A stretch of DNA of 64,000 bases, from the NCBI GenBank assembly GCA_029262235.1, contig JAJCZU010000007.1:123630-187629 (forward strand). Direction: 5' to 3'. A program made the position numbers and the translations under genes. This document shows positions 1-64,000 of the stretch, piece after piece. Source of the DNA: Candidatus Eiseniibacteriota bacterium (lineage in GTDB: Bacteria > Orphanbacterota > Orphanbacteria > Orphanbacterales > Orphanbacteraceae). Positions within the stretch are counted from its first letter, which is position 1. Every line of letters starts with the position of its first letter. The notes below the pieces were generated by a model, which worked only from the letters and a program-made list of their open reading frames with translations, ran no database searches and had not been told where the DNA came from.

Positions 1-17
1 TGGGAAGGAAAAGAAGG

Positions 18-59
18 GGCTCGCCTCGGAATCAATTCTCTCGACCGCTCGGCCTGGGG
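18..59 (+). repeat. Half copy of hairpin family 1
   Basis: This stretch matches the 5' arm and first part of the core of the element at 78-173. It breaks off at GGCCTGGGGA, and the sequence starting TGGGAAGGAA then restarts at 61, giving an exact 60-bp direct duplication of the left half. It therefore looks like a truncated or slipped copy without its 3' arm. Confidence 0.7.
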
Positions 60-77
60 ATGGGAAGGAAAAGAAGG

Positions 78-173
78 GGCTCGCCTCAGAATCAATTCTC
101 TCGACCGCTCGGCCTGGCCAAATGGCCAAGTAAAGAGGCCTCGCGGATCCGAGAACTGATTCCGCGCCGAGGC
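78..173 (+). repeat. Hairpin element family 1, copy A
   Basis: Outer arms 78-100 and 151-173 are imperfectly complementary over 23 nt. Inside lies the family core: CGACC, an inner stem (CCGC..GGCC with GGCC..GCGG), the paired boxes TGGCCA-AA-TGGCCA, then AAGTAAAGAGG and GGATCC. A T-rich tract (CTTTCGTTTCCTTTTT) follows the 3' arm, so on the plus strand the element also resembles a factor-independent terminator. The element and its flanks are duplicated at 246-341. I do not recognise the family. Confidence 0.75.
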
Positions 174-245
174 TTTCGTTTCCTTTTTGGAAGCGGGAAG
201 AAAAGAGAAGAGTAGAAGGCGGAAGGGATGGGAAAGGAAAGAAGG

Positions 246-341
246 GGCTCGGCTCGGAATCAATTCTCTCGACCGCTCGGCCTGGCCTAATGGCCAAGTA
301 AAGAGGCCTCGCGGATCCGAGAACTGATTCCGCGCCGAGGC
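246..341 (+). repeat. Hairpin element family 1, copy B
   Basis: Arms 246-268 and 319-341 are complementary with two or three mismatches. The core is nearly identical to copy A, with TGGCC-TAA-TGGCCA in the apical part. Flanks are shared with copy A (TGGGAAAGGAAAGAAGGGG before, CTTTCGTTTCCTTT after), so A and B arose by duplication of about 130 bp with a 168-bp period. Confidence 0.75.
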
Positions 342-529
342 TTTCGTTTCCTTTATTGAGGGCGGGAAGAGAAGAGGCGGAAAGGCGAGCGGAGTGGGCG
401 GTGCAGTTGGGGTGGCGAGCGATGGCGAACCGCTTGCGCTCTTGATTCTTCCCGCCGCGCGGCGGGAATGTCGAGGCGCCACGGAACAGAAACCATCGCA
501 GTGCTTCGTGCGATGAAGATGTTTTCCTT

Positions 530-620
530 CCGGGGCGCGACGGGCTTCCCGGATCCCGCGAGGCTCCGTACTTGGCCAGTTGGCCAGCCGAGCGGGTCGA
601 GGGAAGTTCGAGCGCCCCGG
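530..620 (-). repeat. Hairpin element family 1, copy C
   Basis: This is the first of three 91-nt copies in reverse orientation. Outer arms start CCGGGGCGC and end GCGCCCCGG. Read on the minus strand, the core is CGACCCGCTCGGC, TGGCCA-AC-TGGCCA, AGTACGGAG, CCTCGCGGGATCCG. The arms differ completely from copies A and B but are again complementary to each other. Confidence 0.75.
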
Positions 621-668
621 ACCAGAAAGCCCTCTTCTGTTCGCTCGTGCGATGAAGATGTTTTCCTT

Positions 669-759
669 CCGGGGCGCGATGAGCTTCCCGGATCCCGCGA
701 GGCTCCGTACTTGGCCAGCTGGCCAGCCGAGCGGGTCGAGGGAAGCGCAAGCGCCCCGG
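669..759 (-). repeat. Hairpin element family 1, copy D
   Basis: This 91-nt copy lies exactly 139 bp after copy C, with the same CCGGGGCGC / GCGCCCCGG arms. The apical boxes are TGGCCA-GC-TGGCCA. The left flank (GCGATGAAGATGTTTTCCTT) is identical to the left flank of copy C, showing that element plus flank was duplicated as one unit. Confidence 0.75.
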
Positions 760-807
760 GCCGGGGTTCCTTATTCCTGTCGCATGAACAGCGCAGATGA
801 ATCCATT

Positions 808-898
808 CCGGGGCGCGACGGGCTTCCCGGATCCCGCGAGGCTCCGTACTTGGCCACTTGGCCAGGCGAGCGGGTCGAGGGAGGCTCAAGCGCCCCGG
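808..898 (-). repeat. Hairpin element family 1, copy E
   Basis: This 91-nt copy lies exactly 139 bp after copy D. Arms are CCGGGGCGC / GCGCCCCGG and the apical boxes are TGGCCA-CT-TGGCCA on the plus strand. It ends 57 bp before the start codon of the ABC importer operon, so transcription into that operon must begin inside or just after it, or read through it. Confidence 0.75.
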
Positions 899-955
899 AC
901 CGGGTTTTATCTTTTGCAAAACAATCGCGGGTGTATCCCGCTTCGAGGAGATCTC

Positions 956-2002
956 ATGTTTCGTTTGCGTAGCTGGCCTGTTCGAATCGTACTCTTGTCT
1001 ACGGTGCTCGTGTTCCTGTCATGCTCGCGCGACGGCGGGCAAGGGGCGGAGAACGGCGGCGACTCGTCGAAGGAATCGCTGGTGCTGTATTGCGGGCGGA
1101 GTCAGAGCCTGGTGGACGACATCGTGAAGATGTACGAGGAGAAGTCGGGCGTCGACGTCCGCATCAAGTACGGCAACACGGCAGAACTCGCGCTGGCGAT
1201 TCAGGAAGAGGGCGCGAAGAGTCCGGCGGATGTCTTCTGGGCTCAGGACGCGGGCGCGCTGGGAGCGCTTTCGCGCAAGGGGCTGCTGCAGACGCTTCCG
1301 CCGGTCGTGATCACGCGGGTTCCCGGGCTGTTCCGCAATACGTCGCATCACTGGGTCGCGACGAGCGGACGCATGCGCGTGTTCGCGTACAGCCCCGATC
1401 GTGTTTCGCTGGACGACATGCCGTTTTCGGTCTTCGAACTCGCGGAGGAGAAGTGGAACGGCCGGGTTGGCTGGGCGCCCACGAACGCTTCGTTCCAGTC
1501 GTTCGTAACGGCGATGCGCGTGATGAGCGGCGAGGAGCGTACGGAGAACTGGCTTCGCGGGATGAAGGCGGGTGGCGCGAAGTCGTACCCCAAGAACACG
1601 GCGATCATCGAAGGCATCTACGCGGGCGAAATCGACCTCGGACTGCCGAACCACTACTACCTGCTTCGGTTCAAGGCAGAGGACCCGAATTTTCCGGTCG
1701 AGCAGTCCTCGTTCGACGCCGGTGATGTCGGCAATCTCGTGAATATCGCGGGCGTGGGTGTTCTGGGTTCGAGCGGCAACGCGACGGGCGCGCAGAAGTT
1801 CATCGAGTTTCTGCTTTCGGACGAAATGCAGAAGTACCTCGTCGAGAACACGCACGAGTACCCCGTGATCCCGATCCTGCACGACCACGATGGTCTCCTG
1901 ATGTATGAGGCGCTGGAAGAGCTGGCGCCCCCGATCGAACTCGCGGATCTCGAGGACCTCGACGGCACTCTCGCTCTTCTCCGGAAGGTCGGGCTTTTGT
2001 AG
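956..2002 (+). CDS. ABC importer substrate-binding lipoprotein, probably ferric iron (FbpA-like)
   Basis: Predicted periplasmic solute-binding protein of 348 aa. The start at 956 is chosen because GAGGAG lies 5 nt upstream and it opens a lipoprotein signal peptide: a hydrophobic stretch from residue 10 ends in the lipobox FLSC with Cys23. The mature part begins with a type-2 periplasmic-binding fold (LVLYCGRSQSLVDDIV). Adjacent tyrosines 234-235 in NHYYLLRF match the ferric-ligand pair of FbpA-type proteins. It is followed directly by a permease and an ATPase. Thiamine or polyamine as substrate cannot be excluded, but the Tyr pair favours Fe(III). Confidence 0.88.
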   Translation: MFRLRSWPVRIVLLSTVLVFLSCSRDGGQGAENGGDSSKESLVLYCGRSQSLVDDIVKMYEEKSGVDVRIKYGNTAELALAIQEEGAKSPADVFWAQDAGALGALSRKGLLQTLPPVVITRVPGLFRNTSHHWVATSGRMRVFAYSPDRVSLDDMPFSVFELAEEKWNGRVGWAPTNASFQSFVTAMRVMSGEERTENWLRGMKAGGAKSYPKNTAIIEGIYAGEIDLGLPNHYYLLRFKAEDPNFPVEQSSFDAGDVGNLVNIAGVGVLGSSGNATGAQKFIEFLLSDEMQKYLVENTHEYPVIPILHDHDGLLMYEALEELAPPIELADLEDLDGTLALLRKVGLL

Positions 2003-3562
2003 ATGCGCCGGCGGCCGCCCTGGTACCTGACTTTCTTTCCCGCGCTCGTTTCGATCGCGGTGGGCCTGCCGATCGCTTACCTCGCGGTCCGTGCGTCCGA
2101 AGTCGATGCCGCAATGTTGCGGGAAATTCTGCTGCGCGAACGAAACCTGCTGCTCGTACGCAACACGCTCGGTCTCATGCTCGGCGTCATCGCCGGAAGT
2201 TCGCTGCTCGCGGTGCCGCTTGCCTGGCTGGCCACGTCGACGAACATTCGGGGGCGCGGCATCGTGACACTTCTGTCCGTGCTTCCGCTCGCGATACCGG
2301 GCTACGTTCTCGGCTACTCTCTCCTCGCGCTCGGCAGTCCGTACGGTCCCGTGCAGGAGCTCTTCGGCGTGACTCCGTTCGCGCGCGCGACCGGGTTCTG
2401 GGGATCGCTGGTCGCGCTCACGCTCTACAACTTTCCGTTTCTCTTTCTCACCCTGCGAACCGGATTCCTCGAGATCGATCCGGCGCTCGGGGAATCGGCA
2501 CGCGCGCTCGGCCTCTCGCCGTTCGCCGCGTTCCGGCGCGTTACGCTGCCGCAGCTCTGGCCGGCGTTCGCAAGCGGCGCCCTCCTCGTGGGGCTCTATG
2601 TTCTCGGCGATTTCGGCGTGGTGAGTCTCATGCGTTTCGAAACGTTCAGCTACGCGATCTATCTGCAGTACGCCGCCTCGCTCGACCGTGCGTACGCGGC
2701 CTGGCTCGCGCTCGGACTGCTTGCCTTGACGATTACGATTCTCGCGATCGAGTTTCGCGTTGCCGGCCGCATCCTGCTCGAGCGCGCGGGCAAGGGATCC
2801 CGGCGCGAACGAAAGCTCTTTCGGCTCGGTCGCTGGGCGTGGCCGGCTTACACGTTCGTCGGGACCGCGCTTCTCTTTTCGCTGGCACTTCCGATCGGAT
2901 CGATCCTGTTCTGGACGTCGCGCGTACGGGATTTTTCGTTCAGCGACCTGCTTCCGTCGCTCTTTGATTCCCTGTCGGTCAGCATCCCCGTTGCGCTCGT
3001 CGCGACGGCGCTTGCGCTTCCCGTTGCGCTGCTCGCCGGGCGGTTTCCGTCGGGCTTGTCGCGCGGTTTCGAGCGCGGGGCGTATCTTGGTTACGCCATT
3101 CCACCGCTCGCACTCGCACTCGGTTTCATCTTCCTGACACTGAAGAGCGTCCCGTTTCTCTATCAGTCCCTCGCGCTCCTGGTTGCCGCGCTCTCGGTCC
3201 ATTTTCTGGCGCTGGCGCTCTCGCCGATCCGGTCCGCGGTTCGTACTGCGTCACGATCCCTCGAAGAAGCGTCCCGGGCGCTCGGCCGTGGTCGCTGGGA
3301 AACATTCCGTTCGGTATCGCTTCCGTTACTCTGGCCCGGTGTCGCCGGCGCCGGACTGCTCGTCTTTCTATCGGCGATGAAAGAGCTGCCGGTTTCGTTT
3401 CTTCTGGCGCCGCTCGACTTTCAAAGCCTGCCACTGCGCGTGTACGGTTACACGACAGAAGCGATGTTCGCCGAAGCCGCGCCGTACGCGCTTGCGATTC
3501 TCATGCTTTCTTCGCTCGGCGCGACGCTGGTCCTTCGCGTGAGCCCGGGGGGTGCCCGATGA
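2003..3562 (+). CDS. ABC importer permease, two fused domains (FbpB-like)
   Basis: Inner-membrane permease of 519 aa with two fused membrane domains of about six helices each. Both EAA loops that contact the ATPase are visible: ESARALGLSPFAAFRRV near residue 165 and EEASRALGRGRWETFRSV near residue 420. This fused arrangement is typical of iron(III) and thiamine importers. The ATG directly follows the stop of the binding protein, and the end overlaps the ATPase start by 4 bp (ATGA), so the three genes should be translated together. Confidence 0.9.
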   Translation: MRRRPPWYLTFFPALVSIAVGLPIAYLAVRASEVDAAMLREILLRERNLLLVRNTLGLMLGVIAGSSLLAVPLAWLATSTNIRGRGIVTLLSVLPLAIPGYVLGYSLLALGSPYGPVQELFGVTPFARATGFWGSLVALTLYNFPFLFLTLRTGFLEIDPALGESARALGLSPFAAFRRVTLPQLWPAFASGALLVGLYVLGDFGVVSLMRFETFSYAIYLQYAASLDRAYAAWLALGLLALTITILAIEFRVAGRILLERAGKGSRRERKLFRLGRWAWPAYTFVGTALLFSLALPIGSILFWTSRVRDFSFSDLLPSLFDSLSVSIPVALVATALALPVALLAGRFPSGLSRGFERGAYLGYAIPPLALALGFIFLTLKSVPFLYQSLALLVAALSVHFLALALSPIRSAVRTASRSLEEASRALGRGRWETFRSVSLPLLWPGVAGAGLLVFLSAMKELPVSFLLAPLDFQSLPLRVYGYTTEAMFAEAAPYALAILMLSSLGATLVLRVSPGGAR

Positions 3563-4728
3563 ACAGGCGCAGCGACAGGACAAGGGCGATGCCCGACAAC
3601 GCCTCGACGCGAGAGCCGCTGCTCGCGGTGCGCGACCTCACGCTCGTGCATCCGGAATCGAACGTGCCCGCGGTGAACCACGTTTCGTTCGATGTGGCCG
3701 CGGGTGAGATCTACGCGCTGCTCGGGCCGTCCGGCGCGGGGAAGACAACCATTCTTCGACTGCTTGCGGGATTCGAAGTGCCGGAAACGGGCACAGTGTC
3801 GATGCGCGGTGAACTCTTGAGCGGCCGGGGGAAGATGGTACCGCCCGAGAAGCGTCACATCGGTTTCGTGTTTCAGGAGTTCGCGCTCTTCCCGCATCTC
3901 TCGGTCGAAGAGAACGTGTGTTTCGGCATTCGCGTCGGTTCCGGGCCGCGGGCCCACGCGCACGAAGAAGTCAAAGCCTGCGGCCGCGATCTGCTCGAGC
4001 GCATGCAGATCGAACCCCTCTCCGCGCGCATGCCGAGCCGGCTTTCCGGTGGGGAGCAACAGCGCGTGGCGCTGGCCCGTTCTCTCGCTCCGCGCCCGCC
4101 GCTCCTGCTTCTCGACGAGCCGTTCTCGAGCCTCGACGCGGATTTGCGCGGCACGATCCGGAGCGAGGTACGCGGGTATCTGAAGAAGCACGACATGGCC
4201 GCGATTATCGTGACGCACGACCAGGAAGAGGCGCTCGCGTTCGCGGATCGGGTGGCCGTCATGCGGGACGGGCGCATCGTGCAGGAAGGGCCGGCCGAGG
4301 AACTGTACAAGACGCCGAAGAACGCTTATGTCGCGCACTTTCTCGGAGGATGCAATGTGCTCGAAGGAGAGGCGACCGGGGATCGCGCGATGACGGCGAT
4401 CGGCGAGGTAATGCTGACAACGGAGGCGACCGGTTCGGTTCGCATTGCGCTTCGCCCGGAGCATCTGGCGATCGAAACGGCGAGTGGCAGGACGAGCGAT
4501 ACGATTGCCGATGCTGGCGCGGACACACACGGGAACGCGGGGAGTGAAGGCGTCCCGTCCCACTCCCTCGCCACTGTGTTGCAGCGCGACTTCCACGGGC
4601 ACGACATTACGTATCGGGTGATGGCGAGAGGAGTCACGCTCATCGTAAAATCGGGCTACGACGCAAGCTGGAGAACCGGAGATACTGTGCGATTGATTGC
4701 GCGCGAAAAAGGCGTGGTCGTGGAGTAG
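3559..4728 (+). CDS. ABC importer ATPase (FbpC/PotA type)
   Basis: ATP-hydrolysing subunit of 389 aa for the preceding permease. Walker A is GPSGAGKT (56-63), the Q-loop Gln is 106, the signature is LSGGEQQR (162-169), Walker B is LLLLDEP (182-188) and the switch His is 220. After residue 245 a C-terminal TOBE-type region follows (IALRPEHLAI). A later ATG at 3589 is an alternative start, but the 4-bp overlap with the permease favours 3559. A 24-bp gap separates it from a convergent gene, with no clear terminator. Confidence 0.92.
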   Translation: MNRRSDRTRAMPDNASTREPLLAVRDLTLVHPESNVPAVNHVSFDVAAGEIYALLGPSGAGKTTILRLLAGFEVPETGTVSMRGELLSGRGKMVPPEKRHIGFVFQEFALFPHLSVEENVCFGIRVGSGPRAHAHEEVKACGRDLLERMQIEPLSARMPSRLSGGEQQRVALARSLAPRPPLLLLDEPFSSLDADLRGTIRSEVRGYLKKHDMAAIIVTHDQEEALAFADRVAVMRDGRIVQEGPAEELYKTPKNAYVAHFLGGCNVLEGEATGDRAMTAIGEVMLTTEATGSVRIALRPEHLAIETASGRTSDTIADAGADTHGNAGSEGVPSHSLATVLQRDFHGHDITYRVMARGVTLIVKSGYDASWRTGDTVRLIAREKGVVVE

Positions 4729-4752
4729 CACTGCAGTACGTGAATCGTCTTC

Positions 4753-5406
4753 CTATTCCTCCGCCGCCATCGCCCTCATGTAGCTCAGCAGCCCCGAATT
4801 CGCATTGATGATCGCGTGAAGTCCCATCGAAAGCCAGAGCGAACCCGACACGAGATAAAGCGCACAGAGAACGAGCCCGAAGAAGAAGAGCCGCACGACG
4901 TTCTGCAATCCCTGAAACGAGTGCGCCATCGCGAACACGAACGAGGTGGCGAGTACGCTCATCCACGGCGAGAGCCAGCGCTCGGCGAACCACATCAGAT
5001 ACCCGCGATAGAAGATCTCTTCGGACACGGCGGCAGCCACGGCGAGAATGCCGAACAGAAAGAGACCGGCGGAGGTTTTGGGCAAGAGCGGACTTCCGAG
5101 GCTGATATTGAGGCCGGCGTCCTGGCCCGCTGCGATCTTCGTGCGCACCTGGAGGGCGTACGAAAACAATCCGATCGCCACGAATCCGACGAACGCGGCG
5201 CCCACCACAAAGCCGCCGCCGCCGGGTGCCGTGAGGCCGAGCCCGTCGTTCAGCCGGCCCTGGCTGCGCCAGAACGCAAGCACGATCGAGGCGAAGACGA
5301 CCTGCCAGAGAATCGTGATCAGATAGCCGCGTACGCGGGCGGAGTCGACGCCGGCGCTGATGCCGCGCAGGAAAAACGGGCGCCAGATCACCAGGTCGTA
5401 GATCAT
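4753..5406 (-). CDS. CPBP-family intramembrane metalloprotease (CAAX protease-like)
   Basis: Membrane protein of 217 aa with about six helices. It carries the three motifs of the CPBP/Abi family: EExxxR at 129-134 (EEIFYR), a His at 162 in FAMAHSFQG, and a His at 197 in GLHAIINANSG. These are the predicted metal ligands and catalytic glutamate. The frame remains open upstream of the ATG and encodes residues that look like the start of a membrane helix, but no ATG, GTG or TTG occurs there, so the start is uncertain. Its substrate cannot be told. Confidence 0.85.
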   Translation of the reverse strand: MIYDLVIWRPFFLRGISAGVDSARVRGYLITILWQVVFASIVLAFWRSQGRLNDGLGLTAPGGGGFVVGAAFVGFVAIGLFSYALQVRTKIAAGQDAGLNISLGSPLLPKTSAGLFLFGILAVAAAVSEEIFYRGYLMWFAERWLSPWMSVLATSFVFAMAHSFQGLQNVVRLFFFGLVLCALYLVSGSLWLSMGLHAIINANSGLLSYMRAMAAEE

Positions 5407-5450
5407 GGACGCGACGAAGACGGCTCCGAGGAACCAGAAGTCATGCGCGT

Positions 5451-6620
5451 TTAGCGAAATGCCGCTTCCCCCGTGAGGTCCTGCCCGATGATGAGGGCGT
5501 GAATGTCGTGCGTGCCCTCGTACGTCTTCACGGACTCGAGATTCAGCATGTGACGGATCACATGGTACTCGGACGTGATGCCGTTCGCGCCCATGATGTC
5601 ACGCGCGAGCCGCGCGCATTCGAGCGCCATCGCGCAGTTGTTCCGCTTCGCCATCGAAACGTGATTGAACTTCGCCTGCCCCTCGTCCTTCATCCGGCCG
5701 AGGCGATAGGCGAGCAGCTGCGCTTTCGTGATCTCGCTCGCCATCCAGACGAGTTTGCGCTGCACGAGTTGAAAGCCCGCGATCGGCTTGTCGAACTGCT
5801 TGCGCTCCTTCGCATAGGTGAGCGCGCGGTGATAGCAGTCCATCGCAGCGCCGAGCACGCCCCATGCGATCCCGTAGCGCGCCGACGAAAGACACGCAAG
5901 CGGCGAAACGAGACCGTCGGATTCGGGCAGTAGATTGGCCGCCGGAATTTCACAGTCGGCGAGAATGAGCTCGGAAGTATCCGAGGCGCGCAGCGAGAAC
6001 TTGCCCTTCGTTTCCTTCGAGCTGAAGCCCGGCGTGCCCTTTTCAACGAGAAATCCGCGCACGCGGCCATCGAGTTTCGCCCATACAACGGCGATGTCCG
6101 CCATCGTTCCGTTCGTGATCCACATCTTCGCGCCGTTCAGCACGTAACCCTTGTCGGTTTTCTTCGCGGTCGTGATCATGCCGCCCGGGTCGGATCCGTA
6201 GTCCGGCTCGGTAAGCCCGAAGCACCCGATCTTCTTCCCTTCGGCCATCTGGGGCAGCCACTCCTGCTTCTGCTCTTCGGTGCCGAAACTGTAGATCGCG
6301 AACATCGCGAGCCCGCCCTGCACCGAAACGAAACTGCGAAGGCCGCTGTCGCCGCGTTCGAGCTCCTGCATGACAAGCCCGTACGCCACGTTATTGATGC
6401 CCGCACACCCGTACTCTTCCGGCAGGTTGCTGCCGAAAACGCCGAGCGCGGCGAGGCGCGGGATGAGCTCGGTCGGGAACGTGCACTCTTCGAAGTGATG
6501 TTCGATGCCGGGCATGAACTGATTCGAAACGAAGTCGCGCACGGAGTTCCGTACAGCCTTCTCCTCGTCGGTGTAAAGTTCTTCCATGTTGAAGTAATCG
6601 AGGGCGACAAAGTCTTTCAT
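5451..6620 (-). CDS. Acyl-CoA dehydrogenase, glutaryl-CoA dehydrogenase type
   Basis: FAD-dependent acyl-CoA dehydrogenase of 389 aa. The C-terminal motif YEGTHDIHALIIGQ places the catalytic Glu at about residue 368. That glutamate position and the DIHALI context match glutaryl-CoA dehydrogenases, which oxidise and decarboxylate glutaryl-CoA to crotonyl-CoA. FAD-contact motifs (CFGLTEPDYGSD, WITNG) are present. The start at 6620 is chosen because its ATG overlaps the stop of the hydratase gene by 4 bp; an upstream Met is less likely. Co-translation with an enoyl-CoA hydratase fits a degradation pathway through crotonyl-CoA. A general short-chain acyl-CoA role is the alternative. Confidence 0.9.
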   Translation of the reverse strand: MKDFVALDYFNMEELYTDEEKAVRNSVRDFVSNQFMPGIEHHFEECTFPTELIPRLAALGVFGSNLPEEYGCAGINNVAYGLVMQELERGDSGLRSFVSVQGGLAMFAIYSFGTEEQKQEWLPQMAEGKKIGCFGLTEPDYGSDPGGMITTAKKTDKGYVLNGAKMWITNGTMADIAVVWAKLDGRVRGFLVEKGTPGFSSKETKGKFSLRASDTSELILADCEIPAANLLPESDGLVSPLACLSSARYGIAWGVLGAAMDCYHRALTYAKERKQFDKPIAGFQLVQRKLVWMASEITKAQLLAYRLGRMKDEGQAKFNHVSMAKRNNCAMALECARLARDIMGANGITSEYHVIRHMLNLESVKTYEGTHDIHALIIGQDLTGEAAFR

Positions 6621-7399
6621 GATGTTCCTTCGCTCCACGCGGGAGCGCGTTTTTCGAGAAACGCCTCGATGCCTTCCAGCATGTCCGGCTCTCGAATGAG
6701 TTCGTCGAGATACATTGTTTCGTTCCGGTCGATCTCGGCGAAAATCGCTTCGCGGTCGAGGTCGGCGTACGAACGTTTCGCGAGGCGCAGAATCGCGCCG
6801 CTCTTTCCGCAGAGCGCGCGGGCGAAATCCGCGCAGGCGCCGGGGAACGAGTCTTCATTATACACGTGATTCACGAGCCCGATCCGGAGCGCTTCGCTTG
6901 CGTCGAACGTCTCCCCCGAAGCAATGATCTCGGCGGTCTTGTGCCGCCCGACGATCCGGCGAAGCAGCGGCCCGGCAGCAGGCGGAAAGCAGCCGAGCAG
7001 AATTTCCGGGTGGCCGAACTTCGCGCGCTCGGACGCCAGGACCATGTCGCAGGCCGCGGCGAGTTCGAGCCCGCCGCCGAGGCACACGCCCTGCACGCCG
7101 GCGATCGTAAGCGCGGGCGCGGCGAGTAGCTCCTTGATCAGCCCATGAAACGTGGCGAGCATCTGCACGACGGGTTCCGGCCTGTGCTCTTCGACGCTCG
7201 CGCCTGCTGAGAACGCTTTCGGGCCTGACGAGCGAAACAGCACGACCTTGACTGCGGCGTTCTCGCGGAGAGCGCGGAGAGCGGTCGTAATCTCGCCGCA
7301 CATCGTGGCGTCCAGAATATGCACCGGGGGCGCGCTGAGCGTAATCGTCGCGAGCCCCGCGTCGATCGCCAGTTCGATCTTTTCGTTCGTTTTCCTCAT
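6617..7399 (-). CDS. Enoyl-CoA hydratase/isomerase family protein (crotonase fold)
   Basis: Crotonase-fold enzyme of 260 aa. The oxyanion-hole segment GGGLELAAACD and the following PEILLG both keep the glutamates that act as acid/base in classical enoyl-CoA hydratases, so hydratase activity is likely. The segment FSAGASVEEHRPEPV resembles the dienoyl-CoA hydratase subgroup of anaerobic aromatic degradation, but this is only suggestive. Start 7399 is the first ATG consistent with family length; a TTG at 7435 is also possible. It overlaps the dehydrogenase gene by 4 bp. Confidence 0.88.
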   Translation of the reverse strand: MRKTNEKIELAIDAGLATITLSAPPVHILDATMCGEITTALRALRENAAVKVVLFRSSGPKAFSAGASVEEHRPEPVVQMLATFHGLIKELLAAPALTIAGVQGVCLGGGLELAAACDMVLASERAKFGHPEILLGCFPPAAGPLLRRIVGRHKTAEIIASGETFDASEALRIGLVNHVYNEDSFPGACADFARALCGKSGAILRLAKRSYADLDREAIFAEIDRNETMYLDELIREPDMLEGIEAFLEKRAPAWSEGTS

Positions 7400-7474
7400 G
7401 GAGTAAGCGTACCCGCGGGGGGAGCCGAGGGTCAAGAAGGGTCGGTGGAGGGCGGCCGCTGCTCAGGGAAATCG

Positions 7475-8296
7475 CTACGCGCCCGGGGGCTCCCAGAGAT
7501 CGAGGGGGCGCCCGATGATCTTCGCGAGCGCCGCGACATCCTCCTCGAGCAGATCCCAGATCCTGCGTTTCGTTTCGAGCCGAAACTCCGGTTTCTCGTC
7601 GATTCTGTTCAGCAGGAGCTTCGAGCCCGCCCTGCGGATCGGGCCGGGGGCCATTGACAGCACTCGATTCGCCGTGGCCGCGCCGGGGAAGTTCTTCAAA
7701 TACGCCGTCTTTGCGGAGATGTTGCGCGGGGCGACATCGATCGTTTCGAACGGTTCCGGCGCCAGCCCCAGAAACTTTGCGAGAGCGCGGAGCGTGTCGC
7801 GCGGACCCCTGACATACTCTTCGAACAGCAGAATGCGCACCTGGGCGTGCGGGAACAGATCGAGGTACGCCTGGATCTGGTGGGCGTATCGCGTGCGGTT
7901 CACGTACATCGGATCGCGCAGCACGTGCTCTTCGTGCCCCCCCTTGATGCGCCCCCGGATCATGTCGTGCGCGCATTGCGAGATCACGCGCTTCACCGGG
8001 TGCCGCACGATGTAGATCAGCTTGAGGTGCGGGTTGTAGCGGTGCAGGCGCTCGTGCACGTCCGCGTATTCGGGCAGGAACGTATACGACGTCGACGCCT
8101 CCCCGTAGAGCGCGCCCTCGTGCATGTCGTAGAGCGCGTGGTACTCGGGAAGACGCTCTTCCCAGGCGTCGACCGTGCTGAACCAGTGCGGTTCCTTCTC
8201 GCGGCAGAACGAAACGCCGGGATGCGCCGCGAGCTGGGCCGCCAGGCTCGTCGTTCCGCACTTCTGCCCGCCTATGATCATGAAGTCCGCTCGCAT
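7475..8296 (-). CDS. PAPS-dependent sulfotransferase domain protein
   Basis: 273-aa protein with the two PAPS-binding signatures of sulfotransferases. The 5'-phosphosulfate loop GGQKCGTTSL is at 9-18. The 3'-phosphate site is YIVRHPVKRVISQ, with Arg98 and Ser106. Such enzymes move sulfate from PAPS to carbohydrate, lipid or protein hydroxyls; the acceptor cannot be read here. It starts at an ATG close to the divergent NUDIX gene and lies 75 bp upstream of the hydratase gene, probably as a separate unit. An in-frame ATG at 8281 is an alternative start. Confidence 0.85.
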   Translation of the reverse strand: MRADFMIIGGQKCGTTSLAAQLAAHPGVSFCREKEPHWFSTVDAWEERLPEYHALYDMHEGALYGEASTSYTFLPEYADVHERLHRYNPHLKLIYIVRHPVKRVISQCAHDMIRGRIKGGHEEHVLRDPMYVNRTRYAHQIQAYLDLFPHAQVRILLFEEYVRGPRDTLRALAKFLGLAPEPFETIDVAPRNISAKTAYLKNFPGAATANRVLSMAPGPIRRAGSKLLLNRIDEKPEFRLETKRRIWDLLEEDVAALAKIIGRPLDLWEPPGA

Positions 8297-8330
8297 GCGG
8301 CTAGATTAGCACACGGCGAAAGAGTCGGGG

Positions 8331-8336
8331 TACAAT
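8331..8336 (+). promoter_or_regulatory. Possible -10 box for NUDIX gene
   Basis: TACAAT lies 20 bp upstream of the GTG start, in a short A/T-containing divergent gap. No good -35 hexamer is seen at the usual spacing. Confidence 0.3.
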
Positions 8337-8356
8337 GGGCGGGGAAAGGAACGCAC

Positions 8357-8950
8357 GTGATTTCACCACTCGACCAGAAACTCGTCGGCCGCCTTCTCGC
8401 CGCGAGCCCCGACGACCCGGACGGTTTTGCCGACCGGGAGCGCCGCGCCGCCTCGTTCCTTCTATTATATGAAGAGGACGTGACGAAGATTCTTCTCGTG
8501 AAGAAGAAGACCACGCCGGGCTATCGGTGGAGCGGCCAGATCGGCATGGTCGGCGGGTTCATCGAGCCGGAGGACGAGTCAGACCTCGACGCCGCGTACC
8601 GGGAGCTCGAAGAGGAGCTGCAGCTGCCGCGTGACGAAGTCGAAACGCTCGGCTCGCTCGGCCATTTTCCGACGCAGGTCCCGGCGACCTCCGTTCATGT
8701 GTTCGTCGGGTACTGGGATGGAAAGCGGACGCCCGTGCCGTATCCGGTCGAGATCGAAAAAATCGTTTCCCTGAAGCTCGAAACGCTGCTCGATCAGCAC
8801 GCGCGGCACGGCTACTCAGGCCGGCACCCGGCCGAGATCGGCGGACGGTATCTTCGCTATCCGACGCGGTCGGGAGATATCTGGGGCGTTACGGGGCGGA
8901 CTGTGCACGCACTTCTCGAGCTTCTCGCGATCGGACGAGCAGAAGCGTGA
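8357..8950 (+). CDS. NUDIX hydrolase, CoA pyrophosphatase-like
   Basis: 197-aa NUDIX protein. The box GGFIEPEDESDLDAAYRELEEEL spans about 67-89 with the REL-EE core that binds the divalent metal. The preceding WSGQIGMVGG and following length resemble NudL/YeaB-type CoA pyrophosphatases, which cleave CoA or acyl-CoA diphosphate bonds; the exact substrate is inferred. The GTG at 8357 is chosen because AAAGGA lies 6 nt upstream; the frame is open much further back but without plausible protein. Its last 62 bp overlap the end of the convergent gene. Confidence 0.82.
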   Translation: MISPLDQKLVGRLLAASPDDPDGFADRERRAASFLLLYEEDVTKILLVKKKTTPGYRWSGQIGMVGGFIEPEDESDLDAAYRELEEELQLPRDEVETLGSLGHFPTQVPATSVHVFVGYWDGKRTPVPYPVEIEKIVSLKLETLLDQHARHGYSGRHPAEIGGRYLRYPTRSGDIWGVTGRTVHALLELLAIGRAEA

Positions 8951-11312
8951 CCGCAGCCAGTGCGTAGGTCGCGGCACCGATCATGAGCACGGCCGTGTAT
9001 CCCATGAAGATCGCGAACACCGTCGCGAGCACGGACGCGCAGACCGACGTGGCGCCGTTCACACCCCAGACCCATGGCAGCATCCCCTCCCGCAATCGCG
9101 AAAGCTGACGAACTCCGAGCGGAAACGGCATCCCCATCAGCACGGCGGGAAGCGCGAGCAGCGCGACCGAAAGAAGCACGCGCTGCCAGTACGGAAGCGC
9201 GAGCGAAGCATCGAGAATCGGCGGCACGACCGCGGCATAAACCAGAACGAGCACGGCGATGAGCGCGGCGGGCAGAAGGAACAGACGCTCGGGGATACGA
9301 TTCGAAAGCACACTCCCCGCGCCGCTCCCGACAAGCATCGAAAAGAGGACAACGGTCAGCGCGTTCACGGGATGCCCGAGCAGCAGAATGAAGCGCTGCA
9401 TGAGCGGGATCTCCACAAGCAGATACCCGAGCCCCAGACAGAAGAAGTAGAGAAGATAGAGCGCGCTCGAACCCCCGCGGGGAAACGACTCGCCGCCGCT
9501 CAGAAAGAGCGGCAGCATGATACACGTGGACGTCAGAACGAGCACGATCCCCAGAAGCGCCACCAGCACGAAGATCGCGCGCACGTTGTTCTGCACGACC
9601 CCCTGCTCGATCTCCTCGCCGCCGCCGAAAATGCGAAACGCGTCACGCGCATGCAGCATGTAGAAGAAAAACGGGCGGTCATCGACGGGCGCGGAAATGT
9701 CGACCGGGTACGCCGCTTCGAACTCGGCGCGCCGCTCCCCCATGATCGCTTCGAACTCGGGCAGGTTCTGCTGTCCCGGCGCGTACACCACGTCGAACTT
9801 GAGGTCCTCCGCGATCTTCTGAATGTGAGCGACTTCACCCGGATCCCACGGCGTGCGTTTTACGAGCAGCGTTCCGACGCCGTCACGGAACTCGCGCCGC
9901 CGGTACGCCCAGTCCCACGTCGAGCGTTTCACGACCATGATGTGAGCCGCCGGGTTCGTGATCCCGAGATCGCGCAGCGCCGCGACCGCGATCCCTGTCA
10001 GTCGGAGCGTTTCGATCGGGCGTCCTTTGAAGTACCAGCGCGACATCGTCAGGATGCCGTCGTCGTTCAGATGCTCCAGAAAATCGCGGAACGCCTCTTT
10101 CGTATACAGGTTGTTCTCGCTCAGCACGTACGCGCCGGCGGAAGACGCCGCCCACGTGTCGATCAGCGAGGCCTGGATGATGTCGAACCTTTCGTCGGCG
10201 CGACGTACCCAGCTCCGCCCCTCGTCGTTCACGATCCGAACGTCCGGTCGCGAGTAAAGGCCGCCCGACCAGTCGCCGAACTTGTCGCGCACCGCGCTGA
10301 TAATCGCCTCGTTGATCTCCACTGCCGTCACGCGTTTCTGGCCGAACGAAAGCGCCGTGAGTACATCCCGCCCGCCACCGGGGCCGATCACGAGTACCTC
10401 GGCATTTTCGCGAAGCGTGTGCACGAGTGCGGAAACGTCGAACTGCAGCGCTTTGACTTTCTCGAAATCACCGTCGAACTGCACGATCGGGGTCCCCGCT
10501 TCGGCGTCGATCTTGAGCCAGAGCGTTTCGGGCTTCGGGCCGTTGTAGACCTCGGACGTCGCCCAGTTGACCGTGCCTTCCTGCGTGACGGTGATCCGGG
10601 CGAGCGGATTCCAGTCGCTGTGAATCGTGCCCACTTCGAGGCGATCCTTCGAGAAGTCGATGCGGAGCCACCCCTTCGTCTCGTGCCCGACAAGCACTGC
10701 CACGAGCACGCCCAGCACGAGCAAACGTCTGTTGCGCGCGCCCGCGCCGAGCGACGCGGCGAAGAAGAGCGACGCGACGGCCGCCAGTATCGCGGTGGCC
10801 ACAATTACACCCGGCCCCGTGAGATAGCCGAGCAGCGGGACGACGAGCAGGCAGCCGAGTCCGGCGCCGATCAGATCCATGCCGTAGACGAGCCCGATCC
10901 GTTGAGAGAATCGGGAGAGCGCAAGCGCAAGCGCAAGCCCCCCGAACAGGAACGGCAGGGCGGCGAACGTGTAGATCAGCAGCAGCGAAACCGCCGCCGG
11001 AAGCGACACCCGGTACACGAAGGGAACGCCCAGTATCAGCACGTACGCGATCGGCACGAAGATCGCGAAAAGCATCGAGTGGCGCGCCATCTGGTGATGC
11101 ACGCGATCGCGCGGAAACCAGTCGGGACGGAAATGGAGCAGCAGCCCGCCGACGGCCATGCCGAAGAGCGCGAGCGAAATGGCGAGAAACGCGAAGTGAT
11201 ACCAGAGGATGACGGAAAAGATGCGGGTCAGCGCGATCTCGAGCGCGAGAAGGGCGCCCGAAAGTACAAAAACCCCGATCAGGGTGCTGCGAGTCGGTCC
11301 GGGTGTGGTCAC
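8889..11312 (-). CDS. Membrane-embedded spermidine synthase-like protein
   Basis: Large protein of 807 aa with three parts. An N-terminal membrane block has about seven helices (1-230). A soluble Rossmann methyltransferase/aminopropyltransferase-like domain follows (about 250-540), with the nucleotide motif VLVIGPGGGRDVLTAL near 305. A second membrane block follows (about 560-790). Such fusions are annotated as polyamine aminopropyltransferase-like, but the standard catalytic aspartate-tyrosine pattern is not obvious, so the reaction is uncertain. The GTG start has GGAG about 8 nt upstream. The 3' end overlaps the NUDIX gene by 62 bp, tail to tail. Confidence 0.8.
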   Translation of the reverse strand: MTTPGPTRSTLIGVFVLSGALLALEIALTRIFSVILWYHFAFLAISLALFGMAVGGLLLHFRPDWFPRDRVHHQMARHSMLFAIFVPIAYVLILGVPFVYRVSLPAAVSLLLIYTFAALPFLFGGLALALALSRFSQRIGLVYGMDLIGAGLGCLLVVPLLGYLTGPGVIVATAILAAVASLFFAASLGAGARNRRLLVLGVLVAVLVGHETKGWLRIDFSKDRLEVGTIHSDWNPLARITVTQEGTVNWATSEVYNGPKPETLWLKIDAEAGTPIVQFDGDFEKVKALQFDVSALVHTLRENAEVLVIGPGGGRDVLTALSFGQKRVTAVEINEAIISAVRDKFGDWSGGLYSRPDVRIVNDEGRSWVRRADERFDIIQASLIDTWAASSAGAYVLSENNLYTKEAFRDFLEHLNDDGILTMSRWYFKGRPIETLRLTGIAVAALRDLGITNPAAHIMVVKRSTWDWAYRRREFRDGVGTLLVKRTPWDPGEVAHIQKIAEDLKFDVVYAPGQQNLPEFEAIMGERRAEFEAAYPVDISAPVDDRPFFFYMLHARDAFRIFGGGEEIEQGVVQNNVRAIFVLVALLGIVLVLTSTCIMLPLFLSGGESFPRGGSSALYLLYFFCLGLGYLLVEIPLMQRFILLLGHPVNALTVVLFSMLVGSGAGSVLSNRIPERLFLLPAALIAVLVLVYAAVVPPILDASLALPYWQRVLLSVALLALPAVLMGMPFPLGVRQLSRLREGMLPWVWGVNGATSVCASVLATVFAIFMGYTAVLMIGAATYALAAVTLLLVRSREAREVRAQSAP

Positions 11313-11643
11313 GTTCTACTCCGCAGCGAGTGAGCCCTTCCCGGGACCTCGCCGATACCTGCGTCATTTTAACATGGATGATCGATTCGGTCGTACCGGA
11401 CAGTACCTGGTCAGCGGGTGACCACGATGTGGGCGTCGATTTTCGCCCGGACCGCGACGGGGGGGCGCCTGGGGCGTGCACGTAGTGGTTGCTCCCGGCA
11501 CGGATCGTGCATTGCCATACTGCCGTGTGTGGGAAGCGGGCCCAGCTCGCGACCTCGAAGATAGGCGGTCGGGACGATCCATCCGATCAGATGAGGATGG
11601 CGATGCAGTGAGGGGCTGGTCGCATGGAATCGAACCGCCGTCA

Positions 11644-11716
11644 GGACCGGGAGAGGATCCCGTCGTTCCCGCTGAATGCCCCCCAGCGGGGGCGGCGGAG
11701 ATCCCCCTCCCGGTCC
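11644..11716. repeat. Long orphan hairpin, 73 nt
   Basis: Outer arms GGACCGGGAGAGGATC (11644-11659) and GATCCCCCTCCCGGTCC (11700-11716) pair almost fully. An inner stem CCCGCTG / CAGCGGG (11668-11674, 11684-11690) closes a 9-nt loop. It lacks the cores of hairpin families 1 and 2. No T tract follows on either strand, so it is not a standard terminator. Confidence 0.6.
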
Positions 11717-11769
11717 AGGTGTGCAACAGAAGCTCTCAAAATCGATGTGTCCGTGCGGGATTCCTCTCG

Positions 11770-11775
11770 TATACT
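11770..11775 (+). promoter_or_regulatory. Possible -10 box (TATACT)
   Basis: TATACT lies 46 bp upstream of the ATG at 11822, at a sensible distance for a short leader. No clear -35 box is seen 17 bp upstream. Confidence 0.4.
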
Positions 11776-11821
11776 GACACCGATTCATGACTTCGCGCCC
11801 CCCCGTCTTCAGGAGGAAGCA

Positions 11822-12229
11822 ATGACGCGCATCGCCATCATCTTGATTCTGGTCCTGGCATTGATGACACCCCGCGTGGTGCACGCGGAAGAGAACGCGA
11901 TGCTCACGGTATCGAAAACAATCGTGTACGGAGGTCTCGCCGGCTTGATTCTCGGAAGCGCCATCGCGCTTGCCGCGGACGATAACGAGGGCGACATCAT
12001 CAAATGGTCGTTCGTCGCGGGAACGTTTGCCGGTCTCGGCGTCGGCATCCATTCCGTTTCGAAGAGAAGCGGCCCGGGAAGCGCCGTTCTGTCGATCGAG
12101 GGAGCCGATGTTGCGTGGAACACGCCGGCGCCTTCGTTTGCGTTCGAGTCGGATCCACTGGCAACAGGTGAGTACGACAAGAGCGCGAAACTTGCTCTCC
12201 TGTCGTTTCGCGGGAATGCCGGCCGTTAG
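11822..12229 (+). CDS. Small exported protein of unknown function
   Basis: 135-aa protein, not recognised. AGGAGG lies 5 nt before the ATG, which fixes the start. Residues 1-22 form a Sec signal peptide (hydrophobic IAIILILVLALM, cleavage after VVHA). The mature part has two small hydrophobic segments rich in Gly and Ala (YGGLAGLILGSAIALA and FVAGTFAGLGVGI) separated by an acidic turn, compatible with a membrane hairpin. Its stop overlaps the stop of the convergent CorC-type gene by a few bases. Confidence 0.75.
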   Translation: MTRIAIILILVLALMTPRVVHAEENAMLTVSKTIVYGGLAGLILGSAIALAADDNEGDIIKWSFVAGTFAGLGVGIHSVSKRSGPGSAVLSIEGADVAWNTPAPSFAFESDPLATGEYDKSAKLALLSFRGNAGR

Positions 12230-13542
12230 TTTGCGGCCGACCGCTGTTCGGGAATGCGGATGAACCGGGCCCGTTTGATACGCTGATCGACTACGCGCTC
12301 CACGATGAGCGTGCCTTCGTCGAGCGAGACTCTGTCTCCGGCTTCGGGTACGCCGCCCTTCATGCGCAGTATGATGCCCGCAACGGTATCGACATCCGTC
12401 TCCGCGAGCGTGACGCCCGTCTTTTCCACGAACAGGCTGACCGGGCAGCTTCCGTCCAGCAGAAACTCGTTCGGGCCGAGTGGGATTACGGCGGGAATTT
12501 CGCGATCGAATTCGTCCTGAATTTCACCGACGAGCTCTTCGATCACGTCTTCGAGCGTCACGAGCCCGAGCGTGCCGCCATACTCGTCGAGCACGATACC
12601 GAGATGTACTTTGCGCCGCTGAAACGCACCCAGGATGCGATCGAGCGGCGTGTGTTCCGGGAAGAACAGAATCTCGCGCTTCAGATCCTTCATGCTGACG
12701 GTGTCGGTCGCCGTACGCGCCGCCTTGTACAGGTCTTTCACGTGCACGAAACCGATGATGTGGTCGATGTTCTCCACACAAAGCGGGAAGCGTGTAAAGC
12801 CGCAACGCTCCGCGATCTTCAGGTTTTCTTCGGGATCGCTCTCGGCCAGTAGATACACGATATCGGGGCGCGGAACGAGAATCTGATGCGCTTCCCGATC
12901 ATGAAACTCGAACACCCGCTCGAGCATCGTCGTCTCTCCCTTCGTGATCTCGCCCGACTCCTCCGAGTGGCTCAGCAGAGCGCGAATCTCTTCCTCGCTG
13001 TGGGCCTGCGACAGAGCCTCGTCGGTCGGGACTCCGACCAGACGCAGGAAGAAGTTCGCGGATCCGTTCAGCGCGAAGATGAACGGATAGGCCACGATGT
13101 AGAACCAGCGGAGAGGGTACGCGCAGTGCAGGGAAGTGGCCAGCGGTCGCCTGATCGCGAAGGATTTCGGGGCCATTTCACCGAGAACGATATGCAGGTA
13201 TGTGATCAGCACGAATGCGAGCGAAAATGCCGCGGCGTGGATGAGCCCCTCGGATTCGACGCCGGCCAGGTGCATGAGCGGCCTGAGGTAGCGGGCAATG
13301 AAAGGCTCACCGACCCAGCCGAGACCGAGAGACGCAATCGTGATTCCGATCTGGCAGGCCGAGAGATACTCGTCGAGGTGGCTCTGGATGTGTTGCGCGG
13401 TGCGGGCACGACGGTTGCCCTGCTCTACCAGGATTCCAAGACGCGCGGAGCCGACCTTCACGAAGGCGAACTCGGCGGCAACGAAGAATCCGTTCAGGGC
13501 TACGAGAAACAGTACGATGAAAGCTTGTGAAACCGGTTCCAT
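12226..13542 (-). CDS. CorC/HlyC-type membrane protein with CNNM and CBS domains
   Basis: 438-aa protein with the order typical of the hemolysin C / CorC / TlyC family. An N-terminal CNNM (DUF21) membrane domain of three or four helices (1-190) is followed by a pair of CBS domains that probably bind adenine nucleotide (about 205-330). A CorC_HlyC transporter-associated domain closes the chain (about 345-425). Family members are linked to Mg2+/Co2+ efflux; haemolysis is not implied. The ATG at 13542 opens directly into the first helix. A CoA-binding gene lies 18 bp upstream on the same strand and may share its transcript. Confidence 0.9.
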   Translation of the reverse strand: MEPVSQAFIVLFLVALNGFFVAAEFAFVKVGSARLGILVEQGNRRARTAQHIQSHLDEYLSACQIGITIASLGLGWVGEPFIARYLRPLMHLAGVESEGLIHAAAFSLAFVLITYLHIVLGEMAPKSFAIRRPLATSLHCAYPLRWFYIVAYPFIFALNGSANFFLRLVGVPTDEALSQAHSEEEIRALLSHSEESGEITKGETTMLERVFEFHDREAHQILVPRPDIVYLLAESDPEENLKIAERCGFTRFPLCVENIDHIIGFVHVKDLYKAARTATDTVSMKDLKREILFFPEHTPLDRILGAFQRRKVHLGIVLDEYGGTLGLVTLEDVIEELVGEIQDEFDREIPAVIPLGPNEFLLDGSCPVSLFVEKTGVTLAETDVDTVAGIILRMKGGVPEAGDRVSLDEGTLIVERVVDQRIKRARFIRIPEQRSAAN

Positions 13543-13560
13543 GCGGCTCTCAACGAGCCA

Positions 13561-13932
13561 CTACACCTCCTCTGGCGACAGTCCGATCGCGCGGATGCTG
13601 CACGCCAGCAGCGGCCGAAGACCCAGCGATTCCGCGAGTCGAACGAGTTCGTCGCTCTCCGCACCCGGGTTCACATACAGCTTCTTCGGCCTTTTCTTTG
13701 CAATGTCCTCGAGCAACGTCACGCCGATGGACGGCGGTACGTAGAGGGTGACGACATCGAGCTCGGACGGAATGTCCAGGATCGATCGGTAGGCTCGCAA
13801 TCCTTCGACTTCGTCGACGCGCGGGTTTACGGGACAAACCCGGTACCCCTTGCGGGCGAAGGCCCGTACGGCCTTGTTCCCGAACTTGTTACGGTCGTTG
13901 GATGCTCCGATGACGGCGACACTTTTTCCCAT
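13561..13932 (-). CDS. CoA-binding domain protein (YccU-like)
   Basis: 123-aa single-domain protein of the CoA_binding_2 family. The N-terminal GASNDRNKFGN is the Rossmann-type loop after the first beta strand, and VPPSIGV and VNPGAES follow as later cofactor-contact segments. Length matches stand-alone members, whose biochemical role is mostly unknown. It lies 18 bp upstream of the CorC-type gene on the same strand. No catalytic residues are evident. Confidence 0.85.
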   Translation of the reverse strand: MGKSVAVIGASNDRNKFGNKAVRAFARKGYRVCPVNPRVDEVEGLRAYRSILDIPSELDVVTLYVPPSIGVTLLEDIAKKRPKKLYVNPGAESDELVRLAESLGLRPLLACSIRAIGLSPEEV

Positions 13933-14275
13933 AATGATTCCTGATCATACCAGATTCCGAGCCACGTTTCGTTTCCTTCGTTTCCGCCCCGACCGCTCGT
14001 TATCCTCGTGGCCGCGGGAGGCGACGAACGGGCCGGTCTTCGTCGATGGACGGCAGCACTTGCTGAGCGAAACTTATCCATTTTTCTGCAATGAAAATTC
14101 AGACCGAATAAATACTTGTCACCCCGAACAGCGGAGGGTAACATTTTGGAGCGGTTCGAAAGAGTCGCTTCGGGGTAGGACCCGTGCTGGTGGCTTCCGT
14201 AACAGGGACCATCCGGCGGACGTAGCTCGGGCCTCCCCGTTTTTGTTTGCCCCGAAGTGAAGGGGGTAACAATTC
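13933..14275. promoter_or_regulatory. 343-bp leader/promoter region with repeated CCCCGAA..GGGTAACA motif
   Basis: No gene is seen. An AT-rich patch (about 14070-14120) stands out and probably holds divergent promoters. A 22-bp motif occurs twice in direct orientation (14122-14143 and 14250-14271), 17 of 22 bases identical. The first copy sits in an inverted repeat TGTCACCC-N11-GGGTAACA (14117-14143). The second overlaps the ribosome binding site of the gene at 14276, where CCCC could pair with the GGGGG of the Shine-Dalgarno stretch and mask it. Confidence 0.4.
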
Positions 14276-16474
14276 ATGGCACGCGCCTTCTCATTGCTGA
14301 CCCTTCTCATTCTCACGCTCGCGGTCCGCATCGCATTCGTCAATACCGCCGAACAATACCCGTACATCGACGACATGGCCGGTGACTCCCGCCCTTACCG
14401 GGAGCGGGCCGCGGAGATTCGCGCGGGCGATTTTCTCGGGCACGAAGTCTATTTCGACGCCCCCCTCTACCCGTATTTTCTCGCGCTCACGAACGGACAG
14501 CTCGGCGGCTCGGAACTCGCCCCCAAAATCGCGCAGGCGATTCTCGACACGGTCACCGCCTTTCTCGTGTACTCGATCACGCGCTCTCTGTTCGGCGTCG
14601 GACCCGGAATGATCGCGCTCGCGCTTTACGCGCTTTACGGAATGCTGATTTTCTATAACGGGCTGATTCTGAAACCCGTACTCGCTCTCTTTCTTCTGAC
14701 GGCAAGCGTGCGTGCACTCCTTGCGGCTTCGAACGCGCGGGGAATTGTCGCGGCCGCCCTTTCCGGTCTGCTGCTCGGACTGTCCGTTCTCGTGCGCGGA
14801 AATTTTCTGCTCGTGTTGCCGGTGCACTGCTTCGCACTGTGGCGGCTGGCGGGAAGGCGTGCCGTGATCGTCGCCATGATTGCGGCCCTGCTGCCCGTCG
14901 CGGCCGTCACCGTCAGGAACTACGCTGTCGGGCACGACTTCGTTCTGATGACCTACCATGCGGGCCCGACGTTCTATCACGGGAACAACCCGCGCGCAGA
15001 CGGAACCTACAAGCCCATTCTTCCGGGAAGGCAGAACCCCGTTTACGAAAAGAGCGATGCGATCCGTCTTGCGGAAGAGGACGCGGGCAGAACGCTTCGC
15101 CCCTCGGAGATCAACCGCTACTGGTTCACGCAGGCGTTCGACCACATTGAGTCCGACGTTCCCGCGTTTCTCGCCCTCACGTGCAAACGTGCAGCGCTTT
15201 TCTGGCACGCATATGAAATTCCCGACACTTACGACTTCAACCTTTACCGTTCGCTGTTTCCGTTGCTCGCGTTCGGATTCGTGTCTTTCGGACTCGTCGC
15301 GCCGCTCGGCCTTGCAGGCCTCTTCTTTCCACGCCGCGTCGGCTTTCGGCAGTCGATTCCAGCCCAGGTTGTGGCGGCCATTTTCCTCTCGCTCGTTTTT
15401 CTGTTCGTATTCGGACGCTACCGGCTCCCGGCGGTTCCGTTTCTGATTCCGACCGCGGCGCGCGCACTTTACGAGCTGGGCCGCGCACTCCAGGGAAAGC
15501 GGTGGCGTTCGTTCGGCGCAGGGATCGCGGCCACACTCGGGCTTGCGTTTCTGTTTTCGCTCGTTCCGGTGCCACGCGACGAAACAACGGGGCTTTACAA
15601 TCTGGGCATCCGCATGGAGCAGATGGGGCGGTTCGCCGAAGCGGAGGCGCTCTATCGCGAGACCGTCGAGAGGGAGCCCGGCTTCGGGAGTGGGTGGAAC
15701 AATCTGGGCGGCGTTCTTCTGCAGAGCGGCGCGATCGATGACGCGGCCGCGGCGTTTGGGCGCGCCGTCGAGGCGGACGGGGGACACTTTCTCGCCAACC
15801 GCAATCTCGCGCATCTCTATCGCGATCGTCGCGACTGGGATCGTGCGCGCCACCACTTCGATCGCGCCTACACGACCGACCCGCGGCCTGACCTCGCCCT
15901 CGACCGGGGTGCGTTCGAAGAGCGAGCCGGGGATCGCGTGGCCGCCATGGAATGGTATGCGCGCGCATCGGACCATACAGGCGCCCTCCTGCCGGAAGCC
16001 GCGCTGAATCTCGGCCGCCTCCTGTTCGAAGACGGCCGGTACGAAGAGGCGGCGCCGCGGCTCACCGTCGCGGTCGAAGGCCTTTCGCCTGATCTGTTCC
16101 CGCTTGCGCTCAAAACGCTGAACGACGCCGAGCTCGACCCCGCGGGTCCCGACCGCGCGATCGCCGGGCTGCGAGCAACGATCAGGGCAGGGGGCCGCGA
16201 CGTCAACGCCGGGGCCGACCGGAGCGGCGGAACCGCCGGAGCTGACAGGGCCGCCGGGAGCGACAGATCCGCCGGGAGCGAGGCAGGCCCCGCCCCTGCC
16301 GATATCGGACTTCTGCATCTGACGGTCGCGCGCCTGCAGGCGGAGGCCGGGCGGCCCGATTCCGCCCTGGCGGCCGTCTCCCGCGCTCGCACGGCTTCCA
16401 TCACGCATGAAGCCGCCGCCCGCTATCTCGCCGGATCCCACGCCTTCGATTGGGGGTTCCCGGATCCCCGCTAA
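14276..16474 (+). CDS. Membrane glycosyltransferase (PMT/GT39-like) fused to TPR repeats
   Basis: 732-aa protein. The first 440 residues hold about ten membrane helices and begin like dolichyl- or polyprenyl-phosphate-sugar transferases: an acidic YIDDMAGDS in the first periplasmic loop followed by YFDAPLYPYFLA. Residues about 440-600 form four or five tetratricopeptide repeats (GLYNLGIRMEQMGRFAEAEA, GWNNLGGVLLQSGAIDDAAA). A Gly/Ala/Asp/Ser-rich linker near 640-670 precedes a last helical piece. A role in glycosylating envelope protein or lipid is inferred from family only. GGGGG 9 nt upstream supports the ATG. Confidence 0.8.
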   Translation: MARAFSLLTLLILTLAVRIAFVNTAEQYPYIDDMAGDSRPYRERAAEIRAGDFLGHEVYFDAPLYPYFLALTNGQLGGSELAPKIAQAILDTVTAFLVYSITRSLFGVGPGMIALALYALYGMLIFYNGLILKPVLALFLLTASVRALLAASNARGIVAAALSGLLLGLSVLVRGNFLLVLPVHCFALWRLAGRRAVIVAMIAALLPVAAVTVRNYAVGHDFVLMTYHAGPTFYHGNNPRADGTYKPILPGRQNPVYEKSDAIRLAEEDAGRTLRPSEINRYWFTQAFDHIESDVPAFLALTCKRAALFWHAYEIPDTYDFNLYRSLFPLLAFGFVSFGLVAPLGLAGLFFPRRVGFRQSIPAQVVAAIFLSLVFLFVFGRYRLPAVPFLIPTAARALYELGRALQGKRWRSFGAGIAATLGLAFLFSLVPVPRDETTGLYNLGIRMEQMGRFAEAEALYRETVEREPGFGSGWNNLGGVLLQSGAIDDAAAAFGRAVEADGGHFLANRNLAHLYRDRRDWDRARHHFDRAYTTDPRPDLALDRGAFEERAGDRVAAMEWYARASDHTGALLPEAALNLGRLLFEDGRYEEAAPRLTVAVEGLSPDLFPLALKTLNDAELDPAGPDRAIAGLRATIRAGGRDVNAGADRSGGTAGADRAAGSDRSAGSEAGPAPADIGLLHLTVARLQAEAGRPDSALAAVSRARTASITHEAAARYLAGSHAFDWGFPDPR

Positions 16475-16520
16475 GCGCGTAAAATCAGGGGAACCGGGTC
16501 CACTTGGGAGGAAACACAAA

Positions 16521-17729
16521 GTGAACACCAAACACTTCATCGAAATGGAAGAGCGCTACGGCGCCCACAACTATCATCCCCTCGACGTTGTGGTCGAACG
16601 AGCGGAAGGCGTCTGGGTATACGACGTCGACGGCAACAAGTATCTCGATTGCCTCGCGGCCTATTCCGCGGTCAATCAGGGCCACTGTCACCCGCGCCTC
16701 GTGAAGAAGATCAAGGAGCAGGTCGACAAGCTGACACTCACCTCCCGCGCATTCCGGAACGACCAGCTCGGGCCGTACTGCAAGGAGCTGAGCGAGCTTT
16801 CGGGCATGGACAAGGTTCTGCCGATGAACACGGGCGCGGAAGCGGTCGAAACCGCGATCAAGGCCGCGCGCAAATGGGGGTACACGGTCAAGGGGATCCC
16901 CGCGAACAAAGCGGAGATCATCGTCTTCGACGGAAACTTCCACGGCCGCACGACCACGATCGTCGGCTTCTCGACCGACCCGCAGTCGTACGGCGGCTTC
17001 GGTCCGTTCGCTCCCGGCTTCAAGATCGTCAAATACGGCGACGCGAACGCGGTGCGCGAAGCGATCACGCCGAACACGTGCGCGCTGATCATCGAACCGA
17101 TTCAGGGCGAGGGCGGCATCATCATTCCGAAGGACGGCTACCTGAAAGAGCTGCGTGAAATCTGCACGAAAGAGAACGTGCTCTTCATCGCGGACGAGAT
17201 TCAGTCCGGCCTCGGACGCACGGGCCGCATGTTCTGCTTCCAGTGGGAGAACGTGAAGCCGGACGGCATCATTGTCGGGAAGGCTCTCTCGGGCGGCATG
17301 TACCCGGTTTCGGCGTTCCTCTGCAACGACAGTGTGATGTCGGTCTTCACGCCCGGCGATCACGGCAGCACGTACGGCGGCAACCCGCTCGCCTGCGCCG
17401 TGGCGCGCGAAGCGCTCAAGGTCATCGTGGACGAAGGACTGGTCGAACGCTCCGAAGAGCTCGGCGCGTACTTTTTGAAGCGCCTGCGCGAGATCAAGTC
17501 CGACCGCCTGAAGGAGATTCGCGGACGCGGGCTCTGGATCGCGATCGAACTCGAAAAGGCGGCACGTCCCGACTGCGTCGCGCTGAAGCAGAAGGGCATC
17601 CTGTGCAAGGAAACGCACGAAAACGTCATCCGGATCGCGCCGCCGCTCACGATTTCAAAAGATGAAGTCGACTGGGCCTGTGACCGCGTGAAAGAAGTGC
17701 TCGAAGCGCCGGCAATGGCAGGCGCGTAG
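16521..17729 (+). CDS. rocD: Ornithine--oxo-acid aminotransferase (class III PLP enzyme)
   Basis: 402-aa class-III aminotransferase that should convert ornithine and 2-oxoglutarate to glutamate semialdehyde and glutamate. Visible family motifs are NTGAEAVETAIKAARKW (phosphate cup), FHGRTTTIVGFSTDP, EPIQGEGGIIIP, FIADEIQSGLGRTG (Asp contacting the PLP ring) and GKALSGGMYPVSA with the Schiff-base Lys. The N-terminal GAHNYHPLDVV is typical of ornithine aminotransferases. The GTG at 16521 has GGGAGGA 9 nt upstream. It stands alone between two unrelated genes. Another omega-aminotransferase specificity is possible but less likely. Confidence 0.9.
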   Translation: MNTKHFIEMEERYGAHNYHPLDVVVERAEGVWVYDVDGNKYLDCLAAYSAVNQGHCHPRLVKKIKEQVDKLTLTSRAFRNDQLGPYCKELSELSGMDKVLPMNTGAEAVETAIKAARKWGYTVKGIPANKAEIIVFDGNFHGRTTTIVGFSTDPQSYGGFGPFAPGFKIVKYGDANAVREAITPNTCALIIEPIQGEGGIIIPKDGYLKELREICTKENVLFIADEIQSGLGRTGRMFCFQWENVKPDGIIVGKALSGGMYPVSAFLCNDSVMSVFTPGDHGSTYGGNPLACAVAREALKVIVDEGLVERSEELGAYFLKRLREIKSDRLKEIRGRGLWIAIELEKAARPDCVALKQKGILCKETHENVIRIAPPLTISKDEVDWACDRVKEVLEAPAMAGA

Positions 17730-17812
17730 GTAGTACGCCCACTTGAGTACGACAGTGGTGCGGGGAGCCATCTCCTCGCACCTCTTTGTCGGGCCCCCGC
17801 GTAAGGATCTCC

Positions 17813-18538
17813 ATGGAATCGTTTCTGTTCGGCATTCTGATGACTCTCGTCGTGCTCGGGCTCGCCTGGCTCGCGTTCCGTCGCACAAAGCGCGGGCGCC
17901 TTCCCGCGGAACGTGTTCCGGAAACGCAGTCGTTCGTTACGAGCCTGCGCTCGGTCGGGGAACTTTCCGTGTTCCGGGCGCGGACGAAGGAGATCATTAC
18001 GTCGTCCGACCATGATTTCGGCGAGTTCGGCGGGCGCTATCTCACCTGGCTTATCACGAACAAGAAGATGACGATGATCTTCGAGTTCGACGTCGACTTT
18101 CGCTACAACCTGCTCGACCCCGATCTCGAGGTGCGCCAGGAGTCCGACGGTTCGTACACCGTGAAGCTTCCGGCGTGCGCGTACGAAGTTCGCATTATCG
18201 ACATGCGCGTTCACAGCGAAGACCACACAAAGCTTCTGCCGTGGCTCATGCCCGACCTCGTCGGCCGTTTTTTCACGGGCGGCGGCTTCTCGGTCGAGAA
18301 GAAGAACCAGCTCATCGCCGACGCCAAACGGTCCGCGACTCATTTCGCCGAAGGCCTCGTCGCCGCCGCGCAGTCCGACGCGCAGGATTCCGCCCGCAAA
18401 ACGCTCGAAGGGGTGGCCCGCAGCTTCGGGGCCGACCGCATTCAGATCCAGTTCACGCCCACCAGCGAGTTCAAGCCGAGCGTGGACGCCTCTTCCCTCG
18501 AGCGCATCGCCCCGCCACCGGGCTCTGGGGCCCTCTAG
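17813..18538 (+). CDS. DUF4230-like membrane-anchored protein
   Basis: 241-aa protein with one N-terminal helix (FLFGILMTLVVLGLAWLAF) and a soluble alpha/beta region. The part around 60-130 (MIFEFDVDFRYNLLD, YTVKLPACAYEV) resembles DUF4230 proteins, whose function is unknown; this assignment is tentative. ATG 17813 with AAGGA 5 nt upstream is preferred over a TTG at 17786. The next gene encodes another single-helix anchored protein on the same strand. Confidence 0.7.
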   Translation: MESFLFGILMTLVVLGLAWLAFRRTKRGRLPAERVPETQSFVTSLRSVGELSVFRARTKEIITSSDHDFGEFGGRYLTWLITNKKMTMIFEFDVDFRYNLLDPDLEVRQESDGSYTVKLPACAYEVRIIDMRVHSEDHTKLLPWLMPDLVGRFFTGGGFSVEKKNQLIADAKRSATHFAEGLVAAAQSDAQDSARKTLEGVARSFGADRIQIQFTPTSEFKPSVDASSLERIAPPPGSGAL

Positions 18539-18660
18539 CCCCCCGAAAACGACCCCCTCAAAGATTTCCGCGTCTGATCCGATACGAAGAAGGACGGAAG
18601 ACCGCCCCGGCCGAGGTGCCGCGACGGAGAACTACGCCCGGATCATCGGAAAAGAGCGGC

Positions 18661-19326
18661 ATGCATATCGATCTCGACACGGGGAAGAAGGACCAGTCGC
18701 GCAACTCGTCGCGCCTTCGGCAGGTGCTGTTCGTCGTGCTCGGGCTCATCATCGCCCTCTACTTTTCGTATGAGCGGGAAGTGCACCGGCGCTGGAATCC
18801 GGTCGCGATGCAGACGACGCTGCCGAGCTCCCTCATTCAGGGTATCGAGAATCCGATGGCCCTGCGCTCCCAGCTTCTCGTGGCGTTCGTAACGAATGAG
18901 TTCGGCAACCCGGTCCCGGGCGTGCAGGTCGTGTTCAAGACCGACACCGGCAAGGTCACGCCGTCGACGATCACCGACGACAGCGGGCGGGCTACCGCAA
19001 CGCTCTTCCCTGGTTTCACGGAAGTGCAGGACATCCCCGGCGACAATTCGATCTGTGCGTATATTCCGGAAGAGAACGTGGACTGGACGACGCTGGAGCC
19101 GGGGAGTCAGGAACGGCTTGCCTCGGACGAGGAGATTGCGGGTGCGCGCATCGCCATCTTTCGCCTGATCGACACGGGCGGCGGGGCAACCGAACTCGTT
19201 CCGACGGATCTTCGACAGCTCGCATCCGTCGGGCTCAGCCGAAGTGAGTGCATCGAGGCGCCCGTGACCGCGCGGCCCGACTCTACCGGCGTCTCACGCG
19301 AAACGAAAGCTCCGGAAGCCCGCTGA
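18661..19326 (+). CDS. Membrane-anchored protein with bacterial Ig-like (Big_1) domain
   Basis: 221-aa protein. A single helix near residues 20-36 (VLFVVLGLIIALYFSY) anchors a periplasmic or surface domain. Residues about 70-115 (NEFGNPVPGVQVVFKTD and TDDSGRATATLFPG) are a recognisable Ig-like Big_1 beta-sandwich of the invasin/intimin kind. No catalytic motif is visible. The ATG at 18661 is chosen because it places the helix near the N-terminus; the open frame upstream overlaps the previous gene. Its last 44 bp overlap the convergent FAH-family gene. Confidence 0.75.
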   Translation: MHIDLDTGKKDQSRNSSRLRQVLFVVLGLIIALYFSYEREVHRRWNPVAMQTTLPSSLIQGIENPMALRSQLLVAFVTNEFGNPVPGVQVVFKTDTGKVTPSTITDDSGRATATLFPGFTEVQDIPGDNSICAYIPEENVDWTTLEPGSQERLASDEEIAGARIAIFRLIDTGGGATELVPTDLRQLASVGLSRSECIEAPVTARPDSTGVSRETKAPEAR

Positions 19327-19960
19327 TCGCGGCGTTCACTTCGTCTCCGTCTTCGAGAGGGCCGACGCCCTCGGGCGTTCCCGTCAAAAACAGATCCCCC
19401 GGTTCAAGTGTGAAGTACTGCGATGCATAGGCGATCAGCGTCGCGGGCGAAAAGATCATTTCGCCGAGCGGGCCGCGCTGTTTCGTTTCGCCGTTCACGG
19501 TGAGATGCAGTTCGGTTTCCGCATCGCCGCTCCGTTTGCTCCACGCCCAGTTTTTCGCGCGGGCGAAACGGCCGACCGGCGCGCTTTCGTCAAACCCCTT
19601 CGCGAGCGTCCACGGTGCGCCGGTTTTTTTCGCGGCGGCCTGCACACCTCGCAATGTGAGGTCGAGTGCAACGCCATAGCCCCCGATCGTGCGGGCGGCG
19701 GAGTCAACGGACAGGTTTCTACCCCCTTTGCAGAGCACGACCGCAAGCTCGATTTCGTGGTGGAGTTCGCCGAAAGCGGCGGGGACCTCCACCGCGTCCG
19801 GCTCGATCGCGAGGGCAGTGTGCGGCTTCAGAAAAAGCATCGGCTCGCGCGGGAGGTCGGCGCCCATCTCCTTCGCATGCTTCGCGTAGTTCCGGCCGAC
19901 ACAGAAAATTTTCGGCACGGGAACGGCGGTATCTTCGAGAATTACGGCGTATCGTTTCAT
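19283..19960 (-). CDS. Fumarylacetoacetate hydrolase (FAH) family protein
   Basis: 225-aa FAH-fold enzyme. Family motifs are KIFCVGRNYAKHAKEMG near the N-terminus, HHEIELAVVLCKGG with the metal-binding Glu pair, and an Asp at YGVALDLTLR. TGTPEGVGPLEDGDEV closes the fold. Size and motifs fit the acylpyruvase/FAHD1-like group, which cleaves C-C bonds in acylpyruvates or decarboxylates oxaloacetate; the substrate is inferred only. ATG 19960 with GGAG 8 nt upstream is preferred over a GTG at 19984. It lies 13 bp downstream of the GT87 gene and overlaps the convergent Ig-like gene by 44 bp. Confidence 0.87.
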   Translation of the reverse strand: MKRYAVILEDTAVPVPKIFCVGRNYAKHAKEMGADLPREPMLFLKPHTALAIEPDAVEVPAAFGELHHEIELAVVLCKGGRNLSVDSAARTIGGYGVALDLTLRGVQAAAKKTGAPWTLAKGFDESAPVGRFARAKNWAWSKRSGDAETELHLTVNGETKQRGPLGEMIFSPATLIAYASQYFTLEPGDLFLTGTPEGVGPLEDGDEVNAAISGLPELSFRVRRR

Positions 19961-19973
19961 GGGGACGCTCCGG

Positions 19974-21347
19974 TCAAAGCGCACCTCTCGTATCGGACAA
20001 TTCGGAGAGAGGGCTTTCTTCGGCGAGCACGGCGAGCGCGAAGAACGCGAACACGGGGCCCCAGTAGTTCAGATGGAAGATGCGCCCGAAAAGCAGGAAC
20101 GTGAGCAGGAAAAGCGCGCTCGCCGCGAAAAACCGGCGCGCGGACGGCGAGCGCGCAATCCAGCGGAAGAGCAGCGCGAACGCCATGAGGGCCAACGGCG
20201 CCTGCACGAGCCAGAACGGGAAGTAGTCGTACCGGTTCTCGACCCACGCGAAAACGTTCGCGACGTTTCCGAAACCGTATCCCGGCGTGCCGCCGAGCGG
20301 GTAGCTGATTTCCGCGCGCCCCGTGTTGAAGTCGACCGTGTCTTCCCAGAATGCCCCCGGGTTCCAGAAAAAGAAGGGACCCACCAGGAGCGCGGCCGCA
20401 AGAATTCCGGGAAGCAGTTTGCGCGGCACGATTCCGCGGCCCACTGCGAACAGAACAAAGAACGGCGCGAGCAGAACGGCAAACTGTTTCGTTGCGCACG
20501 CGACACCGAAAAGGAGCACCGCCGCGAGAACGCGCCCGCCGCGAAGGAGCGCGATGGCCGCGACTACGAGTGACAGCACCATCACGTCGTTTCGCCCCTG
20601 CACGAGGTGGGGTACGAGAAACGGGTTCAGGTACCAGATGATCGCGAGCAGGTGACGCCGCTCCGGGTCGCGGGCAAAGCGCGTCGCGAAGAGGCCGCCG
20701 ATCAGATAGAACGCGAGGTAGAGATAGCGCGCGTCATAGCGAAGCCCGGCGCCGTCAGCGACCGAGAGAAATGGCACGTGCGCGAGGAATGAAAACGGCA
20801 GGTAGGGCAGGTGGATGATCGCCGGATTTTTCGGCCCCCATTCGAGCGTGGCCATCGGCGTACTTCGGTAGTCGGCCGCGTACGGATTTTCGCCTCGCAG
20901 GAAGAAGCGCGCGGCCTCCTCGGTCTGTATGACTCCGCCGTCGTGCGCGTGCCCTTTCGGCCCGAGATCGAACCGGAGATTCGTCTCCCAGTAGAGAGGC
21001 ATCACGACCCAGAGCAGCACGAAAGCCGCGAGAACGATCCGCCTGACGAGCAGCGAAAAGACGTTCCGCGACGACCCCACCACGCCCGCGACTCCGACCG
21101 CCGGGCCTCCGGCGCCGCTGCCGATCACTCCGAACGAGGCGAAGGCGTAGATCAATATCAGAAAGGAGGAGAATGCGACCCAGAGCGCCGCGAGCGGGTT
21201 CTTGATCAGGCTGTGTTCGAAGAACGCCGACCAGCTGTCCGATGTTTTTGCAAGATCGCCGAGCCAGGCGCCGAACTCGAGGTCGCTTTCCATCGGCAGA
21301 AGCAGAAACACGAGCAGCGTGAGAATGAGAATGTCGAGGTGGCGCAT
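19974..21347 (-). CDS. Multi-spanning membrane glycosyltransferase, GT87/DUF2029-like
   Basis: 457-aa integral membrane protein with about ten to twelve helices. A long first loop contains GENPYAADY and a YLPFSFLAHVPF segment, and a later region has GRNDVMVLSLVVAAIALL followed by ATKQFAVLLAPFF. These match the pattern of polyprenyl-phosphate-mannose-dependent GT87 transferases. The sugar donor and acceptor cannot be told. It follows hflX by 17 bp on the same strand and precedes the FAH gene by 13 bp, so it probably sits at the end of the gyrase-hflX transcript. Confidence 0.7.
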   Translation of the reverse strand: MRHLDILILTLLVFLLLPMESDLEFGAWLGDLAKTSDSWSAFFEHSLIKNPLAALWVAFSSFLILIYAFASFGVIGSGAGGPAVGVAGVVGSSRNVFSLLVRRIVLAAFVLLWVVMPLYWETNLRFDLGPKGHAHDGGVIQTEEAARFFLRGENPYAADYRSTPMATLEWGPKNPAIIHLPYLPFSFLAHVPFLSVADGAGLRYDARYLYLAFYLIGGLFATRFARDPERRHLLAIIWYLNPFLVPHLVQGRNDVMVLSLVVAAIALLRGGRVLAAVLLFGVACATKQFAVLLAPFFVLFAVGRGIVPRKLLPGILAAALLVGPFFFWNPGAFWEDTVDFNTGRAEISYPLGGTPGYGFGNVANVFAWVENRYDYFPFWLVQAPLALMAFALLFRWIARSPSARRFFAASALFLLTFLLFGRIFHLNYWGPVFAFFALAVLAEESPLSELSDTRGAL

Positions 21348-21364
21348 GTTGAAACGGCCTCTCG

Positions 21365-22792
21365 TTATTCCTCGGAGCTTTCGTCGAGTGTGTCGGCTGC
21401 GCCCGCAGCATCGGCAGCGCTCGCAGCATCTGTTTCTTCGCCGAAGTCTTCTTCCGCGTCGGAAACGAAGCCGAGCTTCTTGAAGCGCTCCACCCAGACG
21501 TGCGGAAGGCGCGCGCGAATCAGAATGGCATCCGAGCCGTACTTCTCGGCAAGAACTTCGCCTTCCCGATGCACGGTCGACACGCGCGCCGATTCCTTCA
21601 CGGGGAAACGAAGGTCGACCACCCGGCTGCCGATGATCGCCTGTGTGCGCATCTCACCGAGAAGCTCGTCCAGCCCCTGTCCGGTTTTGGCGCTGGCCAC
21701 AAACCCCGGTCCGTACTTGTTCAACAGGTAGTTCAGATGAAATTCGTCCGGAGCCCGGTCGGCCTTGTTCAGAACGAGAATCACAGGCTTGTCCTTCACG
21801 CCGAGCTCTTCCAGCACCTTCCCGACGGTCTCGATCTGCTGCTCGGCGTCCTCGTTCGAGGCGTCGACAACGTGTATGAGGAAGTCCGACTCCTGCACTT
21901 CGGAGAGCGTGGCGCGAAAGGATTCGATCAGTTTGTGCGGGAGCTTGCGGATGAATCCTACGGTGTCGCTGACAATAATATCGTAGTCCTTGTCGAGCTC
22001 GACAACGCGCGACGTCGTGTCGAGCGTCGCGAAGAGCTCGTCTGCCACGTAGACCTTGCTTCCGGCGAGCGCGTTCAGCAGCGTCGATTTGCCGGCGTTC
22101 GTATACCCGACGAGCGACGCCGTCGTGTGCTTGCGACGCGCCTTGCGCTGCACCATGCGGCTTGTCTCGAAACGCTCCAGTTCTTTCTTGAGGCGCCCGA
22201 TTCTGTCGCGCACTTTTCGCCTGTCGACCTCCAGCTGCGTTTCCCCGGGCCCGCGTGTTCCGATTCCGCCGCCGAGCCGCGACAGATGGTCCCACAGTTT
22301 CGTAAGGCGCGGCATGGCATACTCGAGCTGCGCGAGTTCGACCTGGAGCTTCGCCGTGTCGGTCTGCGCGTGCGTCGCGAAGATGTCGAGGATGAGCTCG
22401 CTTCGATCGATGACTTTGGTCTGGAGGCGTGTTTCGAGGTTCTTGCCCTGCGCGGGCGAGAGGTCGTTGTCGAAGATTACGAGCCTGATCTCTTTCTCTT
22501 CGACGAGTTCGCGGAGCTCTTCCAGTTTCCCTTTTCCGATGTAGGTCGCGCCCACGATACGTGATCGCCGCTGGATGATGCGGTCGACGACAATCGCGCC
22601 CGCCGTGCTGGCGAGTTCCGCGAGTTCTTCCAGTGATCGTTCGACGGATTCCTGCGTGTCACGATTGAGGCCGACGCCGACAAGAATCGCCGACTCGTTG
22701 CGCGCCTTCGGGTCTACCGTCGGCGCAAAGAGCGATCTCGTTTCGTCGTAACTTTTCGTGCGGGTGGCGGAATGTTCTTTCTGTTCCCTCAA
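21365..22792 (-). CDS. hflX: GTPase HflX
   Basis: 475-aa ribosome-associated GTPase that splits stalled or hibernating ribosomes. The N-terminal HflX domain (GKGKLEEL, IFDNDLSPAQGKNLE) is followed by the glycine-rich hinge GGGIGTRGPGETQLE. The G domain has G1 VGYTNAGKST, G3 DTVGFI and G4 NKAD. A long acidic Glu/Asp/Ala tail ends the chain. The only sensible start is a TTG at 22792 that overlaps the gyrA stop (TTGA), suggesting translational coupling. Confidence 0.93.
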   Translation of the reverse strand: MREQKEHSATRTKSYDETRSLFAPTVDPKARNESAILVGVGLNRDTQESVERSLEELAELASTAGAIVVDRIIQRRSRIVGATYIGKGKLEELRELVEEKEIRLVIFDNDLSPAQGKNLETRLQTKVIDRSELILDIFATHAQTDTAKLQVELAQLEYAMPRLTKLWDHLSRLGGGIGTRGPGETQLEVDRRKVRDRIGRLKKELERFETSRMVQRKARRKHTTASLVGYTNAGKSTLLNALAGSKVYVADELFATLDTTSRVVELDKDYDIIVSDTVGFIRKLPHKLIESFRATLSEVQESDFLIHVVDASNEDAEQQIETVGKVLEELGVKDKPVILVLNKADRAPDEFHLNYLLNKYGPGFVASAKTGQGLDELLGEMRTQAIIGSRVVDLRFPVKESARVSTVHREGEVLAEKYGSDAILIRARLPHVWVERFKKLGFVSDAEEDFGEETDAASAADAAGAADTLDESSEE

Positions 22793-25290
22793 GCGGTGTC
22801 GTTCGCCTTCCCGTTCTCGTCGTTTCCGTTCTCGTCGCTTCCGGCACCCGGCCCGCCGCCCTCATCATCGTCTTCTTCGATCATGAGACGCGCGACGTCG
22901 ACCACGATGTCCCCTTCGTCGGGGTTCACGACCTTCACGCCCTGCGTGTTGCGGCCCATCATCGAGATGCCGGCGACCTGCATGCGGATGACGATCCCCT
23001 TGCGGGTGATGATCATGAGTTCGTCGCTGTCGACGACCTCCTTGATCGAAATGAGCTCGCCGTTCCGCTTGTTGGCCTTGACGGTGATGATCCCTTTGCC
23101 GCCGCGTCGCGTAATACGATAATCGTCGATCACCGTACGCTTGCCGTACCCGTTCTCGGTAACGACGAGAATGGAGCCGCCGCGGTCGAGCGTGATCATG
23201 CCGACCACGCGGTCGCCGTCTTCGATCGTAACGCCGCGGACACCGCGTGCCGTGCGTCCCATCGGGCGCACTTCGCTCTCGTGAAAACGAATCGCCTTGC
23301 CGTTCGCTTTCGCGATTACGACTTCGGCGTCGCCGTCGGTCACCTTCGCTTCGATCAGGCGATCGCCCTCTTCCATGCTGATCGCGTAAATACCGACCTT
23401 GCGCACGTTCTGGAATGCGGAAAGCGGCGTCTTCTTGATATAGCCGCCTTCGGTCGCCATCACGAGATAGCGGTCTTCCGGGAAGTCCGTCGTTGAAATG
23501 ACGGCCGTGATCTTCTCCCCTTCATCGAGCTTCAGCAGGTTCGCCGCGGATTTGCCGCGCGCTGTCCGGCTTGCGACGGGGATCTGATACGTCTTGAGCC
23601 AGTGACAGCGACCCTTGTCCGTAAAGAACATCAGGTACGAATGCGTCGAGGCGATAAAGAGGTGCTCGAGGAAGTCCTCGTCCTTCGCCACCGCGCCCGC
23701 CACGCCACGCCCGCCGCGGTTCTGCTTGCGGTACGTGTCGAGCGGCAGGCGCTTCACGTAACCGGTGTGTGAAATCGTGACGATCATGTCTTCTTCGGCG
23801 ATCAGGTCTTCGTTGCCGATTTCGACCACGGCGTCGATGACGTCCGTTCTGCGGTCGTCGCCGAAACGTTCGCGGAGATCCGCGATCTCTTCTTTAATGA
23901 TGCCCCGGATCAGCATTTCGCTCGCGAGGATCGCCTTCAGCTGTTCGATCAGCTTCAGCAGCTCGAGGTATTCGGCTTCGATCTTGTCGCGCTCGAGCCC
24001 GGTCAGGCGCTGCAGTCTCATGTCGAGAATCGCCTGCGCCTGGAGCTCGGAAAGCTCGAACGTTTCCATGAGCCCGGATTTCGCCTCCGCCGGATCCTGC
24101 GACGCCCGAATCAGCGCGATCACGGCGTCGAGATGGTCGAGCGCGATCTTGAGGCCTTCGAGAATGTGCGCGCGCGCCTCGGCCTTCCGGAGGTCGAACT
24201 CGGTCCGGCGCCGCACCACTTCCATTCTGTGCCGCACGAACTCCGTCAGGATCTGTTTCAGCGAAAGCACGCGCGGCTCGTTGTCGACGAGCGCGAGCAT
24301 GTTCATGCTGAACGTGGCCTGCAGCTGCGTGCGCTGGAAAAGCGTGTTCAGGATGATGTCGGCCGGCGCGTCCTTCTTCAGCTCGATCACGATCCGCATC
24401 CCCTTGCGGTCGGACTCGTCGCGCAGATCGCTGATACCCGCAATGTGGCCGTCGCGCACGAGGTCCGCGATCTTTTCGATCAGCGACGTCTTGTTCACCT
24501 GATACGGAATCTCGGTGATCACGATTCGCTCGCGATCCTTCTTGAAATCTTCGACGTGCGTGCGCGCGCGCACCACGGCGCGACCCTGCCCCGTAAGATA
24601 GCCGCGCATGACGTCTTCTTTGCCGCAGATGATGCCCCCGGTCGGGAAGTCGGGCGCCTGCACATGCTCGAGGAGCTGGAAGTCGTCGATCTCGGGATCG
24701 TCGATCAGCGCCGTGAGCGCGTCGGCGATTTCGCGCAGGTTATGCGGCGGAATGCTCGTCGCCATCCCGACCGCGATCCCGGTCGCGCCGTTCAGGATGA
24801 GGTTCGGCAGCTTGCCCGGCAGTACCGTGGGCTCGGTGCGCGTCTCGTCGTAGTTCGCGACGTAGTCGACCGTTTCCTTGTCGAGATCCTCGAGAAGGTC
24901 GACGGCCGTCGGTGTCATCCGCGCTTCCGTGTAGCGCATGGCCGCAGGCGGATCGCCGTCGATCGAACCGAAGTTCCCCTGCCCGTTGATCAGCGGATAG
25001 CGCATGTTGAAGTCCTGCGCCAGCCGAACGAGCGTCGGGTAGATCACCTGTTCACCGTGTGGATGATAGTTACCCGACGTGTCACCGGCGATTTTCGCGC
25101 ACTTGCGTGGCTGCGCGCCGGGCGACAGGTTCAGGTCGTTCATCGCGACGAGGATGCGTCTCTGCGACGGCTTGAGCCCGTCTCTCGCATCGGGCAGCGC
25201 CCGCGCGATGATCACGCTCATTGCGTAAGTCATGTAAGACTCGCGCATCTCCTCTTCGATATAAGTTGGCAGAATGGTTCCGTCAGCCAT
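22789..25290 (-). CDS. gyrA: DNA gyrase subunit A
   Basis: 833-aa catalytic subunit of gyrase, which breaks and rejoins DNA to introduce negative supercoils. The active-site Tyr is 120 in AAMRYTE. The quinolone-determining loop reads [17 protein letters not shown], so the residues equivalent to E. coli Ser83 and Asp87 are Gln81 and Pro85. The C-terminal beta-pinwheel carries a GyrA-box-like NRGGRGVAG and repeated strands ending near 800, followed by an Asp/Glu/Gly/Asn tail. ATG 25290 has AGGAG upstream and follows gyrB by 15 bp. Confidence 0.97.
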
Positions 25291-25305
25291 CCTTTTCGCT
25301 TTCTC

Positions 25306-27553
<2,248 letters not shown>

Positions 27554-27554
27554 A

Positions 27555-28658
27555 TTACTCCTCGCGAAGCAACGCGCCCCCTTCTCGAAACGAAAATCGT
27601 ATTGCCCCGGGAAAATAGCGGCCGAGACCCGCCCGCTCCGTTCCCGTAGCAAAAACCTGTCCGGCCTCGCCGAGCATGCCCGCGAGCCGGTCGGAGCGCC
27701 CCGCGTCGAGCTCGGTGAACACGTCATCGAGCAGCAGGATCGGCTCTTCGCGCAGGCGGTCGCGCATGAGCCGCGACGCGCCGATCTTGAGCCCGAGCAC
27801 CGCGCTCCTGTGTTGTCCGCGCGACCCGTACGACCGGATCGACCGCTCGTCGAGCGTCATCGCGATGTCGTCGCGGTGCGGACCGACCGTCGTCCGCTTG
27901 AGACGCATGTCGTCTTCGCGGCGCGCGACAATCTTCTCGAAAACCGCCTCTTCCGTTTCCACTTCCTGCCCAATACCTGGGCGGTAGCGAACGGTGAGCG
28001 CCTCGCCTCCGGGGACGAGCCCGGCATACGCGGCCGCGACGTGCGGGGCGAGTTCTTCGATCGCCCGCCTCCGCGCCATCGTGATCTCGAAACCGGTCGC
28101 CGCAAGCTGGCGGTCCCACGGTTCGAGAAGGCGCGCGCGATTCGACTCCCACGAGTCACGCAGGATCTGGCCGCGCTGCTTCAGAATGCGCGCCAGCTCC
28201 TGCAGCCGGCGCAGATAAACCGCGTCCACACTGCAAAGCGTCAGGTCGAGAAAGTGCCGTCTTCGTTCCGGCTCGCCGCTCGTGATCTCCACGTCTTCGG
28301 GAGACACGAGCACCACGCCGCAACGCCCGACCATTTCCGAAAGCCGGGCGACTTCTTTCCCGTCGACGATGCCCTTCTTGCGCCCGCCCGTCTGATACCC
28401 GAGCGACAGCGAAGTCTTCCCGCCGCCGTCGCGCACGTACGTCGCGTTCACGTTGAAGACCCGCTCGCCGAAGCGAACGAGTTCCGGATCTTTTCGCGTG
28501 CGATGGGATCGAGTCGTGCCAAGCAAGAAAACGGCCTCTAACAGATTCGTCTTCCCCCGCCCGTTCGGCCCCCAGATCGCCACGCTCTCGCCGCCCGGCT
28601 CGATCGACAGTTCCGCATAATTACGGAAGTCGTTCAACCGGAGCGATTCGAGTCTCAC
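27555..28658 (-). CDS. recF: DNA replication and repair protein RecF
   Basis: 367-aa SMC-like ATPase that helps load RecA at single-strand gaps. Walker A is GPNGRGKTN near residue 30, the signature is SRGQHR near 283 and Walker B is ILLLDDVFTELD near 315. N-terminal MRLESLRLNDFRNY is typical. The GTG start overlaps the dnaN stop by 4 bp (GTGA), showing tight coupling with the sliding clamp gene. Confidence 0.95.
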   Translation of the reverse strand: MRLESLRLNDFRNYAELSIEPGGESVAIWGPNGRGKTNLLEAVFLLGTTRSHRTRKDPELVRFGERVFNVNATYVRDGGGKTSLSLGYQTGGRKKGIVDGKEVARLSEMVGRCGVVLVSPEDVEITSGEPERRRHFLDLTLCSVDAVYLRRLQELARILKQRGQILRDSWESNRARLLEPWDRQLAATGFEITMARRRAIEELAPHVAAAYAGLVPGGEALTVRYRPGIGQEVETEEAVFEKIVARREDDMRLKRTTVGPHRDDIAMTLDERSIRSYGSRGQHRSAVLGLKIGASRLMRDRLREEPILLLDDVFTELDAGRSDRLAGMLGEAGQVFATGTERAGLGRYFPGAIRFSFREGGALLREE

Positions 28659-29770
28659 TCAGCCAGGCGGAGAGGCATCAACAAACAGAAGTAGTGCTCG
28701 TCCTTCTCCTGCTCCACCGGCTCGAGTATCCCCGCTTTGATCGGCGAGTCGAGTTTCACCTTCACCTTGTCGCCGTCGATGTATTTCAGGATGTCGGAGA
28801 GGTAGGTGGCGTTATAGCCGATATCCATTTCCTCGTCCGAGTAATTCGCGTCGATATGATCCGTCGCTTCGCCGAGATCAGGCGTGTTCGACTTCAGAAT
28901 GACCGCGTTCTTGCGTACCGAGACCTGCACCTGGTGCGTCAGGCTGTCGCTCAAGATAGCGACGCGACGGCACGACTGCATGAGGTCGGTGCGATCCACG
29001 ATCAGATCCTTCTTGTTGTCTTTCGGGACCACCTGTTCGTAGCGCGGGAACGGCCCTTCGAGCAGGCGCGAGTAAACCACCGTGCCCTCGAACGAAAACA
29101 CCAGGTAGTTGTTGTCGACCTTGATGTCGACCGGCTGATCGGAGTCGGCCGCGATCTGGGTCATCTGGGCGAGCGCTTTCGGCGAAACGAGGAACTCTTT
29201 CTTCCCCTTGATCGGAAACTCGCCGATCTGTTCCATGCGCGCGAGCCGATAGCCGTCGGTCGCGACCATTTCCATTTTGCGCGGCTCCATGCGCCAGAAG
29301 ATGCCGTTCAGCGCCGGGCGCGTTTCATCTTTCGAAACGGCGAACGCGGTCTTCTGAATCATGCGCTGCAGAATGTTCGCGGGGAGCTGCAGCTCTTCGC
29401 GAGCCTGCACCTGCGGAATCTTCGGAAACTCTTCTTCGACGATGCCGTGGATCTTGTACTGCGTGTCGCCGCACGTGATCTGAATGCGCGTTTCGTCCTC
29501 GAGTTTGAGCCGAACCGGCTTGTCGGGCAGCAGGCGTACGATTTCGCCTAAACGGCGTGCCGGTACCGTAATCATGCCGGCGCTCTTGACCTCACCGGGC
29601 AGCCTCGTCGAAATCGACGTATCGAGATCGGTCGCAATGACAGTAATCGAGTCGCTCTTCACGTCCAGAAGGAGGTTCGAAAGGACGGGCAGCGTGGTTT
29701 TGGGCGGAACGACATTCAGGACCAGGTCAAGTGTCCTTGAAAGATCGCTCTTGTCTGTAAGGAACTCCAT
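28655..29770 (-). CDS. dnaN: DNA polymerase III beta subunit (sliding clamp)
   Basis: 371-aa clamp that tethers the replicative polymerase. N-terminal MEFLTDKSDLSRTLDLV and the repeated three-domain clamp pattern are clear (VPPKTTLPVLSNLLLD, FAVSKDETRPALNGIFW, C-terminal YFCLLMPLRL). ATG 29770 has GGAGG 6 nt upstream; in-frame starts further upstream are less likely. Unlike the usual dnaA-dnaN order, dnaA lies more than 6 kb away on the same strand. Confidence 0.96.
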   Translation of the reverse strand: MEFLTDKSDLSRTLDLVLNVVPPKTTLPVLSNLLLDVKSDSITVIATDLDTSISTRLPGEVKSAGMITVPARRLGEIVRLLPDKPVRLKLEDETRIQITCGDTQYKIHGIVEEEFPKIPQVQAREELQLPANILQRMIQKTAFAVSKDETRPALNGIFWRMEPRKMEMVATDGYRLARMEQIGEFPIKGKKEFLVSPKALAQMTQIAADSDQPVDIKVDNNYLVFSFEGTVVYSRLLEGPFPRYEQVVPKDNKKDLIVDRTDLMQSCRRVAILSDSLTHQVQVSVRKNAVILKSNTPDLGEATDHIDANYSDEEMDIGYNATYLSDILKYIDGDKVKVKLDSPIKAGILEPVEQEKDEHYFCLLMPLRLAE

Positions 29771-29933
29771 CTGGAACCTCCGCAATTCTAAGCAGTTCCG
29801 CATGTTGAAGTGAGCATTTCTCTAGAATTTTCAGTATAGGCGGGGACCCGGTTTCGGACAAGGGAAAAGGGGGGGTTTTGGAGGGCCGTAATGTGCTGAT
29901 CTCAATGGGTTTAGGCCGCCTTCTCCGAGGCTC

Positions 29934-31343
29934 TCAGAACGCCAGGCTGTAAAGCGCTCCCAGAACGACGCTTGCGCCGAAAACGACAGCCATCGGGAGC
30001 TTCCATTTTCGAATGGCGAAGAACGATCCGGCCGCCAGAACGAGGGGCACCCATTGCAGCGTCGACCACTCCGGAACGAGCACGCGGGCGCCGAAAATAC
30101 CGGCCGCTTCGACGACTTCGCTGAAGAGGACGTGGACCGCGAACCAGACTGCGAGATTCGCGATGACACCGACCACGGCCGCGGTCACGGCCGCGAGGCC
30201 CGCGGAGATGCCGCGGTTCGTGCGAAGCTTTTCGATGTACGGCCCGCCGAGGAAGATCCAGAGAAAGCAGGGGGCGAACGTGGCCCATGTCGTGACGATC
30301 GCGCCGACCGTGCCGCTCACCATCGGACTCGCGCCCTCCGCATGGCGGAACGCGCCCAGAAACCCCACGAACTGCACGACCATGATCAGGGGCCCGGGCG
30401 TCGTCTCCGCCATCCCGAGCCCGTCCAGCATTTCGCCCGGCTCGAGCCACCCGAACTGCGCCACCGCCTCCTGCGCGATGTAGGCGAGCACGGCGTACGC
30501 CCCCCCGAACGTCACGAGCGCGGTCTTGCTGAAGAAGACGCTCTCGACGGTCCAGACGTGGGCGCTTCCGAAGAGCCGGGTCAGGATCACGATCGGAGCA
30601 GCCCAGATCGTGCCCCACGTCAGAAACACGCGGATCGCACGGCCGGCCGAAGCGCGCGTGTGCGCCGGCGGGTCGCGCTCCAGAATGTCGTCGATCGCGC
30701 GGGAGTCACCCTCGTCGCCCCCCGGGCCTGCGGGCCCGCCGGCGGGAGAAAAGACGCCGGGCGCGAACCGTCCGCCGAGCAGCCCGATCAGCGCCGCCCC
30801 GAACACTACGAGCGGAAACGGCGCCTGAAAGTAGAACAGCGCCACAAACGCCGAAACGGCCAGCGCGATCTTGATCGGATTCTTGAGAACCTTGCCGCCG
30901 ATGCGAAGCAGGGCGTCGAGAACGACCGCGAGCACCGCCGCCTTGAGCCCGTAGAAGAGCGCCACGACGAGCGGCAGGTCGCCGAGCGCGACATACATCC
31001 AGGAGAGAGCGAGAATCGACAGAAAGCCCGGCAGGATAAAGATGAGGCCCGCCGTGAGCCCGCCCTTGTAGCCGTGCAGCAGCCACCCGAGATACGTCGC
31101 CAGCTGCTGCGCCTCCGGGCCAGGAAGCAGCATGCAGTAGTTGAGCGCATGCAGAAAGCGATGTTCGCTGACCCATTTCTTCTCGTCGACGAGAATGCGG
31201 TGCATGACCGCGATCTGCCCCGCCGGGCCGCCGAAGCTCTGCGCGCCGACACGCGTCCATACCCTTACGGCGTCTGCATACGGGATCGCGGCGGGGGCGT
31301 TTCGCCGCGATGTCTGCGATGTGTGTGATGTGCTTTCGTTCAT
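29934..31343 (-). CDS. chrA: Chromate transporter, two-domain ChrA
   Basis: 469-aa CHR-family membrane protein, the long form with two homologous halves. The first carries FGGPAGQIAVMHRILVDEKKW and LLPGPEAQQLATYLG; the second carries TFGGAYAVLAYIAQEAV and TPGPLIMVVQFVGFL. These are the paired CHR signatures. Long ChrA proteins export chromate in several bacteria, though many homologues are untested. ATG 31343 overlaps the stop of the SRAP gene by 4 bp. It belongs to the accessory block between dnaN and dnaA. Confidence 0.88.
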   Translation of the reverse strand: MNESTSHTSQTSRRNAPAAIPYADAVRVWTRVGAQSFGGPAGQIAVMHRILVDEKKWVSEHRFLHALNYCMLLPGPEAQQLATYLGWLLHGYKGGLTAGLIFILPGFLSILALSWMYVALGDLPLVVALFYGLKAAVLAVVLDALLRIGGKVLKNPIKIALAVSAFVALFYFQAPFPLVVFGAALIGLLGGRFAPGVFSPAGGPAGPGGDEGDSRAIDDILERDPPAHTRASAGRAIRVFLTWGTIWAAPIVILTRLFGSAHVWTVESVFFSKTALVTFGGAYAVLAYIAQEAVAQFGWLEPGEMLDGLGMAETTPGPLIMVVQFVGFLGAFRHAEGASPMVSGTVGAIVTTWATFAPCFLWIFLGGPYIEKLRTNRGISAGLAAVTAAVVGVIANLAVWFAVHVLFSEVVEAAGIFGARVLVPEWSTLQWVPLVLAAGSFFAIRKWKLPMAVVFGASVVLGALYSLAF

Positions 31344-32023
31344 TCGTCGAACAGGCCGGGCGGTGGCGCGGAAAGATCGCGCGGCTCGATCACGGCGGGC
31401 GAGTCGTTCCGGTAGTTGTTGACGAGATTCGAAACGGCGTATGCCGTCATCTTCTCCGCGGGATAGGAAACGAGCAGCTTCTTCGCCTCGCGACCGGGCG
31501 CATCGCGGTCGAGCCACAGTTCTTCGCCGGCTTCCGTCAGAATGACCGGCATGCGGTCGTGAATCGGCGCCATGAGCTCGTTCGGGGCCGTCGTCAGGAT
31601 GGAATAGCGAAGTTCGTCGCCGCGACGGTCGAAGATGCCCGCGAACGCGAAGACGTCTTCATCGCGCAGGCAGATCCGGTGCGGCACTTTGCCGTGTTCG
31701 GTCTTCATCCATTCGTAAAAACCGTCCGCGTACACGATACAGCGCCGTTTCTGGAACGCGTCCCGGAACGTCGGGCGCGTGTCGACCGTTTCCGATCGCG
31801 CGTTGATGTGAATGCGCGGCTTCGCCTCTTTCGCCGTGCTCGGAATGAAGCCCCAGCGTCCGAGCCGGATCGCGCCCGGCTCTTCGTTGATCGTAACGGG
31901 TAAGTCCTGCTCGGGCGCCGCGTTGTAATGCGGCGGCTCGTCGAACAGCTCGGGCGGCGCCACGCGATGGGGTCGCGCCCGGATGACCTCGTGAAGCATG
32001 ATCATGGAATACCGTCCGCACAT
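31340..32023 (-). CDS. SRAP domain protein (YedK/HMCES-like)
   Basis: 227-aa SOS-response-associated peptidase family protein that crosslinks to abasic sites in single-stranded DNA. The catalytic Cys is residue 2 (MCGRYS), exposed after Met removal. The other conserved residues are visible: Asn in YNAAPEQDLPV, Glu in YADGFYEW and His in IHDRMPVIL. The start must be 32023 because Cys2 is essential; the open frame continues upstream through an 18-bp tandem repeat. It overlaps chrA by 4 bp. Confidence 0.92.
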   Translation of the reverse strand: MCGRYSMIMLHEVIRARPHRVAPPELFDEPPHYNAAPEQDLPVTINEEPGAIRLGRWGFIPSTAKEAKPRIHINARSETVDTRPTFRDAFQKRRCIVYADGFYEWMKTEHGKVPHRICLRDEDVFAFAGIFDRRGDELRYSILTTAPNELMAPIHDRMPVILTEAGEELWLDRDAPGREAKKLLVSYPAEKMTAYAVSNLVNNYRNDSPAVIEPRDLSAPPPGLFDE

Positions 32024-32057
32024 GCGGGCATTGTAGCATCGCGCGCCGCGACATACA

Positions 32058-32111
32058 GCCGTTCCCGGCGTGTGTGCCATTCCAGGCGCGTGCGCCGTTC
32101 CCGGCATGTCT
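32058..32111. repeat. Three tandem 18-bp repeats between divergent genes
   Basis: Three copies of an 18-bp unit start at 32058, 32076 and 32094 (consensus GCCGTTCCCGGCGTGTGT). Copies 1 and 3 share the core GCCGTTCCCGGC. They fill most of the gap between the SRAP and CDGSH genes and end directly at the -10 box of the plus-strand promoter, so they could be a regulator binding array. Confidence 0.6.
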
Positions 32112-32112
32112 T

Positions 32113-32120
32113 GCTATACT
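32113..32120 (+). promoter_or_regulatory. Extended -10 promoter of the CDGSH gene
   Basis: TGC followed directly by TATACT is an extended -10 element 36 bp upstream of the ATG at 32157. The expected -35 position falls inside the third 18-bp repeat and has no good hexamer. Confidence 0.5.
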
Positions 32121-32156
32121 GTCTGCGTTGAAAGCCCCTGGTAACCGGAGGAAACA

Positions 32157-32804
32157 ATGGACGACAAGCGCAGGCGATACGAGAACGACCGGATTGCGAT
32201 CACTTTCAGCCCGCGCCGGTGCATCCATGCCGCGGAATGCGGCAGCAACCTGAGCGCCGTGTTCGACGCGGGACGAAAGCCGTGGATCAATCCGGACGGC
32301 GGCGAGCCGAACGAGATCGCGGACACGATTCGCAAGTGTCCGTCCGGCGCGCTGCAGTACGAGCGGAAGGACGCTGAGCCGGGCGAGGCGCCGGACGCCC
32401 GCAATACCGTGCGCGCGGTGAAAAACGGGCCCGTTTACGTGCGGGGGAACCTCGAGATTCTGAGCGCTGACGGGGAACTCGTGCATCGCGATACGCGCCT
32501 GGCGCTCTGCCGATGCGGCGACTCCGGCAACAAGCCGTTTTGCGACAACACGCATATCGAACAGAAGTTCGAGGCGCCGGCCGGCATGGCCGATCGGGAA
32601 AGCGCGCCAGGCACGGAGCCGGGAGCGCTGCGCATGACGCTCGCCCTGAACGGGCCGATTCTGATGAGCGGGCCGTATTCTGTGGTCGACGAAGAGGGAA
32701 AAGTGCTGTTCGAAAGCGAAAAGGGAGCGCTTTGCCGGTGCGGGAGGTCGAGTAACAAGCCGTTCTGCGACGGCGCGCACAAGCAGGGCTGGACTGCGGA
32801 CTGA
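32157..32804 (+). CDS. Iron-sulfur protein with two CDGSH domains and a Fer4_19-type domain
   Basis: 215-aa protein. The N-terminal part (FSPRRCIHAAECG ... RKCPSGALQY) matches the divergent [4Fe-4S] mono-cluster type Fer4_19. Two CDGSH iron-sulfur motifs follow, CRCGDSGNKPFCDNTH (118-133) and CRCGRSSNKPFCDGAH. Each has three Cys and one His to hold a [2Fe-2S] cluster. No signal peptide is present, so it is probably cytoplasmic. GGAGG precedes the ATG. Its role (electron transfer or iron/redox sensing) is inferred from the cluster types. Confidence 0.88.
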   Translation: MDDKRRRYENDRIAITFSPRRCIHAAECGSNLSAVFDAGRKPWINPDGGEPNEIADTIRKCPSGALQYERKDAEPGEAPDARNTVRAVKNGPVYVRGNLEILSADGELVHRDTRLALCRCGDSGNKPFCDNTHIEQKFEAPAGMADRESAPGTEPGALRMTLALNGPILMSGPYSVVDEEGKVLFESEKGALCRCGRSSNKPFCDGAHKQGWTAD

Positions 32805-32863
32805 TCGGAGGCCGAACGCGAGGCGCGGGTCAGTAGTGCGGACGTTGCCGGCGTGTCCGGCGT

Positions 32864-33502
32864 TCACTCTCCGCGGCGCGCTTTTTCTCTGTCTTGTTCT
32901 TCGCGATCCTCGCGACCTTCGCGATCCTCGCGACCTTCTCGCCCGTGGCCCTGGCCGCGCCCGGAACCGTGCGATGGGCCGTCGCCAAGCTCTCTTCCCC
33001 AGGGAAACTGGGCGAGATACTTCTCCCGCTGCTCCGGGTCGAGCGCACTGAGCTGCCGGAACATCGCCTCCACGACGAGCGAGTCGATCGCGCGCTGCAC
33101 TTCCGCCCGCTCACCCACGATCTGCTGCACTTCCTCTTTCGTGCTGACGTTCTGCAGGCGGTTCATCATCGCCTCGCGCCGTGCGTGTGCAGCATCCCTG
33201 TTCTCGAAAATGAGCGGCAGATACTCTTCGTGAACCGCCCGGAAGGTCGCGCGCTGCTCGTCGGTGAGCGCCAGCTCCGCCGCCAGGCGTTCGAAGCGGC
33301 GATCCAGATACGCCCGTTTCCGTTCTTCCATTTCGGCCGGCGTGCGCTCAGCGCGTTCCCCGCCGCCTCTCCATCCCCCTCGATCTCGATCCATACGCCC
33401 CTGAACGGGGTGCGGGCCGTCAAAGAGAGGCAGGTGCATGGCGAGCAGGCCCAGGTTCAGGCCGACCGAAAGGGCGAGCAGCAGAAATACCCATCGTTTC
33501 AT
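32864..33502 (-). CDS. Spy/CpxP-like periplasmic protein (heavy-metal sensor type)
   Basis: 212-aa protein with an N-terminal hydrophobic anchor or signal (residues 4-23). A helical Spy/CpxP-type domain follows, with LALTDEQRATF as the LTxxQ-like motif and a second turn at LSALDPEQREKY. The last 40 residues are a Gly/Arg/Glu/Asp repeat (REGREDREGRED), encoded by a short tandem DNA repeat near 32901-32940. It closes a minus-strand cluster with an ECF sigma factor, an anti-sigma-like protein and a related lipoprotein, and overlaps its upstream neighbour by 4 bp. A role in envelope or metal stress sensing is inferred. Confidence 0.78.
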   Translation of the reverse strand: MKRWVFLLLALSVGLNLGLLAMHLPLFDGPHPVQGRMDRDRGGWRGGGERAERTPAEMEERKRAYLDRRFERLAAELALTDEQRATFRAVHEEYLPLIFENRDAAHARREAMMNRLQNVSTKEEVQQIVGERAEVQRAIDSLVVEAMFRQLSALDPEQREKYLAQFPWGRELGDGPSHGSGRGQGHGREGREDREGREDREEQDREKARRGE

Positions 33503-33840
33503 CGTATGTTCTCATCCGTAAACGAGCTCAGAAAGGCCGTGTCGAGCGTTTCGTCTTCGCCATACGCAAGCAGCGCCACGGTATCGTCGTCAAAGACGCC
33601 GGTCGCGGACTCCGTGAGGGGCGTGTCGTTCCCGAGAAATACGCCGAGCAGAATGCCGGCCGCCATGGCCAGCCCGCCCGCCAGGCGAAACGGCGTTGTG
33701 ATCGCGTCGCGCCTGCCAGCGATACGGGCTCGCACGTCCGGGTAGAGCGAACGGCCGAGCACCGGTTCGGGCGCTTCCCGCAGGAGCCGATCCGTTTCGT
33801 TCATCGTGTTTCGTCTGTCGCGTCCGTTGTCTTCGTTCAT
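33499..33840 (-). CDS. Small single-helix membrane protein, probable anti-sigma factor
   Basis: 113-aa protein with a charged N-terminal 50 residues, one membrane helix (LAGGLAMAAGILLGVFLG, about 52-69) and a short acidic outer tail. It overlaps the ECF sigma gene upstream and the Spy-like gene downstream by 4 bp each, so all three are translated as a unit. This position and topology suggest an anti-sigma factor, but no zinc-finger HxxxCxxC motif is present, so the call rests on context. Confidence 0.65.
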   Translation of the reverse strand: MNEDNGRDRRNTMNETDRLLREAPEPVLGRSLYPDVRARIAGRRDAITTPFRLAGGLAMAAGILLGVFLGNDTPLTESATGVFDDDTVALLAYGEDETLDTAFLSSFTDENIR

Positions 33841-34373
33841 TCCTTCACCAGTTCCGTTCGCAGCGCCTGCATACCCCGATGCAGCAGAGATTCGACCGCG
33901 GGGATGGAAGCTCCCATCGCGCCCGCGACTTCATTCTGACTCATTTCATGAAAACGCTGCAGCACGATGGCCTCTTTCTGACGCGCGGGCAGCTTGTCGA
34001 GCGCCGCCTGCAGTTTTCGATTTCGTTCGTCGCGCTCGATCGACCGGTCCGGGCTCTCATGCGCGTTGCTTGCGATGTTCTGCGCGGAATCGAGCCCGAC
34101 CCATTGCAGTACTTTCCGCCTGCGGAGCGCGGAGCGTGCGAAGTTGCCGGCGATACGAAAGAGCCAGCTGCGAAATTTGCCTTCCGGACTGTAGCGCGAA
34201 GCCTGTTCGTACACGCGGACGAAAGTCTCCTGCGCCAGGTCGCGCGCGTCCTCCCGGTTGCCGAGCATACGTGCCAGAAACGCGAAGACCGGCTGTTCCC
34301 ACGCCTCGACCAGTTCCCGGAATGCGGCTTCGTCTCCGGCCGCAATGCGCTCCATTCGTTGGTCGTCGGTCAC
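33837..34373 (-). CDS. ECF-family RNA polymerase sigma factor
   Basis: 178-aa sigma-70 family ECF factor. Region 2 is visible as FLARMLGNREDARDLAQETFVRVYEQ with the RSWLFRIAGNFARSALRRR helix. Region 4 is ALDKLPARQKEAIVLQRFHEMSQNEVAGAMGASIPAVESLLHRGMQAL. The GTG at 34373 is the most likely start (VTDDQRMERI); the frame is open upstream. It overlaps an anti-sigma-like gene by 4 bp and probably controls this cluster. Confidence 0.9.
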   Translation of the reverse strand: MTDDQRMERIAAGDEAAFRELVEAWEQPVFAFLARMLGNREDARDLAQETFVRVYEQASRYSPEGKFRSWLFRIAGNFARSALRRRKVLQWVGLDSAQNIASNAHESPDRSIERDERNRKLQAALDKLPARQKEAIVLQRFHEMSQNEVAGAMGASIPAVESLLHRGMQALRTELVKE

Positions 34374-34480
34374 TTGGGGGCGATCCTGTCCTTGCGAAAG
34401 TGCGCGAACCGGCCCCGAAGGGCCGGCCGCGCCGGATAATCTCAATCCCGGTCTGGAACACACGAGAGAACACGATGTGA

Positions 34481-35590
34481 TCAGTGACGCCCGTGGGGGC
34501 CGCCTGCGTTCGCTCCGAAGTGCTCCGGAGACCCTTCACGACCGCGCGCTCCGTGCAGCATCTGCAATGCATCGTACACCTCGAGCTGGTCCGCGTTCAA
34601 AAGACTCTCGATCGCATCGTTCATGGCTTCGTGCGCGGCGCGCATCTCTTCCCGGTGCTCTCCCCGATCGCGCGGTCCCTGGTCGTTCCCGGCGGACGCG
34701 ATCGCTTCTTCCAGCCGGGCCCTGCGGGCCGCGTGCTGCTCGGCGAACAGCGAGGCCAGCTCCGCCGCCTGCCCGTCGTCGAGATCGAGCACATCGGTAA
34801 GGAAGGCGAGCTTCCTGTCGCCGTGCGCACTTTCATCGAACCGCTCCAGATGTTCCTGCATCCGTTCGACCCTGTGTTCGGCCCGCGATGCCGCAAACGC
34901 CGTCGCCTGCTCTTCCGTCAGCACGGAGACTATCGCTTCGTGATTCCGGGCGCGAAGGGCATCGTGTGCGGCCCGGTACTCATCGTGCGTGAGAGCGCCG
35001 GCTTGCAGCTGCCCGCGCAGCGCTTCCACCTCTTCCCGGTGCGACGCGAACATCGCCTGGATCCGATCCTTCTGTTCGGCCGTCAGCCCGAGCTCTTCGG
35101 CCATTTCGCCGAGGGACTCACCCGCATTGCCGTCGTGTCCCCGTTCACGATCACCGTGGCGGTCGCCGCCCCGCGGACCGCGTTCCCGACCGCTTCGATT
35201 CGCCATCGCCGCGCGCCGGTCCTCACGTTCTCTTTCCGTGCGGTCGCCGAGGTACGTAACGAGGGCAAGGAACTGCTCTCTCTCGAGTACGTTCTGACTC
35301 TGCTGCAGAAAGTCCATCGTCCCTTCCCGATGCGAATCGTTCGACTGCCAGGATTCATACGAGTTTTTCATCGGTTCGACCTGCGCGGTCGTAAGCGGCA
35401 CCGCCTTCTGGAGTTCGGACCAGTCCGGCGGAGAAACGGCGGAAGAAGCAGGCGCTTCGGCCGGTGAGGTCCCCATGATGTCCGAGAAAGTGGCTTCATC
35501 GTCGTTGCAGCCGCTCATGATCAGGCCGGTTGCAAGAACCAGAAATAGAATGCCGGCAGAAAACTGACCGGCTCGTCGCATGATGTTCAT
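34481..35590 (-). CDS. Lipoprotein with Spy/LTxxQ-like repeats
   Basis: 369-aa exported protein. A signal peptide ends in the lipobox LIMSGC (Cys28), so it is lipid-anchored. The body is helical and charged, with three Spy/CpxP-like motifs: VPLTTAQVEPMK, LGLTAEQKDRIQAMF and VLTEEQATAF. An Arg/Gly/Asp/His-rich segment lies near 130-155, and a fourth weak unit (LDLDDGQAAELASLF) follows. ATG 35590 has GGGAGGT about 8 nt upstream. It lies 107 bp upstream of the ECF sigma gene on the same strand and is related in motif to the Spy-like protein at the end of the cluster. Confidence 0.75.
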   Translation of the reverse strand: MNIMRRAGQFSAGILFLVLATGLIMSGCNDDEATFSDIMGTSPAEAPASSAVSPPDWSELQKAVPLTTAQVEPMKNSYESWQSNDSHREGTMDFLQQSQNVLEREQFLALVTYLGDRTEREREDRRAAMANRSGRERGPRGGDRHGDRERGHDGNAGESLGEMAEELGLTAEQKDRIQAMFASHREEVEALRGQLQAGALTHDEYRAAHDALRARNHEAIVSVLTEEQATAFAASRAEHRVERMQEHLERFDESAHGDRKLAFLTDVLDLDDGQAAELASLFAEQHAARRARLEEAIASAGNDQGPRDRGEHREEMRAAHEAMNDAIESLLNADQLEVYDALQMLHGARGREGSPEHFGANAGGPHGRH

Positions 35591-35686
35591 TTCCGATACC
35601 TCCCGAGTTTAAGCACTCTGCCTACCCGAACGGAGGAGCTTTGGAAATCCAGCGCACTTTTTTTCGGATCATCAGAGACAGTCGGA

Positions 35687-36139
35687 TCAGGAAGATTTGC
35701 CCGGCGGTCGAAGCGGGTTCGGGAACGAGGCAATGAAGTCGCGGATTTCGTCTCGCACGCGTCGATAGTGCTCGAGCGCCTCTTCTTCGGTCGCGGCCCC
35801 ACGCGCGAGACGGGGAGGATCTTCGAAGCCCACGTGAATCGTTTTGACTCCGCGAGGGAAGATCGGGCAGTTCTCGTGCGCCTGGTCACAGACGGTAACC
35901 ACCAGATCGAGCTTCTTATCCACGAATTCATCCACATGGTGCGAGCCGGCGCCTTCCATCGACACCCCGGCTTCGGCCATCACGCGAACCGCGTTCTCGT
36001 TTACGCCCTGCGGATCCGTTCCCGCGGAATACGCTTCGATCGATTCGGGGTGCAGATGCCGGCACCAGTATTCCGCCATCTGACTTCGGCAGGAGTTTCC
36101 GGTACAGAGAAATAATACGTGCAGCTTTTCGTTCGTCAT
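35687..36139 (-). CDS. arsC: Arsenate reductase, low-molecular-weight phosphatase type
   Basis: 150-aa protein of the LMW-PTPase-like arsenate reductase family. It has the P-loop CTGNSCR near residues 12-18, followed by QMAEYW, and a later VTVCDQAHENCP with the two redox cysteines used in disulfide relay with thioredoxin. SAGTDPQGVN is also typical. It should reduce arsenate to arsenite; no arsenite exporter or ArsR is adjacent. ATG 36139 is preferred over the TTG just before it. It lies between the origin region and the ECF cluster. Confidence 0.9.
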   Translation of the reverse strand: MTNEKLHVLFLCTGNSCRSQMAEYWCRHLHPESIEAYSAGTDPQGVNENAVRVMAEAGVSMEGAGSHHVDEFVDKKLDLVVTVCDQAHENCPIFPRGVKTIHVGFEDPPRLARGAATEEEALEHYRRVRDEIRDFIASFPNPLRPPGKSS

Positions 36140-36171
36140 CAAATCGAATTCCTCATCGGCCCGAGGATGAG

Positions 36172-36365
36172 TTGTCCACGCCCTCTTACTAATTCTTTAG
36201 GAAATTGAAAGTAGTAGTAGAAGTAGAAGAACAGTGGACTCTGTGGACAGTTGTTCACGATGCCTGCGCGGCCGGTATCGCAGAACGTTTTTTGAAGCAC
36301 GCTCCCTCTTTGCATGAGTCTGAAAAGCGGTGGACGAATCGCGCACAACTTGCGAGTTATCCCCA
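36172..36365. other. Origin segment downstream of dnaA: DnaA-trio-like tract and DnaA boxes
   Basis: A run of trinucleotides TAG-TAG-TAG-AAG-TAG-AAG (36212-36229) matches the [T/A]A[G/A] DnaA-trio pattern of bacterial unwinding elements. It is flanked on the left by AT-rich DNA (36185-36211). On the right, after a short spacer, comes TGTGGACAG (36242-36250), near the DnaA box complement TGTGGATAA. More box-like sites are TTGTCCACG (36172-36180) and TTATCCCCA (36357-36365). The order trio - spacer - box equals the Bacillus subtilis unwinding region, which also lies downstream of dnaA. Confidence 0.6.
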
Positions 36366-36440
36366 CCCTCGCGAAAAACGTCACGTTGTTAGAGAAAGTG
36401 CCGGGTCTGTGCACCAGGTTGTCCTCATTCTTCATATATG

Positions 36441-36470
36441 AAAAGAATGGGACGCAAACGCGCCCCATTC
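36441..36470 (-). terminator. Intrinsic terminator of dnaA
   Basis: Read on the minus strand, GAATGGGGCGC-GTTT-GCGTCCCATTC forms an 11-bp stem with one G-U pair and a four-base loop, followed by TTTT. It lies about 97 nt after the dnaA stop. A second near-palindrome (CATTCTTCATATATGAA) follows immediately. Confidence 0.7.
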
Positions 36471-36566
36471 AAGTGTTGTTTTTACAAAATTTCGAACCGA
36501 ATGCAACGTTGGCGACAACGAGAACCGCTCACCATGCAAAATGAAACGAAGATCGCCTGCGCGACC

Positions 36567-37928
36567 TCAGGCCGTCAAACGTTCGGTCATGTCGTCGATG
36601 CGATTGCGAAAGTGTTCGTCCGCCTTCAGCAGCCGTTCGATCTTCTGACAGGCGTGCAGTACCGTGGAATGATCCCGGCCGCCGAAGCGCGCGCCGATCT
36701 GGCTCAGCGAAAGCCCGCCGAGTTCGCGCGTGAAATACATCGCAACCTGGCGCGCGAGGGCGATTTGCGCCGTTCGTCTCTTCGACATGATCGCCTCTTC
36801 CGAGACGTCGTACTCCTCCGACGCGATCTTCACGATGTCTTTGATCGACGCTTTGTTCGTGCGCTGCGACAGGAAGTCCTTGAGCACGTTTCTGGCGAGT
36901 TCGACGTCCATATCCTGTCCGCTGAGCGAAGAGAACGCGAGAAGCCTGACAAGCGACCCTTCGAGCTGCCTGATGTTCGAGCGAACGGACTTCGCGATAA
37001 ACTGCAGCACGTCGTCAGGAATCGACAGCTTCTCTTCTTCCGCCTTCTTGCGCAGAATCGCGATCCTTGTTTCGAGATCGGGGAGGCTGATGTCTGCTAC
37101 GAGGCCCCACTCGAAACGCGATACGAGCCGTTCTTCGAGATTGATTTCCTTCGGAGGACGGTCGCTCGTCATCACGATCTGTTTGTGATTGTTATAGAGA
37201 GCATTGAATGTATGGAAGAACTCTTCCTGCGTACTCTCTTTGCCGGCCAGGAACTGAATGTCGTCGATCAGAAGGACGTCGACGCTGCGATAGCGCTCTT
37301 TGAAATTGAGCGTGTTGCCGCGCTGGATCGACGAGATCATCTCGTTCATGAAGCTCTCGGCGGATACATAATGAATACGCGCCGCCGGGTTCTTCTCCTG
37401 CATCTTGTTGCCGACAGCCTGCAGGATATGCGTTTTTCCGAGCCCCACGCCGCCGTACACGAAGAGCGGGTTGTACACCTGCGCGGGTTTCTCGGCAACC
37501 GCCTGAGCGGCCGCATGCGCGAACTCGTTCGATTTCCCCACGACGAAACTGTCGAAACTGAAGCGCCGGTTGAGCTGCGTGCTGCCCGATTGCGGCGGGA
37601 ACGCGATCCCGTTCACCGGCGCGTTATTGCCGGGAGCGGTCGCCGGGCGCGCCTCGGGGACCGTGCGCGCGTCAGGATGCTCCGAGACGGAGTAATCGAC
37701 GACGACCTCGGACCGGCCGAGCGTCTCGCAGAGCGTGCTCACGATCAGTGTGTGGTAGTTCTCCTTGAGCCAGTCGGCAAAAAGGCGGTTCGGGACCTGA
37801 ATACGGACACCTTCGGCAGAGTACGCCGCGCAGCGCGTGGGTAGAAACCACGCCTCGAAGGTCTGTTCGGGTACAAAATGCTGGATGCGACGGAGAGTTT
37901 CCGCCCACACTTCGGAGGGTGATGACAT
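36567..37928 (-). CDS. dnaA: Chromosomal replication initiator protein DnaA
   Basis: 453-aa AAA+ initiator that binds DnaA boxes and melts the origin. N-terminal domain I (SSPSEVWAETLRRIQHFV), Walker A GGVGLGKTHILQAVGN, Walker B VDVLLIDDIQFL and the domain IV signature GGRDHSTVLHACQKIERLL are all visible. ATG 37928 has GAGGA about 9 nt upstream and gives the usual length. Upstream in-frame starts fall in DnaA-box-like sequence. It is divergent from rpmH, with DnaA boxes between, and is separated from dnaN by about 6.8 kb. Confidence 0.97.
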   Translation of the reverse strand: MSSPSEVWAETLRRIQHFVPEQTFEAWFLPTRCAAYSAEGVRIQVPNRLFADWLKENYHTLIVSTLCETLGRSEVVVDYSVSEHPDARTVPEARPATAPGNNAPVNGIAFPPQSGSTQLNRRFSFDSFVVGKSNEFAHAAAQAVAEKPAQVYNPLFVYGGVGLGKTHILQAVGNKMQEKNPAARIHYVSAESFMNEMISSIQRGNTLNFKERYRSVDVLLIDDIQFLAGKESTQEEFFHTFNALYNNHKQIVMTSDRPPKEINLEERLVSRFEWGLVADISLPDLETRIAILRKKAEEEKLSIPDDVLQFIAKSVRSNIRQLEGSLVRLLAFSSLSGQDMDVELARNVLKDFLSQRTNKASIKDIVKIASEEYDVSEEAIMSKRRTAQIALARQVAMYFTRELGGLSLSQIGARFGGRDHSTVLHACQKIERLLKADEHFRNRIDDMTERLTA

Positions 37929-38363
37929 GGGAAGCATTCCTCGGAGGTTGGCATCGGCAAAAACTGTCCACACGGCGGAGCGAAGTTATCCACAGAGCCG
38001 GACAGTTTTTCCCAATGAGAGACCATAGTATCCCCAGGTTATCCACAGGTTGGATAACGATCGATCTTGTTGAGCTGTAGAGAGTTAGATCTAAAAAGCC
38101 GAGAGGCTCGCGATCGAGTTGTCCCCAGATCGCTGTGGATTTGTGCAAAACCCCGGTGCAGGAAGAGAAAAACCAGTTAATCTGGCGAATTCACGAACCC
38201 CAGGGGCTGAGAAGCTGTTTCTCAGCCGGAGGCAGAGAATAGCACGCGGCAAAAATCAGGCGCAAGGGGATTTCTGACGAAAACCGAGAAAACTGGATGA
38301 TTCACAGCTCGTTCCCGACTATTCTATCCGGACGGGCGATCCGGAGGGCGGTTTCTTTTCCGC

Positions 38364-38393
38364 TTGACGTGATTCGGATACCCTACCTAAACT
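38364..38393 (+). promoter_or_regulatory. Probable rpmH promoter
   Basis: TTGACG (38364-38369) and TAAACT (38388-38393) are separated by 18 bp and lie 80 bp upstream of the rpmH start. The -35 box matches the consensus in five of six bases. Confidence 0.5.
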
Positions 38394-38417
38394 ACGTAAG
38401 TTCGGAGATTTGTCCGT

Positions 38418-38443
38418 GGCCGCCTGGGCGGCCGCGTTTGTTT
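38418..38443 (+). terminator. Terminator-like hairpin in the rpmH leader
   Basis: GGCCGCC-TG-GGCGGCC (38418-38433) is a perfect inverted repeat followed within three bases by TTTGTTT. It lies between the predicted rpmH promoter and its start codon, so it could attenuate the ribosomal-protein operon or end a short leader RNA. Confidence 0.45.
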
Positions 38444-38473
38444 ATGAACCACTCAATGATGGAGAATTGACGC

Positions 38474-38608
38474 GTGAAGCGCACATTCCAACCGAGCAAC
38501 ATCAGAAGAAAGCGTACACACGGTTTCCGTTCGCGCATGAAGACCCGTGCGGGTCGCGCCATATTGAACCGTCGTCGTGCAAAGGGACGCAAGCGTCTGA
38601 CCGTCTAA
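38474..38608 (+). CDS. rpmH: Ribosomal protein bL34
   Basis: 44-aa basic protein of the large ribosomal subunit. The sequence opens [18 protein letters not shown] and ends KGRKRLTV, which is diagnostic of bL34. It starts at GTG, with GGAG 9 nt upstream (38461-38464). It is the first gene of the conserved rpmH-rnpA-yidD-yidC-khpB-mnmE-mnmG-rsmG run. Confidence 0.96.
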
Positions 38609-38640
38609 TCAGCATCCTTTTGTGATGCAATGAGCGGAAA

Positions 38641-39003
38641 GTGTGCCAAAGGCTGCGCCCCGAATACCGACTTCGCAGGAAGAGCGATTTCGATCGCGTC
38701 TTCGCCGACAGAAGTGTCGCGAGAAGCCGGATGTTCAATCTCTACTTTCGGGAGCGGGAAGAAACCCATCTGCCTTCGGCCCGCGCGGCTTTCGTCGTAA
38801 GCAGGAAGATCGGCAATTCCGTCGTACGCAATCGAATCAAGCGCCTCCTGCGGGAGTCGTTTCGAAAGATCAGACCCGGCATCCACGATCGTCATCGTTA
38901 CGATCTCGTTTTTGTAGCCCATCGTGATTTTTCCGATTGCCGATCTCATGAAATCGAACGGGAGATGCGCCGTATGATCGGCCATCTCGGATGGATCGAG
39001 TGA
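38641..39003 (+). CDS. rnpA: Ribonuclease P protein component
   Basis: 120-aa basic protein that assists the RNase P RNA in tRNA 5' processing. The family motif is visible as [25 protein letters not shown], preceded by [11 protein letters not shown]. The GTG at 38641 gives the usual length. Its stop overlaps a GTG start of yidD (GTGA). Confidence 0.94.
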
Positions 39004-39218
39004 CAGGTCTACTTATCAGATTGATCCGCGGCTACCAGCGGTTCCTGTCTCCCCTGTTCCGTCCCGCGTGCCGGTTTCATCCCACCTGCTCCGCATTCGC
39101 GATCGAAGCACTCGAACGCCACGGACTTCTACGAGGTTCGTGGCTTGCGTGCAAACGGATCGTGAGCTGCCATCCGCTTCATCCGGGCGGGCACGACCCC
39201 GTTCCGGACAAACAGTAG
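39000..39218 (+). CDS. yidD: Membrane protein insertion efficiency factor YidD
   Basis: 72-aa amphipathic protein of the YidD family. [17 protein letters not shown] and the cysteine-bearing [15 protein letters not shown] plus HPGGHDPVP are diagnostic. It is thought to sit at the inner membrane and help YidC or Sec insertion. GTG 39000 overlapping the rnpA stop is preferred; an in-frame ATG at 38991 is the alternative. Confidence 0.93.
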
Positions 39219-39282
39219 AGACGGTTTCGACGAAACCGGGCCGCCCGCTGCGGGCTCGCCCCTCGAAAGTGTTAACGAATCC

Positions 39283-41115
39283 ATGAATCGTCGAGCCATT
39301 CTGGCTATTCTTCTGTCTACGCTGGCCATTCTGGCGTACGAAATGTTCTTTCTCCCGAAGGCGCCGCCACGGGGGACGGAACAGGAAATCGCCGGAAGGG
39401 CGATCGATCCGCTCGTGGGGGAACAGGTTCCCGGTATCGAGTCGGGCGACCCGCCCGCGGAATTCAATTCCGCGCCGGAAGCGACACCGCGCGATGGCTC
39501 CGGCCGCGCTGACGAGTCCGGCCAGGCCGCCACGCCGGCCGCCCCGCTCACGGACGATCCGGTCGCGCCGAAGACGGTCACGGTCGAAACGCCCCTCTAT
39601 CGAGTCAAGATCAACACCCGCGGCGGCGTCGTGCAGTCCGCCGAACTCCTTCAATACGAAAACGACGAACGCGACGGGCCGGTGCAGCTCGTTGCCCCCG
39701 ACAGTCCGGGCGGGCTCACGCTTTCGCTCGCGACGAAAGAGGGCAATGTCGCACTCGACAATCTCGTCTTTCGCGCGAACCGCGACCGCATTCAGATCAG
39801 CGATCCCGCCGGGTCCGAATCGCTCGTACTCGAGCAGCGCCTCGCGACGGGCATCACGATCAGGCGCACATTCACGTTCACGGGCGAATCGTATCGCGTC
39901 GACCTTCGCCAGGAGATCGCGCGCGAAACGGGAAGCCAGGAAGTCTTTTCGTACAAGCTCGCGTGGAAGCCGGGCGTCGCGGTCACGGAAGGCCGTCCCG
40001 AGTTCGAAAAGGATCAGGTGGGCGCGGCTACCATGGCCGGTACGGACATCGTGCGGGATGCGACGCGCAAGATCGACGAAGAAGGCAAGCTTCATCCCAG
40101 CAACGTCAAATGGACGGCGATCAAGGGCAAGTATTTCGCGGTAGCCCTCCAGTTCGACGGCGACCCCGGCGCGGAAGTGCTCGTGCGCAAAGCCCCCGCG
40201 GTCGACCGGGCCTGGTTCGAAGCCAAGATTCCGATTCGCTCGCCGATGGGCTCCAGCGATTCATTCGGCCTTTATCTCGTGCCTCTCGACTACGAAATCC
40301 TTCTGGCGGAAGGCCACGGCCTCGAACGCATGCTCGATCTCGGGTGGGCGATCATCGCGCCGATCTCTCACCTGCTTCTCAAGTTCATGAACTTCGTCTA
40401 CAAGTTCATCCCGAACTACGGCTGGGTGATCATCATCGTGTCCGTGGTTTCGAAGCTGATTCTGCATCCGCTGAGCCGCAAACAGTTCCAGTCGATGAAA
40501 GACATGCAGAAGGTCCAGGGGCCGATGACGAAGCTTCGCGAGAAGCACAAGGACAACCCGCAGAAGCTGAACAAAGAGATGATGGAGCTCTACAAGCGGG
40601 AAGGGATCAACCCGATGGGCGGTTGCTTCCCGATGCTGCTGCAGATGCCTGTCTTCCTCGCGCTCTTTCAGGTGCTCAACAAGACGATCGAGCTCCGGCA
40701 CGCGCCCTGGTTCGGCTGGATCAACGATCTCAGCCGGCCCGAAGTATTATTCGAAATGCCGTTTCCGATTCCGTTTCTCGGCTCAGGATTCAGCCTGCTC
40801 CCGATCGTGATGGGCGGCCTGATGTTCTGGCAGCAGAAGATGTCGACAGTCGATCCGCGTCAGAAGGCCATGGTCTACATGATGCCGATTCTGTTCACGT
40901 TCCTGTTCTACAGGTTCCCGTCGGGGCTCGTCCTCTACTGGCTCGTGAACAACGTGATGTCGATCGCCCAGCAACGCAGTATTCATAAGGCGAGCGACGC
41001 ACCGAAAGACGCGGACGCCGCAGTACCCCAACCAGCCGCCGGAAACCCTTCCAAGCCCGGCAAGGCGAACGCGCGCGCAAAGAAGTCGCGCGCGACAGCA
41101 AAGGAGATTACATGA
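39283..41115 (+). CDS. yidC: Membrane protein insertase YidC
   Basis: 610-aa Gram-negative-type YidC/Oxa1 insertase. An N-terminal membrane anchor (AILAILLSTLAILAYEMFFL) is followed by a Pro/Ala/Glu-rich linker and a large periplasmic beta-sandwich domain (about 90-340). The five-helix insertase core follows, with ILHPLSRKQFQSMKDMQKVQGPM and the membrane segment MGGCFPMLLQMPVFLALFQVL. A basic Lys/Ala tail ends the protein. It inserts membrane proteins alone or with SecYEG. The stop overlaps the khpB start by 4 bp. Confidence 0.95.
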   Translation: MNRRAILAILLSTLAILAYEMFFLPKAPPRGTEQEIAGRAIDPLVGEQVPGIESGDPPAEFNSAPEATPRDGSGRADESGQAATPAAPLTDDPVAPKTVTVETPLYRVKINTRGGVVQSAELLQYENDERDGPVQLVAPDSPGGLTLSLATKEGNVALDNLVFRANRDRIQISDPAGSESLVLEQRLATGITIRRTFTFTGESYRVDLRQEIARETGSQEVFSYKLAWKPGVAVTEGRPEFEKDQVGAATMAGTDIVRDATRKIDEEGKLHPSNVKWTAIKGKYFAVALQFDGDPGAEVLVRKAPAVDRAWFEAKIPIRSPMGSSDSFGLYLVPLDYEILLAEGHGLERMLDLGWAIIAPISHLLLKFMNFVYKFIPNYGWVIIIVSVVSKLILHPLSRKQFQSMKDMQKVQGPMTKLREKHKDNPQKLNKEMMELYKREGINPMGGCFPMLLQMPVFLALFQVLNKTIELRHAPWFGWINDLSRPEVLFEMPFPIPFLGSGFSLLPIVMGGLMFWQQKMSTVDPRQKAMVYMMPILFTFLFYRFPSGLVLYWLVNNVMSIAQQRSIHKASDAPKDADAAVPQPAAGNPSKPGKANARAKKSRATAKEIT

Positions 41116-42110
41116 ACAGCGTCGTCGCCGAAGGTCGTACCTACGAGGAAGCCGTCGAGCAGGCCATTCAGAAGCTCGGCGTGCGCATCGACCAGGTCGA
41201 AGTCGACGTGATGGAGGAGAAGCGCGGGATGCTCTTCGGACTCTTCGGCGGAAAAGTGAAAGTGCGCGTGACGCACCAGAGCTCGACCGAAGATCGCATC
41301 GACGAAATCCTCTCCGGCATCATGAAGCATATGGCGATTCCGTCGCAGGTCGAAGTGGCCAAGCGCGGCCCCGACTATCTCGTGAACATCGGCACCGTCG
41401 ATTCCGACGGCCTGCTGATCGGCAAGCGCGGCGAAACGCTGCACGCGCTCGAACACCTCGTCAATCGCATCGTGCACAAGGACCCCACGGAACGCGGCCG
41501 GATCACGGTCGATGTGTCGGGGTATCGTGCGCGCCGCGACGACCAGCTGAAGACGCAGGCGGCCAGCATGGCGAAGAAAGTGCGCGAGACCGGACGTGAA
41601 ATGTCGACCGACCCGCTCTACTCGCCCGACCGGCGCGTGATTCATCTCGCGCTGACGGACGCCGACGGCATCCGGACGTACACCGTGGGCGACGGCCTCG
41701 CACAGGCGGTTGTCGTCGCTCCGCAGGGATCCGGCAGCGGACCTCCGCGCGGCGGAAGGGGCGGACGCGGGCGTGGTGGTCGCGGACGCGGCCGAGGACG
41801 CGCGCAGGGCGGAGAGCGCCCGGCCGAGAATCGCGAAGCGGGCGCCGGCGCGGCTACCGCGAGCGGAGAACCGGCGAGGCCCGGAACGGGCAACCGTCCC
41901 GGCGGCCCCCCTGCCGGAGATGGTGAAAGTCCCGGACGCGGTGGTCGGGGACGAAGCCGCGGCGGACGCGGCCGGGGTCGTGGCGGTCGTGGACGCGGTC
42001 GTGGTCGCGGTCGTGGACGCGGTCCGGGGCCGGACGGCCAGTCCGACGGTCAGGGCGGCGGACAGCCGGGAGACGCGCGACGATCGGGCGGGGACAGCCC
42101 CCCCGAGTAA
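41112..42110 (+). CDS. khpB: KhpB/Jag RNA-binding protein with Arg-Gly-rich tail
   Basis: 332-aa protein. Residues 1-50 are the Jag-N domain, about 70-145 a KH domain (DSDGLLIGKRGETLHALEHLVN), and about 150-205 an R3H domain (MSTDPLYSPDRRVIHLALTD). These bind RNA in the Jag/KhpB family, linked to cell elongation and sRNA biology. Unusually, residues about 215-332 are a disordered Arg-Gly tail with many RGGRG and GRGRG units, broken by a Pro/Glu/Ala segment. That tail is encoded by repetitive GC-rich DNA (41750-41815, 41935-42030). The start overlaps yidC by 4 bp. Confidence 0.92.
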   Translation: MNSVVAEGRTYEEAVEQAIQKLGVRIDQVEVDVMEEKRGMLFGLFGGKVKVRVTHQSSTEDRIDEILSGIMKHMAIPSQVEVAKRGPDYLVNIGTVDSDGLLIGKRGETLHALEHLVNRIVHKDPTERGRITVDVSGYRARRDDQLKTQAASMAKKVRETGREMSTDPLYSPDRRVIHLALTDADGIRTYTVGDGLAQAVVVAPQGSGSGPPRGGRGGRGRGGRGRGRGRAQGGERPAENREAGAGAATASGEPARPGTGNRPGGPPAGDGESPGRGGRGRSRGGRGRGRGGRGRGRGRGRGRGPGPDGQSDGQGGGQPGDARRSGGDSPPE

Positions 42111-42121
42111 GATAGAGAACC

Positions 42122-43519
42122 ATGGCGAATCGGACTTATCGCGAGGGGGATACGATCGTCGCCCCCGCGACGGCGCCCGGTGTCGGCGCGCTTGCCGTCA
42201 TTCGAATCAGCGGCCCCGAGGCGGTCGCTGTTGCGGGCCGCGTCTTCCGGGGCGCCAGGGAAATCGACGCCGAGCGCCCGCGGCGCGTTCTGCACGGGCA
42301 TGTCGTGGCGCGTGACGGCGATCCGATCGACGAAGTTCTGCTCACTCTGTTTCGAGCCCCCCAGTCATTTACAGGTGAAGATTCTGCCGAGATCTCGTGC
42401 CATGGCGCGCCGTATCTCGTGCGCCGTATTCTGGTCCGCATCCAGGAGGAGGGGGCTCGTCTCGCTCTTCCCGGCGAGTTCACGCGTCGCGCATTCGCGA
42501 ACGGCCGCATCGACCTCGCCCAGGCGGAGTCCGTCGCCGACCTGATTCACGCGCAATCCGCCGGCGCCGCACGCGCCGCGCTGCGCCAGCTGCAGGGCAG
42601 GCTTTCCGCGCGCCTCCGGACGCTGCGTGACCCGCTGCTCCGCACGCTCGCGAATGTAGAGGCTGACCTCGACTTCGCCGCCGAGGAGGAAGTGCCGAGC
42701 TACGACCGCGGCGTGGTCGCGGAGCAGATCAAGGCGCTTCGCGATACACTGGAGCAGCTGATCGAAGAAGGCGTGCGCGGCCGGATCGTGCGCGATGGCG
42801 TGCGGGTCGTGCTCGCGGGCCGGCCGAACAGCGGCAAGTCGACGCTCTTCAACGCGCTGCTCGAGGAAGATCGCGCGATCGTGAGCGAAGAGGCCGGGAC
42901 CACGCGCGACGTGCTGCACGGAGATTTTGTCGTCAGCGGCATCGTATTTCATCTTTACGACACCGCCGGAATTCGCGAGGGTGAGGTGGGGCACGTCGAG
43001 CGAGAGGGTATGCGGCGGGCGCAGTCGACCGCGGCCGACCTTCGCGTTCTCGTCGTAGACGGCTCGATTCCCGCGCGGGCCGAAGACCTGGCCTTCGTGC
43101 GAGGCGCGGCCACGGAGGACGCGCCGGCGATTCTCGCACGCAACAAGAGCGACCTCGGCGACGCGTGGGGCAACGCGCGGGCCGGTGCAAGCGACGACGC
43201 GCCCGGCGTACTCTCCGGCGTCTCGATCAGCGCGAAGACGGGCGACGGGCTGGCCGCGCTCCGTCGCCTGCTGTTCGAGGCGGCGACGGGCGACGGCGAC
43301 GACTTCGTGGGCGAACCGCTCGTGACGAACACGAGACACATCGACCTGCTCCGGGACGCCACGCGTTCTCTCGGCGACGCCCTCGAACGGCTCGACGAAG
43401 GCGAACTTCTGGCGGAAGATCTACGGGCGGCGCTGGGCGCGCTGAATGAAATCACGGGCGACGGGACACGCGAGGAAGTCCTCGATATGATCTTCTCGTC
43501 GTTCTGCATCGGGAAGTGA
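42122..43519 (+). CDS. mnmE: tRNA modification GTPase MnmE
   Basis: 465-aa GTPase that works with MnmG to make the 5-carboxymethylaminomethyl group on wobble uridine of tRNA. The N-terminal formyl-THF-binding domain ([23 protein letters not shown]) is followed by helices. The inserted G domain has G1 [11 protein letters not shown]3 DTAGIRE and G4 NKSD. The C-terminal FCIGK carries the conserved cysteine. It starts 11 bp after khpB. Confidence 0.96.
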
Positions 43520-43548
43520 TCCGGACGGGAAGAAGCGAGAAAGAATCC

Positions 43549-45423
43549 ATGAACAGCACGTACGACATCATTGTAATCGGCGCCGGTCATGCCGGCGTGG
43601 AAGCGGCGCTCGCTCCCGCGCGCATGGGGCACACTGTGCTTCTGCTCACGATGGACGCGCACGCGATCGGACGCATGTCGTGCAACCCGGCGATCGGGGG
43701 GCTCGCGAAGGGACACCTGGTGCGCGAGATCGACGCGCTCGGGGGTGAAATGGCCCGCGCGATCGACGCGACCGGCATTCACTTCAAGATGCTGAACCAG
43801 AGCCGGGGTCCGGCCGTGCAGGGTCCGCGGGCCCAGGCCGACCGCGACGGATACTCGCGCTATCTCTGCGACGTCGTCGCGCGCGAGAAAAACATCACGG
43901 TCCACGAGGGCGAGGCGGCCGACCTCCTGGTCGAAGGCGCCCACGTGCGCGGCGTCGAAACGGCGAAGGGCGAAACGTTCGAAACGAACGCCGTGGTGCT
44001 GACCGCCGGCACATTCCTATCGGCGATCATGTATGTCGGCGATGCCGTGGCGCCCGGCGGACGAAGGGGCGAGCCGGCCGCCGAACGTCTCGGCGAGAAA
44101 ATGCGCTCGCTCGGTTTTCGCACGTCGCGCCTCAAAACGGGAACGCCCCCCCGCATCGCGCGCGCGAGCATCGACTGGTCGCGCACTGCCGAGCAGAAGC
44201 CCGACGACCCGCCGCGTCCGTTTTCGTTTCAAACACAAAGCATCGACCGTCCCCAGCTCTCGTGCTGGATCACGCGCACCGACGAAAGAACGCACGCCGT
44301 CATTCGCGGCGAGATCCACCGGTCGCCGATGTATACGGGCCGGATCGAAGGTACGGGGCCCCGCTACTGTCCCAGCATCGAAGACAAAGTCGTTCGTTTC
44401 GAAGAGAACGATTCCCATCACGTGTTTCTCGAAATCGAAGGCGGCGACTCCGACCTCGTCTACCCGAACGGACTATCGACTTCGCTTCCCGAAGACGCCC
44501 AGATCGCGATGCTGCGCACGATCCCCGGCCTCGAACAGTGTGAGATGAAGATCCCGGGCTACGCCGTGGAGTACGATTTCTTTCCCACCGATCAGATTCG
44601 CGCGTCACTCGAAACACGCGCGGTCGAAGGCCTTTATCTTGCGGGGCAGATGAACGGCACGTCCGGCTACGAAGAAGCCGCCGCGCAGGGATTGATCGCG
44701 GGGATCAACGCCGCGCGCAAACTGCAGGGCGAGGAGCCCGTGGTGCTGGCTCGGAGCGAAGCGTATATCGGCGTGCTGATCGACGACCTCATTACGTGCA
44801 TACCGACCGAACCGTATCGCATGTTCACTTCACGCGCCGAGCACCGCCTGCTTCTGCGCCATGATACCGCCGACGTGCGGCTGTCGCCTCTCGGTGCCCG
44901 CATCGGACTGCTGGACGAAGTGCACGCCGAGGCCGCGCGCGCGAAGGACGAAGCCGTCCGCGCCGAAATCGCGCTTCTCGAGCGCACCCGGATCGGTCGT
45001 GACGACGCTGCGTCTCTCGATGCCCGCTTCGATCGGGCCGCGATCAAGCCCGGCACCGCACTGGCCGCGATTCTTCGCCGGCCCGGCATCGGGCACGCCG
45101 ATATTCTTTCGTACCGGGGCGACGCCCCCGCGCCCACAGAATCCGTACGAAGCGAAGCCGAGGTGCGCGTCAAGTATGCCGGCTACGTCGAACGCCAGGA
45201 GAAGGCTGTCGAAAAGGTGCGCCGCATGAACAACCGCCGTATCCCCGCGCACTTCGACTACGAACGCGTGCGCGGCCTTTCGAAAGAAGGCTTCGAAAAG
45301 CTCGGTCGCTATCGCCCCGAAAGCGTCGGCACCGCATCTCGTGTCGAAGGCGTGACCCCCGCCGACCTCGCGCTTCTCATCGTTTATCTGGACAGGGGTG
45401 AGCGAGAGGCGGTTGCGACGTGA
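43549..45423 (+). CDS. mnmG: tRNA uridine 5-carboxymethylaminomethyl modification enzyme MnmG
   Basis: 624-aa FAD enzyme, partner of MnmE. The FAD-binding motif is [19 protein letters not shown], and [22 protein letters not shown] and [10 protein letters not shown] are GidA signatures. The C-terminal helical domain contains [21 protein letters not shown] 43549 with a GA-rich ribosome site is chosen; a GTG at 43516 overlapping the mnmE stop would add 11 residues. Its stop overlaps rsmG (GTGA). Confidence 0.96.
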
Positions 45424-46079
45424 ACCGTCAGCTGACTCGAAACGCCGTGCAGCTCGCCGCGAAGCGCGGGATCACGCCCCCCGAGAACGCCGAAGCGCTT
45501 CTCTTCGATCTCATCAAGTTCATTCGCGACAAGGGCGACAAGATCCATCTCTTTTCCAAGCGGGACCTCGAGCCCGAGCGCCTGGTCGAAAATCATGTCT
45601 ATGATGCCATTGCGGGGCTCGCCTTCGCCGCGCCCAAAGAAGGCGCCCGCGTCGTCGACTTCGGCGCCGGAAGCGGCATCATCGCGATGACCTGGAAGAT
45701 TCTGCGCCCCGACCTCGAAGTCGCCCTGCTCGAGTCCCACGCCAAGAAGTGCTACTTCATGAACCGCGCGATCGAAGCCCTCAAGTTCTGGGGGACCGAA
45801 GTGTGGGAAGGGCGCGGCGAGGAACTCCAGGAAGCACGGCTTCGATGGGCCGATCTCGTGATCAGCCGCGGAGTGCCGAGCAGCGAAAAGAACCTGCGGA
45901 CGATGGAACTCATGCTGAGACCCCTCGGCGAAGTGCTCTTCTTCAAGGGGCCCGACACGATGCTCGACCTGCGCATGCGGATCGAGCCCGTCGAAACGCT
46001 CGCGATCGAGCGCGAAGAGAAGTCCTACCTGACCGAAGACAAACTCCGCTACTGGGTCATCGCCGTCCGGTGCGCTTGA
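45420..46079 (+). CDS. rsmG: 16S rRNA (guanine527-N7)-methyltransferase RsmG
   Basis: 219-aa class-I methyltransferase. The SAM-binding motif is [13 protein letters not shown], followed by [18 protein letters not shown], and [12 protein letters not shown] occupies the place of the conserved SRA-type loop. N-terminal helices with NKIHLF-like [14 protein letters not shown] fit RsmG. GTG 45420 overlaps the mnmG stop by 4 bp. The usual parA/parB genes do not follow; instead a convergent threonine synthase and hairpin elements do. Confidence 0.88.
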
Positions 46080-46125
46080 CCGGATTCCCCCTCGTCCCTC
46101 GTCCCTCGTTCCGTTTGTGAAGAGA

Positions 46126-46219
46126 AGGCGCGGGGCCGCTGTTCTCCTCGACCGCCCGTCCTGGCCAAATGGCCAAGTACGGAGGCCGGGCGGATCCGTA
46201 GAACAGCGGCCCCGCGCCT
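46126..46219 (+). repeat. Hairpin element family 1, copy F
   Basis: The arms 46126-46145 and 46200-46219 are perfectly complementary over 20 bp and unrelated in sequence to the arms of the copies at 78-898. The core is shared: CTCGACCGC, TGGCCA-AA-TGGCCA, AGTACGGAGG and GGATCCG. The inner stem reads CCGCCCG / CGGGCGG here, where copies A and B have TC opposite TC, a compensatory change. Confidence 0.8.
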
Positions 46220-46311
46220 CCCCTCCGGCACGCGTGCCAGGGGGAGGAACGGGAGAGGCGGGGTGAATTCTTCCCTGCGCCCCGAATCGGTTTCTTCATG
46301 CGAGTGCGCTT

Positions 46312-46378
46312 GACCGGATTCCCCTCGCCCCTCGTCCTGGCGTACGGCCAATGGGCCTCGGGGCTCGGGGAACCGGTC
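46312..46378 (+). repeat. Short family-2-like hairpin, copy J
   Basis: Arms GACCGGATTCCCC and GGGGAACCGGTC pair with one bulge. The inside holds TCGCCCCTCGTCCTGGCG and GGCCAATGGGCCTCGGGG, resembling the outer blocks of the longer family-2 elements at 55.7, 56.1 and 63.9 kb with the middle missing. Confidence 0.55.
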
Positions 46379-46492
46379 TGCGCGTGCGAGAGGAATACGG
46401 AGGAGCCGTTGGCGGCCGAGTGAGCGGTGAGCTTCGGGCTGAGTGTCACTGGCGCAAGCCCCCCTCCAATGAGCGCGAACAAGCTTCGAATG

Positions 46493-46571
46493 CGAGGAGG
46501 TCGTTCCTCGGAGCCGCGAGCCCCATTGGCCGGCCCGCCAGGGCGAGGGGCGGAGAGGAATGATCTCCTCG
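46493..46571 (-). repeat. Short family-2-like hairpin, copy K
   Basis: Arms 46493-46509 and 46555-46571 pair at 15 of 17 positions. Read on the minus strand the inside shows CGCCCCTCGCCCTGGCGGGC followed by CCAATGGGGCTCGCGGCTCC, again the two family-2 blocks without the long middle. Confidence 0.55.
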
Positions 46572-46612
46572 TGGACGAGCTTGTTCCGACTCTTCTCCTG
46601 CTCCTCACCCTC

Positions 46613-47788
46613 TCAGTCGATGATGTGGTGATATTTAATCCCTGAACCGGTATTGAAGAGAACCACGGATTCCTCCGGCGCGATCGTGCCGGCGCCCTTC
46701 AGCTTGCGGAGGGCGGCCAGGGTGGCGCCGCCTTCGGGCGCGGCGAAGATCCCCTCGGTTCGCCCGATGCGGTAGACCTCTTCGCGCATGGACTCGTCGC
46801 TGACGGAGACGGCGCAGCCGCCGCTTTCGCGAATGGCATGCAGGATCAGGAAGTCACCGACGGCAACGGGGACGCGGAGTCCGTCGGCAATCGTGCGGGC
46901 GCCTTCCCACAGTTCCGCGAACTCCTCCCCGCGCTCGAATGCGCGGACGATGGGGGCGCATCCTTCGGACTGCACGGAAATCATGCGCGGCCGTTTCGCG
47001 TCGATCCAGCCGAGCGCCTCCATCTCTTCGAAGGCCTTCCACATGCCGACGAGCCCGGTGCCTCCGCCGGTGGGATAGATCGCGACGTCGGGAAGGGTCC
47101 ACTGCAGCTGTTCGGCGAGCTCGTAGCCGAGGGTCTTCTTGCCTTCGAGCCGGTACGGTTCTTTGAGGGTTGAAAGATCGAAGCGGCCGTCGTTCTTTGC
47201 GATCTCTTCCGCGGCGATTCTCCCGCAGTCGTGAATGAGCCCGTCGATCAAGCGCACTTCCGCGCCGAGCGCCCGGCACTCGTGCACGAAGAGTTCGGGC
47301 ACGTCGCGCGGCATGAAAACGTGTGCGGGCAGTCCGGCACGCGCGGCGTATGCGGCGGTGGCGCCGGCGGCGTTTCCGGCGCTCGGCACGGAGACGGCGA
47401 GGGCGCCGAGTTCCCTGGCGCGTGAAACGGCGAGCGCGAGTCCGCGCGCCTTGAACGATCCGGTGGGGTTGTTGCTTTCGTCTTTGATGTAAAGCGTTTC
47501 GTGACCGACTTCCGCGCCGAGCGCGCGCGCACGCAGCAGGGGCGTGCAACCTTCGCCGAGCGAAATGCGATTCTGCGGGTCGCGAACGGGAAGGAGTTCG
47601 GCATAGCGCCAGAGTGTTTCTTCGCGATGTGCGAGATCGTCCCGGTTCACGGCACGGGCGGCGCGGGCGAGATCGTAGCGCGCAAGGAGGGGGCGCCCGG
47701 CGGTCGACAGATTCTGGAGACGATCGGCGTCGTAGCGTTTGCCGGTGAGGCCGCATTCGAGGTGTGTCAGGTACGATTCGTGCTTCAT
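46613..47788 (-). CDS. thrC: Threonine synthase
   Basis: 391-aa fold-type-II PLP enzyme that makes threonine from O-phosphohomoserine. The N-terminal THLECGLTGKRYDAD, the Schiff-base Lys in NNPTGSFKARG, the phosphate loop PTGGGTGLVGMWKAF and the end VVLFNTGSGIKY match threonine synthases of the shorter plant/archaeal-like class. ATG 47788 has an AAAGGG ribosome site about 6 nt upstream. It is alone, convergent with rsmG and divergent from the secreted hydrolase. Confidence 0.9.
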   Translation of the reverse strand: MKHESYLTHLECGLTGKRYDADRLQNLSTAGRPLLARYDLARAARAVNRDDLAHREETLWRYAELLPVRDPQNRISLGEGCTPLLRARALGAEVGHETLYIKDESNNPTGSFKARGLALAVSRARELGALAVSVPSAGNAAGATAAYAARAGLPAHVFMPRDVPELFVHECRALGAEVRLIDGLIHDCGRIAAEEIAKNDGRFDLSTLKEPYRLEGKKTLGYELAEQLQWTLPDVAIYPTGGGTGLVGMWKAFEEMEALGWIDAKRPRMISVQSEGCAPIVRAFERGEEFAELWEGARTIADGLRVPVAVGDFLILHAIRESGGCAVSVSDESMREEVYRIGRTEGIFAAPEGGATLAALRKLKGAGTIAPEESVVLFNTGSGIKYHHIID

Positions 47789-47845
47789 GAACGCCCTTTT
47801 CTCCCGGAGAGCCGTCGAGTGGCCGGTTTTCTGATGCCCCGATTC

Positions 47846-47854
47846 TGGTATAAT
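47846..47854 (+). promoter_or_regulatory. Extended -10 promoter for the secreted hydrolase gene
   Basis: TGG followed by a perfect TATAAT (47849-47854) lies 59 bp upstream of the ATG at 47913. The -35 region is only T-rich, as is common with extended -10 promoters. Confidence 0.6.
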
Positions 47855-47912
47855 GAAGGCTCTCCCGCCTCCCGTGAACCGTAAACCGCTGCCCGTTTTC
47901 CACGAGGACTCG

Positions 47913-49817
47913 ATGCGCCGCACAGGATGGATTGTCGTAATCGGTCTGGCGCTGCTGCTCGCCCTGCCCCTGCGTGCGCCGGCGGCGACCGTTACGATTT
48001 ACGTGCTGGACGCGGCAACCGGGGACACGACCACCGCGCGCCACAGCATTCTCGACTCCACGGGCGCACTCAAGTACAACGCGAACGTTCTGAACGACAT
48101 CATCGTGCATCTGTACGAGGACGGATATTACTACACCGAGGGACAGACGCCGATCTTTCCCGACCCGGGCATGCTCCGGATCCGTGTCGGAAAGGGCCTC
48201 GAGTACGAAACCGTGAATGACACGGTCTGGATCACGGGCGACACGACGTTCACCCGCTCCCTTTCCCGCCTCATCGACATGAAGACACTGGGCTGGTACT
48301 CGGGCGACTGCCATACGCACATCAATCATTCGGGCGGCTTTTACGGGCTGAACACGCTCAGCCTGCATCGGGTGGCGCGCGCGGAAGACTTGAACATGAG
48401 CTACGGGCTCGATAACGGGTACTTCTTCATCGGGACCGCCGACCCGACAAGCACGGCCGACCACCTCGTCTACATGTCCGAGGAGTATCGATCGGACACG
48501 TACGGCCATGTGGATCTGCTCGGACTCACGTCATTGATTACGCCGACGTTTTCGCGCTGGAAACCGATGCTGATCGACATCGCCGATTCGGCGCGGGCGC
48601 AGGACGCGCTGGTGGTTTGCGCGCATCCGGTGCCGAGCGGGGATCCGTTCGACGTCACGGACTGGCCGGGCACCGGTCATGCGCGCGAGCTTCCGATCGG
48701 GCTGCTTCATGACGCGTACGACGCGTTCGAGGTCATGTGCTATTCGAATGAGCCGGGCAACGGCATCGAGCTGCAGACGTGGTACCAGGCGCTGAATCTC
48801 GGGTTTCGGATTCCGCCAGTCGCCGGCACGGACGCCTCGATCAACCGCCTGGCCGATGGGCCGGCGGGGGCTTTCCGCACATATGCGTATCTCAGCGCGG
48901 ACTCGCTTACAGTTGCGAACTGGAACGCGGCGGTCGATTCCGGTCGCACGTTCGTGACGAACGGGCCGCTCTTCACGGACTTTCGCGTGAACGGCGCGCT
49001 CCCCGGCGACTCGCTCATGACGGTGGGCACGCCCCTGGCGCTCAGTATCGACATTTCCCTCTTCTCGCGCCTTCCGGTCGACCGGCTCGAACTTGTCGTG
49101 AACGGCGTGGTGGAACGAACCGTGGAGCCGGGGAGTCCGTTCGCGTCACTCGACACCACGCTGACGTTCACAGCAAACGAGAGCGCCTGGATCGCGGCGC
49201 GTGTTGCGGGCGTCGAGAACGACTGGCACGTGATCGGCGACACGCTCTTTGCGCACACGGCGCCCGTTTATGTTGCGATCGGGAACGACCCGGTTGCGGA
49301 CGTCGCGGCCGCGAACTTCTTCATCGACCGGCTGAACGATTTTCAGACCGTGGTGATCACCGAGGGTGAATTCGAAAGTGCCCAGGACTCGCTTCGCGTG
49401 ACGGCCGAAATCGAGAACGCCCTCATTTACTACGGTGCCTTCACGGCGACGGGCGTCGAGGGATCGACCGATGTCGAAACTTCGGCCGGTTTCGATGCGA
49501 CGCCCGACACACCGATTCCGGCCGCGCTTCCCCTGAACCTGCGGGCGGCCCCGACCCCGTTTCGCGCGGGCACGGAAGTCAGCCTCGACGTCCCGTCGTC
49601 GAAGAGCGGCATGCCGGCGCTTCTCGACGTGCGCGTTCTCGATATCGGCGGGCGTGTCGTACGTACGCTGCACCACCAGTACCGCACAGCGGGCTCGGCG
49701 GCCGTTTCGTGGGACGGGCGGGACGAGGGCGGCCATCGCGCGCCGAGCGGCCTCTATCTCGTCCGCGCGACGCTTCTCGGGAAGAGCGAAACGACTCGGG
49801 TCGTGCTCATCCGCTGA
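47913..49817 (+). CDS. Secreted PHP-type (CehA/McbA-like) hydrolase with FlgD-like C-terminal domain
   Basis: 634-aa exported protein. Residues 1-26 are a Sec signal peptide (WIVVIGLALLLALPL, cut after APA). The metal-hydrolase region starts with GWYSGDCHTHINHSGG, the H-x-H motif of the CehA/McbA branch of PHP phosphoesterases, and has later ligands VVCAHP and VAGTDASIN. The last 85 residues (RAAPTPFRAGTEVSL ... GRVVRTLHH ... SWDGRDEGGHRAPSGLYLV) form a FlgD_ig-like domain seen on exported proteins of FCB-type bacteria. Substrate unknown. GAGGAC precedes the ATG. Confidence 0.85.
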   Translation: MRRTGWIVVIGLALLLALPLRAPAATVTIYVLDAATGDTTTARHSILDSTGALKYNANVLNDIIVHLYEDGYYYTEGQTPIFPDPGMLRIRVGKGLEYETVNDTVWITGDTTFTRSLSRLIDMKTLGWYSGDCHTHINHSGGFYGLNTLSLHRVARAEDLNMSYGLDNGYFFIGTADPTSTADHLVYMSEEYRSDTYGHVDLLGLTSLITPTFSRWKPMLIDIADSARAQDALVVCAHPVPSGDPFDVTDWPGTGHARELPIGLLHDAYDAFEVMCYSNEPGNGIELQTWYQALNLGFRIPPVAGTDASINRLADGPAGAFRTYAYLSADSLTVANWNAAVDSGRTFVTNGPLFTDFRVNGALPGDSLMTVGTPLALSIDISLFSRLPVDRLELVVNGVVERTVEPGSPFASLDTTLTFTANESAWIAARVAGVENDWHVIGDTLFAHTAPVYVAIGNDPVADVAAANFFIDRLNDFQTVVITEGEFESAQDSLRVTAEIENALIYYGAFTATGVEGSTDVETSAGFDATPDTPIPAALPLNLRAAPTPFRAGTEVSLDVPSSKSGMPALLDVRVLDIGGRVVRTLHHQYRTAGSAAVSWDGRDEGGHRAPSGLYLVRATLLGKSETTRVVLIR

Positions 49818-50044
49818 TCCCGTTCCGCCGCACCCGGTCCTGATCACCCGCATCCAGTCCCCATCGCCCGTATCCGCCCGCACACCGCCTCGTCATGGTC
49901 GGGCAGTCTGTCCTCCCGGGTCCTTTCCGGTCCTCGGCGTTCCCAGTCTTCGAATCTACGGGAAAACCCATATACGGAGGAACCGTGTACGCGCCGATAT
50001 TTTAGTAGAAGACCACGTCCCGGAATGCGTACGCAGGAGACAGC

Positions 50045-51160
50045 TTGAGCCAGAAAGAAAAAATTCTCGTCGTCGACGACAACGCCTTGAATCGTTCAAT
50101 CGCGCTGGAGATCCTCGAGTCGGAGTACGAGGTGACGTGCGTCGAATCGGGCGAAGAAGCGCTCGCGGCCTTCCCGGAGATGCAGCCTTCGATCGTTCTG
50201 CTCGACATCATGATGCCGGGCATCAACGGCTACGAGACGTGCGAAGCAATCCGGAATCTCGAAGGCGGGCGCCGGGTCAAGATCGTGCTTGTTTCGGCCA
50301 AGAACCGGATCGGTGACCGGCTCAAGGGATATGAGACCGGTGCGGACGACTATGTCGTCAAGCCGTTCGACCCGGAAGAACTCCGCGCGAAGATCGACGT
50401 CTTCGTTCGCCTGAAGAACGTGGAAGAACTCGATCGATTCAAACAGGACGTGCTGCAGCTCATCAATCATGAAACGCGCACGCCGATCACGGCGATCATG
50501 CAGTCGCTGACGATTCTGGACGCCGAATCGAAAGACGCGGAGTCGAAGCGCTGGGTCAAGATCGCGCTCAACAATACGAACCGCCTCGTGAATCTGCTCG
50601 AGAAGTCGGACCTGCTGAGCCGCTTTCGTTCCGGCGATGTACGAATGGAATGCGAGAAGCTGAATCTCGGGGAGGAACTGGCGCATGTGCTGGACGCCCT
50701 CGAGGACGCGATCAGCAGCTCGAAGGTTTCGATCGACTGCCGCGTGCCGGAAGATGTGCACGTGCAGGCGGATCCGCGCTACCTGCGCTTCGTTCTGAAC
50801 GCCGTCGTCGACAACGCGATTCGCTTCAGCGAGAAGGGAAGCCGCGTATGCCTGCAGCAGAGCACGAAGAGTGACGACCGCTGCCGTCTGATCGTCACGG
50901 ACTTTGGAGAAGGGATCGATTCCCGTTTCATGCACCTCGTGTTCGAGCCGTTCACGCAGCGCGACATCCATCATCACTCGCAGGGACTCGGTATCAGCCT
51001 GGCGCTTTGCCGCGAGATGATGCGGGGCCAGGCGGGCGCGATCCGGATCGACAGCGAGCCGGGGCGCCAGACCGACGTACACATCGAGCTTCCGCTCGCC
51101 ACCGCGACGCAGGACGATAACGAAGAGAGCGGTTCTTCTACCATCCTTCTCACTCCCTGA
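50045..51160 (+). CDS. Response regulator receiver fused to histidine kinase
   Basis: 371-aa cytoplasmic signalling protein. Residues 5-122 are a receiver domain with phospho-acceptor Asp54 (IVLLDIMMPG) and Lys106 (VVKPFD). A HisKA helix carries His142 in LINHETRTPI, then the HATPase domain shows N-box NAVVDNAIRFS, G1 DFGEGID and GLGISLALCREMM. A receiver before the kinase suggests that phosphorylation by another kinase sets its activity. Start is a TTG, accepted because AGGAGA lies 5 nt upstream and no other start precedes the receiver. Confidence 0.9.
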   Translation: MSQKEKILVVDDNALNRSIALEILESEYEVTCVESGEEALAAFPEMQPSIVLLDIMMPGINGYETCEAIRNLEGGRRVKIVLVSAKNRIGDRLKGYETGADDYVVKPFDPEELRAKIDVFVRLKNVEELDRFKQDVLQLINHETRTPITAIMQSLTILDAESKDAESKRWVKIALNNTNRLVNLLEKSDLLSRFRSGDVRMECEKLNLGEELAHVLDALEDAISSSKVSIDCRVPEDVHVQADPRYLRFVLNAVVDNAIRFSEKGSRVCLQQSTKSDDRCRLIVTDFGEGIDSRFMHLVFEPFTQRDIHHHSQGLGISLALCREMMRGQAGAIRIDSEPGRQTDVHIELPLATATQDDNEESGSSTILLTP

Positions 51161-51188
51161 TCCCCGCCCATCGTATTCCGTTAAGCAG

Positions 51189-51194
51189 TACAAT
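51189..51194 (+). promoter_or_regulatory. Possible -10 box (TACAAT)
   Basis: TACAAT lies 36 bp before the alpha/beta hydrolase start. No convincing -35 box is present. Confidence 0.3.
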
Positions 51195-51230
51195 GCCCCC
51201 GAACGTCTAAAGTACGAGGGGGGCATCACC

Positions 51231-52187
51231 ATGGCATTTTCACGGCGCAGCACTTTGCACGCGGCGCTTCCGGCGACACTTCTGTTCTGCCTGCAGGCAT
51301 TCGCGTTTTCCGGCGCGGCGTCTGTCGCCGAGGCGCAGGAGCGTCCCGCGCAGAAGGAGCACAGGCGCGACTGGCACGCGGCTTCCGATGAAGTCTTTCA
51401 GGTCGTGGAACATTTCTACGATTACGACACGGGAAATCCGCTCGACACGCGCACGGTGGACTCGTGGGAATCAGACGGCGCGATCTTCGAGAACATCGTG
51501 TTCACGACGCAGTCGGGGGAGCGGGTGCCGGGCGATCTCGCCATCCCCACGGATCGGGCGAAGCGGTGCCCTGCCGTCATTCTGCTTCACGGGCTCGGCG
51601 CGACGCGCGACCGCTGGTGGGACGAAGACCGCCAGGCGCTGCCGGACTCGCTGCTTGCCGCCGGCATTGCGGTCCTTACGATCGACCTGGCGCTTCACGG
51701 CGCCCGCAGCGCGCGGAACGATTACCAGAACCCCGTGTTTCTGACGATGGGCGACAGCCTGTTCGTGAAGAGCCGGGACATGGTGATTCAGTCGACGATC
51801 GATGCGCGCCGCGCGCTGGACTATCTGAAAACGCGGCGGGAGATCGATCCCGGAAAGATCGCGGTTGTGGGCTACAGCATGGGGGCTTCGATCGCGTTTC
51901 GGCTGGCGGCGCTCGAGAAGGACGTGGCCGGCGTCGTGGCCTGCGCGGCGACGTCAGGGCGTGCGCCCGTGCCGACCGACTACTTCAACTTTGCCGCGCG
52001 CACGAAGGCGCCCGTTCTTCTGCAGATCGGGCGGGACGACTGGCTGAGCTCTCCCGAAGACGCGGCGACTCTGCTCGCGCTGATTCCGGTGGTGGACAAG
52101 AAGCTGGTCTTCTATGAAGCGGGACACCGGCTTCCGCCGTCGTTTGCGATCGACGCGGGCGCGTGGTTACGGGAAAGGCTGAAGTAG
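51231..52187 (+). CDS. Secreted alpha/beta hydrolase (dienelactone hydrolase-like)
   Basis: 318-aa exported enzyme. Residues 1-35 are a signal peptide (LPATLLFCLQAFAFSGAASVAEA). The hydrolase fold has LLHGLGATRDRW for the oxyanion region, the nucleophile elbow GYSMG (Ser near 217), an Asp in QIGRDDWLS and a His in YEAGHRLPP, so the triad is complete. Substrate unknown; ester or lactone hydrolysis is inferred. It ends 2 bp before the end of the convergent hybrid kinase gene. Confidence 0.87.
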   Translation: MAFSRRSTLHAALPATLLFCLQAFAFSGAASVAEAQERPAQKEHRRDWHAASDEVFQVVEHFYDYDTGNPLDTRTVDSWESDGAIFENIVFTTQSGERVPGDLAIPTDRAKRCPAVILLHGLGATRDRWWDEDRQALPDSLLAAGIAVLTIDLALHGARSARNDYQNPVFLTMGDSLFVKSRDMVIQSTIDARRALDYLKTRREIDPGKIAVVGYSMGASIAFRLAALEKDVAGVVACAATSGRAPVPTDYFNFAARTKAPVLLQIGRDDWLSSPEDAATLLALIPVVDKKLVFYEAGHRLPPSFAIDAGAWLRERLK

Positions 52188-52189
52188 TC

Positions 52190-54406
52190 TTACGACTGTT
52201 CCGCAATGCGGAGGAGTTCGCGCTTCGCGGCATCGAACTGATCCTGCACGGCCGGGAGCAGCTCCATCATGGAAGGAAAGTTCTTCATCGGGGCCCTGTC
52301 TTCGAGCTCCTGCAGCAGTTCGCGCAGACGCTCCGCGCCGAGGTTCGCGGCGTCCGACTTGAGCGCGTGCGAGTAAAACTCGACCTGCGAAGGATTGCCG
52401 TCGAGCACCGCGGTCCGAATCTGCTCCATCTGCTCGGGCGCATTCTCGAGGAAGTAGTCGATGGCGCGGACTACGAGATTCCCCCCGCCCGGGCGCTGCA
52501 TGGAGCGCAGTCGATCGATGGCGCCGATATCGATGACGCCATCCTCGAAGCCCGCCGCGGGATCCGCATGTTGACTCGCGCCGGCACTCTCGGGAATCGT
52601 ATCGCCGTGCAGCCACTTCGTGAGCACGCGTCGCAGATCCTCCTGTGAGAACGGCTTGGAGATGAAATCGTCCATGCCCGCCTCGAACGCGCGCTGCTTC
52701 GCCGTGTCGGATACGTTCGCCGTGAGCGCGATCACGGGCGTTCTTTTCAGATCAGCATAGTTCGCCTCGTGTTCACGAATGCGCTTCGTGGCCCCGTACC
52801 CGTCGAGCGTCGGCATCTGGCAATCCATCAGGATGAGGTCGTACGTCCCCTGCGCGAACGCGTCGAGCGCGCCCCGCCCGTCTTCGACGATCTTCACGTG
52901 GCACCCCCACTCTTCGAGCGTCGAGACGGCCACTTCCTGGTTGATCGGGTTGTCCTCGGCGAGAAGAACGTGATGGCTGAGCGCCGGCATGTTCGAGGAA
53001 TGCGACTCACTCATCGGATCGCCCAGGTCGAGCTCGATGCGCTCGATGTCGAGCAGCCTGCGAATCGTGCGCAGCAGTTCCCGCTGTCGAATCGGCTTCG
53101 AAAGGAACAGCAGTTTGGGGTCCTCGCGAAGTTCGCTGTCCTTCGCGCCGGACTTCCGCAGCAGGATAACGGGAGTCTCGCTGACGGTCGCGTCGTTCCG
53201 CATGGTTTCGATGAAGCGCGAGGGCAGATAGTCGGGCAGGTCTTCGTCGACGACCAGGAACATCGGTCCCCCCGCGCCCGCCTTGCGAATCGCGGCGAAC
53301 GCCTCCTCGGGCTTCGCAGTGCGCGTACAGTCGAGCCCCCACGCGGTCACCTGATTCCCGAGCGACTTCCGCCTGAGCGCGTTTGTGTCGAGCACGATCG
53401 CGCGCGCGCCGACCAGGTCGTCCTGCTGCAGCGAGATCGAGGAGTAGATGGCAGGCTGGCGTTCGAAGCGCGCGAAGAACCAGAACTGCGACCCTTCGCC
53501 GGGTTCGCTCTCGACGCCGATTTCGCCGCCCATCATCTCCACGAGCTGGCGCGCGATCGGAAGGCCGAGCCCCGTGCCGCCGTACTGGCGCGTGGTCGAT
53601 CCGTCGGCCTGTTCGAACGACTCGAACACACGGCTCAGCGCCTGCTCACTCATGCCGATTCCCGTATCGCGAATGTCGAAACGAATGCTCAGCTTTTCAT
53701 CGTCCTGTTCCGCGGTCGAAATCTGCACGAGCACCCAGCCCTTCGTCGTGAACTTGATCGCGTTCCCGATCAGGTTGCTGAGGATCTGCTGCAGACGCAC
53801 CGGATCCCCGATAAGCTGCGTCGGGATCGAACTCGGCACGACGCAGAGCAGTTCGATCCCTTTCGTATGGGCGGAGTTCGCGAGAAGCTCGCAGGTTTCT
53901 TCGACGACCTCGCGCAGATCGAACCGGATCTCCTCGAGCGAAAGCTTCCCCGCTTCGATTTTCGAGAAGTCGAGAATACTGTTGATGACTCTGAGCAGGG
54001 ACTCGCCCGACCGTTGAATGACCTCGGTGAATCGTTTCTGGCGTGTGTCGATGTTTGTTCCGAGAAGAAGTTCGGTCATGCCGAGAATGCCGTTCATCGG
54101 CGTTCGAATTTCGTGGCTCATGTTCGCGAGAAACTCCGACTTCGCGCGGTTGGCGGCGTCGGCGGCTTCCTTCGCGCTTCGAAAGTCCGCGTTGGAGCGC
54201 TCGAGATCCCGCAAGGTCGTGCGCAGTTCCGTCGTTCGCTCACGCACCTTGCTTTCGAGAAGAACGGCCGCCTGTGTCAGGGAGAACGTCTCGTTATACA
54301 TGTCCATGCTGCGCTCGACGCGCCGCATGAGCGACCGCTGCACCTTGTTCAGGCGCAGTACTTCCTGCTCGAGGTCGTGACATCGCTTCTGCAGGTCGCC
54401 GCTCAC
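52190..54406 (-). CDS. Hybrid histidine kinase with receiver and HPt domains
   Basis: 738-aa soluble kinase without membrane helices. A coiled coil (1-85) leads to HisKA with His98 (MSHEIRTPMNGILGM), then HATPase (NLIGNAIKFT, DTGIGMS, GGTGLGLPIA). A degenerate receiver-like domain follows (about 335-455, no clear acceptor loop). A true receiver has Asp528 (LILMDCQMPTLDG), and a C-terminal HPt has His680 (YSHALKSDAANLGA). This is the BarA-type phosphorelay layout. The GTG start overlaps the FIST gene stop by 4 bp, so the FIST protein probably provides its input. Confidence 0.92.
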   Translation of the reverse strand: MSGDLQKRCHDLEQEVLRLNKVQRSLMRRVERSMDMYNETFSLTQAAVLLESKVRERTTELRTTLRDLERSNADFRSAKEAADAANRAKSEFLANMSHEIRTPMNGILGMTELLLGTNIDTRQKRFTEVIQRSGESLLRVINSILDFSKIEAGKLSLEEIRFDLREVVEETCELLANSAHTKGIELLCVVPSSIPTQLIGDPVRLQQILSNLIGNAIKFTTKGWVLVQISTAEQDDEKLSIRFDIRDTGIGMSEQALSRVFESFEQADGSTTRQYGGTGLGLPIARQLVEMMGGEIGVESEPGEGSQFWFFARFERQPAIYSSISLQQDDLVGARAIVLDTNALRRKSLGNQVTAWGLDCTRTAKPEEAFAAIRKAGAGGPMFLVVDEDLPDYLPSRFIETMRNDATVSETPVILLRKSGAKDSELREDPKLLFLSKPIRQRELLRTIRRLLDIERIELDLGDPMSESHSSNMPALSHHVLLAEDNPINQEVAVSTLEEWGCHVKIVEDGRGALDAFAQGTYDLILMDCQMPTLDGYGATKRIREHEANYADLKRTPVIALTANVSDTAKQRAFEAGMDDFISKPFSQEDLRRVLTKWLHGDTIPESAGASQHADPAAGFEDGVIDIGAIDRLRSMQRPGGGNLVVRAIDYFLENAPEQMEQIRTAVLDGNPSQVEFYSHALKSDAANLGAERLRELLQELEDRAPMKNFPSMMELLPAVQDQFDAAKRELLRIAEQS

Positions 54407-55560
54407 GTGATTTCTCCGTTTTCAGTGCCGATGGCGATACCCGTGAACGTATTGCTCGTGTGCATGAAGTTGATCTGCTCGCCGTACGTGGAGAAACCGA
54501 TGACGTTGTTGAGCGCCATGAGTTCGGAGACCTCGGGGCGCATGCCGCTGTAGTCCAGTTCGAGATTGCGGTGCATCGAATCGCACCCGATCACGATTTC
54601 CGGAGTCCCCAGACGTTTCTGAATCGCGGAGAAAGTCTCTTTCAGGTTGCGCGTGAGATCGCCCGCCTTCGCGAGCGAAAGGACCACGCCCTCGTCGATC
54701 GCGCACAGGAATCGCAGGTGACCCTCCTCGGTCGCGCGCTGGATGCCCCGTACGTAGTACGTGCCGCCGACCCGCGCGACGAACGCGTACTTTCCGAATG
54801 CCTGGTAGTCGATCTCGTCGACGGGAGTACCGATCAGACGCGCGTATTCCTCGAGCGCGGGGCGTCCGTTGATTTCGCGGACAACGCGCTCCGCCGGATT
54901 CGCGTCCGTGATGACGATTTTTTCATCCGTCGCCTGGAAGTGGTCGGTCTTGAAGATCGTGAAGGGCCGGTTCGTCTTTACGAGTGTCAGCACGGTGGCG
55001 TCACTCCGAAACCGGCCGTCGTAGTAGATGTGAGTGGCGCGGTAGCGCCCGCCGTCGGCGGCCGACCCCCCGAACATATGAATGCCGCCGAGGCTGCGAT
55101 AGATTCCGCTCACGACGAGCTCTTCGATGCAGCTGAGGCCGTCCGTCATCAGGAAGCCGAACGCTTTTTTCGTGCGTTCTTCCGCGGGCAGTCCGAGCGA
55201 GTCGCGTGCTCGTTTCGCGGCCGTCGCGACGCGTGTGAAGTCGTAACCTGATATCTGGTCGACCATTTCCACAGCGACGCCGAACTCGCTCTTCGGGAGC
55301 GAGAACCCCGTAATCGAGCCCTCGAGGTATCCCATCGGCGAGATTTCGCCCGCCGTCGTGCAGCCCACCAGGGGGCGGTTCCCGAAAGCCTCTCTCAGTG
55401 AAGCGGCCAGCACGTCCAGATTGTACGAAGGGGAACAGAAGAAAACCGTGATGGCGGCGTTCTCCGCATCGACCGAGGCGTAAAATTCCTTCGCCGCCTC
55501 AGCGGGATCGCTCGAAAGCGAAAAACCCTTGCAAATACTACTCTTACCCGCCTGAAGCAT
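54403..55560 (-). CDS. FIST-domain sensory protein
   Basis: 385-aa protein with FIST N (VFFCSPSYNLDVLAASLREAFGNRPLVGCTTAGEI) and FIST C (HFQATDEKIVITDANPAERVVREING, ending in GFSTYGEQINFMHTSNTFTG). FIST domains are thought to sense small ligands, possibly amino acids, and pair with kinases or cyclases. It has no signal peptide or helix, so it is cytoplasmic. Its stop overlaps the hybrid kinase start (GTGA), giving a two-gene signalling operon. Confidence 0.9.
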   Translation of the reverse strand: MLQAGKSSICKGFSLSSDPAEAAKEFYASVDAENAAITVFFCSPSYNLDVLAASLREAFGNRPLVGCTTAGEISPMGYLEGSITGFSLPKSEFGVAVEMVDQISGYDFTRVATAAKRARDSLGLPAEERTKKAFGFLMTDGLSCIEELVVSGIYRSLGGIHMFGGSAADGGRYRATHIYYDGRFRSDATVLTLVKTNRPFTIFKTDHFQATDEKIVITDANPAERVVREINGRPALEEYARLIGTPVDEIDYQAFGKYAFVARVGGTYYVRGIQRATEEGHLRFLCAIDEGVVLSLAKAGDLTRNLKETFSAIQKRLGTPEIVIGCDSMHRNLELDYSGMRPEVSELMALNNVIGFSTYGEQINFMHTSNTFTGIAIGTENGEIT

Positions 55561-55680
55561 GCGCGCCCCTCATGATAATCGGCCCGAAAACAGGTGTACT
55601 CCCTGTAGTCCGTTATCGGCCGATTTCCGGAGTTCCATGAATGTGCTGGCTGGGGTTCGGGCCTGTCCTTTGCCCGGGCT

Positions 55681-55798
55681 CGGGCGTGTCGGCTCTCCTC
55701 GCCTCGCCCTGTCGGGTCGTGGGTCATCGTACTGTAATGAATACGCCGTGCCCCCGCCCCTCCAATGGGGCTCGGTCTGCGGGGAGCCGACACGCCCG
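55681..55798 (+). repeat. Hairpin element family 2, copy G
   Basis: Arms CGGGCGTGTCGGCT (55681-55694) and AGCCGACACGCCCG (55785-55798) are perfectly complementary over 14 bp. The inside starts CTCCTCGCCTCGCCCTGTCG and ends CCTCCAATGGGGCTCGG then CTGCGGGG, the two conserved blocks of the family, with a variable middle of about 40 nt. Confidence 0.75.
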
Positions 55799-55934
55799 GC
55801 CGGGGGTGAGCAGCATGCCCGACGGGGCGGGCAACGAATGGACCTTCGAAGATGGCCTTTTCGAGCGAGGGAAAGGGGAAAAGTTCGGAGAAGGTGAGGG
55901 AAGCGGATAGAGAAGTTGGAAAGGAAATAGAAGA

Positions 55935-55990
55935 AGGGGGCGGGGGCACGGCGAGGAGAAGCCGAAAACCGTGCGCCGAAAACCGTGCAT
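55935..55990 (-). repeat. Rearranged remnant of hairpin family 2
   Basis: GGGGGCACGGCGA is joined directly to GGAGAAGCCGAAAACCGTGC, which in the complete copy at 56097-56224 are separated by about 45 nt. The arm piece GCCGAAAACCGTGC is then repeated. This looks like a copy with an internal deletion. Confidence 0.5.
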
Positions 55991-56096
55991 CGAGGGGAAT
56001 GTAAGTCGGAGCGCCCGCGATTGACCCTTTCGGATTCTTCCCGCTTCAAGAGACGGGAGCGGCGAGGCGGTGTGCGCGGGCGGGCCGCGACCTCGG

Positions 56097-56224
56097 GCGC
56101 GCGGTTTCGGTTCCCCGCAGCCCCGAGCCCCATTGGAGGGCCGGGGGCACGGCGAACATGTTTCAATCGCTGTGACAGCAGGCCCGACAGGGCGAGGGCG
56201 AGGAGAAGCCGAAAACCGTGCGCC
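56097..56224 (-). repeat. Hairpin element family 2, copy H
   Basis: Arms GCGCGCGGTTTCGG and CCGAAAACCGTGCGC pair with small bulges; they differ from the arms of copies G and I. Read on the minus strand the inside begins CTTCTCCTCGCCCTCGCCC, TGTCGGGCCTGCTG and ends GCCGTGCCCCC, CCTCCAATGGGGCTCGGGGC, TGCGGGGAACC, the conserved blocks. Confidence 0.75.
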
Positions 56225-56285
56225 GGTCTGAAGGGGTACCGCACGCAGATCGCAATACCTCCTCAGCCCCGCCCGTCTTCAACCC

Positions 56286-56756
56286 CTAGTGGACGTGGTC
56301 TTCGTACTTGTAGTGCTTCTTGAGCGTTTCGATCGCCGCGCGCAGGTCCGTCGCCGTTTCCGCTCGGGCGTCCTGCTTCGTTTTCATCGCGGCGGTCATT
56401 ACAGCGTGATGATCGGCGAGCTTCGCAAGATACTGCTCGCGACCCTCGGCTTCCGCGGCGACGGGTTTCACCTTCTGCGCCAGAAAGTACTCGGACATGA
56501 TGCTGATGATGTCGCTCGCGTGATCTTCCTTGGTCGTGATCCAGCGCACCATCTGGTTCATCGCCTTCGCGTCGTTCCGCGTGCCGGCGAGTTCGACAAT
56601 GGCCAGGATCGATTTTTCGATCGTGTCGGTGTCCTCGAGCATGCGGTCGATACGGGCGGTATCATCGTAGATTCCGCACGGGACCTGACAGTGGCCGAAG
56701 GCCGTGACCGGGGCGAAGAGCAGAAACGCGAAGGCGGCGGCGAAGAAGTGTTTCAT
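56286..56756 (-). CDS. sodN: Nickel superoxide dismutase with Sec signal peptide
   Basis: 156-aa precursor. The nickel hook HCQVPCGIYDD is present with the His and both Cys (22, 23, 27). A Sec signal peptide (residues 1-21, FFAAAFAFLLFAPVTAFG) precedes it, and the predicted cleavage after Ala-Phe-Gly would leave His as residue 1, exactly what Ni-SOD needs to bind nickel through its N-terminus. The rest is the four-helix body. It should dismutate superoxide in the periplasm or outside. ATG 56756 has GGAGG 6 nt upstream. No sodX-like protease is adjacent. Confidence 0.92.
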   Translation of the reverse strand: MKHFFAAAFAFLLFAPVTAFGHCQVPCGIYDDTARIDRMLEDTDTIEKSILAIVELAGTRNDAKAMNQMVRWITTKEDHASDIISIMSEYFLAQKVKPVAAEAEGREQYLAKLADHHAVMTAAMKTKQDARAETATDLRAAIETLKKHYKYEDHVH

Positions 56757-56781
56757 GAGAACCTCCAGAAGGAAGGGGCAG

Positions 56782-56818
56782 AAAAAAAGGACAATGACGG
56801 CTGACGACGTCATTGTCC
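56782..56818 (-). terminator. Intrinsic terminator or attenuator before sodN
   Basis: On the minus strand an 11-bp perfect stem (GGACAATGACG with CGTCATTGTCC, 56789-56818) is followed by TTTTTTT (56782-56788). It ends the upstream beta-barrel gene but lies only 25 nt before the sodN start codon, so it also sits in the sodN leader. Confidence 0.8.
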
Positions 56819-56858
56819 CAAGAAGGAGTCTTTGTTGTAAAGCGTTCCCTCGTGCGGC

Positions 56859-57902
56859 CTAGAGGAACCGGTACGTAACCCCGATTGCGAGCGTCTGCTT
56901 GAACTGCCCGGCTTTGCGGACGGCGCGACTCAGATCGGTGCCGTTCAGCAGCACGCCGTCTTCGTCGAAGCTCGTGCCCACGGTGTTGTCGAACTTGTCG
57001 TAGATCCAGCGTGTGTACAGATTCACGGCGATGATCTTCGTGATCCGGGCCGAGAAGATGTTTTCGAAATCGATATCCATCGTCGTCGAGTAATCCGCGA
57101 TGTCGGACGAGAGCCCGGCCGTGGTCAGGTCGGCGGCGCTGATCATCTCCAGGTTGTCCTTGTCCGAGTAGAAGATCGGCTGGTAGAGCGAGAGCTTCGA
57201 CGTCCACGTGACCTTGTCTTCGAGGATCTTCGTCTTGTAATCCGTGATCCATTCGATACCGCCGTCGTTCGTCGACTGGCTGAACGTTGCCGTGCTCGTC
57301 GTGTCGAACGAGTCGGTGAACTGGTCGCGCACGCTCTGACGAAACGTGAAACCGAGCCGGCTCAGGAGCGAGCGATCTTCTTCGTCGATGAACTGCCGCG
57401 CCACACCACCCGTCTCTTTGAACTTGATCGGGTTGAAGTTGAGCGAACGGCCGAGCGCGTCGGAATCGTCGATGAACTGACTCTCGACGCGACCCGACAC
57501 GAACGGGTCGACGAGCCAGCCACGCGTGAAACGGAAGATCGTTTCGTAGTCGATGAGGTCCGTGGACTTGTCGGGCGCTCCCCAGTTGCGCGAGCCGTCC
57601 TGCTGGTGCGTCTGCCCGAACGCGAGCTTCAGCTTGTTGTCCCAGTTGAGGCCTTTGCTCAGCTGGTTTTCGAGCGTGCCGTTCAGCAGCCAGGTCCAGA
57701 CGATCGAACCCTTGTCGCCGCCCGCCCAGTTGTCGCTGTACGCGCTCTGCGAGAGATTAATACCGGTCTCAAGCGATGGATAGTACTTGCCGATTTCAAG
57801 TACCCGCTTCTTGTCTTTTGTTTCGTCTGCGCTGAAAGCCTGGCCCGGCAGCGCGACGAGCGCGGCCAGGGCGACGGCCTTGAGCATAGTTCTCTTATGC
57901 AT
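56859..57902 (-). CDS. DUF3078-like outer-membrane beta-barrel protein
   Basis: 347-aa exported protein. A signal peptide (about 1-24, AVALAALVALPGQAFSA) precedes a chain of alternating polar and aromatic strands (GINLSQSAYSDNWAGGD, TWLLNGTLENQLSKGLNWDNKLKLAFG) and ends YRFL with a terminal aromatic-hydrophobic pattern typical of outer-membrane barrels. The SYSDNWAGGG-like motif is characteristic of DUF3078. Function unknown. ATG 57902 has AGGAG upstream. Confidence 0.8.
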   Translation of the reverse strand: MHKRTMLKAVALAALVALPGQAFSADETKDKKRVLEIGKYYPSLETGINLSQSAYSDNWAGGDKGSIVWTWLLNGTLENQLSKGLNWDNKLKLAFGQTHQQDGSRNWGAPDKSTDLIDYETIFRFTRGWLVDPFVSGRVESQFIDDSDALGRSLNFNPIKFKETGGVARQFIDEEDRSLLSRLGFTFRQSVRDQFTDSFDTTSTATFSQSTNDGGIEWITDYKTKILEDKVTWTSKLSLYQPIFYSDKDNLEMISAADLTTAGLSSDIADYSTTMDIDFENIFSARITKIIAVNLYTRWIYDKFDNTVGTSFDEDGVLLNGTDLSRAVRKAGQFKQTLAIGVTYRFL

Positions 57903-57937
57903 TGGAATCACTCCTGTCAATGAACCAAAGGGTCCTG

Positions 57938-58759
57938 TTATCTGGGGAGGGCTCTTTGTACGAAAGCGCTGTTGGGAACGGCAACGGTGCGCCCGTCGCG
58001 TTCAATGAGCGTCATGATGGGCGTAACCGATTTCAGCACGCCGCGCTCGCCGCCGATCTGGATTTCTTCGCCGATCGCGAACGTGCGTCGCACGTAAAGC
58101 CCCGCCACGATGCTGCGCGTGATCTCACGGGCACCGAGTCCGAACGCGAGCGCGAAAGCAAGCGCCAGCCCGCCGAAGAGAATCAGCACGACCGAGTGCA
58201 CGATCGCCATATCGATCTTGAGCTGGGTGACGGCGAGAATCCCTACGATCAGAACGATCATCGCGGAAATGAGGCGGCCGAGTACGGCGGCGTATTCAAT
58301 GCCGGCGCCCGCCGCCGCGGCGGAGACCGCACGGCCTGCGAACTGGCCGAGCATCGTGCCGAGAAGCACGATCATGATCGAAGCGATGACCGACGGCAGG
58401 AACGAGAAGAACGCGCCGATCAGGTTGCTGACTTCATGCAGAAGCAGCACGTCGGACGATGTCCGCACGAAAAACACGAGCAGAAGAAAGTAGAGAATTT
58501 TCGGGATGAATACGGACATCGGGTCGCGCATACCGATGCGCGAAAGGGACTCCGAGATGCCGCCCTTCTCGAGGAGCGAGTCGAACTTGATGCGCGACAG
58601 AACGGTCGCCAGCGTTTTCTGTACGATCTTCGCGATAATGAAACCGATGATGAGGATGACGAGGGCGGTGACAATGCGCGGGACGAACTCGGTCGTCGCC
58701 AGCAGCATGTTGTTCAGGATCTCCTGTAACACGCCGACGAGATCGAACTGGTTGTTCAT
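57938..58759 (-). CDS. Mechanosensitive ion channel family protein (MscS type)
   Basis: 273-aa inner-membrane protein with about five helices. The first segments (VTALVILIIGFIIAKIVQKTLATVLSRI) are conserved TM-helix repeats. The pore-like helix is Gly/Ala-rich (LFGGLALAFALAFGLGAREITRSIVAG) and is followed by the beta domain start (RRTFAIGEEIQIGGERGVLKSVTPIMTLIERDGRTVAVPNSAFV). The C-terminal cage is short compared with E. coli MscS. It overlaps a 92-codon gene by 4 bp. Confidence 0.88.
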   Translation of the reverse strand: MNNQFDLVGVLQEILNNMLLATTEFVPRIVTALVILIIGFIIAKIVQKTLATVLSRIKFDSLLEKGGISESLSRIGMRDPMSVFIPKILYFLLLVFFVRTSSDVLLLHEVSNLIGAFFSFLPSVIASIMIVLLGTMLGQFAGRAVSAAAAGAGIEYAAVLGRLISAMIVLIVGILAVTQLKIDMAIVHSVVLILFGGLALAFALAFGLGAREITRSIVAGLYVRRTFAIGEEIQIGGERGVLKSVTPIMTLIERDGRTVAVPNSAFVQRALPR

Positions 58760-59034
58760 CGGTCGGACTCCTCTTCTTTGTCTTTTTTCTCCGGCGGCGC
58801 CGCTTCTCCGCTCAGGCTGCCGGCCACGGTGTTCCAGAGCTCGCGAAGAAACTCTCCGAGACCCGACCAGGTAAAGTCAATGGCATCAGCCGCGAAGACC
58901 CGGCGTTCGATACCGCGCACCACGCGACCGAGAAGATCCCCCTGGGGCTCTTCCTCGAGATCGAGCAGTTCCTGGATCGGCTCCCCGGCGTCGATATCGT
59001 CCGGGGAGTTGCTGTCGTCTGGCGTGTCGTTCAT
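58756..59034 (-). CDS. Small acidic protein of unknown function
   Basis: 92-aa protein, not recognised. It is acidic at both ends (DDSNSPDDIDAGEP, PPEKKDKEEESD) with an amphipathic middle (LLGRVVRGIERRVFAADAIDFTWSGLGEFLRELWNTV). No signal or membrane helix is present. It overlaps the MscS-type gene by 4 bp (ATGA) and follows the ECF sigma gene by 47 bp, so it may act with the channel or sigma factor. Confidence 0.7.
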   Translation of the reverse strand: MNDTPDDSNSPDDIDAGEPIQELLDLEEEPQGDLLGRVVRGIERRVFAADAIDFTWSGLGEFLRELWNTVAGSLSGEAAPPEKKDKEEESDR

Positions 59035-59081
59035 GCTGCTCTCTATATATTACGGGGAGAAGGGAGCTCGCAGGTGTCGCC

Positions 59082-59657
59082 TCAGGAATCCCGGTCCCCG
59101 TATTTTTCTCGAAACTGTTCGCGGGCCCTCTTGACCCGCATCTTGAGAGCGGAGAGCCCGATGTCGAGCTGGTCCGCCGCTTCCTGATAGGAAAAGCCGT
59201 CGAGGTCACAAAGAATCAGCGGCACCCGGAGCGTGTCGGGCATCTTGGCCAGCGTCTCGCGGATCCGCTTTCTCTTCCAGCTGGCGTCGACATCCTGCGT
59301 CACCTTCTCGTCGAGGTGCAGTTCGGTGTGGTACTGGCTCTCCGGATCATCCACATCGACGAAGTACTTCCCCTTCTGCTTCCGGAGGAAGTTCATGCAG
59401 TGGTTCACCTTGATCCGCTGAATCCATGTTTTGAACTGCGCGCGCCCTTCGAACCCCTTGAGCGCGAAGAAGGCCTTTACGAAAACCTCCTGCGCCAGGT
59501 CCTGCGCGTCGTCCGACGAGTTGGTCAGATACCGGCAGTTCGCCAGCACGCCCCCCTGGTGGCGGGCGACCAGCTCCTGAAAGGGACGATGGTCACGCTG
59601 GCCCGCGGTCTTTGCCTCGGCGACCAGGACTTCGTCCTTCTCTACCTTATAGTCCAT
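59082..59657 (-). CDS. ECF-family RNA polymerase sigma factor
   Basis: 191-aa ECF sigma factor. Region 2 shows CRYLTNSSDDAQDLAQEVFVKAFFALKGF and FKTWIQRIKVNHCMNFLRKQ. Region 4 shows LAKMPDTLRVPLILCDLDGFSYQEAADQLDIGLSALKMRVKRAREQF. No obvious anti-sigma gene is adjacent, but the downstream 92-codon gene and the MscS-type gene lie on the same strand within 50 bp. A role in envelope or osmotic stress is an inference from that context. Confidence 0.9.
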   Translation of the reverse strand: MDYKVEKDEVLVAEAKTAGQRDHRPFQELVARHQGGVLANCRYLTNSSDDAQDLAQEVFVKAFFALKGFEGRAQFKTWIQRIKVNHCMNFLRKQKGKYFVDVDDPESQYHTELHLDEKVTQDVDASWKRKRIRETLAKMPDTLRVPLILCDLDGFSYQEAADQLDIGLSALKMRVKRAREQFREKYGDRDS

Positions 59658-60250
59658 TCGACAGCGTCTTCCTATCTGACAGGCCGTACCGGGGGAAAGT
59701 CACACGAAAACCGAGGCCTCGGTCCGTCAGGCCCCCCGGCCGGATTCCCCAGAAGTGGGGGCCGCCATTCTACCACCCGCCTCGATGGACCCCAACGATT
59801 TCAATCCGCCGGACCACTCGATTTTAACCCATCTAAAAAACTACAATTTCACTGGACATCCCATTGGGGTTCTCTATAGTTATAGGCGTTACCTGACATG
59901 CCTTCCCCAGGGTAAATGGATCTCGAACCTGCCCGCAAGATTGAAGTCGGCCGATCCGGCCGCAACCTCTGGGAAATGCCTGACCAACGTCGAGAGGAAC
60001 GCCGCTGCCACGGGGTTCGTTCGACGACCTGCGCGCGCGCTGCCCTGCGTCGCGAAAAAGATGTGACCCGCGCCGCAAGGCCCGGGTCTATGGGAGCGAA
60101 TGGACGGATTTTGCCTGGGGAATTCGAATTCGATCCCTTGCGCTGAGCGGGGACGGACCGAGCCAACAACTTGCCAGACCACCCTGTAATCGGTCCGTCT
60201 CCTTTTAAACCAATTCCCAACCCATGGGAAAATCTGGAGGAAAGCCTGAA
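59658..60250. other. 593-bp intergenic region and long leader of the repeat-protein gene
   Basis: No gene is supported; open frames on the minus strand lack ribosome sites. AT-rich DNA at 59820-59885 contains CTATAGTTATAGG, a plausible plus-strand -10 area. A hairpin with a 28-nt loop lies at 60152-60199. If transcription starts near 59890 the downstream gene has a leader of about 350 nt. Confidence 0.5.
60152..60206 (+). terminator. Terminator-like hairpin with 28-nt loop
   Basis: GACGGACCGA (60152-60161) and TCGGTCCGTC (60190-60199) form a perfect 10-bp stem around a 28-nt loop. TCCTTTT follows. It ends 45 nt before the ATG at 60251, so it may terminate a leader RNA. Confidence 0.5.
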
Positions 60251-61204
60251 ATGAAGAACCTGAAGCTCGTTGTAGCTGCCCTTGCCCTGGTGATGACCAC
60301 CTCGGCCGGCCATGCACAGAACGAAACCGGCATGGAACTGCTGCCGCCGAACCCGAAGCCGGGCGAATGCTACGCTCGCGTCTTTGCTCCCGCGGTCTAC
60401 GAAACGACCACGGAAACGGTGCTCAAGAAAGATGCCTCGACGCGGATCGAAGTCATTCCCGCGAAGTGGGAAATGGGCGAAGAAACGATTCTCGTCAAAG
60501 AAGCCAGTGAGCGCATCGAAGTGATTCCGGCCACGTACAAGTGGGTGGAAGAGCGCGTGATGGTCAAGCCGGAGTCGAAAGAACTCCGCGTTGTTCCGGC
60601 TGTCTATGAGACGGCGTCGGAGCGGGTCCTCGATCAGCCGGCTCACACGGTCTGGAAAAAGGGTCGTGGCCTGATCGAAAAAGTCGGCAACACGACCGGC
60701 GAAATCATGTGTCTCGTTGAAGTGCCGGCCAGCTACAAGACGGTGACGAAGCGCACGCTTCAGACGCCGGCCCGCACCGAAGCGGTTACGATTCCGGCCG
60801 AGTACAAGACCGTGAAAAAGCAGGTCATCGGCACGCCGCCGTCGACGCGCAAAATCGTCATTCCGGCCGAATACAAGACGATCCCGGTTCGCAAAATGGC
60901 TTCGCCGGCGCAGGAACGTGCCGTTGAGATCCCGGCCGAATACCAGACACTCACCAAGCGCGTCAAGGTTTCGGGTGAGAGACTCGAATGGCGCACGGTG
61001 CTTTGCGAAACGAACATGAGCCCGACCAAGATCATGGAGATCCAGCGTGCACTCAGCAAGGCCGGATACGATCCGGGCCCGATCGACGGTCAGCTCGGCT
61101 CGAAGTCGGCGGTCGCGATCGAAGCCTACCAGCGCAAGAACGGTCTCGCGACGGGTGGCATTACGATGAAGACGCTTCAGTCGCTTGGTGTCGCAGCCCG
61201 GTAA
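60251..61204 (+). CDS. Exported repeat protein with peptidoglycan-binding domain
   Basis: 317-aa protein. Residues 1-22 are a Sec signal peptide (VVAALALVMTTSAGHA). Residues about 45-255 consist of roughly eight tandem units of about 23 residues, consensus PAxYKTVxKRVLxxPAxxRxV, for example IPAEYKTVKKQVIGTPPSTR and IPAEYKTIPVRKMASPAQER. The last 60 residues are a PG_binding_1 domain (KIMEIQRALSKAGYDPGPID, LGSKSAVAIEAYQRKNGL). It probably sits in the cell wall or periplasm; function unknown. ATG 60251 with GGAGG 10 nt upstream is chosen; an ATG at 60224 is possible. Confidence 0.8.
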   Translation: MKNLKLVVAALALVMTTSAGHAQNETGMELLPPNPKPGECYARVFAPAVYETTTETVLKKDASTRIEVIPAKWEMGEETILVKEASERIEVIPATYKWVEERVMVKPESKELRVVPAVYETASERVLDQPAHTVWKKGRGLIEKVGNTTGEIMCLVEVPASYKTVTKRTLQTPARTEAVTIPAEYKTVKKQVIGTPPSTRKIVIPAEYKTIPVRKMASPAQERAVEIPAEYQTLTKRVKVSGERLEWRTVLCETNMSPTKIMEIQRALSKAGYDPGPIDGQLGSKSAVAIEAYQRKNGLATGGITMKTLQSLGVAAR

Positions 61205-61228
61205 CTGAGCTTCCCATAAGAAAAGTCA

Positions 61229-61294
61229 GCCGGTCGTCGTGATCGAATGTGGGGTACGGGCAGGTACTTGGCATCACGGCGGCCGGCGCTTTTC
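61229..61294 (+). terminator. Terminator of the repeat-protein gene
   Basis: GCCGGTCGTCGTGAT (61229-61243) pairs with ATCACGGCGGCCGGC (61273-61287) over 15 bp, counting two G-U pairs, around a 29-nt loop, followed by CTTTT. It lies 25 nt after the stop codon. Confidence 0.7.
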
Positions 61295-61337
61295 TATTCC
61301 CCGGTAAATTCAATATCACTTTCCAGGGGGTCAGGTC

Positions 61338-62819
61338 ATGCAGGAGCTTTGGACGGAACTCAACTCACTTCTCGTCGGTTACGTCCCCCAGATTCTGGGG
61401 GCTTTGGCGATTCTGGTGGTCGGATGGCTGGTCGCGCTGGCAATCGCCGGCGGTGTCCGCGGCGGACTTAACCGGTCCGGGCTCGCGGAGCGCATCGGCA
61501 AGTCGATCAACAAAGAGGATCCGAACAGAAACATGGACGTCGGCAAGACAGCCGGCAAGGCAACCTATCTCGTCCTGATGCTGTTCGTAGTCATCGCGGC
61601 ATTCCAGGCACTCGGACTTACGCTCGTAACAGAACCCATCAACTCGCTTCTCACCCAGCTGTTCGATTACGCGCCCAAAATCCTCGGGGCCGCTATTCTG
61701 CTTGCGGTCGCCTGGGTCGTTGCCACGATCCTTCGCATGCTCGTCACGCGCGTGCTCGGCTCCGTGAAGTTCGACGACCGGCTCGCGAAGAACGCCGGCG
61801 TTTCCGAAACGACGTCCGTGCCGGTCTCGAAGACGCTCGGCGACGCCGTGTACTATCTTGTCTTCTTTCTCTTTCTGCCGGCGGTGCTCGGCGCCCTTTC
61901 GATGCAGGGTCTGCTCGAACCGGTCCAGTCGATGACGGATCAGTTCCTTCGCTTCCTGCCGAACATTCTGGGCGCGGTCGTGATCTTTGTTCTGGGGTGG
62001 TTTGTCGCGCGGATCGTGCGGGAAATCGTCACGTCGCTGCTCGTTGCCGTCGGCGCCGATCAGCTGATGGATCGCCTCGGCCTCAAGAAGATTTTCGGCG
62101 ACATTCAGGTATCAAGCATTATCGGGATGGTCGTCTACGCGATGATCATCATTCCGATCGCGATCTCGTCTCTCAGCGCGCTGAAGCTCGATGCCGTCAC
62201 GAACCCGGCCAGCAACATGCTGAACATGATCTGGGCTTCGTTTCCGAGCATTTTCGCCGCGCTGCTCGTGCTCGGTTTCTCGCTCATTATCGGGCGCGCC
62301 GTCGCGGGGTTCGTCCTGAACTTCCTGTCGCGCGTCGGCTTCAACAACATCGCGGTCAAGCTGCGCCTTACGAACGAAACCGGCGGTCTTGTTCCGGCGG
62401 AAATCGTGGGCAACCTGGTTCTGATCGGCATCATGATCTTCGCCCTGACCGAGGCGTTCAACCTACTCGGGTTCGCGGCGCTTTCCGCCATGTTCGTGCA
62501 GGTTCTCGAAATCGGCGGCCGCATCGTATTCGGTCTCGTGATCTTCGGCGCCGGTCTCTTTCTGGCGAACCTGATCGCGGACACCGTGCGCAAGAGCGGC
62601 GCCACGCAGTCGAATGTGCTGGCAACCATGGCCCGCGTCACGATTCTCATTCTGGTCGGCGCGATTGCGCTTCGCCAGATGGGGCTTGCGGACGAGATCA
62701 TCAACCTTGCCTTCGGGCTCCTGCTCGGTGCGGCAGCCGTTGCGTTTGCGATCGCGTTCGGGATCGGCGGACGGCAGTTCGCCGCGGAGCAGATCGAAAA
62801 GTGGAAGCGGGTCGTATAG
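61338..62819 (+). CDS. Mechanosensitive-channel-type membrane protein with repeated TM helices
   Basis: 493-aa membrane protein with about eleven helices. Four related units carry the conserved TM-helix pattern (YVPQILGALAILVVGWLVALAI, YAPKILGAAILLAVAWVVATIL, FLPNILGAVVIFVLGWFVARIV, SFPSIFAALLVLGFSLIIGRAV). The last helix (GLLLGAAAVAFAIAFGIGGRQFAAEQ) resembles the pore helix of MscS relatives, but no beta domain follows. It is therefore a channel-like protein whose gating is unproven. ATG 61338 follows GGGGGTCAGG. Confidence 0.82.
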   Translation: MQELWTELNSLLVGYVPQILGALAILVVGWLVALAIAGGVRGGLNRSGLAERIGKSINKEDPNRNMDVGKTAGKATYLVLMLFVVIAAFQALGLTLVTEPINSLLTQLFDYAPKILGAAILLAVAWVVATILRMLVTRVLGSVKFDDRLAKNAGVSETTSVPVSKTLGDAVYYLVFFLFLPAVLGALSMQGLLEPVQSMTDQFLRFLPNILGAVVIFVLGWFVARIVREIVTSLLVAVGADQLMDRLGLKKIFGDIQVSSIIGMVVYAMIIIPIAISSLSALKLDAVTNPASNMLNMIWASFPSIFAALLVLGFSLIIGRAVAGFVLNFLSRVGFNNIAVKLRLTNETGGLVPAEIVGNLVLIGIMIFALTEAFNLLGFAALSAMFVQVLEIGGRIVFGLVIFGAGLFLANLIADTVRKSGATQSNVLATMARVTILILVGAIALRQMGLADEIINLAFGLLLGAAAVAFAIAFGIGGRQFAAEQIEKWKRVV

Positions 62820-62937
62820 CGTCCCCTTTCCGCGGTTGAAAACACAGGCTGCCCACTGTTCTGATTCGGGGGCGTGCGAGTTCCGGTTCACGCAAGTGAA
62901 ACACCCTGGGGAGGGAGGAACGAGCGCGCCCCCTTTT

Positions 62938-62946
62938 TGCTATTCT
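62938..62946 (+). promoter_or_regulatory. Extended -10 promoter (TGC-TATTCT)
   Basis: TGC directly followed by TATTCT lies about 43 bp upstream of the amidohydrolase start. It would give a short leader. Confidence 0.4.
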
Positions 62947-62988
62947 GCTAGAATCTCGCCTTACATTTTGCCGATGAGGGTTTCGCGA

Positions 62989-63780
62989 GTGGGTGAACAA
63001 ATCTGGACTGTCGAAAAGGGCGTAGGGCCCGTAGTCGCGGTGGCACTTCACGAAGGGCACGAGGTCAGACCGGAAGTCGAGGCACAGCTGCTCGTCGATC
63101 CCGAAACGCGCCGCCGCGAAGAAGACCCATACACGGCCGAGTGGGTCACCGTGGCCCCCACCCGCGTTGTCGTCACGCGCTCCCGTTTCGAGATCGATCT
63201 CAATCGTGCCCGGTCGCGCGCGATCTATCGCCATCCCGAAGAAGCGTGGGGAATTTCGACGTGGAAAGAACCCGTTCCCGACGAGCTGATCGGACGCTCA
63301 CTGGAGAACTTCGACGCCTTCTACCGGATGATGTATCAGACACTTCTTGGCCTCGAAAAACGGTTCGGGCATTTTCTGGTTCTCGATCTTCACAGTTACT
63401 GCCATCGGCGCGGCGGACCGGACGCGCCCCCCGACCCGTCCGAACTGAACCCGCACATCAGCATCGGCACCGGTAACATGGACCGCGATTACTGGGCACC
63501 CGTCGTCGACACCTTCTGCAACTCGCTCGCGGAATACGACTATCCCGGCGGCCGGCTCGATGTTGGCGAGAACGTGCGTTTTTCCGGCGGGTACTTCGGA
63601 AGCTGGGTCCACAATACGTTTCCGCGCTCCGGATGTTCGCTTCTCGTCGAAGTGAAAAAGTTTTTCATGAACGAGTGGACGGGCGAACCTGACTGGGACG
63701 AGATTCAGAACGTGGGCGACGCGTTCGCTTCCGTCATACCGGGCGTGCTTGACGAGCTTGCGGCAATGAGCGCGCGATAG
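62989..63780 (+). CDS. N-formylglutamate amidohydrolase family protein
   Basis: 263-aa protein of the HutG/N-formylglutamate amidohydrolase family. Metal-ligand motifs are VVAVALHEGHE with His near the N-terminus, DLHSYCHRRGG and the late FSGGYFGSW; SRFEIDLNRAR is also typical of the family. It would hydrolyse an N-acyl amino acid such as formylglutamate, though no other histidine-degradation gene is in the window. GTG 62989 is chosen because GAGGG lies 8 nt upstream; ATG 62974 in the same frame is the alternative. A family-2 hairpin follows 55 bp after the stop. Confidence 0.83.
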   Translation: MGEQIWTVEKGVGPVVAVALHEGHEVRPEVEAQLLVDPETRRREEDPYTAEWVTVAPTRVVVTRSRFEIDLNRARSRAIYRHPEEAWGISTWKEPVPDELIGRSLENFDAFYRMMYQTLLGLEKRFGHFLVLDLHSYCHRRGGPDAPPDPSELNPHISIGTGNMDRDYWAPVVDTFCNSLAEYDYPGGRLDVGENVRFSGGYFGSWVHNTFPRSGCSLLVEVKKFFMNEWTGEPDWDEIQNVGDAFASVIPGVLDELAAMSAR

Positions 63781-63834
63781 GCGTGAAGTGCTGCGGGGGT
63801 GGGTGCTCGCCGTTAGGAATAAGAGTCGGAGGCG

Positions 63835-63967
63835 GCGCGAGCGGCGTGTCGGCTTCTCCTCGCCCTCGCCCTGTCGGGCTTGCTGACAAGAACATCGAAA
63901 CGAGAATGCCGTACCCCCGCTCCTCCAATGGGGCTCGGGCTGCGGGGAACCGACACGCCGCTCGCGC
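63835..63967 (+). repeat. Hairpin element family 2, copy I
   Basis: Arms GCGCGAGCGGCGTGTCGG (63835-63852) and CCGACACGCCGCTCGCGC (63950-63967) are perfectly complementary over 18 bp. The inside starts CTTCTCCTCGCCCTCGCCC, TGTCGGGCTTGCTG and ends GCCGTACCCCCGC, CCTCCAATGGGGCTCGGGC, TGCGGGGAA, as in copies G and H. It lies downstream of the last complete gene, with no T tract. Confidence 0.8.
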
Positions 63968-64000
63968 GGAGTACGGAAGAAGAGAGCGCGGGGCTCAATG

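Follow-up and report, generated by a model that had tools for sequence, protein, structure and literature searches.

The hairpin array upstream of fbpABC very probably belongs to a dispersed, structure-conserved, REP-like repeat family. Rather than being a dedicated leader, it was most likely inserted between iron-uptake genes, because the same genes lie 45 bp apart in the congener. The family is best read as genus-restricted and REP/BIME-like in layout, with longer elements, without a RAYT and with no tag noticed. The left end of the window, i.e., of the whole 64,000-nt stretch of DNA that was analysed, carries the following features:

1..903, no strand assigned: block of five hairpins plus a half copy, most likely inserted (86% identical block at locus L009; 45-bp empty site in congener contig C396)
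1..57, minus strand: truncated (half) element, left end of the block (direct repeat D3; partial profile match at 36-57)
77..174, minus strand: family-1 hairpin element, strong subfamily (covariance model R1, 89.1 bits)
245..342, minus strand: family-1 hairpin element, strong subfamily (R1, 86.9 bits)
527..624, plus strand: family-1 hairpin element, copy 1, 530-620 (R1, 86.2 bits; fold)
666..763, plus strand: family-1 hairpin element, copy 2, 669-759 (R1, 84.1 bits; fold)
805..902, plus strand: family-1 hairpin element, copy 3, 808-898 (R1, 87.3 bits; fold)
956..2002, plus strand: fbpA-like substrate-binding lipoprotein of an iron(III)-type ABC importer (SBP_bac_6; congener orthologue 90% identical)
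2003..3562, plus strand: ABC importer permease (BPD_transp_1)
3559..4728, plus strand: ABC importer ATPase (ABC_tran; ORF list)

The block fills the space between fbpA and the stop codon of a TonB-dependent receptor gene, which ends one base before window base 1. The three 91-nt hairpins originally predicted to start at 530, 669 and 808 were recovered with the arms and TGGCCA-NN-TGGCCA boxes that had been described, and they fold at -64.8, -62.8 and -61.2 kcal/mol, far below shuffled sequences (z of -5.9, -6.3 and -4.6, respectively). Their folded strand is the plus strand, which is also that of fbpABC, and pair 680/749 of copy 2 is U-A where the equivalent pair 541/610 of copy 1 is C-G. The three copies are real, but the array is larger than had been thought, as the two minus-strand copies and the half copy precede them. 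The 139-nt units were likewise found, at 506-644, 645-783 and 784-922, the second and third being 88% and 76% identical to the first; the two minus-strand copies have a period of 168. The entire five-element block recurs, with 86% identity, on another contig (L009) between murJ and a convergent SDR (short-chain dehydrogenase) gene. Since the spacings in this sister block are 134 and 136, the supposedly exact 139-bp period is not conserved, and the equal distances seem to have followed from duplication rather than to reflect a constraint. The existence of the second block also argues against an assembly collapse or misjoin.

The suggestion that the array is a leader RNA of the ABC operon was not supported. 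On congener contig C396, only the 45 bp mentioned above separate the TonB-receptor stop from the start of fbpA, without an array, and the L009 block has neighbours other than an ABC operon; a leader specific to this operon was rejected on account of the empty site. The other suggestion, a protein-binding array, stays a candidate. Most likely, about 900 bp were gained here. Loss in the congener is the less likely alternative, to be kept in view because the comparison covers two species of the genus. Rfam gave no match in the window at the gathering threshold, and only chance-level matches in 1-1000.

Further copies had been expected elsewhere in the genome, and indeed a search with R1, which was built from an alignment of 35 copies (A1), placed the family at about 80 distinct positions on several contigs, with BLAST against the same genome returning 27 hits. 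Every copy has a common core consisting of a stem, a purine loop, a short stem often with tandem G·A, a bulge and an apical hairpin of the TGGCCANNTGGCCA type. Two subfamilies can be recognized: the strong subfamily carries TGGCCANNTGGCCA, whereas the weaker one, which may be older, carries CCCATTGGC...GCCAGG. The exact core pattern had no match in 84,980 named species or in IMG/VR, and BLAST of plasmid and phage records gave no match to the elements. Apart from the block, the window contains three more family-1 elements and three members of a sister family:

46124..46222, minus strand: strong family-1 element between rsmG and a convergent threonine synthase gene (R1, 79.3 bits; absent from the orthologous site of the congener)
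46300..46390, minus strand: weak family-1 element with a degenerate counterpart at the orthologous site of the congener (R1, 37.5 bits)
46487..46578, plus strand: weak family-1 element adjoining the threonine synthase stop codon (R1, 42.9 bits)
55657..55822, minus strand: family-2 hairpin with a CCAATGGGGCTCG core (orthologue in the congener)
56088..56222 (approximate limits), plus strand: family-2 hairpin in the orientation opposite to the 55657 copy (sequence; BLAST matches)
63835..63967, minus strand: family-2 hairpin, separated from the contig end by 33 bases (pair changes on both sides relative to its orthologue)

Family 2 consists of longer hairpins with, as read from the sequences, the same layout of outer stem, purine loop, short tandem-G·A stem, one-sided bulge and apical part. 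An arm-based scan of 464 kb of this genome detected five long inverted repeats, all of them members of families 1 and 2; the sample was mostly not chosen for elements and includes the window, and its shuffled control gave one equally strong inverted repeat. The scan replaced a fold-based density of long hairpins, which was too lax. Three elements lie inside predicted genes (L062:4931-5145 and L064:7630-7728), so that intragenic copies may exist, the genes having been called by a script.

Conservation of the fold was supported by covariation. Paired cells across the 35 copies reached 92.9% compared with 83.6% after shuffling, and the covariation score was 0.281, a value reached by none of the 500 shuffles, compared with 0.122. 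As shuffling ignores the relatedness of the copies, controls with slid pairing matter too, and in these the paired cells fell to 26-55%. Moreover, on the strand of the model, G·U pairs outnumbered A·C pairs by 37 to 3 within 10 bp of the core, with 32 and 28 further out. Near the core, one strand is therefore marked as the one that folds, whether in RNA or in single-stranded DNA. The model strand was the better folder in 50 of 59 copies, where composition alone gives 42 of 59. Together with the conservation between orthologues described below, covariation and the strand-specific G·U pairs back the original prediction of unit duplication under selection for structure. The hairpins are preceded on the model strand by a C-rich, G-poor stretch and followed by a C/T-rich one, in which T makes up only about 0.32; this flank composition is missing from ordinary 3' ends of the genome. 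With regard to intrinsic terminators, in which a GC hairpin runs directly into a U-tract, scanning 1-20000 for a consensus gave 27 terminator-like sites, with 19.7 expected.

Among the relatives, R1 found four copies in the congener; five other genomes of the family and 54 genomes beyond these gave no hit. Similarly, a 13-base core pattern occurred 27 times in this genome, nine times in the congener and not at all in the five family members. The congener assembly is fragmented, with contigs ending inside the intergenic region at L010, L014, L019 and L022; because they break at element sites, its count is too low and serves as a lower bound, which weakens the idea of a recent, species-specific expansion. 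Several copies are missing from the congener at loci for which a single contig of its assembly covers both flanks. Compared with its congener counterpart, the element after rplQ shows about one mismatch over 108 nt, while its flanks differ much more, and the congener copy (L093:442-536) carries within its inner stem a 26-bp insert that is itself a small hairpin. Compensatory changes between orthologous elements are present. The nearest genome with a name is a MAG that was deposited as Gemmatimonadetes (JABDJQ010000255.1); its threonine synthase is 90% identical. JABDJQ01 is also the placeholder name of a phylum listed, with 7 genomes, as Candidatus Femapiota (PMC11382960), to which the window may belong. 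Extra genes were seen between element pairs at L013 (a DNA-alkylation-repair-like protein), L015 and L077 (other ORFs), the congener having either no gene or another one there. A hairpin repeat of another kind, recognizable by its GGGGACACAATAC arms, was observed in a genome of the same family (L245:15498-15580 and L252:12436-12508).

The position of the elements relative to genes is strongly polar. With genes called by a simple script based on codon usage rather than by a standard gene finder, 57 regions bear elements. Most copies adjoin stop codons or sit between convergent genes, and convergent gaps are over-represented, accounting for 38 of 74 elements compared with 33 of 190 gaps. In regions with both orientations, the minus copy preceded the plus copy in 16 of 16 cases; in those with one orientation and both flanks, the 3' side of the model strand faced the nearer gene in 31 of 36.

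ERIC sequences, other long palindromic repeats and MITEs have a similar length, are imperfect intergenic palindromes and can act as RNA hairpins. They were likened to the present family by description, the sequence comparison being the BLAST of plasmid and phage records without a match; MITEs are marked by terminal inverted repeats and a constant target-site duplication, and a duplication of constant length was not seen here. The possible direct repeats measured 6 bp at L015 and about 32 bp at window positions 46068-46100 and 46306-46337. The closest parallel is offered by the REP/BIME sequences of the GTAG and CGTC superfamilies, which are also palindromic and intergenic, occur in tens to hundreds of copies, in dimers and in clusters, and are located near 3' ends and between convergent genes, with opposite-orientation dimers as found here. 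Placement near stop codons and 3' ends is reported for REP elements in general, and the CGTC REPs likewise have no dedicated transposase (PMC3733652). However, REP/BIME units measure 20-40 bp, whereas the present elements reach about 100-140 nt or more (the model of about 100 nt plus longer arms) and, unlike REPs, possess a conserved internal-loop core and locus-specific complementary outer arms. REPs carry an unpaired GTAG or CGTC tag at one end, but no conserved tag is visible in A1, and the RAYT (Y1) transposase that goes with GTAG REPs was not found: PF01797 had no match in the 95.5% complete assembly. Passages in Petrillo et al. (2006; PMC1590033) describe prokaryotic stem-loops concentrated 3' of genes, some forming repeat families; this likeness, too, is by description, and the present family shows strong core covariation.

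From these data a mechanism can be proposed, in which the array would be an inserted block of genus-restricted long palindromic intergenic repeats. An element transcribed in its folded direction may form a boundary at which transcripts heading into the neighbouring gene end or stall, the candidate layout being a C-rich, G-poor leader, a strong hairpin and a C/U-rich tail. At fbpABC, the block would part the TonB receptor gene from the operon and probably lessen their co-transcription. The elements might have spread as non-autonomous units with the help of some separate enzyme. A boundary role, read from sequence features, is conceivable and is put forward tentatively; the three components jointly, i.e., a REP-like family, a transcription boundary and mobility, make a plausible reading that stops just short of being probable.

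Part of this evidence would also fit elements that are non-autonomous mobile DNA and nothing else, with the hairpin as the folded single-stranded DNA used in transposition and the gene boundaries as tolerated insertion sites. The empty sites in the congener, the arrays and the block duplication, the preference for convergent gaps and a strand-specific fold as in IS200/IS605-type systems all agree with it. Nevertheless, no Y1 transposase was found in the genome, conservation of the copy after rplQ far exceeds that of its flanks and tolerance alone does not explain the 16 of 16 polar ordering, which leaves this explanation rather unlikely. Another reading, put forward earlier for REPs, is that the elements act in the 3' UTR as RNA hairpins and either stabilise the transcript of the upstream gene or terminate it. 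Many copies do lie within tens of bases of stop codons, a placement shared with known REP elements (PMC3733652), but the fold-favoured strand is antisense to the 3' end of the nearest gene in 54 of 86 cases and, in the sense direction, no U-tract was noticed immediately behind the hairpin, so this role is improbable.

Integron attC sites are known for a conserved fold with variable stem sequence and for their position just after stop codons. That the copies are attC-like folded recombination sites carrying gene cassettes is highly improbable despite the structure kept over varying stems, the adjacent stop codons and the extra genes between some element pairs (L013, L015 and L077), as no integron integrase scored above the cut-off and the copies, rather than forming direct-repeat cassette arrays, are scattered among core genes in inverted order. 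Identity with integron attC sites was rejected on the basis of the integrase search and this layout. All matches to the integron integrase model (TIGR02249) were below the cut-off here, likewise in all 14 control genomes. A 462-residue ORF (G000:C6:263991-264791) shows partial similarity to that model and is probably another tyrosine recombinase.

Returning to the REP-like family, its most unusual feature is that the outer arms are unrelated between loci and yet complementary within each copy. Between loci, their median identity is 0.30. Over 85 copies, the match of the left arm to its own right arm exceeds the cross-locus comparison (p of about 3e-22), and the excess also appears in ten copies with common inner arms (p of about 7e-5), both p-values being rough because the members of an array are not independent. 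Candidate causes are copying of the target upon insertion, insertion into hairpins that already existed, selection and repeated template switching. L012 and L016 are suggestive of target-derived outer arms, L018, L022 and L071 are not, and L015 seems to carry the entire palindrome as an insert. According to passages in PMC8794818, template switching has been proposed as an origin of RNA hairpins, and in the mechanism proposed here either this process or selection may keep the arms of each copy complementary. A more far-reaching and unlikely version would have strand-specific palindromes whose conserved core spreads while the arms are made, or remade, at each locus by flank copying or repeated template switching, and which shield genes against incoming transcription.

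How long hairpins originate, and how their pairing is maintained, is still an open question. It becomes testable here by comparison, because the genome offers dozens of copies with one core, inner arms common to a subfamily and different self-complementary outer arms. Overall, the family adds a structured repeat to a lineage with few genomes.

Follow-up and report, generated by a model that had tools for sequence, protein, structure and literature searches.

Genus-restricted hairpins with a conserved core and arms conserved as pairing are probably copies of a non-autonomous palindromic element

The gap between rsmG and thrC in the 64-kb stretch of DNA analysed here (the window) holds a hairpin at 46126-46219, whose 20-bp 5' arm (AGGCGCGGGGCCGCTGTTCT, 46126..46145, + strand as read) is the exact reverse complement of its 3' arm (AGAACAGCGGCCCCGCGCCT, 46200..46219, + strand), as a sequence-only reading of the window had claimed. 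The 54 nt between the arms (46146..46199, + strand) form a conserved core that contains all the motifs named in that reading, CGACC, TGGCCA-AA-TGGCCA, AGTACGGAG and GGATCCG, and a model match spans 46124-46222 (86.2 bits, E 2.7e-26). When folded, this core consists of an internal loop (TCGA/ATCC), an inner stem (CCGCCCG/CGGGCGG) and, at the apex, the stem TGGCC-AAAT-GGCCA, together with an 8-nt bulge, AGTACGGA. The same gap contains two hairpins of a second family, one at 46300..46392 on the + strand with the core CCTGGCGTACGGCCAATGGG and one at 46485..46578 on the - strand, facing inwards from the thrC side. Five family-1 hairpins are arrayed at the start of the window, two on the + strand (77..175 and 245..343) and three on the - strand (527..624, 666..763 and 805..902), the last of them about 55 bp ahead of a predicted gene start at 956; the copies reported earlier at 78-341 and 530-898 are thus real, and the inner stem does differ on both sides between them and the rsmG-thrC copy (TC/TC to CC/GG). 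With up to three mismatches, the core pattern matches nine times in the window, compared to 0.09 matches expected from shuffles.

Incomplete and altered copies lie at both ends of the window. Positions 1-60 hold a family-1 half copy, in which the 5' half runs to CGGCCTGG and is followed by GGGA and the next copy, without a 3' half, and half copies resembling it occur at C2:345140 and C6:309074 of the genome studied (G000; 4.47 Mb in 11 contigs). At 63797..63996 (approximate boundaries, no strand assigned) lies a probable family-2-type hairpin, recognised partly by direct reading, whose apical loop is replaced or enlarged (CGCCCTG...CAATGGGGCTCGGGC). Together with G000 C6:83981-84661, it is family-2-like with an apical loop replaced by tens to about 100 bases, as if such loops were open to further insertions.

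Using a pattern search and a covariance model, we recovered about 55 family-1 hairpins from G000 with E below 1e-11, together with about 25 weaker matches that make up a sister family, family 2, whose core is CCTGGC-loop-GCCAATGGG. The genus mate, G001, carries at least four such hairpins, a lower bound that says nothing on the true number because the assembly is fragmented and 82% complete. None of five other genomes of the same bacterial family contains a clear hairpin copy, and the weak model matches in other genera fall within predicted genes or on their borders, without showing the fold. A pattern scan of genome contigs outside the genus returned 55 matches, none with the extended core, and the viral contigs scanned returned no match. 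The window has no Rfam match at gathering score, in keeping with the sequence-only reading, which could name no described family with this core. The hairpins are restricted to one genus.

Further hairpin families occur in the same genomes. A third (TGCGCCGAAGGCGGCCNGCTCAAGGTTGGTCT) has five copies in G000, three in G001 and none in other genera of the family (loci L187, L007 and L193; G000 C2:257508-258162, C6:83981-84661 and C4:912029-912561). A fourth (ACGGGGACCCCTGCCGAGCCTGYCGAGGCAGGGGT) has 13 copies in G000 and six in G001, among others at G000 C6:479-513, C6:674-708 and C3:366565-366599; the second dnaE2 insertion described below includes one of them.

The outer arms are conserved as pairing rather than as sequence. 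Among 30 mutually dissimilar family-1 copies, mean arm identity was 0.57, compared to 0.56 for random 26-mers, and only 3% of arm pairs exceeded 75% identity, whereas each arm scored on average 19.7 with its own partner and 10.7 (sd 2.5) with the arms of other copies, the own partner being the single best match in 20 of the 30. Family-2 arms behaved alike (19.9 with the own partner, 10.6 with others). In an alignment of 62 copies, which was fitted to the model and is hence biased towards the structure, 93% of cells are paired, and two-sided changes occur at 13 of the 19 pairs and in 143 cells, compared to 44 cells in shuffles; none of 500 shuffles reached either the pairing pattern or the two-sided count, and sliding one side by a single base abolished the signal. 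These results bear out the proposal of a structured element with co-evolving arms. The claim that arms are specific to each locus stands for the dissimilar copies, but not for small subfamilies (for example GGCGCGAGGTCGTTG...) and tandem arrays, whose members share arms. Since related loci have arms in common, these arms may plausibly descend from common ancestors and have drifted with compensating changes; recent movement should likewise leave shared arms, and as few are seen, either the movement is old or the arms are rewritten.

The core anatomy and the stem mismatches indicate which strand is folded. Defining the reading strand as the orientation in which the 46126-46219 copy is read as +, the family-1 layout from the outside inwards comprises the variable arm, TTC(T/C)C, the internal loop TCGA opposite ATCC, an inner stem that is often CGCTCG/CGAGCG and varies on both sides, CC, the apical stem TGGCC with a loop of 4-5 nt and GGCCA, the one-sided 8-nt bulge, and GG. 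In copies with 5-nt apical loops the closing pair changes on both sides (AAACT, GAACC, TGACA), evidence for a single strand that folds and against a double-stranded palindrome. Across 40 dissimilar family-1 copies, stem mismatches on the reading strand are biased towards A.C (48, versus 17 G.T) and T.C (89, versus 13 A.G), and these correspond to G.U and G.A on the complement, which is therefore probably the selected single strand. RNA would be expected to contain such pairs, and ssDNA tolerates them. In 47 of 54 copies, the complement is also the strand with the more stable fold. The bias is weak in family 2 (17 A.C versus 10 G.T). From mismatches and fold stability, the active strand at 46126-46219 is likely the minus strand.

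Several copies lie within open reading frames, in both orientations, and their folds persist there. The dnaE2 gene (C2:113646-117968), whose product has the Pfam DNA polymerase III alpha domains, carries two long in-frame insertions: one splits the PHP domain and contains a family-1 hairpin together with a family-2 hairpin in inverted orientation, the other precedes the HHH motif and contains a family-1 hairpin and one of the fourth family. Both long inserts are absent from DnaE2 of four other genera, two of which have short extra segments there. The 237-bp insert (79 codons) of a membrane-protein gene is made up of a family-1 hairpin and an inverted one of family 2, and in a protease-like gene a pair of family-2 hairpins lies in frame; neither product has a Pfam domain, so both identities come from direct reading, and an empty form was seen for neither. 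The two dnaE2 copies have SLDR(S/A)AWPN in common, but translation of the membrane-protein copy uses a different frame, so neither peptide nor frame is conserved across the insertions. A coding origin of the repeat was rejected on the differing frames and the occurrence of 2-nt bulge deletions.

Comparison with G001, whose compared flanks share 83-91% DNA identity with G000, revealed turnover of the hairpins. Three orthologous elements are kept (C4:79378, C6:112881 and C3:367093), whereas at C4:948958 and C4:502911 the whole hairpin, arms included, is missing from the orthologous gaps, through either a gain here or a loss in G001, the one sister species compared. Of the two arms at C4:948958, the left one is GA-rich and similar to the element-free flank in G001, and the right one is CT-rich and looks new. 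The rsmG-thrC gap measures 533 bp in G000 and 170 bp in G001, where a different hairpin shares part of a family-2 arm, so the gap differs between the sister genomes, but not by the bare stem that the sequence-only reading had envisaged. A bare stem does occur at the G001 ortholog of C2:405421 (contig C53); its loop retains an element piece, GGAGGGAAT, and the stem is therefore best read as a deletion derivative. Two five-hairpin arrays, on C7 (window 1-955) and at C8:381087-381974, are 85% alike over 904 bp, and the similarity is confined to the gaps, reaching to within about 55 bp of their edges; the flanking genes are unlike. These homologous arrays between unlike genes, the presence/absence differences and the in-frame insertions uphold the idea of mobility or turnover. 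A partner transposase had also been envisaged, but none was identified: Y1_Tnp (PF01797) has no match in G000 or G001, whereas five control genomes match. No target-site duplication was recognised at the one site inspected closely, where GA-rich flanks blur it. Two variants were noted in passing: an orthologous hairpin in G001 (C595, L203, about 442-536) has an extra small palindrome, GTGCAGCCTCCGGCTGCAC, that disrupts pairing in one arm, and the gap after rsmG in another genus (G005 C17, L200) has a near-perfect long stem (AGTTCTGGGGACACAATACGCAATTC...) of unrelated sequence.

The hairpins hold a fixed polarity at gene edges, which are approximate because gene prediction relied on a simple codon-score finder. 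In total, 68 elements occupy 46 gaps, 19 of them convergent (an enrichment). The reading-5' side points towards the nearer gene in 28 of 32 single-element gaps (p=1.9e-5), and in the 14 multi-element gaps a - copy never precedes a + copy; inward-facing pairs (+ then -) are common and bound an inserted island. Of the 68 elements, 49 face a 3' end, with a median distance of 37 bp to the stop, and 19 face a 5' end, with a median distance of 79 bp. Unlike element-free gaps, the flanks are purine-rich on the reading strand (0.63-0.67 upstream, up to 0.72 downstream); on the complement, the likely RNA strand, they are thus C/U-rich and G-poor on both sides, and the genome encodes Rho. No U-tract follows the stems (T 0.18-0.37 at the first six positions, no run), which rules out a canonical intrinsic terminator; the presence of hairpins inside intact genes speaks against a strong terminator, and on both grounds we rejected an ordinary terminator reading. 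We found nothing specific in the literature on convergent terminators.

Among known systems, the closest likeness is to the Rickettsia palindromic elements (RPE), repeats of about 150 bp that form several taxonomically restricted families per genome and often lie in frame within genes of apparently functional proteins (PMC10969869, PMC3733652). The present elements share with them the in-frame palindromic repeat in intact genes (dnaE2 twice, membrane, protease-like), but differ, on a comparison by description, in arms kept as pairing alone, common inward-facing pairs and a frame that is not constant. REP, BIME and REPIN elements are multi-copy hairpins near 3' ends, a preference like that seen here; they also occur as opposite-orientation pairs, and G.T pairing and stem changes that are complementary point to a role as RNA (PMC3733652). 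Copy number, position, paired orientation and complementary stem changes are features in common. However, REPs measure 20-40 bp, carry a GTAG/CGTC tag at one end and are in many cases tied to RAYTs, whereas the present elements mostly measure 70-130 bp (range 66-168 bp) and lack both a recognised tag (no constant tetranucleotide occurs at arm ends or in the 15-nt flanks) and Y1_Tnp, whose absence rules out a RAYT-driven REP. The ERIC, NEMIS and BOX families keep their stem sequences, whereas here the outer stems of most loci are no more alike than by chance, as judged from descriptions and Rfam. Those folded intergenic repeats are co-transcribed, taxonomically restricted and able to alter mRNA stability, and BOX has been judged parasitic (PMC1590033, PMC3049150). 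The outer arms vary among loci, so the constant terminal inverted repeats of a MITE are lacking, and attC-like integron sites were rejected from anatomy, as the conserved part lies at the apex and not at the base.

A conserved core, pairing-only arms, about 80 copies in two sister families, fixed outward polarity, turnover and in-frame insertions are observed, and we consider it probable that this genus has its own non-autonomous palindromic element, similar in kind to RPE and REPINs, of which the hairpin is one copy; its long arms, conserved as structure alone, are unusual among such elements. It is less likely, though worth some weight, that the hairpins are resident RNA elements at gene edges, acting as terminators or as polymerase or exonuclease barriers that shield the gene from gap transcription. 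In favour of this, the probable RNA strand is directed into the gene, the element-specific flanks are C/U-rich and G-poor like Rho loading sites in a genome that encodes Rho, and convergent gaps and 3' ends are favoured. Yet both orientations occur inside intact reading frames, the U-tract is missing, whole hairpins are missing at orthologous G001 gaps, and REPs show the same 3'-end preference (PMC3733652).

It is improbable that the arms owe their perfection to replication template switching, in which the flank is copied to its complement (quasi-palindrome correction), and not to selection on pairing. This process would produce perfect, site-specific arms and would suit C4:948958, with one flank-like and one new-looking arm, but it should have removed the internal loops and the 8-nt bulge as well, and these are still present and conserved; it also predicts no strand bias in mismatches, against the 48:17 of A.C versus G.T. 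Template-switch correction may add to arm perfection; it explains neither the loops nor the bias. We find equally doubtful a new structure-templated insertion mechanism, whereby a mobile element would be recognised through its folded core alone and its arms rewritten at each site by flank copying. Least credible is the suggestion, made in the sequence-only reading, that mobility lies in the core by itself, which would enter the loops of terminator stems already in place. The conserved core between unconserved arms and the bare stem on G001 C53 would fit it; however, that stem keeps an element piece, arms are missing along with the core at C4:948958 and C4:502911, and the in-gene copies have arms, with no counterpart in the proteins of other genera.

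For the palindromic element that we favour, we propose that copying or insertion would involve a trans-acting factor that recognises the core in its folded form, through the apical stem and the 8-nt bulge. It would do so on a single strand, RNA or ssDNA, and most likely on the one opposite to the reading strand. The arms would be needed merely as a paired handle, and would therefore drift through G.U and G.A intermediates. Surviving copies would gather at gene edges, chiefly at 3' ends and in convergent gaps, as well as within genes, where tolerant protein loops would accept them in frame. Stabilising or ending neighbouring transcripts may be side effects, and a terminator or barrier role is possible as such or at some sites.

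Palindromic repeats inserted in frame have been described mainly in Rickettsia, and the present genus apparently provides an independent case, in which several families occur side by side with stems largely freed from sequence constraint. The approximately 80 copies constitute a natural data set on which strand and which part of the hairpin a mobilising factor needs, and they point to a route by which folded repeats may add segments to core enzymes.
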